DNA of 64,000 nucleotides. Source: an uncultured Lachnospiraceae bacterium (GTDB lineage Bacteria > Bacillota > Clostridia > Lachnospirales > Lachnospiraceae). Positions 1 through 64,000 of the stretch are shown piece by piece. Under the pieces are notes generated by a model. The model saw nothing but the letters and a program-made list of their open reading frames with translations, was not told where the DNA came from and did not search any database. A program made the position numbers and the translations under genes. How positions within the stretch are numbered: position 1 is the first letter of the stretch; every line of letters begins with the position of its first letter. The stretch lies in the NCBI GenBank assembly GCA_949840805.1, contig CATKXR010000010.1, forward strand, positions 1 to 64,000, read 5' to 3'.

Positions 1-59
1 GCCGAAACCGAAAGCCCAAAAACCGAAAGCTTCAAATGAGATTCTATCTGGTGGGATAG

Positions 60-87
60 AAAAATGAGGGGCTCAAAAGAGCCCCCT
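60..87 (-). terminator. Possible rho-independent terminator after proA
   Basis: A 7-bp GC-rich stem (68-74 with 79-85, loop of four A) is followed on the minus strand by TCATTTTT. It lies about 170 nt downstream of the proA stop. A second G5/C5 hairpin at about 215-235 lies closer to the gene but has no U run on this strand. I see no gene in 1-255. Confidence 0.45.
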
Positions 88-255
88 AGTTATTATGCCT
101 TAATTTCCCTATCCCGTGAAAAGTAACTTCTAAATTTTTGCATTCTAAATTTCCAATAATTATTGTTTGACTTTTGTCGATTTTTGTGATAAAATGACAC
201 CCAAGAGGGGGTTTAAGGGGGAAAGAATCCCCCTTTATCTCTTCACTTCTTTTCT

Positions 256-1497
256 TCACCGAACCTGCCCATTACCATATATAATATATTTCGTAGTAGT
301 CAGCGCTTCTAACCCCATAGGCCCTCTGGCATGAAGCTTTTGAGTACTGATTCCAATCTCAGCCCCAAATCCAAACTCTTCTCCATCCGTAAACCGCGTA
401 GAAGCATTTACATAAACCGCCGCCGCATCAATCTCATTCAAAAACCGTTGGGTCCGTTCATAATCTTTCGTAATAATCGCTTCCGAATGTCCCGTGTTAT
501 AACGATTAATATGGGCAATAGCTTCATCCAGGGAACCCACCAATTTCAGTGATATGATATAATCCAAATATTCTGTTCCCCAATCATCTTCCGTCGCTTC
601 GGAAAATCCCGGTATTATCAGACAGGCATCAGAATCCGCCCGCACTTCCACATGATATTCTTCCATGGCTTTTTGGAGCATTGGCAGGAATTTTTCCGCC
701 TCTGTTTTATGCACCACCAGAGATTCACAGGCATTACATACCCCGATCCTCTGGGTCTTTGCATTCACAATGATTTTCAATGCCATGTCCAGGTCAGCTC
801 CCTCATCCACATAGATATGGCAGTTTCCGGTTCCCGTCTCAATCACCGGGACCGTGCTGTTCTCCACCACCGTGCGGATAAGCCCCGCCCCGCCCCGCGG
901 AATCAGGACATCCACATATTCGTTCATACGCATAAGCTTTTTTGTCACTTCACGGTCCGTATCTGTTATCAACTGCAGGGAATCCTGTAAAATCCCCTCT
1001 TTTTCAAGAGCCTGCCGAAGTATCGTCACAATAGAACGATTGGAATTCAGCGCGTCTTTTCCTCCTTTTAAAATCACCGCATTTCCCGTCTTAAAGCAAA
1101 GCCCAAAGGCATCCGCCGTCACATTGGGCCGCGCTTCATAGATAATCCCGATCACTCCTAAAGGAACCCTCTTTTTTCCGATCATCAGACCATTAGGCTG
1201 CTGTTTCATGGACAGCACTTCTCCAACCGGATCTTCCAGCGCCGCTATCTTGACCAGTCCGTCAGCCATCCCCTTAATCCGGTCAGGACTAAGTTTTAGC
1301 CGGTCAAGAAGCCCTTCGTTCATTCCTGACCGGATTGCATTTTCCACATCCGTCTGATTTGCAGATAAAATCTCTTCTTGTCTGTCCACAAGCGCCTGAG
1401 CCGCCTTTAAAAGCCCTTCGTTTTTCCTGCTCATTCCCAGCTTATTGAGGTAATCTGCCGCTGTCCTGGCACGGGCTCCGATTTCCATTAAATCCAT
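256..1497 (-). CDS. proA: Glutamate-5-semialdehyde dehydrogenase (gamma-glutamyl phosphate reductase)
   Basis: This 413-residue protein reduces gamma-glutamyl phosphate to glutamate-5-semialdehyde with NADPH, the second step of proline synthesis in the cytoplasm. It has the aldehyde dehydrogenase superfamily fold; the catalytic cysteine lies in the GVCNA motif near residue 254, with the NAD(P)-binding segment VILKGGKDA near 141-149. The length matches the family. An AAGGGGA ribosome site precedes the ATG at 1497. It is the last gene of a minus-strand group that starts with proB, but a 205-bp AT-rich gap separates it from the preceding gene, so it may also have its own promoter. Confidence 0.97.
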
Positions 1498-1577
1498 TTT
1501 GCATTCCCCTTTTCTATATTTCTATATTTTTATTTTTTACATCTTTACATCTTTATATTTCTACCCCATATTTCTCT

Positions 1578-1623
1578 ATATTTTTCCTACATATATCCCC
1601 ATATTTTTCCTGCATATATCTCC
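1578..1623. repeat. Two tandem 23-bp repeats in an AT-rich intergenic gap
   Basis: The gap 1498-1702 is dominated by T-rich pyrimidine sequence. It contains two adjacent 23-bp copies (1578-1600 and 1601-1623) that differ at two positions. I see no gene in the gap. Confidence 0.6.
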
Positions 1624-1702
1624 ACATCTTCCCTATTTATATTTTTCTATTTCTTTCCTGTATCTTTCCCGTTTCTCCCCCCATATCTTTCCCAGGTCCT
1701 GT

Positions 1703-2263
1703 CTATCCGGTACAGATCGTCTCCTCCGGCGTCACAATACAATGAATCTTCTGGTCATACTGCATAGGGCTGACATTTTGCAGTATTTGAAAAGAGTAAG
1801 CCAGCCCGATTCTCCTGTGTTCCGGTTCATTCACAAAAAATCTGTCATAATAACCGCCGCCGTATCCAAGCCTGTCCCCGTTTCGCGAAAAGGCCAGCCC
1901 CGGTGTGACAACAGGCGAAGTTATCCCCAAAGCCGGTTCACAGTGTTTTCCCGGCTCTAAAATCCCAAAAAGACCCGGAACCAGGGAATCTAAGTTATCC
2001 ACAATATAGAACCGGAGGCATTTTCCCTCAATTCTAGGCAATGCAACCGAAATATGACTTATCCACAATGCATGAATCAGTCCCCAGGTGTCCGCTTCTC
2101 CGGCAATTGACGCATAGACATAAACCAGCTCTGCCTGTTTTATGTCAGGCAGAGCAAATAAACGGCTTAAAATTTTCTTGTCCATCTGAGCTTTTTCTTC
2201 TGCACTGAGCTTTTTTCTCAAAGCCCGTATTTCATTTCGAATATCTTCTTTCCGGTCATTCAT
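1703..2263 (-). CDS. 5-formyltetrahydrofolate cyclo-ligase family protein
   Basis: The protein of about 186 residues belongs to the 5-FCL/MTHFS family, which converts 5-formyl-THF to 5,10-methenyl-THF with ATP. The C-terminal signature GDRLGYGGGYYDRF is complete, and the N-terminal basic helix (DIRNEIRALRKKL) is typical. I chose the ATG at 2263 because it leaves the usual N-terminus, follows a GGCGGGG stretch and overlaps the end of the DUF896 gene by 8 nt, which suggests translational coupling. The open frame extends 15 codons further upstream, but that part reads through DUF896. Confidence 0.93.
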   Translation of the reverse strand: MNDRKEDIRNEIRALRKKLSAEEKAQMDKKILSRLFALPDIKQAELVYVYASIAGEADTWGLIHALWISHISVALPRIEGKCLRFYIVDNLDSLVPGLFGILEPGKHCEPALGITSPVVTPGLAFSRNGDRLGYGGGYYDRFFVNEPEHRRIGLAYSFQILQNVSPMQYDQKIHCIVTPEETICTG

Positions 2264-2477
2264 CTTGTACCCCGCCATATTTTTTACCCAAATCCGTAAC
2301 CGTCCCATCCTTCTCCTGAATGGAAATACTGTTCAGATTTGCTCTCATATTTCTGCGGATCGTCTCAATATAATCCTTCCTCAGAGCAGCCTGCTCTGCC
2401 TTTTCTTCATCGCTCAGTCCCACAGACTGCGATTTGTGGTACAATTCGTTGATTCTGTCAATCTTGCCGGTATCCAT
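2256..2477 (-). CDS. DUF896 (UPF0291/YnzC-type) small protein
   Basis: This 73-residue cytoplasmic protein matches the DUF896 family: the segment IDRINELYHKSQSVGLSDEE is the characteristic first helix, followed by RKDYIETIRRNMRANL. The B. subtilis relatives YnzC and YneF are small helical proteins of unclear role. A strong GGAGGAAAT site sets the start at 2477; the open frame continues upstream into the proB end but without a ribosome site. It sits between proB and the cyclo-ligase gene. Confidence 0.9.
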   Translation of the reverse strand: MDTGKIDRINELYHKSQSVGLSDEEKAEQAALRKDYIETIRRNMRANLNSISIQEKDGTVTDLGKKYGGVQDE

Positions 2478-2544
2478 ATTTCCTCCTTCTGTTTCAGATA
2501 TATTACTGCCGCCTGTCTCAAATCTGCACAAAACATCCTTCTCG

Positions 2545-3396
2545 TTAATATCCATAAGATATGTAGTCCATCAGATCAAAGTCAAGATTGGGATGAGCCA
2601 TGAAAAGAGTTCCTTTTTCCGCTCCTTCCATAATCTCATGAATCACCTCTACGTTTTCTCCGTTGGCAATGACCATATCAGAACCGCTGTCCGTGGCAAT
2701 CCGGGCTGCTGCCAGTTTTGCAGACATCCCGCCGGTGCCTATGTCGCTTCCGGCCGTATCTTTTCCCATCTCCAGAAGCCGGGGTGTGATCTCTTCCACC
2801 AGACCTATAAATTGCGCATCCGGATTTTTTCTGGGATCGTCAGAATACAGGCCGTCAATATCGGATAAAAGGATCAGCAGGTCAGCTCCCACAAGGGCAG
2901 ACACAATGGCAGAAAGCCGGTCGTTATCCCCAAATTGTATCTCATGTGTAGAAACCGTGTCATTTTCATTAACTATAGGGATTACCCCTAAATGGAGAAG
3001 CTCGTCAAAAGTATTCTGGGCATTATACCGTGAAATTTCACTGGTCATAGTATTTTTCGTCAGAAGCACCTGGGCCGCAACATGATTGTACTCGGAAAAC
3101 AATTTTTGATAGACCATCATCAGACGTGCCTGGCCAACCGCCGCATATGCCTGCTTTTCTGAAATCGTAACAGGACGTGCCTGCCCCCCTAATGCCTGTC
3201 TCCCTGCTGCAATAGCTCCGGAGGACACCAAAATGACATCCCTCCCTTCTCCCTTCAGGTCACAGAGAATCCGAACCAGCTTTTCTATTTTTAACAGGTT
3301 CAGCTTGCCGGTCTCCGGATGAGTGAGGGACGAAGAACCGATTTTTACCACAATACGGTTTTTATCTTTTAATTTTGCTCTTTCCTGAATATACAT
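2545..3396 (-). CDS. proB: Glutamate 5-kinase, short form without PUA domain
   Basis: The protein (283 residues) phosphorylates L-glutamate to gamma-glutamyl phosphate, the first and usually proline-inhibited step of proline synthesis. The amino acid kinase fold is clear: VVKIGSSSLT at the N-terminus, LVSSGAIAAG, NENDTVS and the GTGGMSAKLAAA segment. It ends soon after the kinase domain; E. coli ProB is about 367 residues and has a C-terminal PUA domain that is absent here. This compact form is common in Clostridia. An AGGAAGG site precedes the ATG. It is the first gene of the proB-DUF896-cyclo-ligase-proA group. Confidence 0.96.
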   Translation of the reverse strand: MYIQERAKLKDKNRIVVKIGSSSLTHPETGKLNLLKIEKLVRILCDLKGEGRDVILVSSGAIAAGRQALGGQARPVTISEKQAYAAVGQARLMMVYQKLFSEYNHVAAQVLLTKNTMTSEISRYNAQNTFDELLHLGVIPIVNENDTVSTHEIQFGDNDRLSAIVSALVGADLLILLSDIDGLYSDDPRKNPDAQFIGLVEEITPRLLEMGKDTAGSDIGTGGMSAKLAAARIATDSGSDMVIANGENVEVIHEIMEGAEKGTLFMAHPNLDFDLMDYISYGY

Positions 3397-3450
3397 GATT
3401 ATCCTTCCTCAAAAATGAATCCCAATATATTTTTGGAATATTCCGCATGC

Positions 3451-3484
3451 AGGAACCGTCCAAAAACAACTTTTGACGGTTCCT
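3451..3484 (-). terminator. Strong hairpin immediately after the COG2509 gene
   Basis: A 9-bp perfect stem (3451-3459 with 3476-3484) continues, after a one-base bulge, into a 5-bp A/T stem with a 5-nt loop. It overlaps the stop codon of the upstream gene by one base. No clear U run follows on either strand, so termination is likely but not certain. The rest of 3397-3483 is the proB upstream region. Confidence 0.5.
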
Positions 3485-5151
3485 CACAAAGGTTTATAAC
3501 GTCCGGCAACAGCCTCGGCGACCCGGATCCCGTCCATGGCGGCCGAGGTAATCCCGCCGGCATAACCAGCCCCCTCACCGCAGGGATACAGCCCTCTCAC
3601 AGGGCTTTCCAACCCCTCATCACGCCAGATACGCACAGGGGAGGATGTACGGCTTTCAACCCCGGCAAACACCCCGTCCGCCCGGTCAAACCCTTTGATT
3701 GCCTGCCCGAATCCTTCCATGCCCTCTAAAAGGGCCTGAGAGACCGAAGGAGGCAGGATCTGACGCAGGTCGGCAAAGTGCCATCTTCCCTTCATCTGAG
3801 GCTCTACATCCCCCAAAACAGACGATGTCTTCCCGGCCTTAAAATCACCGTAAAGCTGTACCGGAATCCTCCCTGTTCCCGCCTGAAAAGCTAACTCCTC
3901 CAGACGCCGCTGAAATGCAATCCCGGAAAGGGGCGTCCGCCCGGGAAAATCCTCCGGTGTCACGGTGACAATCAAGGCACTGTTGGCATTCATGCCGCTT
4001 CGGTCATGATAACTCATGCCATTGACGGCAAGCCTGCCCGGCTCGGAAGAAGCATCGACCACATAGCCGCCCGGACACATGCAAAAAGAATACACTCCCC
4101 GCCCGTTGGAAGCTTTCCAGGTAAGCTTATAATCCGCAGCGCCCGGCCTCCCGGGCATCTCACGCCCGTACTGAGAAAGATTGATCATCTTCTGAGGATG
4201 CTGTATTCTGAGCCCGACAGCAAATGCCTTTGCCGACATAGGGATTCCACAGCCGTCCAGCATGGCAAAAGTATCTCTGGCACTGTGTCCCACAGCCAAA
4301 ACCACCACATCAGAATAAATCTTCTCCACCTGATTGACCACAACACCCTTTACCACTCCGGATTTTCTCTGGCCCGCCCCCGCTCCCAACCCCTGAACAT
4401 AATCCGCAATAGTTCCCTTCACAGGATCCTGCTCCATGATAAGCCCTGTCACCTGGCATCCAAACCGTACCTCCCCTCCCAGCCGGATAATCTCCTCCCG
4501 TATTCGTTTGACAATCCGGCTCAGCACATCGGTTCCGATATGAGGTTTGTTTTCATACAAAATTGCCGCATCCGCCCCAAATTCCCGGAAGATTTCCAGT
4601 ACAAGCTGATTCCGTCCCCCGGGATCCTTAACCAGGGTATTCAGCTTTCCATCTGAAAAAGTTCCGGCGCCTCCCTCGCCAAACTGCACGTTAGAACGAA
4701 CATCCAGTACCCCGATCTCCCAAAAACGCCTGACCGCCTCTTTTCGCTGCTCCACCTCCATCCCCCTCTCTAAAAGCAGAGGACGATACCCATGGCGGGC
4801 AAGCATCAGCCCGCAAAACAGGCCGGCGGGCCCGGTGCCGATGATTACCGGCCGGCGGCCAAGAAGCCGTTCTCCCGTTTTTACAAACCTGTAGACTTCC
4901 TCTCTGCAAAGCGACACCTGAGCTTTTCCCGCCCTGCGCGCCGTATTTTTCTCTCTGTCAGATGAAACCAGTCTCACATCCACCGTATAAACATAAAACA
5001 GATCCGGCTTTTTCCTTGCATCCAAAGACTGACGCCGTATGGCTACCGAACCGATCTCATCCTGGCTTATCCGCAGCATTCGGGCCACCCTCTCCCTAAG
5101 TTCCTCCACAGAATGCTCCACAGGCAATTTCAATTGCGTAATCCGAATCAT
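3484..5151 (-). CDS. FAD-dependent dehydrogenase of the COG2509 type
   Basis: This is a 555-residue flavoprotein. An N-terminal alpha/beta region of about 90 residues (starts IRITQLKLPVEH) is followed by the dinucleotide-binding motif IIGTGPAGLFCGLMLARHGY and the ERGMEVEQRKEAV segment typical of this family; the glycine-rich C-terminus (GEGAGYAGGITSAAMDGI) closes the FAD site. The substrate is not known. I chose the ATG at 5151, preceded by GGAAGGAG, rather than the 24-codon upstream extension. It has its own promoter (5315-5343) and a terminal hairpin, so it is probably monocistronic. Confidence 0.9.
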   Translation of the reverse strand: MIRITQLKLPVEHSVEELRERVARMLRISQDEIGSVAIRRQSLDARKKPDLFYVYTVDVRLVSSDREKNTARRAGKAQVSLCREEVYRFVKTGERLLGRRPVIIGTGPAGLFCGLMLARHGYRPLLLERGMEVEQRKEAVRRFWEIGVLDVRSNVQFGEGGAGTFSDGKLNTLVKDPGGRNQLVLEIFREFGADAAILYENKPHIGTDVLSRIVKRIREEIIRLGGEVRFGCQVTGLIMEQDPVKGTIADYVQGLGAGAGQRKSGVVKGVVVNQVEKIYSDVVVLAVGHSARDTFAMLDGCGIPMSAKAFAVGLRIQHPQKMINLSQYGREMPGRPGAADYKLTWKASNGRGVYSFCMCPGGYVVDASSEPGRLAVNGMSYHDRSGMNANSALIVTVTPEDFPGRTPLSGIAFQRRLEELAFQAGTGRIPVQLYGDFKAGKTSSVLGDVEPQMKGRWHFADLRQILPPSVSQALLEGMEGFGQAIKGFDRADGVFAGVESRTSSPVRIWRDEGLESPVRGLYPCGEGAGYAGGITSAAMDGIRVAEAVAGRYKPL

Positions 5152-5314
5152 GCCGCTCCTTCCCCTTTTGTAAAATCGATAAATCCCTCCATAATCTCCA
5201 AAACCATTTCCAAACCACGCCAATCTGTCAACCTTCTTGTCATTGACTTACAAACCAGCCAAACCAACTAAACCAACTTAGATTTTCTTCAGAAAAATTC
5301 ACCCTTCCTGCTCC

Positions 5315-5343
5315 AGTATAACACGCCCGCCAAATAATTTCAA
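5315..5343 (-). promoter_or_regulatory. Sigma-A promoter for the COG2509 gene
   Basis: On the minus strand TTGAAA (5338-5343) and TATACT (5315-5320) are 17 bp apart, about 165 nt upstream of the start codon. The leader contains a few imperfect copies of AGTTGGTTT of unknown meaning. Confidence 0.7.
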
Positions 5344-5412
5344 CCCAGCAAGAACATACGTTCTATCATTACTTCCACTCCGATTACCCTCCAAAAAATA
5401 GCCAATAACGTA

Positions 5413-5558
5413 GCCCGGGCTGTTGCCAGTACCCCGGGAAACCCTCGAAGAACGTCGGCGCTTAATGAGCTGAGATGCTCCTCTCAGCGAATTTAGCGTC
5501 CGCTACGTTCTTCACGGAGCGAGAGCGCGTTTTCCGGGGTACTGGCAACAGCCCGGGC
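5413..5558. repeat. 146-bp palindromic element with perfect 25-bp ends
   Basis: The outer arms 5413-5437 and 5534-5558 are perfect 25-bp inverted repeats, GC-rich, beginning GCCCGGGC. Inside lie a perfect 9-bp inverted repeat (5447-5455 with 5505-5513) and a 6-bp one (5469-5474 with 5483-5488), so most of the unit can fold into one long hairpin or cruciform. Part of one arm recurs at 37792-37817. It carries no credible gene; an open frame through it that joins the downstream flavoprotein is unlikely to be translated. Confidence 0.85.
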
Positions 5559-5631
5559 GGACCCCCATGGACACCCCCTGCAAACACCCCTGAACATTCC
5601 CCTCAAACCAAAAGCTTCCGAAAACACACAC

Positions 5632-5660
5632 TTGAAAACCACCATAAAAATATATACAAT
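5632..5660 (+). promoter_or_regulatory. Sigma-A promoter for the HI0933-type flavoprotein
   Basis: TTGAAA (5632-5637) and TACAAT (5655-5660) are separated by 17 bp, about 67 nt ahead of the start codon at 5727. Confidence 0.7.
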
Positions 5661-5726
5661 AGACACAACAACCCAGAAAAAACAATAATCAACCACAAAA
5701 ACACGAAAGGATTTTTCAAATCATCC

Positions 5727-6962
5727 ATGGCAAAGAAAAAACAACAAGTAATCGTGATCGGAGGCGGAGCTTCCGGCATGGCGGCCGCCATTACGGCGGC
5801 AAGACAAAACGCAGACGTGACAATCTTAGAACATATGGACCGGGTAGGCAAAAAACTCCTTTCCACAGGAAACGGCAAATGCAACCTCACAAACATGAAT
5901 ATCCAAGAAGACTGCTATCGGTGCAGCCAGAAGGGATTTCCCATGAAAGTACTAAGTAAATTCGGCGTGGAAGATACCTTATCATTTTTTGAAGAATTAG
6001 GCCTCATGACAAAAAACAAAAACGGTTATCTCTATCCCAACTCAGAACAGGCCTCAACCGTTCTGGACCTCCTCCGTCTGGAACTCTCCCGCCGGAAGAT
6101 ACTGGTCGTAAACGGATGCCGGGTCAAAAAAATCCGTCACGAAAACTCCCCGCAGCGGTTCAAGATAGAAACCGATTCTAAAACCTTCCAGGGAGATTCT
6201 CTCATACTGGCCGCAGGATCAAAAGCAGCTCCTTTTACAGGATCGGACGGAAGCGGATATGAACTGGCAAAAGACTTAGGGCATCGGATCATTCTGCCCC
6301 TTCCCGCCCTGGTGCAGCTCCGTTGTGAAGGCAGCCATTTTAAGGCATTAGCCGGCGTAAGATGCGAGGCGCAGGTCTCCTTATATTGTGACGAAAAAAA
6401 AATGGCTGAAGATTTGGGAGAAGTGCAGCTTACGGACTACGGCATCTCTGGCATCCCTGTTTTTCAGGTCAGCCGTTTTGCCTCCCGGGCGCTGGCAGAA
6501 GGAAAAACCGTAAAAGCAGTCCTTGATTTCCTGCCTTCTTTAAGCACGGAAGAAACCAGAACCTTTTTCAGTCGACGCAGAGAGCGGCTGAGACATTTGG
6601 CATGCAGTGATTTTCTTGCAGGAATCTTCCACAAAAAGCTGGCTGCAGTTCTTTTAAAGCAGTCCGGCATACCGGCCGGACAATTGACAGGCCAGACGGG
6701 CAGCGGCGCCTGGAACCGGCTGCTGAAAAAAATCAAATGTTTTGAATCAACCGTGACGGCGACCAATTCTTTTGAGCAGGCCCAGGTCTGCTGTGGCGGG
6801 GTCGACACCCGTCAAATCCGTCCGGAAAATCTGGAATCGCGCCTGGTGCCGGGATTTTATGTGACAGGGGAACTTCTCGATGTAGACGGCATCTGCGGCG
6901 GCTACAATCTGCAATGGGCCTGGTCCACCGGATGCCTGGCAGGAAAAAGCGCGGGCGGCTGA
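5727..6962 (+). CDS. HI0933/YhiN-type FAD-binding protein (aminoacetone oxidase family)
   Basis: This 411-residue flavoprotein starts with the Rossmann motif VIVIGGGASGMAAAI, then the family-typical LLSTGNGKCNLTN and, at the end, DGICGGYNLQWAWSTG, the second FAD contact. The family is widely annotated as aminoacetone oxidase-like or as HI0933-like; the true substrate is uncertain. I took the ATG at 5727, which yields the canonical N-terminus and lies downstream of a 17-bp spaced promoter. The open frame reaches upstream to 5475 but crosses the palindromic element and gives unrelated low-complexity sequence. It is one of only two plus-strand genes supported here. Confidence 0.92.
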   Translation: MAKKKQQVIVIGGGASGMAAAITAARQNADVTILEHMDRVGKKLLSTGNGKCNLTNMNIQEDCYRCSQKGFPMKVLSKFGVEDTLSFFEELGLMTKNKNGYLYPNSEQASTVLDLLRLELSRRKILVVNGCRVKKIRHENSPQRFKIETDSKTFQGDSLILAAGSKAAPFTGSDGSGYELAKDLGHRIILPLPALVQLRCEGSHFKALAGVRCEAQVSLYCDEKKMAEDLGEVQLTDYGISGIPVFQVSRFASRALAEGKTVKAVLDFLPSLSTEETRTFFSRRRERLRHLACSDFLAGIFHKKLAAVLLKQSGIPAGQLTGQTGSGAWNRLLKKIKCFESTVTATNSFEQAQVCCGGVDTRQIRPENLESRLVPGFYVTGELLDVDGICGGYNLQWAWSTGCLAGKSAGG

Positions 6963-6973
6963 ATAAAGCCGCC
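6954..6973 (+). terminator. Hairpin between two convergent genes
   Basis: GGCGGCT (6954-6960) pairs with AGCCGCC (6967-6973) across the stop codon of the flavoprotein gene. The following U run is weak. It could serve both convergent genes. Confidence 0.4.
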
Positions 6974-6976
6974 TTC

Positions 6977-7390
6977 TCAACTGGTATAAGACTCCAGATA
7001 ATGGATCACATCCATCATATCCGAAAACCAGATTCCTTCCCGGAGCCGTTCCTGTTCTCTCTCCGGAAAATCTATCAGCGGGATGTGGGTATACAAACAG
7101 ATCGTCTCTTTGTCTTTTCCGAACACCAGTAAAAAACCGTCTTCCGACACCAGGTAAAATTCTTTCTCTGCAGGCTCCATTTGATTTTGTACCTGTTCCC
7201 GGTTTACTGCCGCCAGGTTCTCCGCCACGGTCCCGGTCTCCGCTGCAGTCCCTTTTATCTCCTCCAATGTCTCCGTCGACGTGTCTGCCGCCCTGTTGCC
7301 GTATTCTCTGGTCAGGAAATACCCTGCAGCCAGGCAGGCCCCGCTGACTCCCACAAACAAAAATAAGCAGATCATATACCGTTTCATCAT
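6977..7390 (-). CDS. BofC C-terminal-domain-like exported protein
   Basis: The protein of about 137 residues has an N-terminal hydrophobic anchor (MICLFLFVGVSGACLAAGYF) and then a short acidic extracytoplasmic region. The part FYLVSEDGFLLVFGKDKETICLYT resembles the BofC C-terminal domain, which in Bacillus modulates the SpoIVB signalling protease; the rest of BofC is missing, so function should not be transferred. GGGAGG precedes the paired ATGs at 7390 and 7387. It converges with the upstream flavoprotein gene. Confidence 0.6.
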   Translation of the reverse strand: MMKRYMICLFLFVGVSGACLAAGYFLTREYGNRAADTSTETLEEIKGTAAETGTVAENLAAVNREQVQNQMEPAEKEFYLVSEDGFLLVFGKDKETICLYTHIPLIDFPEREQERLREGIWFSDMMDVIHYLESYTS

Positions 7391-7490
7391 GAAACCTCCC
7401 ATAAAAAAGGATATTGTCTGCTTATTTTTCCCATTTATTCCATTTTTTATTCCAAGAAATCAGATTATCACAGATAAAGAACGTTTTTGG

Positions 7491-8624
7491 CTACTGGATC
7501 TCAATCTTATCCATCTGAGAGGAAAGCACGATGCATACCCAGGTCTTTCCCGGATTCAGTACGATCTCTTTGCCGTCCGGCCCGTAATAATGGGTCACGC
7601 CAAATTCCCCGTCCTTTTTCCATGATATGCGCTCCGCCCTTCCGTTGGTAATGAAAAAACCTCCTCCCAGATCTTCATGGACATTGATATTCCGATAATC
7701 CGTAGTAGCATAATAACCTGACGCGCAGCACTGGATAATAATGTTTTTTACTGCAATCTGCCCTTCGCTGCCCCGATGCTCCCCGGAATACTGAAAACGA
7801 TGATACAGTTTGTCCTCCTCGTTATACGCAAACCATGGCTTGCTGAAAGGATACCCCGGCGTAATCAAAACCCCAGAAAAAGTCCCCTCCCCGTCCAGGA
7901 TTACGGGATGGTTTTCTCCGGCAAAATAATAATGCCCCCTGTACTCCTCATCATATTCCTGGGAATATCCCAGAGTCTCGATGGCTTTCTGGATTCCCTC
8001 AAAGCTTGCATAAAAATTATGGGGACGTTTTCTGTCACTGGTGCGGTAATAGGCCGTATTGCCTATGCTCTCCACCCCGTTAATATTATCTACGTTTTTC
8101 AGGTAAGGCCTCGCAAAGGTGCTCTGCCCGCAGTGGGCGTAAATGGCGTCGAATTCCCTGGCAAAATAAGTATAATAAGTGCGGCAGCTCCGCACCGAGC
8201 CGATCCGGTCTAAGTCGTCATAATTCTCCATGATCGCCATGTACCGGTTCATGGCGCCTTCCACCGGCGCCTCATAGACAACGCCCGCCCGGTTTATCCC
8301 GTACTGGGGCAGGGATTCCTTGTCATTGCTCATCATGATGGCCAAAGGCCTGCGTTTTCCCTGTTCTGCGGGAACCATCTCCCCGGTCAGGTAGCTCCGC
8401 ACCATGCCGTCTTTCTCCGGCCGTTCCCAGGGTTCATAAAATTCCGGCTCCGGTTCCGTCTCCTCCACGGTCTCCTCCTCCAAAACAACAGGCTCGGCCT
8501 CTGTTATGATGACAACAGGTTCGGTTTCTGTCAGGATCACCTGATCGGATCCTGCCTTTCTGGCACATCCTGCCAGACACATTGCCAAAAAGACAGCCAT
8601 CCCTGCCCCGGTTCTTTTCCTCAT
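7491..8624 (-). CDS. DUF3048 lipoprotein (YerB-like)
   Basis: The 377-residue protein has a lipoprotein signal peptide with the lipobox LAGC (cysteine about residue 20), then an acidic Glu/Thr-rich linker (about 25-60). Two DUF3048 parts follow: PLAIMMSNDKESLPQYGINRAGVVYEAPVEG, shown here in pieces as PLAIMMSND and GVVYEAPVEG, and the C-terminal GKTWVCIV region. YerB in B. subtilis belongs to the same family; the function is not established. The ATG at 8624 overlaps the stop of ybeY (ATGA), so they are translationally coupled. It is probably anchored on the outer face of the membrane. Confidence 0.9.
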   Translation of the reverse strand: MRKRTGAGMAVFLAMCLAGCARKAGSDQVILTETEPVVIITEAEPVVLEEETVEETEPEPEFYEPWERPEKDGMVRSYLTGEMVPAEQGKRRPLAIMMSNDKESLPQYGINRAGVVYEAPVEGAMNRYMAIMENYDDLDRIGSVRSCRTYYTYFAREFDAIYAHCGQSTFARPYLKNVDNINGVESIGNTAYYRTSDRKRPHNFYASFEGIQKAIETLGYSQEYDEEYRGHYYFAGENHPVILDGEGTFSGVLITPGYPFSKPWFAYNEEDKLYHRFQYSGEHRGSEGQIAVKNIIIQCCASGYYATTDYRNINVHEDLGGGFFITNGRAERISWKKDGEFGVTHYYGPDGKEIVLNPGKTWVCIVLSSQMDKIEIQ

Positions 8625-9118
8625 CGGCCATATCCTTTCCCTGACAAAATTTCTCTCTGCTTTTGTTCCATTACTTCCCTCTCTTCTTCTTCCATGTGGT
8701 CGTAGCCGCACAGATGCAGCATGCTGTGGGCAATCAAAAATGCCAGTTCCCTTGTCTGGGAATGGCCGTACTGGCTGGCCTGTTCCGCCACCTTTTCCAC
8801 GGAAACCACTATATCCCCCAGAATCAGCTCGCCTGTATCCGGGTCAAAATAATCTTCCACGCAGTCCTCCACATGGCTAAAATCCGATTCGCGCTCGTAT
8901 TCAATCATGGGAAACGAAAGGACGTCCGTAGGGCTGTCCACCTGCCTGTAATCCCGGTTCATCTCCCGGATGGCGGCATTATCCGTAAACAGGACGTTGA
9001 CCTCTGCCTCATACGGACATTTCTCATAGTCAAGCACTGCCGGAATGATGTCCCGGACAATCTGCTCATAAGGGATATCAAGCGGTTTCTCTGTCTCATA
9101 TTCAATCTGAATTGTCAT
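8621..9118 (-). CDS. ybeY: Endoribonuclease YbeY (16S rRNA maturation)
   Basis: This 165-residue zinc enzyme is the conserved single-strand endoribonuclease involved in 16S rRNA 3' maturation and ribosome quality control. The metal site HSMLHLCGYDH (HxxxHxxxxxH) is complete, and DSPTDVLSFPM is the other family signature. The ATG at 9118 follows AAGGGG at good spacing; the longer frame reads into the phoH end. It follows phoH by 48 bp and overlaps the downstream lipoprotein gene, the usual Firmicute order. Confidence 0.96.
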   Translation of the reverse strand: MTIQIEYETEKPLDIPYEQIVRDIIPAVLDYEKCPYEAEVNVLFTDNAAIREMNRDYRQVDSPTDVLSFPMIEYERESDFSHVEDCVEDYFDPDTGELILGDIVVSVEKVAEQASQYGHSQTRELAFLIAHSMLHLCGYDHMEEEEREVMEQKQREILSGKGYGR

Positions 9119-9166
9119 TCCATTCCCCTTTCCTTTTCTTGGGAAGCACATCCCGAAAACCATTCC

Positions 9167-10189
9167 CTACCTGCGCTGCCGCGTATGCCGCCTTCTGTCA
9201 CGGTCCGGCCTTTCCCTGCCGTCCTTATGCTCCTCCTTCTTTTCATAGGCGTCATAGGCCTGTACGATCTTCTGGACCAGGGGATGGCGCACCACATCCT
9301 CACTGGTAAGGCGGCAGAACCCGATATCATCTATTTTCTGCAATACACGCATGGCCACATCCAGACCGGACGCAGCCCCGCCGGGCAGGTCTTTCTGGGT
9401 CTGGTCCCCCGTGATAACCACCTTTGAACCGAAACCGATCCTGGTTAAAAACATCTTCATCTGGGCCGGCGTGGTATTCTGCGCCTCGTCCAGGATAATA
9501 TAAGCATTGTCCAGAGTCCGTCCGCGCATGTAGGCCAAAGGCGCCACCTCAATCAGTCCCTTTTCCGAATTATGCAGAAAACTTTCCGCTCCCATAATCT
9601 GATACAGGGCATCATAAAGAGGCCGCAGATAAGGGTCGATTTTGCTCTGCAGATCACCGGGAAGGAACCCCAGCTTCTCCCCTGCCTCTATGGCGGGACG
9701 TGTCAGGATGATCCGGCTGACCTCATTATTCTTAAACGCCTGAATGGCCATGGCCATGGCAAGGTACGTCTTTCCCGTACCTGCCGGGCCGACGCCGAAT
9801 ACGATCATCTTCTTCCGTATGGAATCCACATACTGCTTCTGGCCGAGAGTCTTTGGTTTTACCGGCTTTCCGGCGATGGTGCGGCAGATAATGTCCCTGT
9901 CAATCTCCAAAAGCTCGTGATCCGAATCCGTAAAAGAAAGGGACAAGGCATAATCTACATTTTGTTCCGTGATCTCATTTCCCCGTTTTGAAAGCTCTGC
10001 CAGGTTGTTGAACACGCTTTTGGCCTTCCGGATCATGCCGTCAGGACCAATCAGCTTAATCGCGCCGTCCCGCGCCACGATCGTCACCCGCAATGTCCGC
10101 TCAATCTTTTTTAAATACTGGTCAAACTGGCCGCATACATTCCGCTCATGTTCAATGGGGATGTCAATGATTGTCTCTACTACGCTCAT
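9167..10189 (-). CDS. phoH: PhoH-family ATPase
   Basis: The 340-residue cytoplasmic protein has an N-terminal KH-like region and a C-terminal helicase-like P-loop ATPase with Walker A GPAGTGKT (about 134-141) and Walker B ILDEAQNT. PhoH proteins are RNA-associated ATPases and sit beside ybeY in most bacteria, consistent with a shared role in rRNA handling. The C-terminus is unusually charged (an Arg/Asp/Lys-rich tail of about 25 residues). Confidence 0.95.
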   Translation of the reverse strand: MSVVETIIDIPIEHERNVCGQFDQYLKKIERTLRVTIVARDGAIKLIGPDGMIRKAKSVFNNLAELSKRGNEITEQNVDYALSLSFTDSDHELLEIDRDIICRTIAGKPVKPKTLGQKQYVDSIRKKMIVFGVGPAGTGKTYLAMAMAIQAFKNNEVSRIILTRPAIEAGEKLGFLPGDLQSKIDPYLRPLYDALYQIMGAESFLHNSEKGLIEVAPLAYMRGRTLDNAYIILDEAQNTTPAQMKMFLTRIGFGSKVVITGDQTQKDLPGGAASGLDVAMRVLQKIDDIGFCRLTSEDVVRHPLVQKIVQAYDAYEKKEEHKDGRERPDRDRRRHTRQRR

Positions 10190-10219
10190 CCTGTCGCTTA
10201 TTCTCCTTCTCGCTATGGT

Positions 10220-11440
10220 TCATGACGCCGGTTCTTCTGCCTCTGCCTGCTTAAGCGCTCTCTCTACTCCGATTTTTTCTTCCAGAAGGAATCCCCCCTG
10301 AATCTCCCATCCGGAATCCTTCTTCCCTATTTTAACACTATTTTCACGAATTTGTACACCCTTTTTTGCTAAACTTTCGATCATTTTCTGGTGAATGGCA
10401 TTTTTTTCCGCCTCCAATTCCTCTTTTGTCAGAAAATGTTCCGAAATCTGATATTCTTTTGCCTGGATAAAATCCATCCAGACCGGCAGGTAAAAATCTC
10501 CCAGAACCGTTGCCTGACTGCTTTTTGATGTGATCTCCCACGGATCTTCTCCTAAAGCCGGCAGCATCCAAAGAAAGGAAATGTTTCCCAGCCTTATACG
10601 CAGCCCTTTCCTGTGCCTCCCGGTTTCTGTCCGGCGAATGGCCAGAAACGGCACGGTTTCCCGGTACTGGGCTTCTGTCTCCGCATAAATATCCCCATCG
10701 GCCCGCACGAGCTGTTCTCTCACCACTTCTTCTGCGTCATTATAAATCGGCACAATCCCGCTGACTAAAACCTGCCCTTCCTCCACCGTATCGCCTATAT
10801 TTACCTGGGCTTTCCCTTTCCGTACCACCATCCTGGTAATTTTTCCCGGCTTCTCGGCAATTAAATCTATTGGGCTGCTTTCTTTTTGAGGTACTGTCCC
10901 GATGACTTCGTTTTCCTTGATCTTGATCATCAGGCGGGTTCCGGAGATTCTTGCCGAAACCCATATAATTTCCGGATACTGGCTTCGGATCGATTCTTCC
11001 AGGGCGCTGCAGTCGATCCCTTTTTTAGGTCTTCCATACCGGATCTCCTGGCTGTCCAGATAATGGAGCAGCATATCGTCGGTAAAGCGATAATTTCCCT
11101 CTATGGTAATGTTCCATATAAACCGTGACATAACCATGAGGACAAGAAAAAACGCCCCGACCCCCACGGCATACAGCTTCCTGCGGCGGTTCTGGTATAA
11201 AAAAAAGGGAAGTCCAAATCTTCCCAATATCCGAAGCCTCACCTGTGCTTTATGAACCAATGGACGCACCCGCCGGAAATCTTTTACCGTAATGAGAAAC
11301 TGATACCCGTCTTCCTGGTATTTTAAGTCCCATATGACGATCTGTTTTGCCATGCAAAGGTTTAAAAACCTTTCCGGGGAAAATCCATGCAGGCGGACTC
11401 TCAAGTATCCGCCAAAATAATGTTTCAAGATCTCGATCAA
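10220..11440 (-). CDS. yqfD: Sporulation protein YqfD
   Basis: This 406-residue membrane protein has a single transmembrane segment near residues 90-112, preceded by a cytoplasmic ferredoxin-like/BON-type region and followed by a large extracytoplasmic part with a lipoyl-like barrel (TRMVVRKGKAQVNIGDTVEEG). It matches the YqfD/SpoIV family, made in the mother cell under sigma-E in Bacillus. It lies 30 bp upstream of phoH and downstream of yqfC, the conserved sporulation pair. Confidence 0.93.
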   Translation of the reverse strand: MIEILKHYFGGYLRVRLHGFSPERFLNLCMAKQIVIWDLKYQEDGYQFLITVKDFRRVRPLVHKAQVRLRILGRFGLPFFLYQNRRRKLYAVGVGAFFLVLMVMSRFIWNITIEGNYRFTDDMLLHYLDSQEIRYGRPKKGIDCSALEESIRSQYPEIIWVSARISGTRLMIKIKENEVIGTVPQKESSPIDLIAEKPGKITRMVVRKGKAQVNIGDTVEEGQVLVSGIVPIYNDAEEVVREQLVRADGDIYAETEAQYRETVPFLAIRRTETGRHRKGLRIRLGNISFLWMLPALGEDPWEITSKSSQATVLGDFYLPVWMDFIQAKEYQISEHFLTKEELEAEKNAIHQKMIESLAKKGVQIRENSVKIGKKDSGWEIQGGFLLEEKIGVERALKQAEAEEPAS

Positions 11441-11545
11441 TCAGATTCCACTCCGTTTCCGTTTAATTTCCACTACAGTCCGGACAACCCTTATACCTGC
11501 GGGCATACTTATTGAAAAGCTGCCCCCTTCTTCCCCCTCGCCCTT

Positions 11546-11815
11546 CTAATCTCCGAATTCCATGGACTGGATCAGTCCGCTGATCTTCATCTCATCATGG
11601 TTATAATAATCAATATGAAGCCGTTTTCCCTTAAACTGAAGTTTACAGTTTTTTGCCTGAAGCTTCACTGTCTGGTCATCATAAATCAAAATCCCTCGAT
11701 AATTCTCAACCACCGCGCTGGTGCGTCCGATAAAGGACACCAATACTTCTCCCAGCACTACATCCTTGGGAAGCTTCAGGCTGTCTGCCGCCGCAATTCT
11801 CATCTGCTCAAACAA
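11546..11815 (-). CDS. yqfC: Sporulation protein YqfC
   Basis: The protein (89 residues) belongs to the YabP/YqfC family of small sporulation proteins. The beta-rich segments LVSFIGRTSAVVENYRG and IKISGLIQS-like ending (here MKISGLIQSMEF) are typical. The start at 11815 is a TTG, chosen because GGAGG lies 7 nt upstream; the ATG five codons in (11803) has no comparable site. It precedes yqfD by 105 bp. Confidence 0.88.
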   Translation of the reverse strand: MFEQMRIAAADSLKLPKDVVLGEVLVSFIGRTSAVVENYRGILIYDDQTVKLQAKNCKLQFKGKRLHIDYYNHDEMKISGLIQSMEFGD

Positions 11816-11849
11816 ATACCCATCCTCCGCCGGTAATTACTATATTGTA

Positions 11850-11882
11850 CGAAAAAATCCCCAGCCTTATGACTGAGGATTT
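11850..11882 (-). terminator. Rho-independent terminator of rpsU
   Basis: An 11-bp near-perfect stem (11856-11866 with 11871-11881, loop TTAT) is followed on the minus strand by a run of six T. It starts about 10 nt after the rpsU stop codon. Confidence 0.85.
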
Positions 11883-11890
11883 TGAAACGC

Positions 11891-12067
11891 TTAATTAAAT
11901 TTACGTTTTCTTGCGGCTTCAGACTTTTTCTTGCGTCTGACGCTTGGCTTCTCGTAATGCTCTCTTTTACGAATCTCTTGCTGGATACCTGCTTTTGCAC
12001 AGTTTCTTTTGAATCTGCGCAATGCACTGTCCAAGCTCTCGTTTTCTTTAACAATTACGTTCGACAT
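11891..12067 (-). CDS. rpsU: 30S ribosomal protein S21
   Basis: This 58-residue basic protein, reading [20 protein letters not shown] and ending [13 protein letters not shown], is a textbook S21 that helps mRNA binding on the small subunit. It is short and was found by direct translation of the minus strand; a longer frame at 11800-12054 is its shadow. An AGGTG ribosome site lies 8 nt before the ATG. The gene has its own promoter (12144-12171) and terminator, so it is monocistronic. Confidence 0.97.
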
Positions 12068-12143
12068 CGCTCACACCTAACCTCCCTCCAGTTGTGTACT
12101 TGTGCATAATACAACTGTTTGGGTATTTATTCGCACTGCTTAA

Positions 12144-12171
12144 ATTATAACATAAAATCTTTATTCGTCAA
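12144..12171 (-). promoter_or_regulatory. Sigma-A promoter of rpsU
   Basis: TTGACG (12166-12171) and TATAAT (12144-12149) are 16 bp apart on the minus strand, about 77 nt upstream of the rpsU start. The rest of 12172-12293 is the alaS 3' flank. Confidence 0.8.
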
Positions 12172-12293
12172 CTATTTTTTGCAAAACCTGGGGAAATTTG
12201 TTCCTTTTTCCGCAGCGTGTTTCTCCGCGGCCTCCCGGATCCCCCTTCTAATCTTTTCTTTTTCGATTTTGATGAAGACGGATAAAGGAAATG

Positions 12294-14933
12294 TCATTTT
12301 ATCTGTCCGGCGGCGGCTTCATACACCTTTTCCAGCGCTTCATCCACTCCGGCCGGGTTCTTGCCGCCTGCCTGCGCCATGCCCGGACGACCGCCTCCGC
12401 CTCCGCCTACTAAGCCGGCGACGGCCTTAATCAGGTTTCCTGCATGGGCTCCCTTCTTCTGGGCGGCATCGGTGGCTGTGGCCATCAGATTGACCTTGCC
12501 GTCCAGGACAGAAGCCAGAACAATAACGCCTTCGCCCAGTTTTTCCTTTAACTGGTCGCCTAAAGTCCGCAGGCCATTCATATCCGCGTCACTGACCTTT
12601 GCCGCAAGCACCTTGACGCCGCCGATCTCCCTTACCTGATTCATCACGTCCCCTAAGGAATCCTTGGCAAGCCGTGCCTTCAGTTTTTCGTTCTCCGAGT
12701 GGAGCGTCCGAAGCTCCTCTGCCATGGACTCAATCTTCGATTTCAGTTCTGCAGGCGTAGTCTTAGCCGTCTTTGCCGCCTGGTGCAGTTCCTCTTCCAC
12801 CTTCTGGTAATAAGCCATCAGGCCGTCTCCGGTCAATGCCTCGATCCTGCGGACATTGGCCGCGATTCCTGCCTCCGACAAAATCTTAAAAGCATGAACC
12901 TGACCAGTGTGAGCCACATGAGTGCCGCCGCAAAGCTCCGTAGAGAAATCGCCCATTTTGACCACACGTACCGTTTCGCCATATTTTTCGCCAAAAAGCG
13001 CCATAGCGCCTGTCTTCTTCGCTTCATCCAGACTCATCTCCTGTGTGGTCACATCCAGATCTTCCTGGATCTCCCGGTTTACCAGTTCCTCCACCTTGCG
13101 GATCTCGTCTCTTGTCATTGCGGAAAAGTGGGTAAAGTCAAACCGCAGGCGATCCGGGGTCACTAAAGATCCGGCCTGCTCCACATGCTCTCCCAGCACG
13201 ATCCGAAGGGCTTTCTGCAGAAGATGGGTGGCGCTGTGGTTCTTTTCCGTAGATCTGCGTGCCTGGGCGCCTACCTTCAATCCCACCGTCTCGCCTGCCA
13301 CAAACATGCCGGAGACCATCCGTCCCACATGCCCGATCTTTCCGCCCTGAAGATGGATCGTGTCTTCCACCACAAAGCTTCCGTGGTCACTCTCAATCAC
13401 TCCCGTATCGCCGGTCTGTCCGCCCATCGTGCCGTAAAAAGGCGTCTCTTCCACAAGAATCGTACCTCTTTGGCCGTCTGTAAGCGCCTCTGCCAGTTCC
13501 GTCTCCGTGGTGAGCACTGTGATCTTCGAAGTATGTGAAAGCCGGTCATAGCCGACAAAACTGCTGGTAATCTCCGCCGGGATAGACTGGTAGACCGTCA
13601 CGTCAGCGCCCATGTAATTGGTGGTCTTCCTGGCCTGTTTGGCTTTCGTCCGCTGTTCTTTCATGGCTTCTGCAAATCCGTCTTCGTCCACTGTCATATG
13701 CTTTTCCTGCAACAGCTCAACGGTTAAGTCAAGGGGGAAGCCATAAGTGTCATAGAGTTTAAACGCATCTTTGCCGGAGAGCATATTTTCCCCTTTTTCC
13801 GCCATGTCTGCTTCCAGCTCCGCTAAGATGGAAAGCCCCTGGTCAATGGTGCGGTTAAACTTTTCTTCTTCCTCCGCAAGCACCTTAAGGATCATCACCC
13901 GCTTCTCTTCCAGCTCCGGATAACCGTCCCTGGAAAGCTCAATCACAGTCTTTGCCAGCCCGGCCATGAACCTTCCTTCTATGCCGAGAAGACGGCCGTG
14001 GCGGGCCGCGCGGCGCAGCAGGCGGCGAAGCACATATCCACGTCCTTCATTGGAAGGCATAATGCCGTCCGATATCATGAAGGTACAGGATTTCACATGG
14101 TCCGCAATAATACGCAGGGAGACGTCTTTTTTCTCATCCGCTAAGTATTTTGTATGGGCTATGGCGCACACCGCGTCTAACAGAGCCTTGTTGGTGTCCA
14201 CGGTGAAGAGGGAATCCACGTCCTGCACCACCACGGCCAGGCGCTCAAGACCCATACCGGTATCAATGTTTTTCTGGGTGAGTTCCGTATAATTGCCGTG
14301 TCCGTCATTCTCGAACTGGGTGAACACATTGTTCCACACTTCAATATAACGGTCGCAGTCACATCCTACCGTGCAGCCTGGCTTGCCGCAGCCGTACTTT
14401 TCGCCGCGGTCATAGTAGATCTCGGAACAGGGTCCGCAGGGGCCTGCCCCATGCTCCCAGAAGTTGTCCTCCTTGCCGAAACGGAAAATCCGCTCCGCAG
14501 GGATGCCAATCTTTTTATTCCAGATCTCAAAGGCCTCGTCATCGTCCTGGTAAACGGACGGATACAAACGGTCGGGAGAAAGCCCCACCACCTCTGTCAA
14601 AAATTCCCAGGACCAGTGGATGGCCTCATCCTTAAAATAGTCGCCAAATGAAAAATTCCCCAGCATCTCGAAAAAAGTGCCATGCCGCGCCGTCTTACCG
14701 ATATTTTCAATATCGCCTGTCCGGATACACTTCTGGCAGGTAGCCATCCGCCTCCTGGGAGGGATCTCCTGTCCGGTAAAATAAGGCTTTAAGGGCGCCA
14801 TCCCGGAGTTGATCAGCAACAGGCTGTTGTCATTATGAGGGACCAGAGAGAAACTTTTGTGTACCAGATGCCCCTTTCCCTCAAAAAACTCCAGAAACAT
14901 TCTTCTCAGTTCATTTACGCCGTACTTTTTCAC
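12294..14933 (-). CDS. alaS: Alanyl-tRNA synthetase
   Basis: This full-length enzyme (879 residues) charges tRNA-Ala. The class II core is at the N-terminus (motif near NSGMAPLKPYF and RHGTFFEMLGNFSFGDYF), the editing domain carries the zinc motifs HSATHLL and CGGTHV, and the C-Ala domain ends in GGGGGGRPGMAQAGG. Expected length is about 870-880. It is followed by rpsU and preceded by a small membrane peptide gene 17 bp upstream. Confidence 0.98.
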   Translation of the reverse strand: MKKYGVNELRRMFLEFFEGKGHLVHKSFSLVPHNDNSLLLINSGMAPLKPYFTGQEIPPRRRMATCQKCIRTGDIENIGKTARHGTFFEMLGNFSFGDYFKDEAIHWSWEFLTEVVGLSPDRLYPSVYQDDDEAFEIWNKKIGIPAERIFRFGKEDNFWEHGAGPCGPCSEIYYDRGEKYGCGKPGCTVGCDCDRYIEVWNNVFTQFENDGHGNYTELTQKNIDTGMGLERLAVVVQDVDSLFTVDTNKALLDAVCAIAHTKYLADEKKDVSLRIIADHVKSCTFMISDGIMPSNEGRGYVLRRLLRRAARHGRLLGIEGRFMAGLAKTVIELSRDGYPELEEKRVMILKVLAEEEEKFNRTIDQGLSILAELEADMAEKGENMLSGKDAFKLYDTYGFPLDLTVELLQEKHMTVDEDGFAEAMKEQRTKAKQARKTTNYMGADVTVYQSIPAEITSSFVGYDRLSHTSKITVLTTETELAEALTDGQRGTILVEETPFYGTMGGQTGDTGVIESDHGSFVVEDTIHLQGGKIGHVGRMVSGMFVAGETVGLKVGAQARRSTEKNHSATHLLQKALRIVLGEHVEQAGSLVTPDRLRFDFTHFSAMTRDEIRKVEELVNREIQEDLDVTTQEMSLDEAKKTGAMALFGEKYGETVRVVKMGDFSTELCGGTHVAHTGQVHAFKILSEAGIAANVRRIEALTGDGLMAYYQKVEEELHQAAKTAKTTPAELKSKIESMAEELRTLHSENEKLKARLAKDSLGDVMNQVREIGGVKVLAAKVSDADMNGLRTLGDQLKEKLGEGVIVLASVLDGKVNLMATATDAAQKKGAHAGNLIKAVAGLVGGGGGGRPGMAQAGGKNPAGVDEALEKVYEAAAGQIK

Positions 14934-14950
14934 GTCCTATGTCCTCCGTA

Positions 14951-15094
14951 CTATCTGCCCTGGCCTTCTGCAGCCTTCTGAGCATCCTTTTTATCTCTGA
15001 ATTTTTTGCCTCCCATGATGCCTGCGTATGCAATCACGGCAAAGATGACCACTTTCAGCCCGTAGCCTAATAAACTTCCCATAACTTCCATCAT
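14951..15094 (-). CDS. Small single-pass membrane peptide (47 residues), hypothetical
   Basis: Direct translation gives a 47-residue peptide starting MMEVMGSLLGYGLKVVIFAV, with one hydrophobic segment (about 7-27) and a basic/acidic tail KKFRDKKDAQKAAEG. GGAGGT lies 10 nt upstream of the first of two adjacent ATGs. It ends 17 nt before alaS, so it could be cotranscribed with it. I do not recognise the family. The length, ribosome site and clean membrane segment favour a real gene. Confidence 0.6.
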   Translation of the reverse strand: MMEVMGSLLGYGLKVVIFAVIAYAGIMGGKKFRDKKDAQKAAEGQGR

Positions 15095-15194
15095 ATTCTG
15101 TCATACCTCCGATATAGTAAAACTGATAAAACGATTCCATCCTTGTATCTTACCATAGGACAAGGCTTTTCGCAAGACACAATTGGGAGTATTT

Positions 15195-17336
15195 TCATTT
15201 GCTTCCATCTCCCCGGAGCTTAAACTGCCTGACCAGATTGCGCAGCAACTGAGCCTGGCTGGAAAGCTCCTCACTGGTAGCCGCGCTTTCTTCTGCCGTG
15301 GCGGAATTGGTATGGACAACGCTGGATATCTGGTTCATCCCCGTAGTAACCTGGCTCAAAGATTCTGACTGGGATGCGGCCGCCTCTGCGATCTTATCTA
15401 CAATCCCGGAAACCGTCTGTGTACTCTCCACTACTTTCATCAGGGATTCGGCTGTCTGGTTGGCAATCCTGACTCCCTTATCCACAGCATCAGCAGCTCC
15501 CTTAATAAGGTCAGAGGTACTGTTGGAGGCCGTGGCAGATTTGCCGGCAAGGTTGCGGACCTCATCTGCTACGACGGCAAATCCTTTTCCTGCCTCGCCG
15601 GCACGGGCGGCTTCCACTGCCGCGTTCAGCGCCAGAATATTGGTCTGGAAGGCAATGTCTTCTATAGTTTTTATGATTTTGCCGATCTCCGCGGATTTTC
15701 TGCCGATTTCATCCATAGCTTCTACCATATCATGCATCTGGCTGCTGCATATGGAGATCTCTTCCCCTGAGGCAGTGGAACGTGTCCTGGCATCAGCAGC
15801 ATTGCCTGCCGTGTTCTGAACCTGTCCTAAGATACCTTCGATAGCAGAGGCCAGTTCTTCCACAGACGCTGCCTGTTCCACGGCTCCCTGTGACAAGGCC
15901 TGGGCCCCGGAAGACATCTGGTCGCTTCCGATGGACACCTGATTTGCGGAGACGCCGATCTGGCTTAAAGTACCGCTGAGCCGGATGTTCATCTTGCGCA
16001 CGGAACTTAGGAGCCCCTCAAAAGCCCCTACATAGCTTTCCTCTGCATTGGTTTTTACATCAAAATTCCCTTCTGCCATCTCCCCTAAAATACGCTTCAT
16101 ATCTGTTACAATCTGGTTTAAGTTTTCGGCCATTTTCTCAAAGGTTCTGGAAAGAACCCCGATCTCATCTTCAGAAGTTTGTCCAAACTGTACATCCAGA
16201 TTGCCTTCGGCAATATTTTTAGCCGCATCTACAACTCCCTGTACAGGACGGAGCATCTTGCGCAGCACCAGGACAATCGTCAAAATAATGGTAAAGAGGG
16301 CAATTACAGAAAGCAAAATCATCCAGAACACGGTCTTTCTCACAGATGCGTCAATATCCCGTGAACTGATGGCAGTCAGGGACCACCAAGTCTGCTCCGC
16401 TGCATGGATCGGCGTAAAAAAACGGGTGACTTTCCTTCCGTCCTCCCGGGTCGTCTCAATCAGAAACGCCTCTCCCTTCGCCATACTGTCACGGATTTCC
16501 TTCAGCTCTGACGCTTTCGGCGTAAACTCCTGCAGCATCCTTCCAATGTCATTCTTATCTTCACTATCATAAACGATCATTCCGGCATCGTTGTAAATGG
16601 TGGAATACATACTGGGAAAGTTCTCACTGGTAGTCTCAACCCTGTCAAAATTCTCCACTTTAATATCCGCCATGACAACACCAATCAGTTCATCATCATG
16701 GATGACAGGGCTTGCATAAGATACCATGGTGGTGCCTTCATAATCATAAGGCTCCGTAACCACCGCTTTTCGTCCTTCTGCAGCCAGCTTATAATAAATC
16801 TCCTGGGAATAAGCCTCATAGGAGCCAAAAGGAGATACATCCTGATCAGCATCCTTTTCACTCACATAAAACGCATAGTCGCGTATATTATCCTGGAATT
16901 TATAGGGCTCAAACATTACGCCCACACCTGCCAGGTCGTCATTACGCGACGCACTGCTGCGGGCAGTTTCTTTTAAGTATACTTCGACATCATAAGTAAT
17001 TGGTGTAAGGACCTCGTCATAAATAGAGCTTTCACAAAGGTTTCTTGATGCCGGATGGGTCGGAATTGTAGTCAGGTTTGGATTCTCATCGGCTATATCA
17101 TAAGATTGTTCCAGATAATACTGCATATCGCGGGCAATGCTTTCCGCCTCATCAAAGATCTGCTGAATCTGTTGGGCATTTGCCCTTGAAACGGCATTTA
17201 ATTCACCATAGGTAGACGCTGAAATCGCCGCTCTCGACAGGGTAACGGTGATACCGATCAGAATTACCAGAATAAATGTCAAGACACTTCCTATCACTAA
17301 CGCCAGCTTAGATGCCAGCTTCATCTTTTGTAACAT
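15195..17336 (-). CDS. Methyl-accepting chemotaxis protein with dCache-like sensor
   Basis: This 713-residue transmembrane chemoreceptor has TM1 at about 12-33, a large extracytoplasmic sensor resembling dCache_1 (to about 310), TM2 ([20 protein letters not shown]), a HAMP domain, and a long cytoplasmic coiled coil with the conserved hairpin tip ([20 protein letters not shown]). It would signal to CheA/CheW. The ligand is unknown; the family often binds amino acids or small organic acids. I chose the ATG at 17336, which follows AGAGG, over a GTG six bases upstream. The C-terminus lacks a CheR-docking pentapeptide. A fragment of a second receptor lies just upstream (17582-17660). Confidence 0.93.
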
Positions 17337-17439
17337 ACACACCTCTTTTCCCCTAACATAAATCAGTCAGGAAACTGCCTTCTTTCTCTGCATAAGTTAT
17401 AGGATTATGCAAATTTTGTATATCAGATACTTTATGGAT

Positions 17440-17468
17440 AGTATAGCAAATTCCACAACAAAAAGCAA
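17440..17468 (-). promoter_or_regulatory. Putative promoter of the chemoreceptor gene
   Basis: TTGCTT (17463-17468) and TATACT (17440-17445) are 17 bp apart on the minus strand, about 105 nt before the start codon. Confidence 0.6.
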
Positions 17469-17487
17469 GATAAGGCCGTTTTTTTAC

Positions 17488-17531
17488 AAAAAGCCGACAG
17501 CCTCTATCATTATTCCAACAGAGGCCATCGG
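17488..17531 (-). terminator. Rho-independent terminator after the LprI-like gene
   Basis: A hairpin with two paired blocks (CCGA with TCGG, GCCTCT with AGAGGC; 17494-17531) is followed on the minus strand by CTTTTTG. It lies downstream of the receptor fragment and the LprI-like gene. Confidence 0.75.
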
Positions 17532-17581
17532 TTACATTTTGTCTTGTTCAATTATACATAATGTTCAAACGGCTTTCTGGT

Positions 17582-17660
17582 TCAGCCATTTGAAAGTTTA
17601 AACCGACCTGCAAGTCCCTTTAGAATCGCCGCCTGGCTGGACAGCTCTTCGCTGGCGCTG
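17582..17660 (-). pseudogene. 3' fragment of a second chemoreceptor gene
   Basis: The minus strand encodes, in one frame, [20 protein letters not shown] followed by KLSNG and a stop. This aligns with the last residues of the neighbouring chemoreceptor ([20 protein letters not shown]). No upstream receptor sequence is present: the LprI-like gene begins its 3' end only a few bases away. The fragment is most simply the remnant of a duplicated receptor gene that was deleted or overwritten. Confidence 0.8.
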
Positions 17661-17663
17661 CTT

Positions 17664-18629
17664 TTATGGAAGCAGCCCGCCATAAACTTCTGCCAGTTCA
17701 TAGACTCTCTCCCTGGTCAGCTCTGCCAGGGCGCGATTATAGCTGACTTCTTCCATCGAGCTTCCCATCTGTTTTTTTGACGAGGCGACTGCCTGGCTTT
17801 CCCGGTCGCGGATCCATTCCCTCTGCTGCCTCATCAGGGAATCCGTCTGGCCGGGGTCTAACGCTTCCTTCATGTTTTCTATGATCCGCTGCATCTCTGC
17901 TTCCCACAGCTTCCACTCATTTTCTGCTGCCGCCTTCTGAGAATTGGCCGTCATATCTGTCTCCCTGGCCCGGTTGCGGGCAATCAGGCTGTCAAGTTCC
18001 TCAAGCCTTGCCAGAATGGCATTCTGAAACTTAACATCCTCCTGCCGGATTCCCCCTGGGCCGTTTTCCCGTACTGCCGTGCCTGCCGCAGGCGCCTCTT
18101 CTGACAGAGGCATCAGGTTTTCTTCCTCCGGCCTGCCAAGATTGTTTTCCTGCATCGGAGATTGAGCCGCCGTGGCAACGGAAAATGCATGGTTCAAATC
18201 TTCCGTATTTTCCTGGATGCCGGCCTCTTTGAGGACACTCTCCCCAAGTGCCTCCCTTTGGCTCGGTTCTTCTTTAACCGTGTCTCTGCCTGTGTCTTTC
18301 CTGCCCGTATTTTCCGGCTCTCCTGTCCGTATTTTCCGGCTCTCCTGTCCGTCCTGGTTTTCGAAAGAACGGTCTCCTTTCGTTTCATCTTCAGCTTCTT
18401 CTCTCCGGAGAAGGGCTTCATCTCCCGGCAGGCTTTTTGCCGTCTCCCAGTCCTCTTCCGCCGCCCTTTCAGCGGTTTCCAAAGACAATTCCATCCGGGC
18501 AAAAGACATCTCGATCTCTTTGCCGGCGTCATCTTCCATGTCTCCGGTCCTCTTATTAACATAACTGGTTGCAGCGGTCCCAATGGCCAAAATCAGGAAA
18601 ATAGCAATCCAGATTCCTTTTGGTTTCAT
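17664..18629 (-). CDS. LprI-like (DUF1311) membrane-anchored protein
   Basis: The protein of about 321 residues has an N-terminal anchor (IWIAIFLILAIGTAATSYV), a long disordered charged and Glu/Arg-rich stretch (about 35-195) and a C-terminal helical domain (about 200-320) that resembles the LprI/DUF1311 lysozyme-inhibitor-like family (SLMRQQREWIRDRESQAV). It probably faces outward. The middle region is of low complexity and biased composition. A GGTGG stretch precedes the ATG at 18629. Its 3' end abuts a chemoreceptor remnant. Confidence 0.7.
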   Translation of the reverse strand: MKPKGIWIAIFLILAIGTAATSYVNKRTGDMEDDAGKEIEMSFARMELSLETAERAAEEDWETAKSLPGDEALLRREEAEDETKGDRSFENQDGQESRKIRTGEPENTGRKDTGRDTVKEEPSQREALGESVLKEAGIQENTEDLNHAFSVATAAQSPMQENNLGRPEEENLMPLSEEAPAAGTAVRENGPGGIRQEDVKFQNAILARLEELDSLIARNRARETDMTANSQKAAAENEWKLWEAEMQRIIENMKEALDPGQTDSLMRQQREWIRDRESQAVASSKKQMGSSMEEVSYNRALAELTRERVYELAEVYGGLLP

Positions 18630-18670
18630 AATCACCCCACCCTGTTTTCCAATATTTTCTCTATGAAGGA

Positions 18671-18727
18671 AAAAAGGAGAAAGCTTTCGCCCTTGTACAA
18701 GTACAACGGGAAACCTTTCTCCTTTTT
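18671..18727. terminator. Bidirectional hairpin terminator downstream of rnhA
   Basis: Perfect 13-bp arms 18671-18683 and 18715-18727 have A and T runs at their outer ends, with a smaller inverted repeat in the loop. On the minus strand it would terminate the rnhA transcript. I see nothing else supportable in 18630-18901. Confidence 0.7.
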
Positions 18728-18901
18728 ATATGGCTCGTTGTCCTCTCCTATACCATAACACAATCTTCCAGGAAAGGGAACCGGATAACAAAAGAAGTAA
18801 ATATTTGTAAGAGAACCTTAACGAATTCCGGTACTCTTTTGGGCATTTGCGGATATATGTCCTTCAGGCAGGAACACAACGGTCAGGTTCCGCGTGGCAA
18901 G

Positions 18902-19387
18902 TTATGGATTTTCCGCTCCGTGGTCAGTGAGCAGACAGTCTCCGTCTGCAGCCGCAGTGGCCAGTTTGTCACATCGCTCGTTCTGGGGATGGCCGGCATG
19001 GCCTTTCACCCAGATAAATACAACCTGATGAGGCTCTTTGGCATCCAGAAGACGCTCCCACAAATCTATATTTTTCACCGCGCTGTTTTTTCCTCTTTTC
19101 CACTTGTTGGCAACCCAGTTGTCAATCCAGCGTTTATTAAAAGCATCTGTCAGATATTTAGAATCCGAATACAGCTCTACCTGGCAGGGACGGTTTAACG
19201 CTTCCAGCCCTACAATAGCAGCCATCAGCTCCATCCGGTTGTTGGTGGTTTTTTTATATCCTGCGGAAAGGACCTTCTCATGAAGCTGGCCCTTACTGTC
19301 CGTAAACTGAAGCACAGCCCCATACCCTCCCGGGCCGTCAGGATTGCCCCTGGCAGAGCCGTCCGTATAAATCTGCACCTTTGTCAT
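18902..19387 (-). CDS. rnhA: Ribonuclease H I
   Basis: This 161-residue enzyme degrades the RNA strand of RNA-DNA hybrids. The four acidic catalytic positions are visible: Asp in YTDGSARGNPG-like YTDGSARGNP, Glu in NNRMELMA, Asp in YSDSKYLTDA and Asp in NERCDKLA. The length fits the bacterial type. It lies 57 bp downstream of the beta-CASP hydrolase gene and is followed by a strong terminator. Confidence 0.95.
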   Translation of the reverse strand: MTKVQIYTDGSARGNPDGPGGYGAVLQFTDSKGQLHEKVLSAGYKKTTNNRMELMAAIVGLEALNRPCQVELYSDSKYLTDAFNKRWIDNWVANKWKRGKNSAVKNIDLWERLLDAKEPHQVVFIWVKGHAGHPQNERCDKLATAAADGDCLLTDHGAENP

Positions 19388-19444
19388 GTCCGATAACTCT
19401 CCTCAATCTGCTGCCGTTTGATCCTGCGATTCTTTTCTTTCTGT

Positions 19445-21046
19445 CTATCTGTCCCATTTATCGCACAGAGAATTGATCTGATCGGCAAACTTAGCCAGAT
19501 CCTTATTGGTGCCGCCTTCATTCCGGCTGATTACTGCCATCAGGCGCTCACCGGCAGCCAGCAGGCGGGCAAAGATCCCCTTGGCCTTTTTCGTCGCCGC
19601 GCTCTTTGTGACAATCGGAATCCCGGTTGTCTCTTTCACCCACTGCCCGGCGATCAGGTCGTATTCGGCCCCGCTGAAAGGAGCTTTGGCCGGAATGCCT
19701 GTCCGCTCGGTAATCAGCTCGGCAAACTGGTCGCACACCTCGTCACTGCCATGTACCACAAAAATCTGTTCCGGTTTTTTGTTAAAATTCTCCACCCACT
19801 CCAGAAGGCCGTCCCGGTCCGCATGTCCGCTGATGTCATGGAGGATCTCTATATGGGCTTCCACCTCAATGGTCTCGCCGAACAGCTTTACCGTCCGGTT
19901 TCCGTCTACCAGGCTCCGTCCCAAGGTGCCTTCCGCCTGGTATCCGGCAAAAATGACCGTACACTCCCGCCTCCAGAGATTATGCTTCAGATGATGGCGG
20001 ATTCTTCCTGCGTCACACATGCCGGAAGCTGAGATAATGACCTTGGGGCTGGGGTCAAAGTTAATATTTTTCGACTCCTCGCTGCTGATAGACAATTTCA
20101 GTCCGGGGAAAGATATGGGATTGACTCCCATCCGCACCAGCTCTTTGGTCTCTTCGTCGTAACACTCCAACTGGTTCTGCTTGAACACATGAGTAGCCTC
20201 GACCGCCAGCGGGCTGTCTACATAGACCTCAAAATTCTCATGGCCGCGGATTAAGCGCTGGGTCTTAATATGGCGGAAATAATATAACAATTCCTGGGTC
20301 CTGCCAACGGCAAAGGCTGGAATCACCACATTGCCGCCCCGGTCCAGGGTTTCCTGGACGATCCGCACCAGCTCGGTAATATGGTCCGTTCCTTTCTGGT
20401 GAAGGCGGTTGCCGTAGGTGGATTCCATGACTGCATAATCCGCGGACACCGTATAGGTCGGGTCACAGATCAACGGTTTGTTTTTGTTGCCGATATCACC
20501 GGAAAAGACAATCTTTTTCTCAATACCGTCTTCCTTCAGCCAAACTTCAATGGATGCGGATCCTAAAAGATGGCCGATATCCGTAAACCGGATGGTAACG
20601 TTGTCAGACAGTTTTATGATATCTCCGTATGTGTTGGGGACAAATTGTTCCAGGACGCCTAAAGCGTCGTTCATCTCGTAAAGCGGTTCAACCTGGTTTC
20701 CTCCGGCACGTCTGGCTTTGCGGTTCTTCCACTCTGCCTCCATCTCCTGGATGTGGGCGCTGTCCTTTAACATGATGTTGCACAGATCACAGGTGGCGGT
20801 AGTCGCCATCACATGGCCGGAAAAGCCCCTGGCATAGATATAAGGGAGCATTCCGGCATGGTCAATGTGGGCGTGGGTCAGAAGCACATAGTCAATCTGG
20901 GACCAGGGGACGGGAGGTTCTACGTTCTCATAGATGTTTAAGCCTTGTTCCATGCCGCAGTCCACAAGAATGTGGGTATCACCGGCCTGCAGGTAATGGC
21001 AGCTTCCGGTTACTTCGTGGGCGGCGCCGCTGAATACGATACGCAT
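19445..21046 (-). CDS. Metallo-beta-lactamase / beta-CASP RNA-processing hydrolase
   Basis: The 533-residue cytoplasmic protein has the MBL metal motif HAHIDH (about 58-63), the GHLLGSA motif and the beta-CASP region (IPAFAVGRTQELLYY), ending with SGHADRDGLLEW. It belongs to the YSH1/COG1236 group of predicted exonucleases/endonucleases acting on RNA; the natural substrate is not known. A GGAGG site precedes the ATG. It probably forms an operon with rnhA. Confidence 0.93.
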   Translation of the reverse strand: MRIVFSGAAHEVTGSCHYLQAGDTHILVDCGMEQGLNIYENVEPPVPWSQIDYVLLTHAHIDHAGMLPYIYARGFSGHVMATTATCDLCNIMLKDSAHIQEMEAEWKNRKARRAGGNQVEPLYEMNDALGVLEQFVPNTYGDIIKLSDNVTIRFTDIGHLLGSASIEVWLKEDGIEKKIVFSGDIGNKNKPLICDPTYTVSADYAVMESTYGNRLHQKGTDHITELVRIVQETLDRGGNVVIPAFAVGRTQELLYYFRHIKTQRLIRGHENFEVYVDSPLAVEATHVFKQNQLECYDEETKELVRMGVNPISFPGLKLSISSEESKNINFDPSPKVIISASGMCDAGRIRHHLKHNLWRRECTVIFAGYQAEGTLGRSLVDGNRTVKLFGETIEVEAHIEILHDISGHADRDGLLEWVENFNKKPEQIFVVHGSDEVCDQFAELITERTGIPAKAPFSGAEYDLIAGQWVKETTGIPIVTKSAATKKAKGIFARLLAAGERLMAVISRNEGGTNKDLAKFADQINSLCDKWDR

Positions 21047-21105
21047 AGGGTTTTCCTCCTCTTTCGTTTTTTGGGGGAAACGAGAGGTATGGGGATATGG
21101 CTCTG

Positions 21106-22581
21106 CTAGATGATGATACAGATCATCCCTCCGTTACTGTCGTTAATGATCTTTTGCAGGGCATCCTGCAGTTTCATCTGGCAGTCTTCGGTCATCTGGC
21201 TGACCTTGGCCTGGATTCCGTCTTCTACGATCTGTTCGATGGATTTGCCGAATATATTGGTGTCCCAGATGCCGTCTTCTTTCTTCCGGGCATTTTCCTT
21301 CATGTAGGCGATCAGATCTTCGGCCTGCTGTTCGCTTCCCACGATAGGAGCGATCTCGGTCTGGATGTGGGCTTTGATCAGATTGATGGAGGGCGCTTCC
21401 GCGCGCATTTTGACACCGTATTTATTACCGTGGCGGATCACCGCAGGCTCGTCGAGAATGATCTCCGACCGCTCCGGGGTGACTACGCCGTATCCGCGCA
21501 TCCGCACCTGGTTCATGGCGTTTAACACCTTGTCATATTCAATCTGCATGGAGGCAAGATCCCTGAGCTTCTGCATGAGCTGGTATTCGTCCGTAATGGG
21601 AATTCCGGCAAAATCGCTTAAGGTCTGGTAATAATATCCGTCCTCCAGCGCAACCTGTACGGAGACGCTTCCGTTTGACAGATCCATCTGGTCTACTTTC
21701 ATAGAGCGGATCACGTCTGAATCGCCGCTTCCGAAATCCGCCGGCACGTCTTTCATCTGGCGCACCTTTGTCATCAGTTCGCGGGCCGTCTTTACGGCCT
21801 GTTCCTTCAGCCAATGGCTTCCCGGCAGGATCTCGAGCCATTTGGGAATAAAAAAATCCACCTCTGTCACAGGAAATTCTTTCAGCACCTTTTCAAGAAT
21901 CCGATGGACGTCTTCTCTTTTAAGCTGTTCACAGTTGACCGGCATGGCCGTGACCTGATATTGCTTTTCCAGTTCCCGTGCCAGACGGACGGTCTCCTCC
22001 GAATAAGGCCGGTCGGAATTGAGAAGTACGAGAAATGGCTTGCCGATCTCTTTCAGTTCCTGGATGGCCGTGTTCTCTGCACCTATGTACGCTTCCCGCT
22101 TCAAATCCCCGAAAGATCCGTCTGTCGTGATCACGATCCCGATAGTCGAGTGGTCCTTGATCACCTTGCGGGTGCCGATCTCCGCCGCCTGGGTGAACGG
22201 GATCTCCTCCTCAAACCAGGGGGTCTTTACCAGCCGTTCCCGCTCATTTTCCACATGCCCGGCTGCTCCCTCCACCATAAAGCCCACACAGTCAATGAGC
22301 CTTACCTTGGCCTGGATCCCCTCCGCCGGCTGAATGAGAGCCGCCTCCTTGGGGATAAATTTGGGCTCCGTAGTCATGATAGTCTTGCCTGCGGCGCTTT
22401 GGGGAAGCTCATCCCTGGTCTGGTTTTTCCTGTGCTCGTCTTCCATCTCCGGCAGGACAAGCTGCTCCATAAAACGTTTGATAAAGGTAGATTTCCCCGT
22501 CCGGACCGGGCCGACCACACCCAGATAGATCTCGCCTCCGGTCCGGGCTTTGATATCCTTGTATACATTATAACTTTCCAT
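21106..22581 (-). CDS. spoIVA: Stage IV sporulation protein A (spore coat ATPase)
   Basis: The protein (491 residues) is the ATP-driven morphogenetic protein that builds the basement layer of the spore coat on the forespore surface. The Walker A motif GPVRTGKST is at about 24-32, and the conserved C-terminus GMICIII is intact. It shows that the organism can, or recently could, sporulate. Its ribosome site (AAGGGGG) lies within the 3' arm of a large hairpin (22588-22722). Confidence 0.97.
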   Translation of the reverse strand: MESYNVYKDIKARTGGEIYLGVVGPVRTGKSTFIKRFMEQLVLPEMEDEHRKNQTRDELPQSAAGKTIMTTEPKFIPKEAALIQPAEGIQAKVRLIDCVGFMVEGAAGHVENERERLVKTPWFEEEIPFTQAAEIGTRKVIKDHSTIGIVITTDGSFGDLKREAYIGAENTAIQELKEIGKPFLVLLNSDRPYSEETVRLARELEKQYQVTAMPVNCEQLKREDVHRILEKVLKEFPVTEVDFFIPKWLEILPGSHWLKEQAVKTARELMTKVRQMKDVPADFGSGDSDVIRSMKVDQMDLSNGSVSVQVALEDGYYYQTLSDFAGIPITDEYQLMQKLRDLASMQIEYDKVLNAMNQVRMRGYGVVTPERSEIILDEPAVIRHGNKYGVKMRAEAPSINLIKAHIQTEIAPIVGSEQQAEDLIAYMKENARKKEDGIWDTNIFGKSIEQIVEDGIQAKVSQMTEDCQMKLQDALQKIINDSNGGMICIII

Positions 22582-22722
22582 GAAAAAATGCCCCCTTGCT
22601 ATGCTGGAGTACTGCCGGAAAGCCAGGCTTCCTGTTATCCATCGGCGTGTGTCGGGGACAGCAGTTTTACTCCGGAGGCCTCCGGCAATACTTTACTGCT
22701 ATAAGCATATGCCAGGGGGCAT
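22582..22722 (-). promoter_or_regulatory. Large terminator-like hairpin in the spoIVA leader
   Basis: On the minus strand, ATGCCCCC (22715-22722 complement) pairs with GGGGGCAT (22588-22595), with a second paired block (22608-22619 with 22681-22692), enclosing about 135 nt. The hairpin ends in a run of six T directly before the spoIVA ATG. The spoIVA ribosome site lies in the closing stem. It may be the terminator of the upstream HD gene or a translational control element. Confidence 0.6.
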
Positions 22723-22740
22723 CATTTTATCACTTATTCT

Positions 22741-23175
22741 TTAAATCTTCACGGCGCCTGCCTCGTCTTTTAAGATGGCAAGTGTCTTTTTTACCCTCTC
22801 TGCAGGCGTGTAGGTCTGAAACGACATCTTCCGGACACGCATAATGTCCTGGTTGTCCTCGATCTCCGCAATCTTTATCTTGGAAGCCAGTTCACTGGAA
22901 TGAATGTCCTCAATGTAATCAAAATATTTCATGTCGGGTTTCTTTGTCAGCATGCCAATTGTATCCAGGACGGTTCGGGAGAAACCTGCCTCCTGCAGCT
23001 CGTGCAGGGTAATCTCCGTGTCCTCCACCACGTCGTGAAGCACCGCTATGATCTTTTCTTCCTCCGTGTCCATCCGGCTCATAACGCGAATGGCATGATC
23101 CATATAAGGATTTCCTTTGGCGTCGATTACGCCCTGAAAAGCATTCGTAGCGATTCCAATTGCCTTTGACAACAT
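22741..23175 (-). CDS. HD-domain protein (RelA/SpoT hydrolase-like fragment family)
   Basis: The 144-residue protein contains an HD phosphohydrolase motif (YMDHAIRV ... VLHDVVEDT) as in the hydrolase half of RelA/SpoT. The synthetase part is absent. Related stand-alone proteins act on guanosine tetraphosphate in some organisms, but this is not established here. The gene lies 5 bp after the phosphofructokinase gene and probably shares its transcript. Confidence 0.85.
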   Translation of the reverse strand: MLSKAIGIATNAFQGVIDAKGNPYMDHAIRVMSRMDTEEEKIIAVLHDVVEDTEITLHELQEAGFSRTVLDTIGMLTKKPDMKYFDYIEDIHSSELASKIKIAEIEDNQDIMRVRKMSFQTYTPAERVKKTLAILKDEAGAVKI

Positions 23176-23180
23176 AAATT

Positions 23181-24434
23181 TTATTCCCCTTTCTTCCCGC
23201 GGCCGGAAGACATGTAAAGATGACGCGGAATGCCGCCTACCATGACACAGGGAGAATCGCCCTGAATCAGCGGACGCACGTAATCAATAAATTCTTCCGT
23301 CACATAGGTGCCTTCTTTGTTGATCCACTCTCTCGGCACCAGCTTCTCTCCATTTGCAATCTTGTGAACATCGTAAATTCCGGTAGCGCTCTGATACGGG
23401 TCGTCGGACACACGGTCAATGACCACCATCCTGCCGGTATCGCCCTCGTCCGCCGCCTTCACCGCGGCGCCTCCCACCATAAACGCCTCATTGACATCCA
23501 CACGGGAAGCCAGATGAGCGGCGCTTCTCTGCAGGGTGCTGAATTCCACAGCCCTGGCCTTGCAGCCCACCTGCTGATTGATCACGTTGGCTAAGTAGCT
23601 GGCGGAGCCGGTAAGCTGCTTGTGACCGAAGGCGTCCACATAATCCGTAGCGGCGGAAAATTCGCTGATGTACTTACCTTCCGCAGTCCGGATCCCCTCG
23701 GAAATGGCCACCACAATCACGTCTTTCTTCTCCAACAGCTTTCTCACCCTGTCCACAAACCTATCGATCTCGAAAGGCACTTCGGGCAGGTAGATCAGAT
23801 CCGGCCCGTCACAGTCCTCTCCTCTTGACAGAGCCGAAGCGCCAGTCAGCCACCCTGCATTCCGGCCCATGATCTCAATGATCGTCACCAGTTTTTTCTT
23901 GTAGGAAAAGCCCAGCCCATCCCGGATAACCTCTTTGGTGGAAGTGGCGATATACTTGGCCGCGCTTCCGTATCCGGGCGTGTGGTCGGTCAGTGCCAGG
24001 TCATTGTCAATGGTCTTGGGAACTCCTACGAACTTCTGGCTCTTGCCCATCAAAATGGCATAGTCCGAAAGCTTTTTAATGGTATCCATGGAATCGTTGC
24101 CGCCGATGTAAATAAAGCACTCGATGTTCAGCTTATCCAGAATCTCAAAAATCTTCACATAAATATCCTGGTTCTCATGGATATCCGGCAGCTTGTAACG
24201 GCAGGTACCTAAAAATGCAGACGGAGTGCGCTTTAAAATCTCCACATCCAGATCGTTCTTGATATGCTTGGACAGATCCACATACTGCTCGTCCAAAAGC
24301 CCCTGAATCCCGAATCTCATTCCATAAACCTTCTTGGCCCCCCGGTCGATGGCGGTACGGTATACCCCCGCCAGGCTGGAATTAATTACCGCCGTGGGAC
24401 CTCCGGACTGTCCGACAATCACATTTCCTTTCAT
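23181..24434 (-). CDS. pfp: PPi-dependent 6-phosphofructokinase
   Basis: This 417-residue cytoplasmic enzyme interconverts fructose-6-phosphate and fructose-1,6-bisphosphate. GGNDS (about 111-115) and PKTIDND (about 139-145) replace the GGDGS and PGTIDND of ATP enzymes; the Asp and the Lys are the known marks of pyrophosphate dependence. The ATG at 24434 follows GGAGG; a more upstream ATG lacks a site. Anaerobic Clostridia often use this reversible form. Confidence 0.9.
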   Translation of the reverse strand: MKGNVIVGQSGGPTAVINSSLAGVYRTAIDRGAKKVYGMRFGIQGLLDEQYVDLSKHIKNDLDVEILKRTPSAFLGTCRYKLPDIHENQDIYVKIFEILDKLNIECFIYIGGNDSMDTIKKLSDYAILMGKSQKFVGVPKTIDNDLALTDHTPGYGSAAKYIATSTKEVIRDGLGFSYKKKLVTIIEIMGRNAGWLTGASALSRGEDCDGPDLIYLPEVPFEIDRFVDRVRKLLEKKDVIVVAISEGIRTAEGKYISEFSAATDYVDAFGHKQLTGSASYLANVINQQVGCKARAVEFSTLQRSAAHLASRVDVNEAFMVGGAAVKAADEGDTGRMVVIDRVSDDPYQSATGIYDVHKIANGEKLVPREWINKEGTYVTEEFIDYVRPLIQGDSPCVMVGGIPRHLYMSSGRGKKGE

Positions 24435-24513
24435 AGCAAAAAAAACCTCCTTCATGATAATAATATTTGTTCTGATACTTTGCTTTGCTATACTCTTATC
24501 TTACCACAATAAC

Positions 24514-24540
24514 AAAGGAAAAGTCTATAACTTTTCCTTT
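24514..24540 (-). terminator. Terminator-like hairpin after the liv operon
   Basis: A perfect 11-bp A/T-rich stem (24514-24524 with 24530-24540) with a 5-nt loop lies about 40 nt downstream of the livF stop codon. The U run after it on the minus strand is weak. Confidence 0.55.
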
Positions 24541-24578
24541 GAAATCCAAGTATTTTCTGAATACTTAATAACTTTTTA

Positions 24579-25289
24579 TCACTCGCTTAAATACGCCTTC
24601 TTCACCGAATCGTCATTCATCAGCTCCCCGGCATCCCCGCTGAGCACGATCTTTCCTGTCTCCAGGACATAGGCCCGGTGGGCGATGGAAAGCGCCTTTT
24701 TGGCATTCTGCTCCACCAAAAGCACAGTTGTCCCGTCTCCGTTGATCTTCTGGATAATATCAAAAATCTCGTTCACATAAATGGGCGACAGGCCCATGGA
24801 CGGTTCGTCCATCACGATCAGCTTGGGATGGGACATCAGCGCCCGCCCCATGGCCAGCATCTGCTGTTCTCCGCCGGAGAGAGTTCCCGCCATCTGGTTC
24901 TTTCGTTCCTCTAACCGGGGGAAACGACTGTAGATCACCTGCAGGGTTTCCTCCACCTCCGCCTTGTCCTTTCTGGTATAGGCCCCCAGCTTCAGATTCT
25001 GCAGCACCGTAAGCTGGGCGAACACCCGCCGCCCTTCCGGCACATGGGCCATGCCCATGGACACCAGCTTGTGGCCCGGCATTCTGGTAATGTCCTTTCC
25101 GTCATAGACAATGTGGCCCGCCTTGGACGGGATCAGCCCGGTAATGGTCTGCAGCGTGGTGGTCTTCCCGGCCCCGTTGGCTCCGATCAAGGCGATGATC
25201 TCGCCCGGGTTTACTTCAAAGGAGATGCCCTTAATGGCCTGGATCACACCATAAAACACTTCCAGATCCTTCACTTCCAATATTGCCAT
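24579..25289 (-). CDS. livF: Branched-chain amino acid ABC transporter, ATPase LivF
   Basis: The 236-residue cytoplasmic ATPase has Walker A GANGAGKTT, signature LSGGEQQ and Walker B LIVMDEPSMGL. Its length and the missing insertion separate LivF from LivG. It is the last gene of livK-livH-livM-livG-livF and pairs with LivG to power uptake of leucine, isoleucine, valine or a related substrate. Confidence 0.96.
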   Translation of the reverse strand: MAILEVKDLEVFYGVIQAIKGISFEVNPGEIIALIGANGAGKTTTLQTITGLIPSKAGHIVYDGKDITRMPGHKLVSMGMAHVPEGRRVFAQLTVLQNLKLGAYTRKDKAEVEETLQVIYSRFPRLEERKNQMAGTLSGGEQQMLAMGRALMSHPKLIVMDEPSMGLSPIYVNEIFDIIQKINGDGTTVLLVEQNAKKALSIAHRAYVLETGKIVLSGDAGELMNDDSVKKAYLSE

Positions 25290-25303
25290 GATCGTCTCTC
25301 CTC

Positions 25304-26062
25304 CTACTCTCCAAGATAAGCTGTGATAACCCGCTTGTCATTGAGCACCTCCGCCGTCTCGCCCTGGGTCAGCACCTGCCCGAAATTCAGCACGGTCAGC
25401 CGCTCGCAGATCCCGGAAACCAGCTTCATGTCATGCTCAATCAAGAGAATCGTCATATCAAAATTGTCCCGCACAAAACGGATCGTCTCCATCAGCTCCG
25501 CCGTCTCGTTGGGGTTCATGCCTGCCGCCGGCTCGTCTAACAAAAGCAGCTTGGGTTCTGTGGCCAAAGCCCTGGCAATCTCCAGCTTTCTCTGCTTTCC
25601 ATAGGGCAGGTTGGACGCCTTGTAATCCGCCTCCTGGTCCAAATCAAATACCTTTAAAAGCTCCATGGCCCGCTCATCCATCTGCTTTTCCACTTTATAA
25701 AACCGGGGCAGACGGAAAATCCCCTCAAGGGTGGAATATTTAAAATGGTTGTGAAGCCCAGCCTTTACATTGTCCAACACGCTCAGTTCCTTAAAAAGCC
25801 GGATGTTCTGAAAGGTCCTGGCGATCCCCTCCTGGTTGATCTCAATGGTCCTTTTTCCGGTAATATTCCTCCCGTCCAACAGAATGGTTCCCGTATCCGG
25901 CCGGTACACCCCGGTGAGCAGGTTAAAGATGGTGGTCTTTCCCGCGCCGTTGGGGCCGATCAGCCCGTAAAGCTGGCCTTTTTCAATGGTCACACTGAAA
26001 TCATCCACTGCCTTTAAACCGCCAAAGGAGATGCCTAAGTTCTTTACCTCCAACATTGCCAT
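25304..26062 (-). CDS. livG: Branched-chain amino acid ABC transporter, ATPase LivG
   Basis: The 252-residue ATPase has Walker A GPNGAGKTT, a LivG-type insertion (FKYSTLEGIFRLPRFYKVE) and the Walker B LLLLDEPAAGMNP; the signature is degenerate, as usual in LivG (NLPYGKQRKLE). I chose the ATG at 26062, preceded by GGAGG, which overlaps the end of livM; the longer frame continues into livM. Confidence 0.95.
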   Translation of the reverse strand: MAMLEVKNLGISFGGLKAVDDFSVTIEKGQLYGLIGPNGAGKTTIFNLLTGVYRPDTGTILLDGRNITGKRTIEINQEGIARTFQNIRLFKELSVLDNVKAGLHNHFKYSTLEGIFRLPRFYKVEKQMDERAMELLKVFDLDQEADYKASNLPYGKQRKLEIARALATEPKLLLLDEPAAGMNPNETAELMETIRFVRDNFDMTILLIEHDMKLVSGICERLTVLNFGQVLTQGETAEVLNDKRVITAYLGE

Positions 26063-26063
26063 A

Positions 26064-27131
26064 TTATGCAGCCTCCTTTGTGTGGGGATTTTTCTGTTTT
26101 TTAAACCGCTCCAGGAAGACGGAACGAAGTTCAATGGCCTTGGGGCTGGAATTGAACAGCATCATCACAATCAGGACCACCGCGTAGATCAGCATCCGGT
26201 AATCATTCAGTCCCCGCAGAAGCTCCGGCAAGAGGGTCAGCACTACCGCCGCAATCATGGAACCGCGGATATTTCCCAGTCCGCCCAACACCACAAACAC
26301 CAGGATCATAATGGACATATTGTAGCCGAAATTTTTGGGCGTGGCCGCCAAAGTGGAGAGGTTATGGGCGTAGAGCACCCCTGCCACTCCTGCCAAGGCG
26401 GCGGAGATGGAAAACGCCATCAGCTTATATTTGGTAATGTTGATGCCGATGGATTCCGCGGCAATCCGGTTGTCCCGGATGGACATGATGGCCCGCCCGG
26501 CCCTGGAATGAATCAAATTCAGCACAATAAACAAAGTCAGCAAAAGCAGCGCCACAGCAATCAGAAAGGTCGATGCCTTCGGCGTGCCCGTGATCCCCTG
26601 GGCTCCTTTAATGATGACCACTCCGGTCTCATCCATCCCTAAGGACATGGTATCCTTGATGGAAAAATGGAACCCCTTCTGGTCAAGGCCGATATACATC
26701 ACATTGATCAGATTCTTGATGATCTCGCCAAAAGCCAGTGTGACAATGGCAAGATAATCTCCCTTTAACCGCAGCACCGGAATCCCGATCAGGATCCCGC
26801 ACACGCCTGCCACTGCAGCGCCGATTAAAATGGCAAGAAAAAACCGGATCTGAAGGTTCGGCAGCACCTGTTCCATGCATTTGGTAAAAAACGCCCCGGA
26901 AAAAGCCCCCACGCACATAAAGCCTGCATGGCCCAGGCTCAGTTCCCCCAAAATCCCCACCGTAAGGTTCAGAGAAACCGCCAGGATGGAATACATACAC
27001 AGAGGAACCAAAATTCCCTTCAGGAGACTGGTCAAATGGCCTGTCTTATCCATGATCTGCACCAGAATCCAGCACCCCACTACAATTCCGTAAGTGATGC
27101 CGTTCTGCATCCGTATTTTATTTTTATTCAT
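26064..27131 (-). CDS. livM: Branched-chain amino acid ABC transporter, permease LivM
   Basis: This 355-residue membrane permease has about ten hydrophobic segments and the LivM hallmarks LTVGILGELSLGHAGFM and IGINITKYKLMAF (contact with the ATPases). The start at 27131 follows GGTGG. It forms the channel with LivH. Confidence 0.94.
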   Translation of the reverse strand: MNKNKIRMQNGITYGIVVGCWILVQIMDKTGHLTSLLKGILVPLCMYSILAVSLNLTVGILGELSLGHAGFMCVGAFSGAFFTKCMEQVLPNLQIRFFLAILIGAAVAGVCGILIGIPVLRLKGDYLAIVTLAFGEIIKNLINVMYIGLDQKGFHFSIKDTMSLGMDETGVVIIKGAQGITGTPKASTFLIAVALLLLTLFIVLNLIHSRAGRAIMSIRDNRIAAESIGINITKYKLMAFSISAALAGVAGVLYAHNLSTLAATPKNFGYNMSIMILVFVVLGGLGNIRGSMIAAVVLTLLPELLRGLNDYRMLIYAVVLIVMMLFNSSPKAIELRSVFLERFKKQKNPHTKEAA

Positions 27132-27140
27132 CAGGGCCAC

Positions 27141-28022
27141 CTACACTTTCTCATTGATCTTCTTGCCAAGAATCCCTGTGGGACGTACCAGCAGCACGAT
27201 AATCAGCACGGAAAACACAATGGCGTCCGAAAGCTGGGAGGAAATATACGCCTTGGACAGGTTCTCGATCACGCCTAACAGCACGCCCCCGATCAGCGCT
27301 CCCGGTATGGAGCCGATCCCGCCGAACACGGCTGCCACAAATGCCTTGATTCCCGGCATGGAGCCTGTGTAGGGCGTCAGGGACGGATAGGTGGAACAGA
27401 GAAGCGCCCCCGCCACGGCCGCCAAAGCGGAACCGATGGCAAAGGTGATGGCAATGGTCCGGTTCACATCAATTCCCATCAGGGTAGCCGCCCCGTTGTC
27501 CTCCGATACGGCAAGCATAGCCTGCCCCACCTTGGTCTTATTGATAAAAGCGGTCAGTCCCGCCATAATGACAATACAGGAAATGATCGTCACAATGGTT
27601 ACGCTGGAGATGGTCAGCGCCCCGTCCGCCAGCTTTAAGTTGGGCAGCGTCACCACGGAAGTGAACTGACGGGCATTGGACCCGAATATCAAAAGGGCCA
27701 CATTCTGCAGAAGATAGCTGACGCCAATGGCCGTGATCAGAACCGCTAAGGAAGACGCGCCCCGAAGGGGACGGTACGCCACCCGCTCGATGGTCACTCC
27801 CAGCACCGTACAGACCGCCACAGCCACGAAGATGCCTAAAAGCGGCGGAAGCCCCATGGTGCTGACAATGGTAAAGATGGCAAATCCTCCCACCATAATA
27901 ATATCCCCATGGGCAAAATTCAGCATCCTGGCAATCCCGTACACCATGGTGTAACCAAGTGCGATGATAGCATAAATGCTGCCCAGGCTGATTCCATTGA
28001 TCAAGTATGACAGAAAACTCAT
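27141..28022 (-). CDS. livH: Branched-chain amino acid ABC transporter, permease LivH
   Basis: The permease (293 residues, about eight transmembrane segments) starts ISLGSIYAIIALGYTMVYGI, the typical LivH N-terminus, with MLNFAHGDI. AAGGGG and TAGGA precede the ATG. It ends immediately before livM. Confidence 0.95.
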   Translation of the reverse strand: MSFLSYLINGISLGSIYAIIALGYTMVYGIARMLNFAHGDIIMVGGFAIFTIVSTMGLPPLLGIFVAVAVCTVLGVTIERVAYRPLRGASSLAVLITAIGVSYLLQNVALLIFGSNARQFTSVVTLPNLKLADGALTISSVTIVTIISCIVIMAGLTAFINKTKVGQAMLAVSEDNGAATLMGIDVNRTIAITFAIGSALAAVAGALLCSTYPSLTPYTGSMPGIKAFVAAVFGGIGSIPGALIGGVLLGVIENLSKAYISSQLSDAIVFSVLIIVLLVRPTGILGKKINEKV

Positions 28023-28168
28023 GAAATCCTACCCCTTTTCCTTTTTTCTTTTTGTGTTAAGGTTTAATAGTTTAACACGTCAAATAACCAAAATATTAAG
28101 TCGAATTATATCATAGGAAGAAATGATGTGCAAGTAAAACATTATTCCAACAAGGTTTCTCTATAATG

Positions 28169-28201
28169 AAAAAAACAGGAGGCGTCCTAAAACACCCCCT
28201 G
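28169..28201 (-). terminator. Rho-independent hairpin between livK and livH
   Basis: Nine paired bases (28176-28184 with 28193-28201) are followed on the minus strand by seven T. Lying between livK and livH, it probably gives partial termination, so that the binding protein is made in excess of the membrane parts, a common arrangement. 28023-28168 shows no gene. Confidence 0.85.
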
Positions 28202-28276
28202 TCAGGCCTTCGTTTTGAAGATTTCCCGGAAAATATTTTTGGCGCCTTTTCCAATTAACAGAAGCTAACCGAAAAA

Positions 28277-29506
28277 TTACTGCATCTCATAAACGCCGTT
28301 TACAATCTTAACAGCCTTCGGGGCCTTACCGGTCTCACCGGCAGCGTCCCATGTCATGCCATCGCCGGTCAGGCCATCGATGGTAATCTCAGTCATAGCC
28401 GTCTTCATGGCATCACAGATCGCAGAGGCATCCATATCCGGAGTAATGCCGGCCTTCTCAGCCGCCGCCTTGATGGCATATACGGCATCATAAGCATCCG
28501 CAGCAAACTGGTTCGGCTCAATGCCATAAGCAGCTACATAAGCATCGGTAAATGCCTTGCTTCCCTCTTCCGTAGCGGAGAACGGGGTCAGCAGCATAAC
28601 GCCTTCTGCCAGGGAGGTATCAAAATTCTCAACGCTTAAGATACCATCCATACCATCCACGCCAAAGAACACAGGGGCAAACTCTTTATCGCTGGCCTGC
28701 TTCAGGATCACAGATGCCTCCTGATAGTAAATGGGCAGGAACACAAGGTCAGCCCCGGCATCTTTTGCCTTGTCAAGCTGTACGGAAAAATCCGTATTGG
28801 TGTCTGCAGTAAACGCCTCGTCGGCCACGATCTCCAGATTCTGGTTGGCAGCCTCGGCCACAAAGGACTCACGGATACCGGCAGAATACTCGGTAGAGCT
28901 GTCATAAATAATGGCAATCTTGGTTCCCAGCTTATGCTCGCTGATATACTGGGCGGAAGCCGTTCCCTGAGCCGGGTCGGCAAAGCATACACGGAACACA
29001 TTCTCCGGCGCCGCGCACTCTACGGCTGAACCGGAAGGAGTAATCTGAAACAGGTTATCATTGGCAGATTCCGTCGCAACCGCGATACAGGGCTTGGAAG
29101 TAACCGCGCCTACCAACATCTGCATCTCCCAGTCCTTTAAGGTATTGTAGGCATTGACAGATTTCTCCGGGTCATGCTCGTCATCCTGGGAGTTCACCTC
29201 CAGCATGGCGCCGTTTACGCCGCCGGCCGCGTTAATCTCCTTGACGGCCAGATCCACACCGTTCTCCACGGCAATGCCATAAGCCGCCGCAGGCCCGGTA
29301 AGAGGCCCGATCACGCCGATCTTAAAGGAGCCGCCTTCTGCTGAAGGAGCCGCCTCATCCCCCTTCTTGTCCGCCGCTTCGGCTGCTGTTGTGGTGTCAT
29401 TGCCACCTGCCGCTTCCTGCTTCCCGGAATCAGCAGAATTCCCGCCGCAGGCAGTCAGGGATACGGCAAGGGCTGCCGCAAGACCAAGTCCAACAAACTT
29501 TCTCAT
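28277..29506 (-). CDS. livK: Branched-chain amino acid binding lipoprotein LivK
   Basis: The 409-residue lipoprotein has a signal peptide with lipobox LTAC (Cys about 20), a low-complexity Ala/Gly/Glu linker to about residue 50, and a type I periplasmic binding fold (IGVIGPLTGPAAAYGIAVEN). It is the ligand-capture part of the transporter. GAGGAGG sets the ATG at 29506; the open frame extends 58 codons upstream into the untranslated leader. Confidence 0.95.
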   Translation of the reverse strand: MRKFVGLGLAAALAVSLTACGGNSADSGKQEAAGGNDTTTAAEAADKKGDEAAPSAEGGSFKIGVIGPLTGPAAAYGIAVENGVDLAVKEINAAGGVNGAMLEVNSQDDEHDPEKSVNAYNTLKDWEMQMLVGAVTSKPCIAVATESANDNLFQITPSGSAVECAAPENVFRVCFADPAQGTASAQYISEHKLGTKIAIIYDSSTEYSAGIRESFVAEAANQNLEIVADEAFTADTNTDFSVQLDKAKDAGADLVFLPIYYQEASVILKQASDKEFAPVFFGVDGMDGILSVENFDTSLAEGVMLLTPFSATEEGSKAFTDAYVAAYGIEPNQFAADAYDAVYAIKAAAEKAGITPDMDASAICDAMKTAMTEITIDGLTGDGMTWDAAGETGKAPKAVKIVNGVYEMQ

Positions 29507-29740
29507 AATTGTTTCCTCCTCTTTGTTTTTCGTCACTCTTTTGTCTCCAGTCCCGGAAAAACGCACATAAACTTGCGATACCGACAGGCTTTGACAGAGA
29601 ATGATGTATATTCCGGCGCTCGCATGCGCCAGCCTGCCAGGGAAACGGTTTTTTGCATCTGCAGGCTTTTGCAGCTTCATTCTGTTTTCTTTTATAAAAA
29701 ATCAGGAGAAATACAGGAAAACCGCACCCCGCTAAGCTGA
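29507..29740 (-). promoter_or_regulatory. Long 5' leader of livK
   Basis: About 230 nt separate the predicted start of transcription from the livK start codon. The stretch is open in the livK frame, but I see no ribosome site supporting translation and recognise no known riboswitch. It could hold an attenuator responding to branched-chain amino acids. Confidence 0.4.
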
Positions 29741-29745
29741 AAAAT

Positions 29746-29774
29746 ATTATAATCGCATAAAAATCCATTGTCAA
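29746..29774 (-). promoter_or_regulatory. Consensus sigma-A promoter of the liv operon
   Basis: Perfect TTGACA (29769-29774) and TATAAT (29746-29751) with a 17-bp spacer on the minus strand. This is the best promoter match I found in the window. Confidence 0.9.
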
Positions 29775-29821
29775 GAACTTTTATACATAACAGACGGAAC
29801 ATGACAGACAAGTTTAATCGC

Positions 29822-30946
29822 TTACTGCCCGGCAAGCTTTGCCACCTCTTTGACATCCAACCCCAAATATTCAGCTATCTTTTCCAGAGGCAGGCTCCCG
29901 TCTGCAATCATCCTTAAAGCAGACTTATGCTTTTCTTCTTGTATTGCCTGCCTTCCTCTCTGTTGTTCCGCTTCTATTGCCTGCCTTCCTCTCTGCTGTT
30001 CTGCTTCTACTGCCTGCTTCCTTCTCTGCTGTTCCGCTTCTACTGCCTGCTTCCTTCTCTGCTGTTCCGCTTCTACCGCCTGCCTTCCTCTCTTCTGTTC
30101 CGCCTCTACCGCCTGTTTCACTGCTTCCTCTTTCTCCCTCTCAAATATCATTGCTACCTTTGTCATCTGAATTACCCTCCTTATAGCCTTTGCGCTTTCT
30201 TCATCTATAATCTTGTCGGTGAAGGTTAGAATTCCTGCCAGGACAAAAAGCTGCTGCTCTCTGTCCCGAATCTTTACTGCCAGTTCCACAGTCTCCTGAA
30301 TCTTCCTTTCCTTTTCCCCTCGCTTTCTGTAGGACAAGGGCAGAATGATGAATTCCATCTGTTCCCTGTCGTCCAGTTTTTCACCGCTTCCCACCTTTTT
30401 CTTCAGACGTGATAAAATATCGTCTCCGTCAAGTTCTGATAAAAAGGCCGGCTCCACAGTCAGTTTTACTGCTCCCACATCATAGCTCTCCGACACAGTC
30501 TCTCTGCGGATGTCCCCGGTATACACTACGATCATTCTTAGATTCGGGCAAATCCTCCCTTCCTTTTCATACCGATTGACGATTCCTGACAAATAATTTA
30601 AGTATTTTACCTTGCTCTCCCTTTTGTATTCGCTCTCATAATCCACCAAAGCCACGGTTCCATCCTCTAATTCCAGAAGATTGTCGAGACGGAGCTCATT
30701 GACTTTGACAGCCGGTATATTCGTTGGCAGCACTGACCGGATTCTTCCAGTATCCACTCCGTATACCTGAAAGCTTTTCCCCTTTAGCTGTTCCGCAAAT
30801 ATTTTGCTGGTAATGTCCTTGTTCTGGTAGGCGATATCTCGTCCCGCTTTCTTTTGCGGACTCTTCTTATTTGTATTCGTCTTTTTCTCTGGCTTCCTTA
30901 AACTCTCTGCCTTGTAAGATTCTCTTCCGTGTTTTTCGCTCTCCAC
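29822..30946 (-). CDS. Rpn/PD-(D/E)XK nuclease family protein, long copy
   Basis: The protein (374 residues) belongs to the Rpn-like recombination-promoting nuclease group, often annotated as PD-(D/E)XK transposase family. The acidic core ELRLDNLLELEDG ... LVDYESEYK (about 85-110) fits D-(E)xK. A coiled, Gln/Glu/Arg-rich tandem repeat (11 residues, five to six copies, about 280-340) precedes a C-terminal helix (LEKIAEYLGLDVKEV) found in many members. The start is GTG at 30946 with GGAGG 6 nt upstream. A near-identical but shortened paralogue is at 36859-37614, including about 170 bp of upstream DNA. Whether it moves DNA is unknown. Confidence 0.8.
   Translation of the reverse strand: MESEKHGRESYKAESLRKPEKKTNTNKKSPQKKAGRDIAYQNKDITSKIFAEQLKGKSFQVYGVDTGRIRSVLPTNIPAVKVNELRLDNLLELEDGTVALVDYESEYKRESKVKYLNYLSGIVNRYEKEGRICPNLRMIVVYTGDIRRETVSESYDVGAVKLTVEPAFLSELDGDDILSRLKKKVGSGEKLDDREQMEFIILPLSYRKRGEKERKIQETVELAVKIRDREQQLFVLAGILTFTDKIIDEESAKAIRRVIQMTKVAMIFEREKEEAVKQAVEAEQKRGRQAVEAEQQRRKQAVEAEQQRRKQAVEAEQQRGRQAIEAEQQRGRQAIQEEKHKSALRMIADGSLPLEKIAEYLGLDVKEVAKLAGQ
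29945..30109. repeat. Five tandem 33-bp coding repeats
   Basis: Units at 29945-29977, 29978-30010, 30011-30043, 30044-30076 and 30077-30109 encode QAVEAEQQRRK-like 11-mers inside the nuclease gene. The units differ at a few positions; units 3 and 4 are identical. The copy number may vary by slippage or recombination. Confidence 0.9.
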
Positions 30947-30955
30947 GCTTTTCCT

Positions 30956-30993
30956 CCTGCTTTTATTTATTTGACCTGGATTTTAAAAGCAGG
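30956..30993 (-). promoter_or_regulatory. Leader hairpin covering the ribosome site of the long Rpn copy
   Basis: A perfect 10-bp stem (30956-30965 with 30984-30993) includes the GCAGG part of the GCAGGAGG ribosome site. The paralogue has the same stem at 37624-37662, so it is conserved and may limit translation. Confidence 0.65.
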
Positions 30994-31081
30994 ATTTCAC
31001 TTTAGAAAGAATAGAATCTTTACAGATGCAGCGTACTGCAGAACCGGCCTTTCTGGCCGCAGAAATCTTTGCTTTGGTAAG

Positions 31082-31110
31082 ATTATATCATCCGTAATTG
31101 GATAATGCAA
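31082..31110 (-). promoter_or_regulatory. Promoter of the long Rpn copy
   Basis: TTGCAT (31105-31110) and TATAAT (31082-31087), 17-bp spacer, minus strand. The same promoter stands before the paralogue. Confidence 0.8.
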
Positions 31111-31149
31111 TGGTTTTTTCTATATTTCTGCTATAACAGCCCAACAACC

Positions 31150-31193
31150 AAAAAAGGAAGAACCCCTAATGCTTCCCCAAGCCGGGTCCTTCC
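31150..31193 (-). terminator. Rho-independent terminator of the secreted protein gene
   Basis: A 10-bp stem with one G-T pair (31156-31165 with 31184-31193) is followed on the minus strand by six T, about 55 nt after the stop codon. Confidence 0.8.
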
Positions 31194-31246
31194 CACAAAC
31201 TATAAGTCCAATTTATTTCAGTACGGTTCCTTAATATTATATCTTC

Positions 31247-32485
31247 TTAATTTTTATACTTCGTAGTGAACGAATAAGACATGGTTTCGAAATTGTCACC
31301 AAGCTGGATCCGGAATTCTATCTTGGAATCTCCGTTCTTATACCTATAAGTTCCTGTTTTTAAGGTGGTGCCTTCCAGTGTGCCCTTCAGTTGCGGATAT
31401 TCGGCTCTAAGCCTCGGCACCCTCACATCCTTCATCTCGGCAACAGAAATCCCCGCTGCCGTAAACGTAATCGCCGGGCGTGTAAAATTGCGGTTACTGA
31501 CCGTGACAGTAACCTCATTCCTGTCCTTGGAAATCCACAGATGTACTCGATCGATGTCGCTGTTCTGGCTCATTGGGGAGGAATCGAACGTTTCGGTCGT
31601 AAATTCCGGCGCGTTGTACATATCCTTGGCCTGCTGCACCGTAACCAGATCGTACCCATTATGATAAAGCGCAAGTCCAAAGTCGGCTAAGGCATCCAGG
31701 ATCTCCGGCCCCGTTTTCTCGCTGAAGTCGGAAAGCCTTAACGATTTCCCGTTATACGTGATCGTTGAAAGCGCACCAAACAGTTCCGGATTATCTGCCG
31801 GTTTCATCGCCTCCTTCGGCGTGGTGTGATCCGGCTTCCAGCGGTTTGAGCAAAATTCATATTTTTTGGCGCCGGCATCAATGCCGACAGCTCTCCCGGG
31901 GTTTCCGCCCGCGCAGTACGAATAGTCCCTGGTAAGATAGCTGGCCTGGAACTGTCCGCCGGCTGTCAACGGATATGCACCCGTAAGTTCCGAGAAATCT
32001 CCGTTCTTCATTTTTTCGCCGCTCGCGCCCACGGCTCCGAACTTCGCCTCCGAGGCCATGTTGCAGCTCACTATGATCCCGGAGACCCTGCCAAACTCAA
32101 GCTTTCCAGTCAGAGTCTTTCCGTACTCGGGCAGTGGATCCGATGCAAACTGCATCGTGATGAAAGAATTATTCTCAAAATCATACGAGTTATACAGGTT
32201 CATGATCACATCATGCGTGAGATCGTTCTCCCGCTCAACGAATTTGTATTTTTCCTCATACACATAGACCGTAGTAATCATAAACCCCGCGGTCTCGATC
32301 TGTGTCAGGATCTCCTCAAACGACATCGTCTCCCAGTCCGCCAGCCGAAGCTGCCGCCCGTTCACATCGATCACCGAAAGATCCGAAAAGACCTGATCCT
32401 TTTCATCCGCAAACGCCGTAACCGAGCCGGCAAGCAGGCAGAGACAGACCACCGCCACAAAGAAACGCTTCAGAAAATGTTTCAA
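31247..32485 (-). CDS. Secreted protein with internal duplication, unknown function
   Basis: The protein of about 412 residues has a signal peptide (FFVAVVCLCLLAGSVTAFA) and no other membrane segment, so it is probably exported. Two related parts are visible: FSDLSVIDVNGRQLRLADW near the start and FGALSTITYNGKSLRLSDF near the middle, each followed by an EILxx(I/L)xxxGF/GL segment and a beta-rich region. The start is unclear: a TTG at 32485 lies 10 nt after AAGGAG, and another TTG is at 32512; a GTG lies between. I do not recognise the family. It stands alone with its own terminator. Confidence 0.7.
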   Translation of the reverse strand: MKHFLKRFFVAVVCLCLLAGSVTAFADEKDQVFSDLSVIDVNGRQLRLADWETMSFEEILTQIETAGFMITTVYVYEEKYKFVERENDLTHDVIMNLYNSYDFENNSFITMQFASDPLPEYGKTLTGKLEFGRVSGIIVSCNMASEAKFGAVGASGEKMKNGDFSELTGAYPLTAGGQFQASYLTRDYSYCAGGNPGRAVGIDAGAKKYEFCSNRWKPDHTTPKEAMKPADNPELFGALSTITYNGKSLRLSDFSEKTGPEILDALADFGLALYHNGYDLVTVQQAKDMYNAPEFTTETFDSSPMSQNSDIDRVHLWISKDRNEVTVTVSNRNFTRPAITFTAAGISVAEMKDVRVPRLRAEYPQLKGTLEGTTLKTGTYRYKNGDSKIEFRIQLGDNFETMSYSFTTKYKN

Positions 32486-32543
32486 AAAAATCACACTCCT
32501 TTCTCCTTCCAAAAATCCTGTAAAATTTATTTTCTATACTTAT

Positions 32544-32608
32544 CCTTACAGGAATCCTCCAGTGCAACACATTATGGAATTGTGTTGCACCGGAGGATTC
32601 CTGTAAGG
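32544..32608. repeat. 65-bp palindrome, copy 1
   Basis: Arms CCTTACAGGAATCCTCC (32544-32560) and its complement (32592-32608) are perfect; after one mismatch, GTGCAACACA (32562-32571) pairs with 32581-32590. The 29-bp core recurs in inverted orientation at 32826-32862. I see no gene in 32513-32998. Confidence 0.85.
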
Positions 32609-32785
32609 AGCATAAAAAACGTTGGAAATAAAAGGATTCTGCCACTTTAGACATAGAAAATCCTGTCTGGGAAAACGTGCGGGATACCGCTCAAAGAAGT
32701 GCATGAAAATGCCGGAAAAAATGATTTCTTAAGAAATTTCGCCCTGTTCCTTCAGAAATTCTTAACCTTTTTGGCTGAAATAACT

Positions 32786-32814
32786 TTGCAATATGACAAA
32801 AACAGTGTTATAAT
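32786..32814 (+). promoter_or_regulatory. Orphan plus-strand promoter
   Basis: TTGCAA (32786-32791) and TATAAT (32809-32814), 17-bp spacer. It points into palindrome copy 2, not into a gene. A short hairpin RNA is possible. Confidence 0.55.
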
Positions 32815-32825
32815 TATGAAGTAGT

Positions 32826-32862
32826 CTGAGTGCAACACAATTCCATATTGTGTTGCACTCAG
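32826..32862. repeat. 37-bp perfect palindrome, copy 2
   Basis: Perfect 16-bp arms (32826-32841 and 32847-32862) with a 5-nt loop, followed on the plus strand by TATTTTTATAC. Its core GTGCAACACAAT repeats copy 1 with one difference in 29 bp. Confidence 0.9.
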
Positions 32863-32998
32863 TATTTTTATACTTGCATGCATCCTTATTTGCCAAATGA
32901 TTCGGTATATTCTATAAAAATATGGGGACTGTACTGGTATATCATTTGACTCATGGGTATATCAACTCCCTGCAGGATAAAAATCCATAAAAATCCGT

Positions 32999-34831
32999 CT
33001 AATGGCTCCCAAACACCTCCATAGCCGCTTCCTCCTCAAATTGCCGGGAATACAAGCCAGAATAATATCCGCCTCTGCCCAGCAGCGTCTGATGGCTTCC
33101 CTGTTCAATGATTTTGCCGTCCTTCACCACCAGAATCAGATCCGACTGGCGGATTGTTGACAACCTGTGGGCAATCACAAAGGACGTGTGTCCCTTCAGC
33201 AGACGGCTGGCGGCTTCCTGGATCAACTGCTCTGTCTGCGTATCAATGGATGAAGTTGCTTCATCCAGCACAAAGATGGCAGGGTTGGAAAGAATCGCCC
33301 TGGCAAAGGAGATCAACTGCTTTTCCCCCACTGAAAGCCTGCCGCCGCTCTCCCCCACATGACTCTCATAGCCCAGAGGTAGCTTTGATACCACCGTGTC
33401 CAGGGATACCTGTCTGGCTGCTTCCTCCACCTCCTCGTCAGTGGCATCCAAACGGCCATAACGGATATTCTCTTTCACTGTCCCGGAGAACAGGTGAGGA
33501 TTTTGGAGCACATAACCGATCTGGCTGTGCAGCCACAATTGAGAACGTTCCCGGTAATCCACTCCGTCAATCAGAATCCGTCCCTCTGTCGGCTCAAAAA
33601 AACGCCCCAGAAGATTTACCAAGGTGGACTTGCCCGCGCCTGTCTCACCTACAATCGCCACATTCATCCCTGCCGGCACATGGAGGTTAAAATGCTCCAG
33701 CACATACTCCTTGCCGTCCGGATATTGGAACGATACATCCTCAAACACGATATCCCCGCGAATCCGGTCCCAATTTTCCTTTTTAGCCGTAAAGGCATCT
33801 CCGTACTTTGCAATCACCTCTTCCCGGTCTGCCACATCAGGCTTTTGCTCCAGCAAATCCATAACCCGTTCAATATTGGCCTGGCAGGATATAAGCTCTG
33901 ACAGCAGCCTGGCCAGTTGCTGGATCGGCTCAAAAATAATCACAGCATAAGAAATAAATACAGACAAGGTTCCCAGTTCCATGGCCTGTTCCCGCACCAT
34001 CCACCCGCCTCTGACCAGCACGACCGCAGACGCCACAGAGCCAAAAAGAAGGATAACCGGGATATAGATGGCATTTAACCTGGCCGAACGGCTGGCGGCC
34101 CGGTGCATGTCTGCCGTCCGAAGAAAGAATTCCCGGTCATTCTCCTGCTCGATCCCCATGCTTTTTGAAGTCCTTACGCCTGTGATTCCCTCATGGTAGG
34201 CGCTGGTAATCTGCGAATTGATTTTGCGCATTTTCCGGTTCCAGTGCAGGATCCGGTTCTGAAAATAAACAGTCAGCAGGGCGATACCAGGCACAATCAG
34301 CAAAATGATAAAAGCCAGCCTGCCATCTAGCAGAAACATAACCACAAACACACTGGCCACATAGATCAACGCCCAAAACATATCCACCAGCCCCCAGGCA
34401 ATCATGGAGGCGATCCGCAGAGTATCGCTCATCACCCGTGCATGGATATATCCCACTGGTGTTGTATTGTAGTAGGAAAAAGACAAGGCCTGCAGATGCT
34501 GAAACTGGACCCATTTCAAATCCCGTCCCACATTCATCTCAATCGTAGTGGCCGCATGGACGGAAAAATACACGCTGACCGTCTGAGCCACGATCATCAG
34601 CACATAGGCAATCACAAAGGGCTGCAGGCCGCTAAGGGTATCCTGGGTAATAAAATGGCCAATCGCATAACTTTGGAACAGGGGAGTCAGCACATCCACC
34701 CCTGCCAGAAAAACATTCAGCCCTAGTGTAATGATAAAATACCGGCGGTAAGGCCTGAAAAAGGGAATCATTTTCGCCCAGGTACGGAAACAAAAGGGCT
34801 TGTTATAGTCCTGTTCCTCATACGCCGCCAT
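32999..34831 (-). CDS. ABC exporter half-transporter A (heterodimer partner)
   Basis: The 610-residue protein has an N-terminal six-helix membrane domain (about 20-330) and a C-terminal ATPase with Walker A GETGAGKST, Walker B VLDEATSSID with the catalytic Glu, and a degenerate signature LSVGE in place of LSGGQ. With the adjacent gene it would form a heterodimeric exporter of the TM287/288 or BmrCD type, with one degenerate nucleotide site. The start overlaps the end of the partner gene by 14 nt. Substrate unknown; such pairs often export drugs, lipids or peptides. Confidence 0.92.
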   Translation of the reverse strand: MAAYEEQDYNKPFCFRTWAKMIPFFRPYRRYFIITLGLNVFLAGVDVLTPLFQSYAIGHFITQDTLSGLQPFVIAYVLMIVAQTVSVYFSVHAATTIEMNVGRDLKWVQFQHLQALSFSYYNTTPVGYIHARVMSDTLRIASMIAWGLVDMFWALIYVASVFVVMFLLDGRLAFIILLIVPGIALLTVYFQNRILHWNRKMRKINSQITSAYHEGITGVRTSKSMGIEQENDREFFLRTADMHRAASRSARLNAIYIPVILLFGSVASAVVLVRGGWMVREQAMELGTLSVFISYAVIIFEPIQQLARLLSELISCQANIERVMDLLEQKPDVADREEVIAKYGDAFTAKKENWDRIRGDIVFEDVSFQYPDGKEYVLEHFNLHVPAGMNVAIVGETGAGKSTLVNLLGRFFEPTEGRILIDGVDYRERSQLWLHSQIGYVLQNPHLFSGTVKENIRYGRLDATDEEVEEAARQVSLDTVVSKLPLGYESHVGESGGRLSVGEKQLISFARAILSNPAIFVLDEATSSIDTQTEQLIQEAASRLLKGHTSFVIAHRLSTIRQSDLILVVKDGKIIEQGSHQTLLGRGGYYSGLYSRQFEEEAAMEVFGSH

Positions 34832-36842
34832 GCTGCACCTCCTCTGCCTTTTCCTGCTCTCCTGCCTTTGCCTGTTTTCCTGCCTTCACTGGCTTCCCTG
34901 CCTTTGCCTGCTTTTCCGCCTTCACCGGCTTCCCTGCCTTTGCCTGCTTTTCTGCCTCTATCGGCTTCCCTGTCTTTGCCTGCTTTTCCGCCTCCATCGG
35001 CTTCCCTGACTCCGGCCGGACGACTTTTCCCTCTCCATCCCTGCCGCATTCCACCTGCCTTCTGTCATCCTGGCTCATCTGGATATCATAAATCTGCCGA
35101 TAGATCCCGTGGTTTTGGAGCAGCTGGCCATGAGTCCCCAGCTCCTTCACCCGGCCGCCGTTCAGCACCAGAATCTGATCCGCACCCATAAGCGTAGTGA
35201 CCCGATGGGAAATCAGGATAACGGTAGCTTCCTTTACCTTTTCCTTTAACGCTGCCCGGATCCTGGAATCCGTCTCAGCATCCACTGCCGACAAGGAATC
35301 ATCAAATATCATCACAGGCGCCTTCTGCAAAAGCATCCTGGCAATCGCCACTCTCTGTCTCTGTCCACCGGACAAGGTTACACCCCGCTCGCCCACCAAT
35401 GTTTCATAGCCATCTGCAAAATTCTGTATGGCGTCATGAATACAGGCGGTCTGTGCAGCCTGGACAATCTCCTCCATAGAAGCTCCCGGGGCAGAGACAG
35501 CAATATTTTCCCTTATGGTTCTGGAATAGAGAAATGGCTCCTGAAGTACCATACCAATATTCCTGCGCAGCCATTCTAAGGGCAGATCCCGGATATCTGT
35601 CCCTCCAATAGTGATAACGCCTTTGCCCTCCTCCAGCTCATATAACCGGGTTAAAAGCTGTACAATCGTAGATTTCCCGCTTCCCGTGCCCCCCAGGATT
35701 CCAAAGGTCTGCCCCTGCACAATCGAGAAGGAGATGTCATCCAGGACCTCCTTCCCCTGCTCATAGGAAAACGATACATGGGAAAAAGTAATATCCGTAT
35801 GCCGGGGAAGCTTTACGTCCTGTGCCTTTTCCTTTTGCTGCTCTGTTTTGTTTTCCCTGTAAGCCTCTTCCTGCCCATGGATAATGTAGTCCACCCGCTC
35901 AAAAGACACCCCTGCCTTGCTCATATCCGAAAGGATCCTCCCCAGGCCGCGGACCGGCCACACCAATACCGTATTGTAAGAGGCAAAAGCTACAAACTCA
36001 CCTGCAGACAAATTGCCATGGACTGCCTCTGCCGCCCCCAGCACAATCACTGCCACCACCTGAAGTCCTGTGATCAGGTCCCCTACTCCCCAGTAAAGGC
36101 CGGACAAAGTTCCAAGATGAATCCACATTTTGGCAAAGGCCTCATTCTTTTCCCGGAAACGGTCCATCTCAAACTGTTCCCGCCCAAAAGCCCGTACCAC
36201 CCGCACACCGGTTGCGTTTTCCTGCACCACGGTGGATAACTCTCCCTCCGCCTCGTCCGCTTTGGCAAATCGCTTTGCAATCAGGTGATAAAAGATTGCC
36301 GAATATCCTGCTACAACAGGCACAAACAAAAGCACCACCACCGCCAGCTTTCGATCCATAGAGACCATCATCGCAAAAGAAATCCCCACTAAGAAGATCG
36401 TCCGGAAGACCTCTAAAAGCTGTGTTACCACAAAATTCCGGATCACCTCCACGTCAGAGGTGCATCGCTGGATAATATCCCCCGTCTGATTCCTGTCATG
36501 CCAGCTCATTGGCAGTCTCTGTACGTGGACAAACAAAGAGTCCCGCATATTCTTTGCAAAATTTTCCCCCGCCCGGGCTGTACAGGTACGGCTTACAAAC
36601 ATGGATACGCCGGATAAGGCAGACACGCCTATGATCCCAAGGGACAAAATCCAAAGATTCTCCCGCAGATAACCATATCCGCCCCCGCCTAAAACCTGGT
36701 CAATACTGAAGCGGAAAATCTGAGGCGTCACCGCATTGAAGGCCGTGGCCGCCAGGGAGGCGAAAATTGCACATAAAAAATATCGCTTGGAGCCGTGGAA
36801 ATACCGCAAAATCAGTTTTGCTTTTCTATGTTTTATGTTCAA
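34818..36842 (-). CDS. ABC exporter half-transporter B with repeat tail
   Basis: The 674-residue partner has a six-helix membrane domain and an ATPase with Walker A GGTGSGKST and an intact LSGGQ signature, but Walker B reads MIFDDSLSAVD: Asp replaces the catalytic Glu. With the LSVGE of its partner this makes one degenerate site, as expected for heterodimers. After the ATPase a tail of about 80 residues carries four 12-residue repeats (GKPxxAEKQAKA), Lys-rich and probably disordered, which is unusual. The gene begins 16 bp after the short Rpn copy and may be transcribed with it. Confidence 0.9.
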   Translation of the reverse strand: MNIKHRKAKLILRYFHGSKRYFLCAIFASLAATAFNAVTPQIFRFSIDQVLGGGGYGYLRENLWILSLGIIGVSALSGVSMFVSRTCTARAGENFAKNMRDSLFVHVQRLPMSWHDRNQTGDIIQRCTSDVEVIRNFVVTQLLEVFRTIFLVGISFAMMVSMDRKLAVVVLLFVPVVAGYSAIFYHLIAKRFAKADEAEGELSTVVQENATGVRVVRAFGREQFEMDRFREKNEAFAKMWIHLGTLSGLYWGVGDLITGLQVVAVIVLGAAEAVHGNLSAGEFVAFASYNTVLVWPVRGLGRILSDMSKAGVSFERVDYIIHGQEEAYRENKTEQQKEKAQDVKLPRHTDITFSHVSFSYEQGKEVLDDISFSIVQGQTFGILGGTGSGKSTIVQLLTRLYELEEGKGVITIGGTDIRDLPLEWLRRNIGMVLQEPFLYSRTIRENIAVSAPGASMEEIVQAAQTACIHDAIQNFADGYETLVGERGVTLSGGQRQRVAIARMLLQKAPVMIFDDSLSAVDAETDSRIRAALKEKVKEATVILISHRVTTLMGADQILVLNGGRVKELGTHGQLLQNHGIYRQIYDIQMSQDDRRQVECGRDGEGKVVRPESGKPMEAEKQAKTGKPIEAEKQAKAGKPVKAEKQAKAGKPVKAGKQAKAGEQEKAEEVQHGGV

Positions 36843-36858
36843 GATATGCCGTCCTTTT

Positions 36859-37614
36859 CTATTTTATGGCAAGCTTTGCCACCACTTTGATATCCAGCCC
36901 CAAATACTCTGCTATCTTTTCCAGCGGCAAGTCCCCATCCGCGATCATCCTTAAGGCATACTTATGCTTTTCTTCTTGTATTGCCTGCTTTCCTCTCTTT
37001 TTCTCCTCTTGTACTGCCTGTCTTCTTCTCTTCTGCTCCTCTTGTACTGCCTGCCTTCCTCTCTTCTGCTCCTCTTCTACTGCCTGCCTTACTGCTTCCT
37101 CTTTCTCCCGCTCAAATATCATTGCTACCTTTGTCATCTGGATCACCCTCCTTATGGCCTTTGCGCTTTCTTCATCCCTTCGGATGTCCCCGGTATACAC
37201 TACAATCATCCTCAGATTGGGGCAAATTCTCCCTTCTTTTTCATAACGATTTACAATTCCTGACAAATAATTTAAATATTTCCCTTTACTCTCTCTTTTG
37301 TACTCGCTCTCATAATCCACCAAGGCCACAGTTCCATCCTCTAATTCCAGAAGGTTATCAAGACGAAGCTCATTGGCTTTGACAGCCGGAATATTCGTTG
37401 GCAGCACTGCCCGGATTCTTCCTGTGTCCACTCCGTACACCTGAAGGCTCTTTCCCTTTAGCTGCTCTGCAAACATTTTGCTGGTGATGTCCTTGTTCTG
37501 ATAGGCGATGTCTTGTTCCACCTTCTTCTGTGGATTCCACCTCTCCATCTTTTTCCTTACGCTTCTTGAATTTTCCCCCATGGAAGCTTTCCCTCTGCGT
37601 TTTTCTCTCCCCAA
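36859..37614 (-). CDS. Rpn/PD-(D/E)XK nuclease family protein, shortened paralogue
   Basis: This 251-residue copy matches the long copy at 29822-30946 almost residue for residue at the N-terminus and C-terminus, with ELRLDNLLELEDG and LVDYESEYK intact. About 80 residues are missing in frame between YTGDIRR and DEESAKAIRR, the part after the nuclease core. The 11-residue charged repeats are fewer (three to four). The start is TTG at 37614, with GGAGG upstream as in the long copy. The loss may make it a decaying or altered copy; the frame is open. Confidence 0.8.
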   Translation of the reverse strand: MGREKRRGKASMGENSRSVRKKMERWNPQKKVEQDIAYQNKDITSKMFAEQLKGKSLQVYGVDTGRIRAVLPTNIPAVKANELRLDNLLELEDGTVALVDYESEYKRESKGKYLNYLSGIVNRYEKEGRICPNLRMIVVYTGDIRRDEESAKAIRRVIQMTKVAMIFEREKEEAVRQAVEEEQKRGRQAVQEEQKRRRQAVQEEKKRGKQAIQEEKHKYALRMIADGDLPLEKIAEYLGLDIKVVAKLAIK

Positions 37615-37623
37615 CCTTTTCCT

Positions 37624-37662
37624 CCTGCTTTTATTTATTTGATCTGGATTTTTAAAAGCAGG
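37624..37662 (-). promoter_or_regulatory. Leader hairpin covering the ribosome site of the short Rpn copy
   Basis: Stem 37624-37633 with 37653-37662, the same as at the long copy, including part of the ribosome site. Confidence 0.6.
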
Positions 37663-37749
37663 ATTTCACATAGAAAGAATAGAATCTTCATAGATGCAGC
37701 ATGTTGCAGAACGGGTCTCCTTGACCGCAGAAATCTTTGCTTTGATAGG

Positions 37750-37778
37750 ATTATATCATCCGTAATCGGATAATGCAA
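37750..37778 (-). promoter_or_regulatory. Promoter of the short Rpn copy
   Basis: TTGCAT (37773-37778) and TATAAT (37750-37755), 17-bp spacer; identical boxes to the other copy. It may also drive the two ABC genes. Confidence 0.75.
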
Positions 37779-37791
37779 TAGTTTTTTCTTT

Positions 37792-37817
37792 CGTTCTTTG
37801 AGGGTTTCCCGGGGTAC
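37792..37817. repeat. Partial copy of the 146-bp palindromic element
   Basis: These 26 bp match the complement of about 5429-5454 with one difference; similarity weakens after 37817. It begins 3-4 bp beyond the end of homology between the two Rpn loci. Confidence 0.75.
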
Positions 37818-37973
37818 GGGTAACTGACCAGGCTGCGTTTCAACCACCCCACAAATAGTAACCAGCAATCGAATATTTTTGAAATAAAAAGATAAGGCTA
37901 TTCCATTTAGAAGGCCGTTGCGGTATAATATTTTAGAAATAAAAAATTGGAATTATTTAAGGAGTGATATGTT

Positions 37974-38537
37974 ATGGGCAAACAGCCGAATTTTCCTTTT
38001 GACATGGCCGGTTATACCTGTTTTTCTATTATTAACTGCCCTGTAGAACAGGCAGTCCAGCTTTTAAAGGAGTATCCCGACCTCTGCGCTGCAGAGGACA
38101 GGGTTCCTTTTTCCTTTCAAATCGCCGCTTTACCGGAAGATGCAGTGTGGACTCTTTTGCGCTGGCCCAGGCCAGGGAGATTTTACGATCTGATGAACCT
38201 CACCATGTGGATGATGGGGTATCGTGCCGGCCTGGGTGGGGAAAATCCCATTTTTGCGGCCATTCCGCCCGCAGGGCGCACTGAGGAAGGGCCGCTTTTG
38301 GCCAGGCCTGACTACGATAACAAGTTTGGCGATTCTATGCTTGGCTTTTGGCAAAACTGGAGCTTCCATTACACAATACCAGGAGAGAGATTGCGCTGGA
38401 TTGGCGAGGATGTATTCCCCCAAGAATATTTTTTCAACGGCCGCAATAATTCCTCCACTGGTTTCCAATTGGATTGGTTAAAACATTTGGAGCGTATCCA
38501 AGGTTGGGCAGAATGTTCAATCCCAATGGAAAGGTAA
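37974..38537 (+). CDS. Hypothetical protein, 187 residues
   Basis: I do not recognise the family. The protein is soluble, rich in aromatic residues (Trp, Phe, Tyr) and has no signal peptide. AAGGAG lies 10 nt before the ATG, and base composition resembles the housekeeping genes. A TATAAT box lies about 55 bp upstream without a good -35. It is a lone plus-strand gene between the Rpn/exporter group and the glycan locus. Confidence 0.7.
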   Translation: MGKQPNFPFDMAGYTCFSIINCPVEQAVQLLKEYPDLCAAEDRVPFSFQIAALPEDAVWTLLRWPRPGRFYDLMNLTMWMMGYRAGLGGENPIFAAIPPAGRTEEGPLLARPDYDNKFGDSMLGFWQNWSFHYTIPGERLRWIGEDVFPQEYFFNGRNNSSTGFQLDWLKHLERIQGWAECSIPMER

Positions 38538-38610
38538 CACTTTTGGATACGGTCGTTTTCCATGCTTTGAGCCATAGAGTTTGAGTGTCGTCTATGTTCC
38601 TTTTGGGTGC

Positions 38611-38658
38611 AAAAAAGGCGCATGGTTCATTCTGATCAGCCCTCATGTCCCATGCGCC
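38611..38658 (-). terminator. Rho-independent terminator at the end of the glycan locus
   Basis: A 9-bp GC-rich stem (38617-38625 with 38650-38658) is followed on the minus strand by six T. It lies about 160 nt beyond the capF stop codon and can also end the plus-strand gene. Confidence 0.8.
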
Positions 38659-38817
38659 TTTATGTTCACTATATAATTGTGGATCCTGTTATAGCTTACA
38701 CCATAGATTCCTGCCTGGCCTGTCAATGTATGTCGTTCTCGATTATCTATTGACCCTGAATCTTTTACCTGCTTTTGAACGCCGTCGTCATTTCAACAAC
38801 ATTGCCCTTCCGGGCGT

Positions 38818-40041
38818 TTAATGCTCCACCCTCTCATAATAAGTATCCGGAAAAGACGGGTTAAACACTTCATTGGCCCATATTACCATAACCAGATCCT
38901 CCACAAGGCTTCGGTTAGCAATATTATGGGTATACCCCGGCAGCATCCGCACCACCCTTAACTGCTCCCCGGTCACTTCAAATTCCATAACCGGGTAGGC
39001 TTCTCCCTTCTCATCCGTCCCCATCCTCCTCTCCTGGACCAGCCCATGTCCCGAAACCACCAGGAACATCTCCCATTTGCTATGGTGCCAATGCTCCCCC
39101 CGTACCTGCCCTGGCCTTATGATATTGATGGATACCTGACCGCAGTTGGGCGTCTTAACCATTTCCGCAAAGATCCCCCTGCCATCCTCCTTCTTTTTCA
39201 GAGGATAACAGACCCCTTCCTCCGGCAGATAGGAAAGATAGGTGGAATACAGCTTTTTCACAAAAGAACCCGGCAGGAGCACCGGTATCTCAAATGTCTC
39301 CGGCGTGGCGTGGAAACCCTTCAGCAAATCCAGGATCTCACCTAAGGTCTTTTTCTCGGAAACCGGCACAAAGCAGTATGCCCCATCCGCCTTTTCTTTC
39401 CCATTCAGCCCTTCATACTCACATCGGTGTTCATGCCCCTCCAGACCATTCAGCATCTCTTCGACTAAATCATCAATGTATACCAATTCCAGCTCCGTAT
39501 TCCGGTCATGGACCCTGCATTCCAGGCCATTGGCAACCCCATGGCAAAACGTGGCGACCACTGAATTGTAATTGGGCCTGCACCATTTCCCGAAAAGGTT
39601 GGGGAACCGGTAAATCAAAACCCTGGCCCCTGTCTCCCTTCCGTATTCCCGGAACAGCTTTTCCCCCGCCAGCTTGCTTTTTCCATATTCCGATCCCTCG
39701 TATCTCCCCACCAGCGATGCCTGGATCGATGAGCTTAGCATGACCGGACAGGGGTTGTGGTGCTTTTTCAAAAGCCTCAGCAGTTCCGATGCAGGCCCAT
39801 AATTCCCCTCCATAAATTCAGATGGGGACTCCGGCCTGTTTACCCCGGCCAGATGAAAGACAAAATCTGCATTTTTACAGGATTCCTCCAGGAACGCAGG
39901 ATCCGTATCCCTGTCATATTGAAAAATCTCCGTAATGGAAAGTTTCGGCCTTGTCTTATTTTTCCCTTCTTTAATGGCTTTCAGGCTTTCTATAAGGTTC
40001 CTCCCTACAAATCCCCTGGAGCCTGTTACTAATATCTTCAT
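38818..40041 (-). CDS. capF: CapF-type bifunctional reductase with cupin domain
   Basis: The 407-residue protein has an N-terminal SDR domain (ILVTGSRGFVGRNL; active-site region YGKSKLAGE) and a C-terminal cupin (about 280-405, HWHHSKWE). This is the layout of S. aureus CapF/WbjC, which converts the CapE product to a UDP-6-deoxy-L-talose derivative on the way to UDP-L-FucNAc. It follows capE by 29 bp. A CapG-type epimerase is not seen in the window. Confidence 0.92.
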   Translation of the reverse strand: MKILVTGSRGFVGRNLIESLKAIKEGKNKTRPKLSITEIFQYDRDTDPAFLEESCKNADFVFHLAGVNRPESPSEFMEGNYGPASELLRLLKKHHNPCPVMLSSSIQASLVGRYEGSEYGKSKLAGEKLFREYGRETGARVLIYRFPNLFGKWCRPNYNSVVATFCHGVANGLECRVHDRNTELELVYIDDLVEEMLNGLEGHEHRCEYEGLNGKEKADGAYCFVPVSEKKTLGEILDLLKGFHATPETFEIPVLLPGSFVKKLYSTYLSYLPEEGVCYPLKKKEDGRGIFAEMVKTPNCGQVSINIIRPGQVRGEHWHHSKWEMFLVVSGHGLVQERRMGTDEKGEAYPVMEFEVTGEQLRVVRMLPGYTHNIANRSLVEDLVMVIWANEVFNPSFPDTYYERVEH

Positions 40042-40070
40042 AATTTTAATCCTGTATTCCTCTCATTTTT

Positions 40071-41177
40071 TTAACCTGGAAGGGTCTTTTTTTGCATCCT
40101 CACCTGATCATGCACATACTCTGCCGTCAGAATTTTCTCCACTGCCCCCTGCACATCCAGCCTTCTTGTATTATGGCTGGTGTACGCCTCGCCCGGTTCC
40201 ATGCATGCCTGGCCTTCCACAAAAAACTTATCATAATTTAGCCCCCTGCCATCCGCCGCCACCCGGTAATAATTCCCCATGTCCTCACACCTCAGGCGCT
40301 CTTCCCTGGTCATAAGAGTCTCATACAGCTTCTCCCCATGGCGTGTGCCGATTACCTGAATCCCTGTATCCCCAAATAGCTGCTGCACTGCCTTTGCCAG
40401 ATCCCCAATAGTGCTTGCATCCGCCTTCTGGATAAACAGATCCCCTGGCTCTGCATGCTCAAAGGCAAACCGCACCAGGTTTACCGCCTCATCCAGGTTC
40501 ATAAGAAACCGGGTCATCTCCGGGTTCGTGACGGTGACAGGCCTTCCGCTCTTAATCTGCTCGATAAACAAAGGGATCACAGACCCGCGGCTGCACATCA
40601 CATTCCCATACCGGGTACAGCAGATCACCGTATTCCCTTTCTCAGCCGCCACTCTGGCATTGGCATAGATCACCCGTTCCATCATGGCTTTGCTGATCCC
40701 CATGGCATTGATCGGATAAGCCGCCTTGTCCGTACTGAGGCACACCACCCGTTTCACCTTAGCGTCCATGGCAGCATGGAGCACATTGTCCGTGCCTTCC
40801 ACGTTTGTCCGCACCGCCTCCATGGGAAAAAATTCACAGGACGGAACCTGCTTGAGGGCGGCTGCATGAAAAATGTAGTCCACGCCATCCATCACATCCC
40901 GGACCGCCTGGAAATTACGCACATCCCCTATATAAAATTTCACCTTGGAAGCAGCCTCCGGATACCGCGCCTGAAGCTCATGGCGCATATCATCCTGTTT
41001 TTTCTCGTCCCGGCTGAAGATGCGGATCTGGCCGATGTCGGTGGTTAAAAAATGTTTTAATACGGTGTGGCCGAAGGAGCCGGTGCCGCCGGTGATGAGG
41101 AGGGTTGCGTTGGCGAATGGCGATAATCCTGATGCCCCTGCTGACGAGTGATCATATTGATTTTTAAGATAATTCAT
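40071..41177 (-). CDS. capE: CapE-type UDP-GlcNAc 4,6-dehydratase/5-epimerase
   Basis: The 368-residue SDR enzyme has LLITGGTGSFGHTVLKHFL and the dehydratase segment LSTDKAAYPINAMGISKAMM. It makes the first intermediate of UDP-L-FucNAc from UDP-GlcNAc. The ATG at 41177 follows AAGGAGAG; a longer frame exists without support. Confidence 0.93.
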   Translation of the reverse strand: MNYLKNQYDHSSAGASGLSPFANATLLITGGTGSFGHTVLKHFLTTDIGQIRIFSRDEKKQDDMRHELQARYPEAASKVKFYIGDVRNFQAVRDVMDGVDYIFHAAALKQVPSCEFFPMEAVRTNVEGTDNVLHAAMDAKVKRVVCLSTDKAAYPINAMGISKAMMERVIYANARVAAEKGNTVICCTRYGNVMCSRGSVIPLFIEQIKSGRPVTVTNPEMTRFLMNLDEAVNLVRFAFEHAEPGDLFIQKADASTIGDLAKAVQQLFGDTGIQVIGTRHGEKLYETLMTREERLRCEDMGNYYRVAADGRGLNYDKFFVEGQACMEPGEAYTSHNTRRLDVQGAVEKILTAEYVHDQVRMQKKTLPG

Positions 41178-41272
41178 AAACTCTCCTTTTTGTACCCTAA
41201 AAAAGTGTAACAGATGCCTGAAAAGTGGATTCGCTTTAGACATAAATATTTGTGTCCATCATTCAATCTCTC

Positions 41273-41971
41273 TTAACATAGATTTTGGATAAAGCAACCG
41301 TTAGAATAAGTTATTACTTTTGCGTGTGGAAACATTTCTTCAACCGTTTCCTCAATAAGATAGGGGACTGTTTCATGATAATCGCGGTCAAATTCTAAGA
41401 TACCCATAAAAATCGCATCATCCCCATCTATTTTCCAATCATCTGGATCAAATATATATGTACCATCAGAGCTTGCATAATTTTCATAAGGTGATGTTAT
41501 ATAAAACATTCTTGACGGAAACGAGCGCCCATTAAAAAGTTCTCTAAAAAAATGAGCATCGCTGTTTTCCTGGATTTTTAATCTCATGGCATATGTTTTA
41601 TCCATTGCCATTTTAACGCCTGTGATTAAGTTATGTCCTTTTAAATGTTCAATTTCCGATTGATAATATGATTTTACCTGCTGCTCAGCAATTTCCATGG
41701 CAAATCGTTGAGACTCTATCACATACTTTCCTAAATCACTAAATCTTATAGAAAAATGATAAAAACCCTTTGCATTTTCTTCCTCTATTTCAAAGCTCAT
41801 TATATAAAAGGACTTGTTGACTATAGTACAGTCTTCTAATAAATTTCTTAGCTGCACATAATATTTAGAGGATCGTAATTTCTGTATTTTATTATTACGC
41901 TTTATTTCTGCTGATTTCAACAACACTACAATAAATATATATATAATAGTGATACTGACTAATATAATCAT
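41273..41971 (-). CDS. Hypothetical membrane-anchored protein
   Basis: A 232-residue protein with one N-terminal hydrophobic segment (MIILVSITIIYIFIVVLL) and a mixed alpha/beta remainder with several acidic Asp/Tyr-rich stretches (YIFDPDDWKIDGDD). I do not recognise it. It is the first gene of the AT-rich part and shares no obvious ribosome site overlap with its neighbours, so it may be cargo of the transferred region. Confidence 0.65.
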   Translation of the reverse strand: MIILVSITIIYIFIVVLLKSAEIKRNNKIQKLRSSKYYVQLRNLLEDCTIVNKSFYIMSFEIEEENAKGFYHFSIRFSDLGKYVIESQRFAMEIAEQQVKSYYQSEIEHLKGHNLITGVKMAMDKTYAMRLKIQENSDAHFFRELFNGRSFPSRMFYITSPYENYASSDGTYIFDPDDWKIDGDDAIFMGILEFDRDYHETVPYLIEETVEEMFPHAKVITYSNGCFIQNLC

Positions 41972-42031
41972 GGCCTACTCCCTTATTTCAAGGTTCCTAT
42001 TATCTTCAAAGATATTATGCCCCATTATTTC

Positions 42032-43234
42032 TTACAATAACAAATGAAACTGGTCTCCCATGTTTTCAATAATATTTAAATCAACACTAATAACCTTCGT
42101 ATTCGCAATAAAATCTGCATCATCATACAAATTTGTATAGCTAATCTGATTTCTTCGGCAACAGTTTATAGGAAGTAGCCTGATCCCCAAAGGTTTGTTC
42201 AACCTGGATGATACCATATAAACTTCGGCAAAAATTGTAATCAACTCCTTAATATTAATGTCTCCGCTGACAGGAATCATATCAATGCCACATCCACACA
42301 TTGTTGAAACTTGAATCAGTTCTTCTAAAGAAATCCCTCTCTGATTATTAATCATACATAAATCCAGATCTTCCAAGACCGAATACATTACCCCGGAAAA
42401 TCCCACACTTTTAAATTCTTTCTGAAATGACTTTATCATATCTGTAAGAAAACCTGTGGCAAACATTGTACCTGTTTTTCCAAAATTATAGACTCCTAAT
42501 CTTTGCAGTATAGGAACCACACTACCGTTTTCCGCTATAATTGGTGCAATCGAAAAATCAAAACCATGAAATACAAGCCCATATTTTTTTTCTAAATCAA
42601 TTGCTATGTTATTAATATTAAAAATCTGTTCTCCCAAACGGATTCTGATTTTTTTTCGCAGCTCTGTCAGTGAATCCCTTAAATTATAATCACAAATCCT
42701 ATTAATTTCCTGCGTAATTTCCAAAGCAATCGAAAAGCCAAATTCTCCTGATGATTTTGTAAACGGAAAAAACGGTCCATCTGCCGGAACATTTGCTGAC
42801 ACTCCCAATCGGAAATTATCCTTGCTGTTTTTTGATAATTGACTAATTTTTTTAATTAAAAGAGCAGATCGTTCCATAATATCCTGATCAGCCCGGCAAT
42901 CTTCAAAAGTCAATAAATTTACAAATAATCTTCCATATTCTTCCAGCAAAGATCCTGCAAATTTAAATAATGCATCTCGTTCCTGCTTTCCTGACGTTTT
43001 CCAGGGATCAATGGGAAGATTAAACCATCGGATATCACTGACATCACAAATTTTTGATAGTTCAGAAAAAGTACGATACTCACAAGGTTCATGAACAGGT
43101 ACTAACGAAATTCGCTGTGTTCTTATTATCGGATATTTTTTCGCCCATTCACGAGACAGATTTAATATAACATGAAGTTCCTTTTTATCAAATCTTTCAG
43201 GAAGCTGATAGGTAATAGAGCGTATTCCAATCAT
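42032..43234 (-). CDS. DUF711 (UPF0210-type) protein
   Basis: The 400-residue protein shows the DUF711 features: IGIRSITYQL at the start, a GPFFPFTKSSGEFGFSIALE stretch, GFSGVMYSVLEDLDL, CGCGIDMIPVSGD, and LNKPLGIRLLPI near the end. The family resembles pyruvate-formate-lyase in fold, but no reaction is established. Its place beside a nucleotidyltransferase/SerK fusion and LicD in a glycan locus is unusual and hints at a role in making the activated small molecule. The 3-bp gap to the fusion gene suggests co-expression. Confidence 0.8.
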   Translation of the reverse strand: MIGIRSITYQLPERFDKKELHVILNLSREWAKKYPIIRTQRISLVPVHEPCEYRTFSELSKICDVSDIRWFNLPIDPWKTSGKQERDALFKFAGSLLEEYGRLFVNLLTFEDCRADQDIMERSALLIKKISQLSKNSKDNFRLGVSANVPADGPFFPFTKSSGEFGFSIALEITQEINRICDYNLRDSLTELRKKIRIRLGEQIFNINNIAIDLEKKYGLVFHGFDFSIAPIIAENGSVVPILQRLGVYNFGKTGTMFATGFLTDMIKSFQKEFKSVGFSGVMYSVLEDLDLCMINNQRGISLEELIQVSTMCGCGIDMIPVSGDINIKELITIFAEVYMVSSRLNKPLGIRLLPINCCRRNQISYTNLYDDADFIANTKVISVDLNIIENMGDQFHLLL

Positions 43235-43237
43235 CGT

Positions 43238-44386
43238 TTAATTCTCCTTCAGATCAGAAAAATTGATATGTAAATTCTGCGGTATTGAAAAATTAAACTT
43301 ATGTTTAACTGTCTTATAAGGATATGGTTTACACTTTTTCAAAATGCGATTTATTACAATGGAGCATGAAACCTTTTCCTCTTTTCTCAAGCTCCAAACC
43401 TGAACCTCATCATAATTCACAAGAATCACCGGAACTTTATAAAAACCAAAAGATTTAGCTACCTCCAATCGATGTTGCCCATCAAGAACCAACCCTGTTT
43501 TTCTCTCAACAATCAACGGTACGTCCCAAACCCCATCTGATTTCATTTTTTCATAGAGTTCTTTTACCCTCTCTGGATCAAATTCTTCAATATGCTTCAG
43601 CTTCTCCACAGGAATCTGCTCTATCGGCGGATATGGATAAAGCACTCCAATCTCTTTTCTCTGGACTTGGTAATATTCTTCTGGCTTATTAAAGGTAAAA
43701 AATTCAAAGGGAGTAATATCTGCGGATATACCTGATAAAAGCTTCAGATTTTCAATCCAGGCATTTAAGTAGTACTGTTTTACCGTAGTTTTTGCATATT
43801 TATTTATCAGTGCTTTGAATAGCTCAATTTCTCCAGGCCCAACACGCATAATCCCAGAAAGTTTTTCATAGTTCTTATATTTTTCCTGATATTGAGAGAC
43901 AATCCGGATATCTGTAATATTCCCTTTAGTATCTGTTTTTAATATTCCTCCATACTGTGTTTCACGAAATCTTCCCCGGGTAAACCACACAGATTTTCCA
44001 TCAAAATCCGCTCCGAGAATATATTTTACAAGATCATCTTCCATAATGGTATCCGCCTCAAAGATTGCGCAAGGCCCATCAATTTTAGAAAGCGCAAGGC
44101 TCATGGAATAAATATTCACGTCTTCTTCATAGAGTTTGTTTTCCACTGTCTCAACAATCTTATCATTCTCAAACATTTTATAGATAATATCTGCCCGGTA
44201 TCCCGTTGTTATGACAATCCGTTTTATTCCTCCCAATTCCTCAATCTGGCGGACCATTCTTTCTAAAACCCGTTCTCCCTTATAAGGAAGCAAACACTTT
44301 GGTTCATTTTTACTGAGCCTTTCCATCCTGCGGCTTCTTCCTGCCGCCAAAATAACTACTTGCTGAATTTCATTTATCATACTCAT
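43238..44386 (-). CDS. Nucleotidyltransferase fused to a SerK/ParB-like domain
   Basis: The 382-residue fusion has an N-terminal NTP transferase (VVILAAGRSRRM, then PKCLLPYKGERVLERM; about 7-235) like LicC phosphocholine cytidylyltransferases. The C-terminal domain (about 250-370) resembles SerK, the ParB-fold free serine kinase: TGLVLDGQHRLEVAKSFGF, KVPVILVNYDEVQVWS and a basic PYPYKTVKHKF end. The fusion suggests that one protein phosphorylates a small hydroxyl compound and couples it to CMP, giving a CDP-donor. Its substrate is unknown; serine or an amino alcohol would be the first guess. AAAGGAG sets the ATG at 44386. LicD is directly upstream. Confidence 0.8.
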   Translation of the reverse strand: MSMINEIQQVVILAAGRSRRMERLSKNEPKCLLPYKGERVLERMVRQIEELGGIKRIVITTGYRADIIYKMFENDKIVETVENKLYEEDVNIYSMSLALSKIDGPCAIFEADTIMEDDLVKYILGADFDGKSVWFTRGRFRETQYGGILKTDTKGNITDIRIVSQYQEKYKNYEKLSGIMRVGPGEIELFKALINKYAKTTVKQYYLNAWIENLKLLSGISADITPFEFFTFNKPEEYYQVQRKEIGVLYPYPPIEQIPVEKLKHIEEFDPERVKELYEKMKSDGVWDVPLIVERKTGLVLDGQHRLEVAKSFGFYKVPVILVNYDEVQVWSLRKEEKVSCSIVINRILKKCKPYPYKTVKHKFNFSIPQNLHINFSDLKEN

Positions 44387-44409
44387 AAAAAATACTCCTT
44401 TAAATCTGG

Positions 44410-45210
44410 TCAATCCACTACATATGCAGTAAATGTATGTGATGATACTTGTTTTTCCAAAGGAGGCAATTGCATATAATTATTATAAAATGCTTTCAAG
44501 TATTCATCGTATCCCATTGGTGCTTTATAATATTTTCCTTCAAATTTAACTTCCACAAAATCTTTAAATACCCTTTTACTGCATGACATTTTCATATATC
44601 CCGTAAAATTTCCTATCCTTTTTGTATTTGTATTTTTATATTTTTTAGAGTTTTGCACTATTTTTTTTACAAAATACGATTTAGGAAATGGTTTCAGGAC
44701 CAACCGTAAAAAACCAATCCAGAATCTGCGCATAAAATTTCCATTTGGTTTGTGATGTAATGTCCTTAAAAGATTCAGATTTCTGTAAATATTTCTTTTT
44801 ATAAACATCATTTCTAATTGCCTGTTATTGTCAGGAGCATTATCATATACAAATACATCTATGTTAACAGAAATTTTAACTCCGCCATCTTCATCCGGCT
44901 CATATAAAACCGTTTTTGTATCCAACACTTTACAATATGCAAAATAAAACTCCCTTTGATTTTCAATACAGCATGCTTTATACCGTTTGTTTGACTGATT
45001 AAAGCAACTTAAAAATTTATCAAAATCTGGTCGAAGCATTCCAATATCAATATCATCATCCCAGGGAATATAACCCTGATGCCGGACAGCCCCTAATAAT
45101 GTACCACTATCCAGCCAATACTGAATATCATGTTTCTCACAAAACTCCACAACATGATCCAAAATTGTTAGTTGGATTTTCTTTAATTCATCTGTATTAA
45201 TCCTGCGCAT
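44410..45210 (-). CDS. LicD-family phosphotransferase
   Basis: The 266-residue protein has the LicD core WLDSGTLLGAVRHQGYIPWDDDID with the metal-binding DDD. LicD proteins transfer phosphocholine or other phospho-groups from a CDP donor to glycans. Beside the nucleotidyltransferase fusion, it is the natural transferase for that CDP product. Choline kinase and choline transport genes are absent in the window. Confidence 0.93.
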   Translation of the reverse strand: MRRINTDELKKIQLTILDHVVEFCEKHDIQYWLDSGTLLGAVRHQGYIPWDDDIDIGMLRPDFDKFLSCFNQSNKRYKACCIENQREFYFAYCKVLDTKTVLYEPDEDGGVKISVNIDVFVYDNAPDNNRQLEMMFIKRNIYRNLNLLRTLHHKPNGNFMRRFWIGFLRLVLKPFPKSYFVKKIVQNSKKYKNTNTKRIGNFTGYMKMSCSKRVFKDFVEVKFEGKYYKAPMGYDEYLKAFYNNYMQLPPLEKQVSSHTFTAYVVD

Positions 45211-45218
45211 TTTGTTCG

Positions 45219-46370
45219 TTATCCTTTTTCATTCAGGTTTAGTGCCTCTTTAAGCCTTTTCACTACTGTCTCTATTTCTTCTTGTTTTAAATAAGGATGA
45301 ATAGGAAGACAAAGCACACGTTCACACAGTTCCTCCGTTACAAGACAGTCAGCAGTCGCTGATTCTGTATTTATAAATGCACCTTGCTTATGCATTGGCT
45401 TTCTATAATAGGCCATTGTAGGAACACCTGCAATTTTCATATACCGCTGCACATCATCCCTTTCAACACCAGACGGTAAACACACAGTATATTGCGCCCA
45501 TGAACTATAAAAGCCTTCCGGTACTACAGGAAGACATAGCCGATCAACATCTTCCAAAAGGTCTGTATATCGATCAGCAACTCTGTTTACAGCTTCTAAT
45601 TCATATTCCTTAAATGCTTCAAATTTTGGTATGAGAACTGCTGCCTGAATTGTATCAAGCCTGCTATTCATTCCTATCCTTATATTATCATACTTATTAT
45701 CGGCATTTTTTCCATGAACTGCTAAGGATCTGCACAGATTAGCAATCCTATCGTCGTTTGTAAAAATTGCTCCGCCATCCCCATAGCATCCCAAAGGCTT
45801 TGCAGGAAAAAAAGAAGTTGTTGAAATATCACCAAAGCTACACGATTTCTTCTTTCCGATTCTTCCTCCGAATCCCTGTGCCCCGTCCTCAAGCAATAAT
45901 AATCCATATTTATCACATATGGAACGAATTCTTCTATACTCTGCCGGAAGACCAAATAAATCCACAGCAATAACCGCTTGTGGTTTTAATTTACCTTCTT
46001 TCTTTACACGTTTTATAGTACTTTCTAATAATTGAGGATCCATATTATATGTGTCACGTTGTACATCAACAAAAACAGGTGTGGCCCCGACGGCAGCAGG
46101 GCATTCTCCAGACGAAAAAAATGTAAAATCGGGCACAAATACTGCATCACCATTTCCTACTCCCAAGGCCATTAAGGCGATTGAAATCGCATCTGTGCCA
46201 TTGCCACAGGAAATACAATGCTTTACCTCTACATATTCAGCAAGCATTTGCTCAAAAACAGTCACTTCCTCTCCAGATATAAAATTGGCAGAGGAGATAA
46301 CCTCTGCAATTTTATTGTCAATAGAAACCTGGAGCCTTTTATACTGTTGTTTTAAATCTTTAAATTCCAT
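45219..46370 (-). CDS. WbpE/WlbC-type sugar-nucleotide aminotransferase
   Basis: The 383-residue PLP enzyme has the family segments SCGNGTDAISIALMALG, LLLLEDGAQGFG and FFPAKPLGCYGDGGA; the Lys in that motif (about 191) binds PLP. This subgroup makes UDP-2-acetamido-3-amino-2,3-dideoxy-glucuronate from the 3-keto sugar. It would fit with the WlbA-like oxidoreductase and WbpA-like dehydrogenase at the far end of the window. Confidence 0.88.
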   Translation of the reverse strand: MEFKDLKQQYKRLQVSIDNKIAEVISSANFISGEEVTVFEQMLAEYVEVKHCISCGNGTDAISIALMALGVGNGDAVFVPDFTFFSSGECPAAVGATPVFVDVQRDTYNMDPQLLESTIKRVKKEGKLKPQAVIAVDLFGLPAEYRRIRSICDKYGLLLLEDGAQGFGGRIGKKKSCSFGDISTTSFFPAKPLGCYGDGGAIFTNDDRIANLCRSLAVHGKNADNKYDNIRIGMNSRLDTIQAAVLIPKFEAFKEYELEAVNRVADRYTDLLEDVDRLCLPVVPEGFYSSWAQYTVCLPSGVERDDVQRYMKIAGVPTMAYYRKPMHKQGAFINTESATADCLVTEELCERVLCLPIHPYLKQEEIETVVKRLKEALNLNEKG

Positions 46371-46423
46371 CCATTTTTCACCTCTTTTATATTTTCCTGC
46401 TTAATTCACATAAGGTTTTTTTG

Positions 46424-46759
46424 TTACAGAACATATAGAAAAATACCTGATATAATGAAAAGCAATGCAACAACCTTTTTAACACTTATCTTCTCTCCAA
46501 ATATAGTAACCCCAAATATGGTAACAAACAGATAAGAAACTGTTTCCAAAATAGCCCCAAGCCCAAGAGCAATTTTCCGATATGCAAATATACTCATCAA
46601 GGTACACAGAAACATCATACAATATGCCGTTAACACCTTTCCATTGATATATTCCTGAATAAGCTTCTCATGCTTCTGCGATGCCGATTTTTTCAGCAAC
46701 ACCTGGGCAGTTGATGCCATAAATACGGATGTTAAAAACAAGCATATACTTTCAGCCAT
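46424..46759 (-). CDS. EamA/SMR-like half transporter 1
   Basis: A 111-residue protein with four transmembrane helices, of the SMR/ArnE-ArnF size class. The ATG at 46759 follows GAGGAG. Together with the next gene it likely forms a heterodimer, perhaps flipping an undecaprenyl-linked sugar. Confidence 0.8.
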   Translation of the reverse strand: MAESICLFLTSVFMASTAQVLLKKSASQKHEKLIQEYINGKVLTAYCMMFLCTLMSIFAYRKIALGLGAILETVSYLFVTIFGVTIFGEKISVKKVVALLFIISGIFLYVL

Positions 46760-46792
46760 ACTGCTACTCCTCATCCCGGTCTTCTTCTATTC

Positions 46793-47149
46793 TCAATCTG
46801 AAAAAGAAAAATATACAATACCACCCGCGATCACAATAGTCGCAATTACTTGACGAACAGAAACCGGATCACGATATAAAAAATGTCCAAACAGCATTCC
46901 CCAAATTATAGTTGCTGCACGAGATGCATATGCACTGGTCAATGGCAATCTCTTAATTACCTGTTGCCATCCGGCAGCATAAATTCCCATACACAAAAAA
47001 ATCCCAAAATAAGCCATTAGAAATTCTATACTCAGACAGTCATAACCAGATGCCTTCTTGCCCAACATTGCACTAACTGCATACAGGAAAATAAGAAAAT
47101 GCAGCAAAATATACCACTTAATCTCCCACTTTTTCTTGATCCTGCCCAT
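46793..47149 (-). CDS. EamA/SMR-like half transporter 2
   Basis: A 118-residue, four-helix protein similar in layout to its neighbour. Paired half-size EamA proteins such as ArnE and ArnF are known for lipid-linked aminosugar translocation; the link here is by analogy and by position between sugar genes. Confidence 0.78.
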   Translation of the reverse strand: MGRIKKKWEIKWYILLHFLIFLYAVSAMLGKKASGYDCLSIEFLMAYFGIFLCMGIYAAGWQQVIKRLPLTSAYASRAATIIWGMLFGHFLYRDPVSVRQVIATIVIAGGIVYFSFSD

Positions 47150-47166
47150 TCTTTTTCACCACCAAA

Positions 47167-47696
47167 TCAATCCTCCACTGCATTCCTATTCCTCTTTCTA
47201 ACTACCTTCGCAGGTATTCCCACAGCAACAGACCATGCAGGAATATCATGTGTTACTACACTACCTGCCCCTATCACTACTCCATCGTTTATCGTAACTC
47301 CCTGCAAAATAATACTTTTTCCACCAATCCAGCAATCATTTCCAACTTTTATCTTTCCATATGTGTCTCTTAACCATATATCGTCAGGGTCATGTCCTGC
47401 TGCAAAAAAGCACACTTCCGGGCCGATTGCAACATGATTTCCAATTGTAATATGCTCTCTCTCTTTTGAATGTAAAGATGCGTAAAATCTGCATCCCCTG
47501 TTTACTGTCACATGTTTTCCTAAAAATATGTGTTTTGGATATCGGAAATATGTTTCATAATCTATATAACTCCCCCCCCGCACGAACCAAGAAGTCCTTT
47601 AAAGCAGATTTTCCTTATCAAAGGGGGAGTTATATCAAGCAAACAATAAACAATCTTAAAGATCCAATTATATATGGAAAAAAGCCACATTTTCAT
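47167..47696 (-). CDS. Left-handed beta-helix acyltransferase, frameshifted at a G8 tract (OFF)
   Basis: The hexapeptide-repeat acyltransferase ([20 protein letters not shown], then [16 protein letters not shown]) resembles sugar O-acetyltransferases of the WcaF/CatB type. AAAGGGG lies 6-8 nt before the ATG at 47696, and that frame runs as far as LLGSCGGG, then shifts and stops at the G8 tract 47572-47579. The rest of the enzyme ([20 protein letters not shown] onward) is in the next frame. One more G gives a 176-residue protein of normal family length. Only a GTG at 47583 could start the 3' part as it stands, with no proper ribosome site. Confidence 0.85.
47572..47579 (-). repeat. G8 tract in the acyltransferase gene
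   Basis: Eight G on the coding strand. The full-length frame needs nine (or six). A 13-bp inverted repeat (47564-47576 and 47623-47635 approximately) surrounds it. Confidence 0.9.
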
Positions 47697-47709
47697 AGGT
47701 TATCCCCTT

Positions 47710-48441
47710 TCAATCGATTGGACAGTGCTTTACAAATACATAATAAATTTTATAGACGCTATATCCTAAATTTGTATGTATATTTAATGCTGGCTGATTG
47801 TTTGTCGAAACAGCACCTTCAATTTCACTTGCACCGAGTTTCGCTGATTCTTGAAACATACAAAAATGTGGATAGATTCCCAACCCTTTTCCTGTATATT
47901 TTTGATACAAGCCGCTCAAAAGATATTTACATACTTTTTGTTCTGGTTTTCGTAACATTGAAAAACCAATTTTTTCATCCCGATATATAATTTTATAAAT
48001 TTGTGTATTTTGTTCAATCTCCTGCCAAATCCATCCTTTATATCGATCATATGCTTGTTGTGCTGAGAAATATGGATCAATACAAACCCGGTCTGTCATA
48101 AAAATGCCAGAGTCAATCTCCTGCATGCATTTAGAAATATCTGCCATGGACATAACTTCATAGCTTATCTTATCATATAGCTTTTCTTCAATTGTTTTGA
48201 GTACCGGAATTTCCAGTTTCCTCCGAAATTTTATTAATGTCTCAACAAACGTGTATCCGAGGCCACAGAGTAGCTGATTTATATCCATTCTGCAAACAGG
48301 AACTTTTACCACCGTATAATCGGTTTCATACTTTGACAATTCCTTTTCCATGTTTTCTGTCATGTCATTATTTTCAATCTCTATTTCCCAGCAATTAACA
48401 CCCATATTTCTTTTTTCCCATTCGGCATGTATTCCAATCAC
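47710..48441 (-). CDS. WecD-like sugar N-acetyltransferase (GNAT fold)
   Basis: The 243-residue protein has a GNAT C-terminal half (GLYQKYTGKGLGIYPHFCMF, with EIEGAVSTNNQPALNIHTNL) and the RYKGWI segment of dTDP-fucosamine acetyltransferase WecD/RffC. It would acetylate a 4-amino-4,6-dideoxy-hexose made by the WecE aminotransferase nearby. The GTG start overlaps the stop of the glycosyltransferase gene by 4 nt and follows GGGAGG. Confidence 0.82.
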   Translation of the reverse strand: MIGIHAEWEKRNMGVNCWEIEIENNDMTENMEKELSKYETDYTVVKVPVCRMDINQLLCGLGYTFVETLIKFRRKLEIPVLKTIEEKLYDKISYEVMSMADISKCMQEIDSGIFMTDRVCIDPYFSAQQAYDRYKGWIWQEIEQNTQIYKIIYRDEKIGFSMLRKPEQKVCKYLLSGLYQKYTGKGLGIYPHFCMFQESAKLGASEIEGAVSTNNQPALNIHTNLGYSVYKIYYVFVKHCPID

Positions 48442-49412
48442 CTGGTATCCTCCCTCATATGTTTCCCGCCATCCTTTATATTCACCGTATTTCTAATTAC
48501 ATATTGAGGCGCATTATTAATACAAATAAAAATTCTGCCAATGTATTCCCCAATCAATCCAAGCATTAGCATAATTAATCCACTAGAAAACAGCAGGACA
48601 GCCATGATGGAACTATATCCTACCGCTATCTCTGAATCTACAAGCTTTCTAATAACAACATAAATCCCATAAAGAAAACCACCTGCTGAAAACAAAAATC
48701 CAATCATAGTTGCCACTCTCAGTGGTTTAACCGAAAAAGATATAAAACCATTTAAAAATAAAGAAAAGGATTTCCAAAATGTAAATCCCGTAGTATTATC
48801 GTCTGCCCTGTTTCTGCCTTCCATTTCAACTGCCATCACCCTGTCAGTGACCTGAAGAAATAACCCTTCCAAAAATGGATAGGGATTTTTATAATAAATC
48901 ACTTGGTCGCAAACAAATCTTTTTATTACACTGAAATTTTCAAATCTCAGCCCTTTTGGCTTTTTTAGCATAATTTCAGAAATCATCAGGTTGACATGGC
49001 TTCCCATTCTTTTCCAAAGCAGTTCCTTTTTGGAATAATACTGGGCTGTTGCTATATCACATTCATCATGAAAAACCGGATCTGCCAATTTCCATAATTC
49101 ATATATCGGACATTGATAGTCATCATCAAGATTTACAACAAAATGTCCTCTCACTACAGAATAACCAGCCAATACGGCCGCATGTTTTCCCATATTTTTT
49201 GCCAGGTTGACAATCTTAATTTTATGATTATCAGATGCTAATTTGCATAATACTCTATAAACATGATCCGGAGATGCATCATTTACAGCGATTATCTCAT
49301 AATCATACCCTTCTCTTTCACCTACTACATCTATAATTTCTTCAATAACCTTTCCGATTGTATATTCACTACGATAACAAGGGATAACAAAGCTTAACAA
49401 GATATTCTCCAT
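48438..49412 (-). CDS. Family 2 glycosyltransferase with C-terminal membrane helices
   Basis: The 324-residue protein has a GT2 A-fold (FVIPCYRSEYTIGKVIEEI; VNLDDDYQCP as the metal motif) and two C-terminal transmembrane segments, as in DPM1/ArnC/GtrB, enzymes that make polyprenyl-phosphate sugars. AAGGAG sets the ATG at 49412. It could supply the lipid-linked sugar for the half transporters. Confidence 0.9.
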   Translation of the reverse strand: MENILLSFVIPCYRSEYTIGKVIEEIIDVVGEREGYDYEIIAVNDASPDHVYRVLCKLASDNHKIKIVNLAKNMGKHAAVLAGYSVVRGHFVVNLDDDYQCPIYELWKLADPVFHDECDIATAQYYSKKELLWKRMGSHVNLMISEIMLKKPKGLRFENFSVIKRFVCDQVIYYKNPYPFLEGLFLQVTDRVMAVEMEGRNRADDNTTGFTFWKSFSLFLNGFISFSVKPLRVATMIGFLFSAGGFLYGIYVVIRKLVDSEIAVGYSSIMAVLLFSSGLIMLMLGLIGEYIGRIFICINNAPQYVIRNTVNIKDGGKHMREDTR

Positions 49413-49424
49413 AATTGCCACTCC

Positions 49425-50560
49425 TTACCTTGTTTCAAGAAAAAACGCTTTCAGACAGCTAATAATTTTCTCCTGATCCGTTTCAGACAATCCATAATAT
49501 AACGGCAATCGAACAAGTCTTTCACTTTCCTTAGTCGTATATTTGTCTGTCCCGAAAAATCTTCCAAATTTCTTTCCAGCAGGAGATGTATGGAGCGGTA
49601 TGTAATGAAATACCGTACTTATCTCATTTTGATTCATGTGATTTATAAACTTTGTCCGTTCTTCAATATCACGAAGCTTTATATAATACAAATGTCCATT
49701 ATGCACACATTCATCCGGAATATATGGAACCGAAAAGAATCCGCAATCTGCAATTGGTTTTAATTCGTTTTCATATTGATGCCATATTTTTCGTCTTGCT
49801 GAATTTATTTCATCAGCCTTAATAAGCTGCGCCCACAGATAAGCTGCATTCAGCTCTGATGGCAGATAGCTGTCCCCAAAGTCTACCCATGTATATTTAT
49901 CCACTTGTCCCCGATAAAATTTTGACCGGTTTGTCCCCTTTTCACGAAGTATTTCTGCTTTTTCGTTGTATATGGGGCTATTTATAGCAATACCCCCCCC
50001 TCGCCCATAGAGTAGTTTTTAGTCTCATGAAAGCTATAGCATCCAAAATCCCCAATTGTACCCAATGATTTTCCTTTATATGTGCTCATAACCCCCTGGG
50101 CTGCATCCTCAACCACCATTAGCTTATGCCGTTTTGCTATATCCATAATAGTGTCCATTTCACAGGCCACTCCTGCATAGTGCATGACAATAATTACTTT
50201 GGTTCTGCTTGTAACAGCATCTTCAATCAATGTTTCATCTATATTCATGGTATCCGGACGAATATCCACAAATACCAGTTTTGCACCTGCCAGAACAGGC
50301 GCTGTGGCCGTGCTGGAAAATGTATAGGAGGGAAGAATCACCTCATCTCCTGGCTTTAAATCACATAATAGAAGAGCCATATCCAATGCAGTTGTCCCAC
50401 TTGTTGTCAATAATACTTTTTGTGCATGAAATTTATTTTCAAGCCATCTGCTGCATCTTTTTGTAAATGGCCCATCTCCGCTTATTCTGTGATTATGAAT
50501 CGCTTCCTGAATAAAATCACTTTCATTGCCAATATAAGGCGGTACATTAAACGCTATCAC
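49425..50560 (-). CDS. wecE: WecE-type dTDP-4-keto-6-deoxyhexose aminotransferase, frameshifted at a G8 tract (OFF)
   Basis: Two frames together make a complete DegT/WecE enzyme. The first (to 49982) carries SGTTALDMALLL and the PLP lysine of FHETKNYSMGEGG (about 181), then stops in VLL. The second (49425-49904 and upstream) starts mid-protein with VDKYTWVDFGDSYLPSELNA. At the G8 tract 49993-50000, a ninth G gives EGGGIAINSPIYNEKAEILR and a 378-residue protein, the usual WecE length. As written the enzyme would lack its C-terminal half and be inactive. Confidence 0.88.
49993..50000 (-). repeat. G8 tract in wecE
   Basis: Eight G on the coding strand where nine (or six) restore the frame. Confidence 0.92.
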
Positions 50561-50575
50561 TGTTTTTATTCCTCT

Positions 50576-52048
50576 TTACTCTATCAGATTTGAATCTTTA
50601 TGTAATTGTGCACTATTTTTATGATAATACTTTGCGATCGATTTATTCGCCCAGTAATCCGGATCCGGCGTCAAGCCTACTCCTCTCATTGTATCAAAAT
50701 GATCATATTCTTTTACCACAATATATACATCTGATGAAGAATCATTTTCCAAAGTATTTAATATCTTCATACTTGTATCATAAAAACATGAAGCCTTCCC
50801 ATATGCCAAATCAAAATATAATTTTAATGGTTTCTGCTCGATCCATGAATTAGGATACCCCCAATTGAAAGCTGCAATCATACAACACAAAATCATTATA
50901 GTCTTTAAATTTTTATTAAAAGACAACTCATATCTTTCACATAAATATCCGGCTGCATATATGATCATTACCGGACAAAATAGATAGACAGCTAGTTTTG
51001 CAACAAATTCCGAACGTCCATTAAATTCATCTGATGCATACCCAAAGCAAACAGGAAAATTTACAATAAAAAGCGAAAATAAACAGTAAAAACACACGAG
51101 TAATGGATGATTAAATTTTATTTTTATTCTCTTAACCACATGATTCATAAAAAGAAGTGCAACTATAAAAACAACTAACAAAGTACCTTCTGCTACTTGA
51201 TCTCCAAAAATTTTAAATGTATTCTTAAGAGTATAAAAAAGAATTTTTATGATCTTATAATTTCCATTATACGAATTATGCCTTAAATAATTGCCTGGCG
51301 CCAAAACATTAATCAAGGTGCCTGAAAAACCTGAAAAAAATACAATTGCCAGACCTTTTATCGGACTCATATGTATGAACGCAAATAATATCATTCCTAA
51401 ATATGCAGCACAAATCAAAGCGCTTATATTGATAGAACCTCCGCATGATAAAAAGCAAAATATACATGATAATATGATTAAATATAATTTATTTGAATAC
51501 CGGATATAAAACATCAACAATATAAAGGAAAGAAAAAATAATAAAAGAGAAACCGTATAGCCCCCACTCCCTGTACACCAATAGAACGCATCTGCAATAT
51601 ATGTATTATTGAGAAATCCAAATAGAATCAAATCAAAAATCAAAAGGCCAAAAATATCTGTTCTTGAGTCACTATTTTCTATCAAATACCTCCAAAAGCA
51701 TAAAAAAGAAGTAAAAAAAGAACCAAAAAACAAAATAGAAATGAAAAACAATTCTATATGAAGACCATGAAATCCGAATTTCTGATAAATTTTAAGTTCA
51801 AAAAGTTCAGCAAATATCCCCGCAAAACCACCGCCCCAGTTATAATACATTTCCTTTGTACGGTTAATAGCTTTTTCCAGCCAGCTATCCCCCTCTGCAT
51901 GAAGCACGCCAAGCATATTACTAAAATCGTCTGCTCCGATTACAGAATAAAATGTAAGTATCGTAATTGGCAATACGATAACTATCATAATTAAAAACAG
52001 GCTTATTTTCATTATTTGTTCTTTTGTTGCTTTATATCTTTTTGGCAC
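50576..52048 (-). CDS. Multi-pass membrane protein, DUF6056-like (possible glycan polymerase or GT-C)
   Basis: A 490-residue protein with about ten to twelve transmembrane helices and an N-terminal loop containing DDF and a W-rich segment (YYNWGGGFAGI), as in DUF6056 and some GT-C glycosyltransferases. It may polymerise or glycosylate on the outer face. The GTG start at 52048 follows GGGAGG and lies directly after the FkbM stop codon. Confidence 0.6.
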   Translation of the reverse strand: MPKRYKATKEQIMKISLFLIMIVIVLPITILTFYSVIGADDFSNMLGVLHAEGDSWLEKAINRTKEMYYNWGGGFAGIFAELFELKIYQKFGFHGLHIELFFISILFFGSFFTSFLCFWRYLIENSDSRTDIFGLLIFDLILFGFLNNTYIADAFYWCTGSGGYTVSLLLFFLSFILLMFYIRYSNKLYLIILSCIFCFLSCGGSINISALICAAYLGMILFAFIHMSPIKGLAIVFFSGFSGTLINVLAPGNYLRHNSYNGNYKIIKILFYTLKNTFKIFGDQVAEGTLLVVFIVALLFMNHVVKRIKIKFNHPLLVCFYCLFSLFIVNFPVCFGYASDEFNGRSEFVAKLAVYLFCPVMIIYAAGYLCERYELSFNKNLKTIMILCCMIAAFNWGYPNSWIEQKPLKLYFDLAYGKASCFYDTSMKILNTLENDSSSDVYIVVKEYDHFDTMRGVGLTPDPDYWANKSIAKYYHKNSAQLHKDSNLIE

Positions 52049-52049
52049 A

Positions 52050-52778
52050 TCAAAAATCCTCCCTGTTTGTTCGTAAAAATGTAAATTCCTCCTGTTCTTT
52101 ACTTATATACACCATTTTATATCCATTATTTTCCAATGTGTGAATAAACTGCTTTAATATTCTTAGCGGATTTTTAAAAAATCTCTCATGAAGCTCAACA
52201 CATATCTGATCCGGATAGATTCCGCTTTTAATAAAATCAGGAATTACAGCAAACTCCGTACCTTCAATATCCATCTTCAACAGGTCGATATGACGGATAC
52301 CAAAGCCTTCCATAAGAGAAGATAGCCTCTTCATGGGAACCGATATTTCTCTTCCTGCTCCGCCGACTCCCGAATGCGCAACAGTGGAACATGATATATG
52401 GTGATCATTTTTCGGCATATAAAATGTCTGATATCCATCTCTGTCCGACAAACCTATCATTTCAAAATGAAAATTTTTAAACTTTTTTAGTTTTTCTGCA
52501 TATTTTTCGGCTTTAGGTGTTGGGTCAAATGCATACATGACACAATCCTTATATTTTTCAAGCAATTTTTCTTCAAATTGAATATTGTCACCAATTCCAA
52601 AAGAAAAAACAACAGCGTTTTCAGGAAGCTCTCCTACAATAGCATAAGAACTATACCCTCCCCCCCCATTATCATCAAATTTCTGAAGCTTGTATGTCCC
52701 CTTGTGAACCTTTGATTGTTTATATGGCCATAATAAGAATCGTAATCCATGAAACCAAATGACATTTATCCATTTCAT
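52050..52778 (-). CDS. FkbM-family methyltransferase with a G8 tract, in frame (ON)
   Basis: The 242-residue SAM-dependent methyltransferase shows VFSFGIGDNIQFEEKLLEKY, MYAFDPTPKAEKYAE and LLKMDIEGTEFAVIPDF of the FkbM family, which methylates hydroxyls of sugars and other metabolites. GAGG lies 8 nt before the ATG at 52778. The G8 tract encodes the Gly run at residues 38-41 (DDNGGGGYSS) and is in frame; one more G would lead to a stop almost at once (codon about 43). Confidence 0.85.
   Translation of the reverse strand: MKWINVIWFHGLRFLLWPYKQSKVHKGTYKLQKFDDNGGGGYSSYAIVGELPENAVVFSFGIGDNIQFEEKLLEKYKDCVMYAFDPTPKAEKYAEKLKKFKNFHFEMIGLSDRDGYQTFYMPKNDHHISCSTVAHSGVGGAGREISVPMKRLSSLMEGFGIRHIDLLKMDIEGTEFAVIPDFIKSGIYPDQICVELHERFFKNPLRILKQFIHTLENNGYKMVYISKEQEEFTFLRTNREDF
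52660..52667 (-). repeat. G8 tract in the FkbM methyltransferase gene
   Basis: Eight G on the coding strand, in frame as written. Confidence 0.92.
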
Positions 52779-52818
52779 TGCAGCCACCTCTTATTTGTTT
52801 TTCATCTCTTTATTTTTC

Positions 52819-54042
52819 TTATGATGATTCTATTTTTATTTTTCTTGATAAAGATGAAATCATGTCATATCCATCCCAGGTAAGGCCAAAATCCATTGTA
52901 TGCCCAATATCCACGATTCGGTCTATTCCTTTGATTCCATACATAATTAAAGGCTTTATCCACCCCTTGTCACCGATCATTGCTATTGTCTGGCATTTAT
53001 TATCGTCTACTATTGGTATTAATTCCATTGCCTGGTCACAGTCATATTCATAAAAATAACCGCCGCTGTCTCTTATTTCCAATATAGAACGCCTTAACTC
53101 CGGCACTTGAATCCTCACAATCAGATTATCTTTTTGCTGTATAATCCTAGCCTCTTTTAAAGCTACCGCTGCCAGAAAGCTGCTTACCAATTTATCCACT
53201 CCCTGAATATCCTGGAATACATATTTTCTTTTAACCACCTCATATAATTGATTCCAGAACTCTGTTTTTGCCTTATCCTTATGATTTCCTGTCCATATGA
53301 CAATTCTTGGGCTTGTGCAGGCATTTTGGTCTGATAAATAGGTATCGTTATAAAAATTTTCTGCTACTCTCGCTTTATCATGGATGTCTATATAAACATC
53401 AGAATCTATAATTGACAAAGAATATCGGTCTGCAAAGGTTAATTCTGTACTTCTAGGAGGTAAAGGGGACTTCCGAAGTTCAGAGATGGTCTGATCTCCT
53501 CCCCATATAATTCGGACATCGCACAAATCAGAAAAAAAATCATTAATTATCTGGTCTCTTTCATATTGTGCTATTATAATATAGGGACGGATCTTTTCAT
53601 ATTGAAGCAAAACCTTATTTATGGAATCTAAAATCATTTTTGTCTGTGGATATAACTTTGTAGGAATGCGTACTATATTTCGATTTCCACTTAATAATCC
53701 GGACGCAAGGCTATATGCAAAATTAACTGGCACATTGGATGGTGTTATATGAAACGCAATCCCCCTTCCCAACCAAATATTTTCCAGTAAACTTTGCTCA
53801 TAAAGAAATCTCAGCCGATTTAAAGAACCTTTTCTAATCCAAAAAGCGAATGTAATAACATCTGGATACTTTCTGCTCATTGGATCATTAATAATCATTT
53901 TTGATAATGCATCAAGAAACTCTAATATTTCATTATCAAATGGTACTTTTGATGCAGTATCCAAAGTGTTTTTCATAATCTGGAGATTACCTGCCAAAAA
54001 TTTGACTCTATTTAAGATATCTGTTTCAATCTTCTTTTCCAT
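52819..54042 (-). CDS. LuxC-type acyl-CoA/acyl-protein reductase
   Basis: The 407-residue protein matches the LuxC family, which reduces an activated acyl group to an aldehyde with NADPH. The active-site Cys is in SDQNACTSPR (about 242), after a LuxC-type N-terminal half (GRGIAFHITPSNVPVNFAY). It follows LuxE by 48 bp. No luciferase subunits are present, so light is not the purpose. Confidence 0.88.
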   Translation of the reverse strand: MEKKIETDILNRVKFLAGNLQIMKNTLDTASKVPFDNEILEFLDALSKMIINDPMSRKYPDVITFAFWIRKGSLNRLRFLYEQSLLENIWLGRGIAFHITPSNVPVNFAYSLASGLLSGNRNIVRIPTKLYPQTKMILDSINKVLLQYEKIRPYIIIAQYERDQIINDFFSDLCDVRIIWGGDQTISELRKSPLPPRSTELTFADRYSLSIIDSDVYIDIHDKARVAENFYNDTYLSDQNACTSPRIVIWTGNHKDKAKTEFWNQLYEVVKRKYVFQDIQGVDKLVSSFLAAVALKEARIIQQKDNLIVRIQVPELRRSILEIRDSGGYFYEYDCDQAMELIPIVDDNKCQTIAMIGDKGWIKPLIMYGIKGIDRIVDIGHTMDFGLTWDGYDMISSLSRKIKIESS

Positions 54043-54090
54043 AGGTATCTATTTTTCTTTCTTATTCTTTTTTAGCTTAAAAAACATATA

Positions 54091-55188
54091 TTAATTCTTT
54101 TTGAATTGTTGCGCATAGGTATCACTGCATCCTCTGATCTCTGCATTTTTTAATCTTCCGATTATTTTAAAGTATTTTCCTTTTCTCCCACATGGACAGT
54201 CATCTATCCCTTCTAAAATGCCTTCATCCTCAGTTAAAAGGCTATGTCCCGGATAGGATTCCGGAATGGTAGATACCACTTGTAAGATACCTTTTTCTCC
54301 TGTACCACATGGTTTAAAATCAATCGGACGTCTCATGATCACATCAGAAAATATGCTGGTATGTAAATGCCCCCATTCACATTCCATATAGATACATCCA
54401 GTCTGTTCAACCATTCCATAATAATCATGAAAATCATCCAGACCACATAGTTCTCGAAGCCTGCCATGAAATTCGTCCCGACTGACCGCTTCGTCTCTTA
54501 ATTTCTTCCATCCGCCGCCATGTATCAAAAATCCATTAGATAAATCAATCGTAACCCCTTTATCTTTCAGTTTCCTCAGTTCTTTATAAAAATGCTGCCA
54601 TATTATAAAGGTAAAACCAAATAATAAAATTTTCTCACCATTATGTCGGGTTAGAAATTCTTGTATCTCCTCTAAATTTAATTCCATACTATTATTCAAT
54701 GCATATATTTTTTCCTTTCCGAAAACAGAAAATCCTAATATTCCTGCTCCTCTTGCACTAAACATGACCCTGTTTTTTATTACATTTGGACAATCAATGA
54801 TAATCATTGGCATTCGTGCAGATCCGGTAAAATCCGATACAATCTTAACCATTGTTTTCTGCTGATTTGCAGATGTTACCCGATCCAAATAGATTTTACT
54901 TACCTCCTGGCCTGTTGTGCCAGATGATGTCATGGTTTTTACAATATCTTTTTGAGGTATAGATTTTAATTCTAATTTTTTAAAGAGTCTTACTGGTAAA
55001 AATGGCAAATCCATATAGGATTCACATTTTTCAATGTCAAAACCGATAGCATCTAAGATAGTCTTGTACTCCTGGCAGTTTTTCTGATGCAGCATGGTCA
55101 GTTCCATCATCCGTTCGGTAAGCAATGCTTCTTTTCTTTCCTTATCTAATGAATATGGCGGAATTTCTAATATTTTTTCAAATATCAT
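54091..55188 (-). CDS. LuxE-type acyl-protein synthetase
   Basis: This protein of about 365 residues belongs to the LuxE branch of acyl-AMP-forming enzymes (MTSSGTTGQEVSKIYLD is the nucleotide loop; YYGMVEQTG the second). LuxE activates a carboxylic acid and hands the acyl group to LuxC. I chose the ATG at 55188, which has AAGGAAAG just upstream and yields the usual IFEKILEIPPYSL start. It belongs to the acyl module with the ligase, ACP and thioesterase. Confidence 0.85.
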   Translation of the reverse strand: MIFEKILEIPPYSLDKERKEALLTERMMELTMLHQKNCQEYKTILDAIGFDIEKCESYMDLPFLPVRLFKKLELKSIPQKDIVKTMTSSGTTGQEVSKIYLDRVTSANQQKTMVKIVSDFTGSARMPMIIIDCPNVIKNRVMFSARGAGILGFSVFGKEKIYALNNSMELNLEEIQEFLTRHNGEKILLFGFTFIIWQHFYKELRKLKDKGVTIDLSNGFLIHGGGWKKLRDEAVSRDEFHGRLRELCGLDDFHDYYGMVEQTGCIYMECEWGHLHTSIFSDVIMRRPIDFKPCGTGEKGILQVVSTIPESYPGHSLLTEDEGILEGIDDCPCGRKGKYFKIIGRLKNAEIRGCSDTYAQQFKKN

Positions 55189-55222
55189 TTTTCTTTCCTT
55201 CATTGTCTTTTTATTCTGCTTT

Positions 55223-55924
55223 TTATGTTGTTGCACTACATAGCTTTTTATTAATAATATCTGCTATTTTTTTATAATCTTCAAAAATGAAAAAATGATT
55301 ATCCCCTATCTCATAAAAATCAACCATGCCTTTCGAAAGCCTTGACCATCCTTTAACTCTTTCATAAGGCATATCCTGTTTACTGTAAATTACTGTTGTA
55401 TCACAAGGGATCATAGAACCCTCTTTATATTGGAACTGCGATAACAACCTATAATCTTCCCGGATTGGTTTCATATAAATAGACAAAAATTTCGGATTAG
55501 CCGCAATACGCTTATCAATACCTCCCAGACTTATCATTTTTTTAGAAAAATCCTCATCAGATAATAAATGATAAGAATAACTCAATCCTTTTTGATAAAC
55601 CGCATCCCGGGCACATATAAATACATGGACAGGCTTTTTTTCCATCGTATTTCTGGAAATGAGATCAAAAGCGAGATTACCACCCATACTATAACCCAAA
55701 ATACTGTATGGAAGATGAACCTGATTCCCGCTTATTTGTTTTTCCACATCAGCTAACATACTTTGATAATCCTGGTAAAAGCTTTCTCGTTTCCGATTTC
55801 CATGCCCGGCATATTCCAGCACCATTGTCTCTATTCTTTTATCAATACAAGGAATAAGTTTATCAAATGCTGATGCATTCCCGCCTGCAAATGGAAGAAT
55901 AAAAAGCTGTATCATCTTACTCAT
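55223..55924 (-). CDS. Type II thioesterase (GrsT-like)
   Basis: The 233-residue alpha/beta hydrolase has the LFILPFAGGNASAF start, the nucleophile elbow GYSMGGNLAF (Ser about 79) and a late GDNHFFIF with the catalytic His. Type II thioesterases remove wrong acyl groups from carrier proteins in NRPS and PKS systems. The ATG at 55924 overlaps the end of the ligase gene by 8 nt. It suggests that the ACP nearby carries acyl groups that need editing. Confidence 0.88.
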   Translation of the reverse strand: MSKMIQLFILPFAGGNASAFDKLIPCIDKRIETMVLEYAGHGNRKRESFYQDYQSMLADVEKQISGNQVHLPYSILGYSMGGNLAFDLISRNTMEKKPVHVFICARDAVYQKGLSYSYHLLSDEDFSKKMISLGGIDKRIAANPKFLSIYMKPIREDYRLLSQFQYKEGSMIPCDTTVIYSKQDMPYERVKGWSRLSKGMVDFYEIGDNHFFIFEDYKKIADIINKKLCSATT

Positions 55925-57350
55925 AATACGTTTCCAATTCCTGATACCGTATCTTTCCAGCATCATTTTTGGGTATTTCCTCTATTAAAATCACCTTAAA
56001 TGCTACAGGATTTAATTTTGTTATTCGCACAACATAATCTTTCACAATGCTTTTCATCTCATTATCAACCAGAAAAATATACATATGGTCATCAGTCCCG
56101 GCACAAGCCACATCAATTTCGTACTTTCCTTTTATTAAACGCTCCACCTCATCAAGGTTTACCCGATTTCCATATATTTTTAAAAAACGCTTCTTACGCC
56201 CTACAATATAAAAATATCCATCCTCGTCAAATTGAGCCATATCCCCCGTAAACAGAATACCTTTTCTTTCATCCCCTTTTATAAGATCTTCCCCACATTC
56301 CGCATAGCCAAGTGTAACGTTCTTTCCTTCATACACAAGCTCGCCCGTAATATTTGGTACAGTTATCTCTGTATAGTCCGCATCTATCAGTCTAAACTTT
56401 CCTCCTGGTATGGCAATTCCCATTGATCCTCTTTTTTCTACTGCTTTATCCGCCGGTAAATAGCCCATCCGGGCTGTAGCCTCACATTGGCCATACATAA
56501 CCACAAAATTTCTGCTGTTTTCTGCAGCATACCTGGCAAATTTCTCATGAAGTTCCAGAGTGAGTTTTCCTCCTGCCTGTGTCATTGTTCGAAGAGATGG
56601 TAATTCCATTTGAAAAAAGCGCAGTCTATCAAGAATCTCATAAGTATAGGGAACGCCTCCAAAAGAGGTTGCCTGATGCTCTTTAAAAAAAGTCCAGAAT
56701 TCCTTTTGCGTTAATCCTTTATCCGTGAGTAAGATTGTAGCACCCACAAATAAATGGCTATTAATAATTGACAAACCATATGTATAATTCATTGGAAGTG
56801 TGGTAATCGGACGTTCTGTTTCATCGATCCCTAAATATTGCACAATACTTTCCGTATTAGCACGAATATTTTCATACGATTGCCGTACAAACTTTGGACT
56901 CCCAGTAGATCCAGAAGTTGTAAGCAAAAGAGCCAGTTTCTCATATAGCAAATAATTTTTATGAAAATCCGTTCGCAATAATACATAATCATACTTTCTG
57001 TAAACAGCCTCAAAATTTTCATAAAATCCAGCCTGTTTAAAAGGAACCCAAAGATAGGAAGGACTATATATTTTTATTAAATGATCCAACAGTTCCTGTT
57101 CAATATGGCTGTTTAATAAAACCGGAACAATTCTGTGTTCCACAAATCCAACATATCCAAACAAGGAACCGATACTGTTTTCGCAAAGAATAAAAACAAG
57201 ACATCTTTCTTGAAATATCTTTGCCATTTCATCTGCTCCAGCATCCAATTCTGAATATGTTAAAATTACTCCATTCTCATCCCTTACTGCAATGTGATCA
57301 CCAAAACGTGCAAAATTCCACATAGTATCCCTGCCCATATTTCCGTCCAT
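55917..57350 (-). CDS. AMP-dependent acyl ligase
   Basis: The 477-residue adenylate-forming enzyme has the core LLTTSGSTGSPKFVRQSY (about 142-159), FTGDMAQFDEDGYFYIVGR and the C-terminal DAGKIRY lysine. It would activate a carboxylic acid and load it on the adjacent ACP. The start is ambiguous among Met 1, 5 and 10. It lies 29 bp after the ACP gene. Confidence 0.88.
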   Translation of the reverse strand: MDGNMGRDTMWNFARFGDHIAVRDENGVILTYSELDAGADEMAKIFQERCLVFILCENSIGSLFGYVGFVEHRIVPVLLNSHIEQELLDHLIKIYSPSYLWVPFKQAGFYENFEAVYRKYDYVLLRTDFHKNYLLYEKLALLLTTSGSTGSPKFVRQSYENIRANTESIVQYLGIDETERPITTLPMNYTYGLSIINSHLFVGATILLTDKGLTQKEFWTFFKEHQATSFGGVPYTYEILDRLRFFQMELPSLRTMTQAGGKLTLELHEKFARYAAENSRNFVVMYGQCEATARMGYLPADKAVEKRGSMGIAIPGGKFRLIDADYTEITVPNITGELVYEGKNVTLGYAECGEDLIKGDERKGILFTGDMAQFDEDGYFYIVGRKKRFLKIYGNRVNLDEVERLIKGKYEIDVACAGTDDHMYIFLVDNEMKSIVKDYVVRITKLNPVAFKVILIEEIPKNDAGKIRYQELETYYE

Positions 57351-57379
57351 AACGGACTTGATTTAATAGATTCTAAATT

Positions 57380-57619
57380 TCAAAACTTTATCTGATAATG
57401 TTCTGCAAGTATTTTCTTTCCTCTTTCAAATGACTCAAAATCAATAATATCATCTGCATCCATATCAATTCCAAATGTTTCTTCCACTTCACTGATTAAT
57501 GTCATATGACCTACTGAATCCCATGCTTCAATATCCTGATACTGAAGTTTTTCTGCCTTTTCCGCGCTGATTTCAAATAATCTTGTAAAGATTCCTGTAT
57601 ATTTTTCTAAATTGGTCAT
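57380..57619 (-). CDS. Acyl carrier protein
   Basis: The 79-residue protein has the phosphopantetheine motif DSVGHM (Ser 35) and the helix IDMDADDIIDFESF. It is a stand-alone carrier, not the fatty acid synthase ACP by context. It would hold the acyl group activated by the ligase. Confidence 0.92.
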   Translation of the reverse strand: MTNLEKYTGIFTRLFEISAEKAEKLQYQDIEAWDSVGHMTLISEVEETFGIDMDADDIIDFESFERGKKILAEHYQIKF

Positions 57620-57639
57620 TTTCTTGTTCCTTTCTTCTT

Positions 57640-58671
57640 TTACTCAATATCATCTATTGTAATTAATGTATCTGCTTCTATGTCTTTTATTGCTGTCTTT
57701 CCTATCAATTTATCCATTTGATCAGGACTTATTCCTGTTCCTGGCCGTTTGGCATATAGATCATCTTCTGTTATTCTGTGCCCTTTCTGAATATCGACTG
57801 CTGCTATAATACTCCTTCTCATATTCTGACGCTGTTCCAATTCTTCTGCTGTCACAATACGTTCTTTTACCCCCATTGCAAGCTGAACATCTCTGCATTT
57901 TTTTATGAGCTTTTTAAAATCTTCCGGTTCCGTCGCCATGCCATTATCCATTCCTACTTTAGAGCGGTCTAGTGTCAGATGTTTCTCTATCATGCCGGAA
58001 CCTAAAGCTATAGCAGCGATTGACGCCTCATCACCTTCCGTATGATCAGAAAATCCAATTGGATAAGCTGGAAAATTTTCCCGCAATCCAACAATATTAT
58101 TCAGATTCACTGTTGTAAGAACCGTTGGATAAATTGACACACAATGAAGAATAACCAGTTGAGATACTCCTGCATTTTCCAAAATATTTACTGCCCTTTT
58201 CACCTCATCTATGCTGCTCATTCCTGTAGACAAAACAACAGGTATCTTTCTGCTTCCAATATATCGAAGAAAGCGAAGATTATTCATTTCCATTGACGCA
58301 ACCTTTACATAGGGAACATCACATTCCTGTATAAGAAAATCCACTTCTTCTTCAGAATAAGGTGTAGAAGAGAATGCAATGCCTTGTTTGACACTATAAT
58401 CTGCAAGTTCTTTTAATTGTTCAGGAATTAATGACATTTTTTTTACAATCTTCTGGCTTATAGGGTTTCTATTATAATAACTTTTAGAATACAGGCTCTT
58501 TGCAGACCATGATTGAAATTTTACACAATCGCATCCAATCTCTGCCGCAACACGAATCATTTGTTTTGCTGTTTCCATATTTCCTTTATGGCTGCTGTTT
58601 ACCTCTGCTACAATATATGGCTTACCGTAATCATACACCTGTATTCCATCACGAAATATACATTTTGCCAT
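57640..58671 (-). CDS. NeuB-family nonulosonate synthase
   Basis: The 343-residue enzyme of the NeuB/PseI/LegI family condenses an aldose with phosphoenolpyruvate. It has YIVAEVNSSHKGNMETAK, the barrel segments SSTPYSEEEVDFL and HCVSIYP, and a C-terminal SAF (antifreeze-like) domain (RRSIIAAVDIQKGHRITEDD). No CMP-sugar synthetase is in the window. It lies 2 bp after the TPP enzyme gene. Confidence 0.9.
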   Translation of the reverse strand: MAKCIFRDGIQVYDYGKPYIVAEVNSSHKGNMETAKQMIRVAAEIGCDCVKFQSWSAKSLYSKSYYNRNPISQKIVKKMSLIPEQLKELADYSVKQGIAFSSTPYSEEEVDFLIQECDVPYVKVASMEMNNLRFLRYIGSRKIPVVLSTGMSSIDEVKRAVNILENAGVSQLVILHCVSIYPTVLTTVNLNNIVGLRENFPAYPIGFSDHTEGDEASIAAIALGSGMIEKHLTLDRSKVGMDNGMATEPEDFKKLIKKCRDVQLAMGVKERIVTAEELEQRQNMRRSIIAAVDIQKGHRITEDDLYAKRPGTGISPDQMDKLIGKTAIKDIEADTLITIDDIE

Positions 58672-58673
58672 CT

Positions 58674-60470
58674 CTACTCCTCCATCATTTTCACAAGCAT
58701 TTCTGCCTGTATCACCTCTCTTTCAAGGAAGGGAGCCATATCCTCAATTGGTCTGTGGACTAGCTTTTTCCTTTCATTTACCTCATAGGATTCGTGCAGA
58801 TATTTTTGTTCTGGTGTACAGCAAACTTCAATAATTTCTGTTATATTGTCTTCCAATAATTGCTCTTTGTATTTTTCCAATTCAAGTCTGTTACTTACTT
58901 TCCTATATGGTAGTCCAAAGCTCTCTGCTATCCTCTTAAAATCAGGGACAGAAACCCCATCAGACGGATCATTTCCTATGGTTCTTTTTCGAAATAAATC
59001 TTTCTGGCGCTTCCTGATAACCGCATACATATTATTACTTATTACAAATAATTTTACTGGAATATGAAAGGAACTTATCACCTGAAGCTCCTGCATATTC
59101 ATCATAAAGGAACCATCTCCTACCACACAGATAATATTTTTTCTTCCGCTGTAAAATGCACCAAGAATTGCAGGTATTGCATATCCCATTGCTCCTTGTG
59201 ATGCAGGAAACAGACATCTCTGCCCTTCTTTAAATCGAATTGTAGACGGAATAATCAATTCCTCAAATCCTGCGTCCGTTATTACTGTTGCATCATCTGA
59301 AATCCAATCTGATAACATATCTGCCACCTGATAAAGATCCAGTATATTGCATTTTATTAGCTCTTGAATAAATTTTTCTTTTTGAATTGAAAATGTTTCC
59401 TTCCAGGCCATACACTTTTCTGCCCATGCGCGACTAGTCGTGGAAAAATTCTGATTCGCTAGTACAGTCAAGAATTCCTTTGCATCAGCATTTATCACTC
59501 TGTCAATATGTACGCCTTTTTTTGTATGCTCTTTTTTGTCAATATCTACAACTATAATTTTTGCCTCTCTTGCAAATGCATTCTTCATCCCGGTTTCCTG
59601 GGAACAAAGCTTAGTGCCGACTGCAAGAATATAATCGGCATTCTGGACAGCAAAATTCCCTGCCCGTGTTCCTCCAAGGCTTCCTACTGCCCCTATTGAT
59701 AATGCATGTCCTGCCCCATAAATATCTGATGCTGCTGGTGAAAAAGCAAGGGGAATCTGGTATTTTTCTATCAATTTTTTCACTTCATCTGCTGCATCTC
59801 TGACCCCGCCACCTATTAGCAAAACGGGCCGTCTTGCGTGGTTAAATTCCTCTGCTATTATTTCTGCTGAATTTTGTAAATCCTTTTGCAAAGATTCACT
59901 GTCTTTGCCTGGCTCCATAAAATGTTCCAGTTTTTCTTCTTCTATTCTCATATTCTGTACATCTAATGGCACATCAATCCAGACAGGTCCTTTTCTGCCA
60001 TTTTGTGCATAAAACAATGCTTTTTCCACTTCAAGAACCACCTGGTCAGCATATTCCAGCATAACTGCGTATTTGGTGACAGATTCCACAATTTTTACTA
60101 TGTCTACTTCCTGTGAGCCATATGTCCTTATTGGAACATTTGTATGTCTTGTATTCTCCTGCAAAAAATTATTTCCTGATATAAAAACAACCGGAAGATT
60201 ATCTTGATATGCACATAAAGCAGCAGTAACTGCATTTGATGCCGCGCATCCAGAAGACACAAGGCATGCGGATATTCCCCCATTAGACAACGCATAGGCC
60301 ATTGCCGCATAGGACGCTCCCTGCTCATGATATGTGGATATATGTTTTATATTTTGATTTCGTGCAACGGCATCTGTCAGGTATAAGATCCCTCTGCCTG
60401 TAATCATAAAAATATGTCCTGCCCCTGTTTCCCTTACCTTTCGAATAATATAATCAGCTACCCGTTCCAT
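58674..60470 (-). CDS. Thiamine diphosphate enzyme (acetolactate synthase-like)
   Basis: The 598-residue enzyme has the three-domain layout of acetolactate synthase: an N-terminal Pyr domain with the activating Glu (STYHEQGAS, about 49), a central Rossmann domain (VLLIGGGVRDAADEVKK), and a PP domain with GDGSFMMNMQEL and NN. The substrate is not known. In this place it could transfer a C2 unit from pyruvate to an aldehyde or sugar, as in branched-sugar synthesis by YerE-type enzymes. It starts one base after the expected end of the FabZ-like gene 1. Confidence 0.85.
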   Translation of the reverse strand: MERVADYIIRKVRETGAGHIFMITGRGILYLTDAVARNQNIKHISTYHEQGASYAAMAYALSNGGISACLVSSGCAASNAVTAALCAYQDNLPVVFISGNNFLQENTRHTNVPIRTYGSQEVDIVKIVESVTKYAVMLEYADQVVLEVEKALFYAQNGRKGPVWIDVPLDVQNMRIEEEKLEHFMEPGKDSESLQKDLQNSAEIIAEEFNHARRPVLLIGGGVRDAADEVKKLIEKYQIPLAFSPAASDIYGAGHALSIGAVGSLGGTRAGNFAVQNADYILAVGTKLCSQETGMKNAFAREAKIIVVDIDKKEHTKKGVHIDRVINADAKEFLTVLANQNFSTTSRAWAEKCMAWKETFSIQKEKFIQELIKCNILDLYQVADMLSDWISDDATVITDAGFEELIIPSTIRFKEGQRCLFPASQGAMGYAIPAILGAFYSGRKNIICVVGDGSFMMNMQELQVISSFHIPVKLFVISNNMYAVIRKRQKDLFRKRTIGNDPSDGVSVPDFKRIAESFGLPYRKVSNRLELEKYKEQLLEDNITEIIEVCCTPEQKYLHESYEVNERKKLVHRPIEDMAPFLEREVIQAEMLVKMMEE

Positions 60471-60471
60471 T

Positions 60472-60959
60472 TCATGTCCTTCCTGTCAATTTCCCTTTAG
60501 GTGCTAGAGATGTAATAATTTCCGGTATTCCAATCACATAATCCGCTTTACATGAAAGCCCGCCATCTACAATTCCCTCAGCATGCCCGGAAAATACCCC
60601 CCCCGCGCATTTTTCAGATATGCCTCTATATCCATACGTTCACCAGGTATGATTTTTCTTTTAAACTCCACATGGTCAATTTTTAAACAGGCTGTGTGTT
60701 TCTTTCTATATTCTGGTTTTGTCAGAAATGTCATCAGCATCATCTGGGAGAGTGCCTCCAGCATAACAGAACTTGGAACGTTAGGATCATCTTCAAAATG
60801 TGCTGGAAAAAACCACTCATTATATGTGAAATTTTTATATCCTTTTGCATATTTCCCCGGCATCACTTCCTTTACATAATCGATCATTAATACTGGATAT
60901 TTGCAGTTATGATATTCCATAATGTGATGAACATTCAAATCCCTCATTATTTCTATCAT
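60472..60959 (-). CDS. FabZ-like hotdog dehydratase 1, frameshifted at a G8 tract (OFF)
   Basis: The frame starting at 60959 codes for a hotdog protein (VMPGKYAKGYKNFTYNEWF, PAHFEDDPNVPSSVMLEALSQ) and runs into the G8 tract 60597-60604, then stops after YFPGMLREL. With a ninth G it continues ARGGVFSGHAEGIVDGGLSC, aligns with the C-terminus of its neighbour, and ends at 60472, one base before the TPP enzyme gene: 162 residues. The PG positions of the active-site loop are changed (EDDPNVPSS), although the His is kept. Confidence 0.85.
60597..60604 (-). repeat. G8 tract in FabZ-like gene 1
   Basis: Eight G on the coding strand where nine (or six) restore the frame. Confidence 0.92.
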
Positions 60960-61456
60960 TCTATAGATCCTTTCCTCTTGTTTGGCCTGAATTTGTTAAA
61001 CACATCAGGAATGATAATCGTGGTCTCCAGCCTGCAGGCCAATTCTCCATCAATATACCCACATACTGTTCCCTTACACAGCCCTCTTTTAAAATATTGG
61101 ATTTCCGCACTCATTTCTAATTTGTCACCTGGCCTTACCTCTTTATAGAAAGTTCCCGCATGCTGGTACCCATGCACAATTTTTCCTTCCATTCCTTCCA
61201 TTGTGGTAATGGCCACGGTCAGCATTTGTGCCATTGCCTCAATCTGTAAACATCCGGGCATATTAGGATCTCCTGGAAAATGGGATGGAAAATACCATTC
61301 ATTATTAGTAAGGTTTTTAAATCCCTTTGCATATTTTCCCGGCATCACTTCCGTAATACGATCGATCATTAAAAATGGGAACCGGTTAGGCTGATATTTT
61401 TTTAATTCTTCCCCAGTCAATGAAAATGGGATATTTTTTTCCTTATCTTTTTTCAT
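60956..61456 (-). CDS. FabZ-like hotdog dehydratase 2
   Basis: A 166-residue 3-hydroxyacyl-ACP dehydratase-like protein with the active-site His and loop HFPGDPNMPGCL and the Glu of IEAMAQM, as in FabZ. GGAGG precedes the ATG. It overlaps the next gene (ATGA). The pair of paralogues may form a heterodimer acting on the acyl-ACP of this locus. Confidence 0.9.
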   Translation of the reverse strand: MKKDKEKNIPFSLTGEELKKYQPNRFPFLMIDRITEVMPGKYAKGFKNLTNNEWYFPSHFPGDPNMPGCLQIEAMAQMLTVAITTMEGMEGKIVHGYQHAGTFYKEVRPGDKLEMSAEIQYFKRGLCKGTVCGYIDGELACRLETTIIIPDVFNKFRPNKRKGSIE

Positions 61457-61491
61457 TCCTTATTTTCCTCCATCGATTTTTCCACAATGCC

Positions 61492-62427
61492 TTACGATCC
61501 TCTTAATTTTGTTTTATGCCATAATAAGAACTTTCCATGTTCAATAGCAAAGTTTCCCGCTACCCTTCCTCCTTCCTTTATATTATTAACTACAACTGAA
61601 CCAAGATCTATCACGGCATTGTCATGAACCTTCATCCGGTTTGATATAATTGATTTTGGATTCAATCTGACATAATCACCTAAAACGGCATTTCCACAGA
61701 TATGGCTTTGCCCTGTAATAATGCAATTCTTCCCCACCTTGGAATTGTGGGATATTTCGACACCATTCTCAACTTTCGAATATTCCCCTATTTCGGTAGA
61801 TTCATAAGGAAAAGAACCTTTAGCGATAGTCGTATTGCATCCAATTGACACATTATCATGCAGGAACAGCTTTCCCACCTGTTTCACAAGAAACAGATTT
61901 CCGTCCTGACCTTGCACAACAATATGGGAGGGACACCCGATTATGGATCCTGTCCCTATTTCAACATTATTTCCTATAATTGTTCCTGAACGAATAACAA
62001 CATTTTCTTCGATGATACAGTTACTTCCGATTTTAACTCCATATTCTGCAATGTTTGCTCGTTGATGGATTATGTTCTTTTCCCCTATTATGGTTTTTTC
62101 ATAGAAATTTACATAATCTGGTTCATTTGTAGCAAACCAGTTATGAAAAGCATTAAAAGAACTTCTGGGACTTTTTGCTATCGCTATCCCCTTTCCAGAA
62201 TTCACAAGAATCTCATTTGATGACAACTCTTTTGTACAAATAATACAAGAAATGTCATTTTTTAAACACGCTCTCTTTAAATATTTTTCATTTTCGGCAT
62301 AACTCACGTAAGGCTGTTGGGGATCACTAGCATAATTTCCTAATGTAGCAAATACTCCATCCCTTGTTGTAAGATAATATTTTCCATCATAATCTGATAA
62401 ACGGAATAATTTTTCCTTTAATATCAT
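61492..62427 (-). CDS. LpxD-like left-handed beta-helix acyltransferase
   Basis: The 311-residue protein has an N-terminal domain of about 100 residues and hexapeptide repeats (IGSNCIIEENVVIRSGTIIG, then GSIIGCPSH) as in LpxD, which transfers 3-hydroxyacyl groups from ACP to a UDP-sugar amine. In a Gram-positive genome this suggests a dedicated N-acyltransferase for an aminosugar, fed by the neighbouring ACP module. It overlaps the oxidoreductase gene by 4 nt. Confidence 0.8.
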   Translation of the reverse strand: MILKEKLFRLSDYDGKYYLTTRDGVFATLGNYASDPQQPYVSYAENEKYLKRACLKNDISCIICTKELSSNEILVNSGKGIAIAKSPRSSFNAFHNWFATNEPDYVNFYEKTIIGEKNIIHQRANIAEYGVKIGSNCIIEENVVIRSGTIIGNNVEIGTGSIIGCPSHIVVQGQDGNLFLVKQVGKLFLHDNVSIGCNTTIAKGSFPYESTEIGEYSKVENGVEISHNSKVGKNCIITGQSHICGNAVLGDYVRLNPKSIISNRMKVHDNAVIDLGSVVVNNIKEGGRVAGNFAIEHGKFLLWHKTKLRGS

Positions 62428-63557
62428 GCTTTTGTTCCTTCCCTAATCTTCCCATCCTTATTCACCATATCGTCTCCGCTTTCTTTAATATCAAATAAAC
62501 CTGCAAAATCCATGGTGGAAGCATCTTTTAATGGCAGTTTTACGGAATATTTCCCGGCTGCTGATTTATAAATTGCCAGAACTAATTCCAATGCCCTTTT
62601 TCCTGCTTCCCCATTTACATAAGGCTCTCTGTCATTCTTAATTGCATCAATCATATCTGCATATAAAGGCGTATGTCCAAAGCCATAAACGTTCGGCGGT
62701 TCTTCTGTAAATTCTGCAATTACAGTCTCTGGCTTTTCCTGAATATCTGCAAATCTCCACTCCTCAATTCGGTTTACACTTTGTCCGCCTGCCTTAACCA
62801 TTCCCTTTTCCCCAAATAGATAAAGAGTTTCTTCCAGATTTCTCGGATAAACATCCGTAGTCCCTTCTATAATCCCATAAGCCCCATTTTTAAATTTTAC
62901 TAAAGCAATCCCCATATCTTCAGCTTCAATATATGCATGGTTCAGCCGGTCTGTCATGCCAACAACTTCTTCAACCTCATCTCCCATCATCCAACGGAGC
63001 AGATCAATATTATGAATACACTGGTTCATTAAGGCTCCTCCGTCCTGTTCCCAGGTTCCTCTCCATTTAGCTCCTGCATAGTATTCATAATCCCTGCACC
63101 ACCTGACATGAGCCGTTCCATAGAACATATGTCCAAACCGCTTTTCCTCTAATGCCTGTCGAATTTTCTGAATGGACTTATTAAAACGATTTTGATGGCA
63201 GGCACATACCTTTATTTCTTTTTCCCTGGCCATTTTTATGACTGCATCTGCATCTGCAAGGGACAACGCAATAGGTTTCTCAATAATCACATTACACCCT
63301 GCTGCAATACAATCCAACGCAATTTCTGCATGTTTTCCACTTTCTGCTGCGATCGCAACTAATTCCGGCTTTTCATTTGATAGCATCTCATGATAATCTG
63401 TATACTGATTAACCTCTCCAAGACCAAATCTGCATGCTTTGTCTTCCAGCATTTCACGCTGTATATCACAAATCCCCACTATTTTTAAATGATTGTTGTT
63501 TGCTGCTGCTATGTGGTTTGGCGATATCCGCCCGCAGCCAATAAGCGCATATTTCAT
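62424..63557 (-). CDS. Gfo/Idh/MocA oxidoreductase (WlbA/WbpB-like)
   Basis: The 377-residue NAD-dependent dehydrogenase shows YALIGCGRISPNHIAA, EKPIALSLADAD, the CHQNRF motif and WRGTWEQDGGALMNQ...HNIDLL. These fit WlbA/WbpB, which oxidises C3 of UDP-GlcNAc-uronate. A WbpA-type dehydrogenase precedes it and a WbpE-type aminotransferase is 17 kb downstream. Confidence 0.88.
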   Translation of the reverse strand: MKYALIGCGRISPNHIAAANNNHLKIVGICDIQREMLEDKACRFGLGEVNQYTDYHEMLSNEKPELVAIAAESGKHAEIALDCIAAGCNVIIEKPIALSLADADAVIKMAREKEIKVCACHQNRFNKSIQKIRQALEEKRFGHMFYGTAHVRWCRDYEYYAGAKWRGTWEQDGGALMNQCIHNIDLLRWMMGDEVEEVVGMTDRLNHAYIEAEDMGIALVKFKNGAYGIIEGTTDVYPRNLEETLYLFGEKGMVKAGGQSVNRIEEWRFADIQEKPETVIAEFTEEPPNVYGFGHTPLYADMIDAIKNDREPYVNGEAGKRALELVLAIYKSAAGKYSVKLPLKDASTMDFAGLFDIKESGDDMVNKDGKIREGTKA

Positions 63558-63601
63558 TTATCCCTCTCTGATTCTATTGTTGTCTGTTTTATTGCCTGAT
63601 A

Positions 63602-64000
63602 CTATAACACCTCAATGTTGCTTCGGTCTTTTATATGTTTCATGACATTTTTAGTATCAAAAATCACTTTTGCATTTTGTTGAACCAACTCATAATCTAC
63701 ATTATGATGAGCCGTTGTTACCATGACAAGATCATAAACTGCCACATTTTCCGCAGTAAGAGCCTTTATACTTTTTTCACTTTGTCCATACATATTTTTG
63801 AACTCCGGAACCCATGGATCGTAATAATCCACCTCTGCTCCTACCTTTCGCAACTCTTTCATCACACGAATGGCTGGAGATTCCCGATAATCGTCAATAT
63901 CATTTTTGTAAGAAACCCCAAGCATCAGAATCTTTGCACCCCAAATTGCTTTTTGATGCCGGTTTAATATATGCATTGCCCTGTCTGTACAATACTCTGG
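63602..64000 (-). CDS. UDP-sugar 6-dehydrogenase (WbpA/WecC type), C-terminal part
   Basis: The 3' end of a nucleotide-sugar dehydrogenase; the frame continues open beyond the window edge. The visible segment GAKILMLGVSYKNDIDDYRE and SPAIRVMKELRKVGAEVDYY is the C-terminal UDP-sugar binding domain of the UDP-GlcNAc/ManNAc class. It would supply the uronate for the WlbA-like enzyme. Confidence 0.88.
   Translation of the reverse strand, partial: PEYCTDRAMHILNRHQKAIWGAKILMLGVSYKNDIDDYRESPAIRVMKELRKVGAEVDYYDPWVPEFKNMYGQSEKSIKALTAENVAVYDLVMVTTAHHNVDYELVQQNAKVIFDTKNVMKHIKDRSNIEVL

Follow-up and report, generated by a model that had tools for sequence, protein, structure and literature searches.

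Does a surface-glycan locus of an uncultured Lachnospiraceae bacterium carry switches that turn single genes on and off by slippage at runs of G? The question is raised by four genes that each contain a run of eight G on the coding strand (Table 1). In a scan of all 64,000 bases of the stretch of DNA under analysis (the window), G or C was repeated more than six times at these four sites only; each site has eight consecutive C on the plus strand, read as eight G on the minus strand that carries the genes. This re-count agrees with an earlier sequence-only reading, which had listed the same four tracts and seen no other run above six. The genome of origin (5.0 Mb, a 152-contig draft) contains 22 runs of this G/C type of eight or more; from that density the Poisson probability of at least four runs within 13.8 kb is 5e-7, a value for which the density includes the four window runs and the 13.8-kb stretch was picked after inspection.

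The minus-strand gene run around the tracts encodes an NTP transferase, LicD, DegT, two weakly EamA-like proteins, GT2, DUF6056, LuxC, LuxE, a thioesterase, an AMP-ligase, a weakly matched carrier protein, NeuB, a TPP enzyme, a FabA-like protein, a second hexapeptide protein and a GFO/IDH/MocA oxidoreductase, with the EamA and PP-binding matches lying under the Pfam cut-offs. No Rfam family reached the gathering score in the window. Loci of the LuxE type share no tract site; their tracts occupy different genes.

Table 1. Positions of the G8 tracts, the gene pieces that carry them and the surrounding locus
Feature	Position	Strand	Evidence
G8 tract, ~codon 40 of hexapeptide-repeat acyltransferase gene, split site	47572..47579	-	run count and L233 matches
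G8 tract, ~codon 187 of DegT-family sugar aminotransferase gene, split site	49993..50000	-	collinear relatives, e.g. L046 (375 aa)
G8 tract, ~codon 41 of FkbM-type methyltransferase gene, frame open across tract	52660..52667	-	run count, ORF list
G8 tract, last third of FabA-like dehydratase gene, split site	60597..60604	-	both pieces matched by L027, L025, L021, L028, L081
Minus-strand gene run around the tracts	43238..63557	-	ORF list and Pfam
Hexapeptide acyltransferase, downstream piece, 138 aa open frame	47167..47583	-	PF00132 5.5e-12
DegT aminotransferase, upstream piece	49982..50560	-	PF01041 positions 9-184
DegT aminotransferase, ORF inside downstream piece	49425..49904	-	PF01041 positions 216-359; relatives match its frame from ~50006
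FkbM-type methyltransferase, 245 aa	52050..52787	-	PF05050 3.7e-14
FabA-like dehydratase, upstream piece, 130 aa	60567..60959	-	PF07977 1.1e-17

Intact relatives change frame at the window tracts

Three of the genes had been proposed to be split exactly at their tracts, and comparison with relatives bears this out. All six relatives of the DegT protein (375-379 aa) follow one frame before the G run and another after it, and five of the six relatives of the FabA-like protein likewise switch frame at the run; the sixth, L014, matches the pre-run part only. For the hexapeptide gene, residues 41-167 of L233 match in one frame from 47571 onward, and its first 38 residues match the pre-run sequence in a different frame (score 70; the two remaining frames scored 20 and 21). 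No additional lesions were found in the DegT or FabA-like pieces when these were compared with intact relatives. The fourth gene, of the FkbM type, had been read as being in frame. A single open frame does cross its run, but the ~41 codons 5' of the run are matched by no relative. Relatives of this gene are scarce and distant, occurring in 5 of 299 genomes of the family, the genome of origin counted. Elsewhere in that genome the locus has one second match only, of 72 bases, so there is no second copy with a different tract length.

Long G runs are in excess throughout the genus

Runs of at least nine G are present in 24 of the 24 genus species examined (24 genomes, one per species), and the number of runs of at least eight per genome ranges from 1 to 52. 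Together the 24 genomes contain 658 runs of exactly seven G, 136 of exactly eight and 219 of at least nine, compared with ~35 of at least nine expected from the geometric decay between seven and eight, indicating that the tracts are longer than composition predicts. With eight G each, the window tracts stand at the short end of the length range. These whole-genome counts are unbiased, whereas length counts in the 94 genus loci are biased by design, since these loci were centred on long runs: at least eight in the genome of origin, or at least nine in G003, G005, G010, G012 and G022, which are part of the 23 other genus genomes and of which some runs were left out. Loss of mismatch repair was considered as a cause and is not supported, MutS1 being above cut-off in 23 of the 24 genus genomes; the lone exception is an 82%-complete genome. 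We gave no weight to the preference of the runs for the sense strand, since runs of five to six G share much of it.

Reading frames are randomised at long G runs

When runs flanked by open frames of 60 codons on each side were scored, 40 of 64 runs of at least eight G (G8+) were out of frame, compared with 7 of 122 A8+ runs and 14 of 114 G6 runs. Other thresholds gave from 56/92 (40 codons) to 22/40 (100 codons) out of frame for G8+, and none of these fractions differs from two thirds (binomial p >=0.13). The contrast is weak in the genome of origin alone (4/8 for G8+ vs 5/22 for A8+). At least some of its five out-of-frame A8+ cases resemble gene junctions. Since this classifier mistakes some gene junctions for frame changes, the test was rebuilt on homology, counting runs for which both gene halves match one intact relative.

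By homology, 13 of 24 G8+ runs in the genus loci were out of frame, a set that contains mutual orthologs, so that the cases are not fully independent, and that leaves 103 of the 127 genus G8+ runs without confirmation either way. The corresponding counts were 0/58 for A8+ (Fisher 5.6e-9 against G8+), 0/203 for A7, 1/56 for G6-7, the lone case being a run of seven, and 1/399 for G5. The named loci were all picked by LuxE and are therefore not the main control; here G8+ runs were out of frame in 3/9 cases by open frames and 1/4 by homology, and the homology controls gave 0/80 for A8+, 1/326 for A7, 1/70 for G6-7 and 61/449 for G5. This G5 figure misbehaves: most of the cases lie at the LuxE gene end and match ORFs of 767-817 aa, and we read them, collectively and not checked singly, as separate LuxE and LuxC genes compared with fused ones. 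In the genus loci, ON and OFF frame states at G8+ runs are near random by both tests. We conclude that randomised frames are confined to G runs with a length of about eight or more, and that equally long A runs keep the frame.

The A runs bear directly on assembly or sequencing error, according to which the true runs have one length and the splits are homopolymer miscounts. That the source is a draft and that the out-of-frame runs are the G8+ ones would fit such an error, and a G-specific platform error may remain. However, by homology no A8+ run in either set of loci is out of frame, and miscounts would not yield the excess of runs of at least nine, the placement between promoter boxes or the bias in gene class described below. 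We consider error an improbable source of the pattern.

Run length varies between orthologs, and four pairs are under purifying selection

Run lengths differ between orthologs at loci other than the four window tracts. Within one codon region of one gene, L006 has 10 G and is out of frame, L114 has 11 G and is out of frame, and L147 has 9 G and is in frame; all three match the intact L069. Between orthologs, lengths are 9/10/11 in one gene family and 9/10/9 and 9/9/11 in others. An out-of-frame L005 gene has a T and two further G after its run, and L131 is without that T, so the difference between these two does not come from run length alone. Comparing the tracts in related genomes was a check suggested by the sequence-only reading. 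Lengths do differ at kept sites across the genus. For the DegT tract, 11 loci could be aligned as DNA, and a long G run is absent from this position in all of them.

Four ortholog pairs, none of them at a window tract, were measurable on both sides of the run (two L005/L131 genes, L006/L114 and L121/L185, out-of-frame genes included) and gave dN of 0.07-0.22 with dS from 0.86 to saturated; these pairs are under purifying selection. In the L001/L145/L150 family (11-12 G), for which one side only was measurable, in frames that were chosen, dN/dS was 0.14/0.19, 0.35/0.42 and 0.03/0, and purifying selection was not seen on that side. With the exception of this family, run-bearing genes appear otherwise intact and selected, as judged from the four pairs and from pieces collinear with intact relatives.

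These data argue against fixed pseudogenes, that is, three dead split genes that broke at G runs by chance. Such decay would agree with three of the four window genes being split and with the L001/L145/L150 family, but it does not account for DegT and FabA-like pieces free of further lesions, for dN well under dS on both sides of the run even in out-of-frame genes, or for breaks that occur at long G runs and not at other homopolymers. It is very unlikely.

G runs also form promoter spacers

Eight of 164 runs lie between -35 and -10 boxes with 11-12 of 12 consensus letters, in five distinct arrangements, one of which is shared by three species whose runs have 9, 10 and 9 G. With spacers of 15-22 allowed, random positions drawn from whole loci, coding parts included, scored in 12 of 8,200 cases, i.e. 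0.24 expected vs 8. A looser score (>=9/12) gave a smaller excess (16/164 runs vs 155/3,280 random positions). None of the window's four runs has near-consensus boxes (>=11/12 letters) around it. By position the tracts fall in reading frames or promoters, where an effect on expression is predicted.

Among 116 run-bearing genes, 12 encode hexapeptide acyltransferases, compared with at most 2 of 116 random genes (random-gene counts being upper bounds, from the top 25 families); Acyl_transf_3 and Methyltransf_11 account for six each. The p-value for the hexapeptide class is uncorrected for the several families considered. In this set, 34 of 149 runs without a 60-codon sense piece were dropped and the hexapeptide piece of the window was added manually. 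An NCBIfam scan of the same 116 returned the hexapeptide result again, with many overlapping models. Runs were also found in sensor or regulator genes. Together with the promoter spacers, the sensor and regulator genes make the phenomenon wider than first described.

If the transcript slipped at the G run, or if translation underwent programmed frameshifting there, out-of-frame alleles could produce some full-length protein from DNA that does not switch, and long homopolymers are known slippery sites. Neither process explains why ortholog lengths differ without one kept frame, nor why runs occupy promoter spacers, and there is little chance that they underlie the pattern. Neutral coding glycine runs without switching are a scarcely credible alternative: G193, another genome of the family, has 126 runs of at least nine and its sampled runs are mostly in frame (15 in frame and 3 out among 18 of at least eight with 60 codons on both sides), so a genome rich in long runs is not necessarily rich in switches, but the frames of this genus are near random, which largely refutes the idea for the genus as a whole, although the in-frame FkbM run by itself could still be of this kind.

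Discussion

In gut Lachnospiraceae, genes that tailor surface glycans very probably undergo phase variation by strand slippage. This reading had been put forward for the window from the sequence alone, and the genus-wide frames, the A-run controls, selection and the kept sites with differing lengths lend it support; assembly error and fixed pseudogenes, named at the outset as what could overturn it, are disfavoured by the genus-wide data. The G8 runs would act as simple-sequence contingency switches: slipped-strand mispairing during replication would add or remove G units, and a changed run length would move the downstream codons into or out of frame. Expression or truncation of the acyltransferase, the amino-sugar aminotransferase, the methyltransferase and the acyl dehydratase would then be random and reversible, and with four such switches a single surface glycan could take as many as 16 differently decorated forms. 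At other genus loci, length changes in runs between the -35 and -10 boxes may tune transcription. The rate and reversibility of slippage, the coexistence of different states in one clone and the glycan phenotype are features that we infer from sequence.

Several poly-G runs can occur within one Campylobacter locus, and simple-sequence phase variation in Neisseria includes promoters of the porA and opc type, in which poly-G separates the -35 and -10 boxes. Gut Bacteroides switch surface glycans at random through recombinase-driven DNA inversion, not slippage, and these invertible promoters supply most of what is known of such switching in gut commensals. No titles on poly-G phase variation in gut Lachnospiraceae were found in searches of an open-access library.

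One study describes a run of 8 or 9 G within cgtB of Campylobacter jejuni, a gene for a glycan-building enzyme; both lengths coexist as a population grows, the gene is turned on or off, and many poly-G contingency genes of this species act on surface glycans (PMC6437147). The window locus resembles this system in having G8-type runs in glycan-building enzyme genes; unlike C. jejuni, the hosts here are presumed Gram-positive gut commensals, analysed as assembled genomes. The title of a Neisseria study gives a genome-wide switch set of 115 genes (PMC5084427). Likenesses are the G run as a promoter spacer with near-consensus boxes and the genome-wide set; in contrast, the phylum differs and our analysis covers homopolymeric G alone, at the sequence level. 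Orsi et al. 2010 proposed that gene regulation by homopolymeric tracts is a general mechanism and argue, as we do, at genome scale from homopolymers in coding genes, with an experiment on a poly(A) tract in Listeria; there, 'Clostridia' occurs once, in the list of sampled groups, and the main text is without 'Firmicutes' and 'poly-G' (PMC2831843). Capsules of gut Bacteroides, whose phase variation by invertible promoters is cited in PMC13121745, offer the parallel of random surface-glycan switching in a gut commensal, as proposed here, although the route proposed here is slippage and theirs is DNA inversion.

More broadly, we think it likely that gut Lachnospiraceae of this genus possess a genus-wide poly-G 'phasome' comprising glycan-tailoring enzymes, sensors, regulators and the promoters of secreted or membrane proteins, set in random combination in each cell, a Campylobacter-like diversification of the surface that is probably directed against phages and host antibodies. 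If this is true, single-genome catalogues misread many Lachnospiraceae glycan genes as broken, the sensitivity of a strain to phages and antibodies could change without lateral transfer, and existing metagenome reads could be searched anew to learn the state of hundreds of switch sites.

Four G8 tracts lie in one glycan-type gene run

The sequence-only reading had placed four G8 runs in genes of a single glycan-type locus, and this placement holds: the runs are at the claimed sites, they are the sole G or C runs longer than six in the window, the coding strand carries the G, and all four fall in one minus-strand gene run (see table). This gene run encodes LicD, two DegT aminotransferases, a family 2 glycosyltransferase, NeuB, LuxE, LuxC, an AMP-ligase, a thioesterase, a TPP enzyme and a carrier protein with a weak match. 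Two FabA-like dehydratases, two hexapeptide proteins and two small, weakly EamA-like proteins are also present. From these protein families we infer that the gene run builds a surface glycan. Judging from match positions, the LuxE-type and LuxC-type genes apparently form one fused ORF (767–817 aa) in some relatives (loci L048, L060, L063, L035 and others); they are separate in other relatives.

Runs of eight or more G in the genome, within and outside the window
Location	Gene or setting	Runs	Position	Strand	Frame across run
Window	Hexapeptide acyltransferase	1	47572-47579	-	out
Window	DegT	1	49993-50000	-	out
Window	FkbM methyltransferase	1	52660-52667	-	in
Window	FabA-like	1	60597-60604	-	out
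Outside	Hexapeptide transferases	2
Outside	Methyltransferase	1
Outside	AMP-binding enzyme	1
Outside	Histidine-kinase-type proteins	2
Outside	PRD regulator	1
Outside	Directly beyond end of YheO-like regulator gene	1
Outside	In or adjoining pieces without Pfam family match	5
Outside	Promoters (loci L008, L011)	2
Outside	Without gene assignment (loci L001, L012, L013)	3

Proteins of intact relatives were aligned to the window in separate pieces. For DegT, six relatives (375–379 residues) match in one frame from residue 1 to ~186 or slightly beyond, these matches stopping at the run or just past it, and the same six match from residue 186 to 363–374 after the run in a different frame. Five of six relatives of the FabA-like gene (ORFs of 154–198 aa) match up to the run in one frame and after it in another; relative L014 matches before the run only. 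A 170-aa relative of the hexapeptide gene (L233) matches after the run from residue 41 onward, and before the run its first 38 residues score 70 in another frame, the remaining two frames scoring 20 and 21. Three genes are thus split at the tract, as had been proposed, and since relatives match both halves, intact copies exist elsewhere. The methyltransferase, claimed to be in frame, is a single open frame across its run; matches of its relatives begin at the run, with none upstream.

Long G runs are in excess across the genus

The whole genome (5.0 Mb, 152 contigs) contains 22 runs of at least eight G, of which eleven are 8 long, seven 9, three 10 and one 11, along with 50 of exactly seven; the four runs in 13.8 kb of the window far exceed the genome's density of G8+ runs. 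The remaining 18 were inspected with flanking sequence. At L013:8889-8896, short complementary arms (CCCTCAGTGTA and TACACTGAGGG) flank a G8 as if it were the loop of an intergenic hairpin. Over all contigs, 20 of the 22 runs lie on the minus strand and the sevens are balanced (27 and 23); contig orientation ought to be arbitrary, and clustering of runs accounts for part of the skew.

Together, 24 species of the genus have 658 exact G7 runs, 136 exact G8 runs and 219 of nine G or longer, compared with ~35 expected in this last class at the seven-to-eight decay rate. Runs of nine or more outnumber exact eights in 13 of the 24 genomes but not in the other 11, which include the genome studied here. 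Of 250 genomes sampled from the family, 153 carry one or more runs of at least nine, and genera differ widely. Tight clusters of several runs within 50–200 bases were seen at G006:C122:9061-9109 and G003:C21:10008-10183 (genome and contig handles); elsewhere runs are mostly single. Two contigs of genome G022 (C66 and C67; loci L135 and L136) share ~109 bases at 98% identity and then diverge; the G run within this shared segment is 9 long in one contig and 11 long in the second.

In one family genome (G193; 1.6 Mb, 68% complete), 126 runs reach nine G or more. In six stretches of it (L206–L211), each of the 21 G8+ runs is 8–9 long, and among those flanked by 60 codons in both directions 15 are in frame and 3 out; these runs look like something other than phase variation. 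LuxE-type loci with runs of 11 and 9 G also occur in two records whose titles name Treponema bryantii and Candidatus Rikenella (L017:5365 and L090:4120), suggesting cross-phylum locus transfer or mislabelled records.

Reading frames break at runs of about eight G

When an open frame of at least 60 codons was required on each side, 40 of 64 G8+ runs in the genus loci were out of frame (56/92, 29/51 and 22/40 at 40, 80 and 100 codons), compared with 7/122 A8+ and 14/114 G6 controls. Because this test confuses gene junctions with splits, we adopted a homology test in which the two halves must align, in collinear order and as far as the run, to a single intact ORF from a different locus. Of 127 G8+ runs examined, 103 were unconfirmed and 13 of the 24 confirmed were out of frame, versus 0/58 for A8+ (179 examined; Fisher test, P = 5.6e-9). 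The shares were 0/203 for A7 (732 examined), 1/56 for G6–7 (182) and 1/399 for G5 (1,178); in the named LuxE-type loci they were 1/4 for G8+ and 0/80 for A8+. Frame disruption in the genus loci starts at ~8 G, which is what slippage would predict.

Three loci of one gene family have the run at a shared codon region, with 10 G (L006, out of frame), 11 G (L114, out) and 9 G (L147, in); the intact reference, L069, has no long run there. For one gene of the L005/L131 pair, one species has an open frame and the other a broken one, and besides run length one base past the run differs as well. Where both flanks of the run could be measured, in four pairs (two L005/L131 genes, L006/L114 and L121/L185), dN was 0.07–0.22 and dS ranged from 0.86 to saturated. 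The one-sided pairs L123/L132 (dN 0.08, dS 0.68) and L106/L122 (0.19, 1.00) agree; the one-sided L001/L145/L150 comparisons, in which the run may be coding, disagree (0.14/0.19, 0.35/0.42 and 0.03/0). Five further ortholog pairs were too short and were left out.

Some runs lie in promoter spacers

A scan of 164 runs in genus and named loci (spacer 15–22; 11 or 12 of 12 consensus letters) placed 8 between -35 and -10 boxes, compared with 12 among 8,200 positions drawn at random from these loci. With a looser score (9 of 12) the excess was smaller (16/164 versus 155/3,280). The eight represent five distinct arrangements, one of which is common to three species (L011, L144 and L183, with 9, 10 and 9 G) and precedes a gene for an HlyD/RND-type adaptor protein. 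Behind the others are genes for transglutaminase-like, FHA-domain and choline-binding-repeat proteins, and two without a Pfam match.

Gene classes affected

The 116 run-bearing genes or pieces include 12 hexapeptide transferases, 6 Acyl_transf_3, 6 Methyltransf_11, 5 group-1 and 4 family-2 glycosyltransferases, 3 formyltransferases, 2 MBOAT and 2 GtrII. Neither hexapeptide nor Acyl_transf_3 is among the 25 families listed (lowest count 2) for 116 random genes from three genus genomes, which include 3 group-1 glycosyltransferases and 2 of one methyltransferase model; for hexapeptide, 12 versus at most 2 gives a Fisher P of 0.01. Nor is hexapeptide among the families listed for 116 neighbour genes in run-bearing loci, which include GT2 (4) and GT11, MatE and Polysacc_synt (3 each). 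From these counts, therefore, the runs seem to favour decorating rather than backbone enzymes.

No report of poly-G phase variation in Lachnospiraceae was found among open-access papers, covered by title and abstract start, which falls short of proving absence from print. The excerpted text of PMC6437147 concerns the Campylobacter jejuni cgtB poly-G tract, and in that excerpt Lachnospiraceae appear solely as a taxon with changed abundance. The slippage-type mechanism to which these patterns point would be of a known kind, in a setting for which we found no report, and the finding of the sequence-only reading is borne out more widely than it stated.
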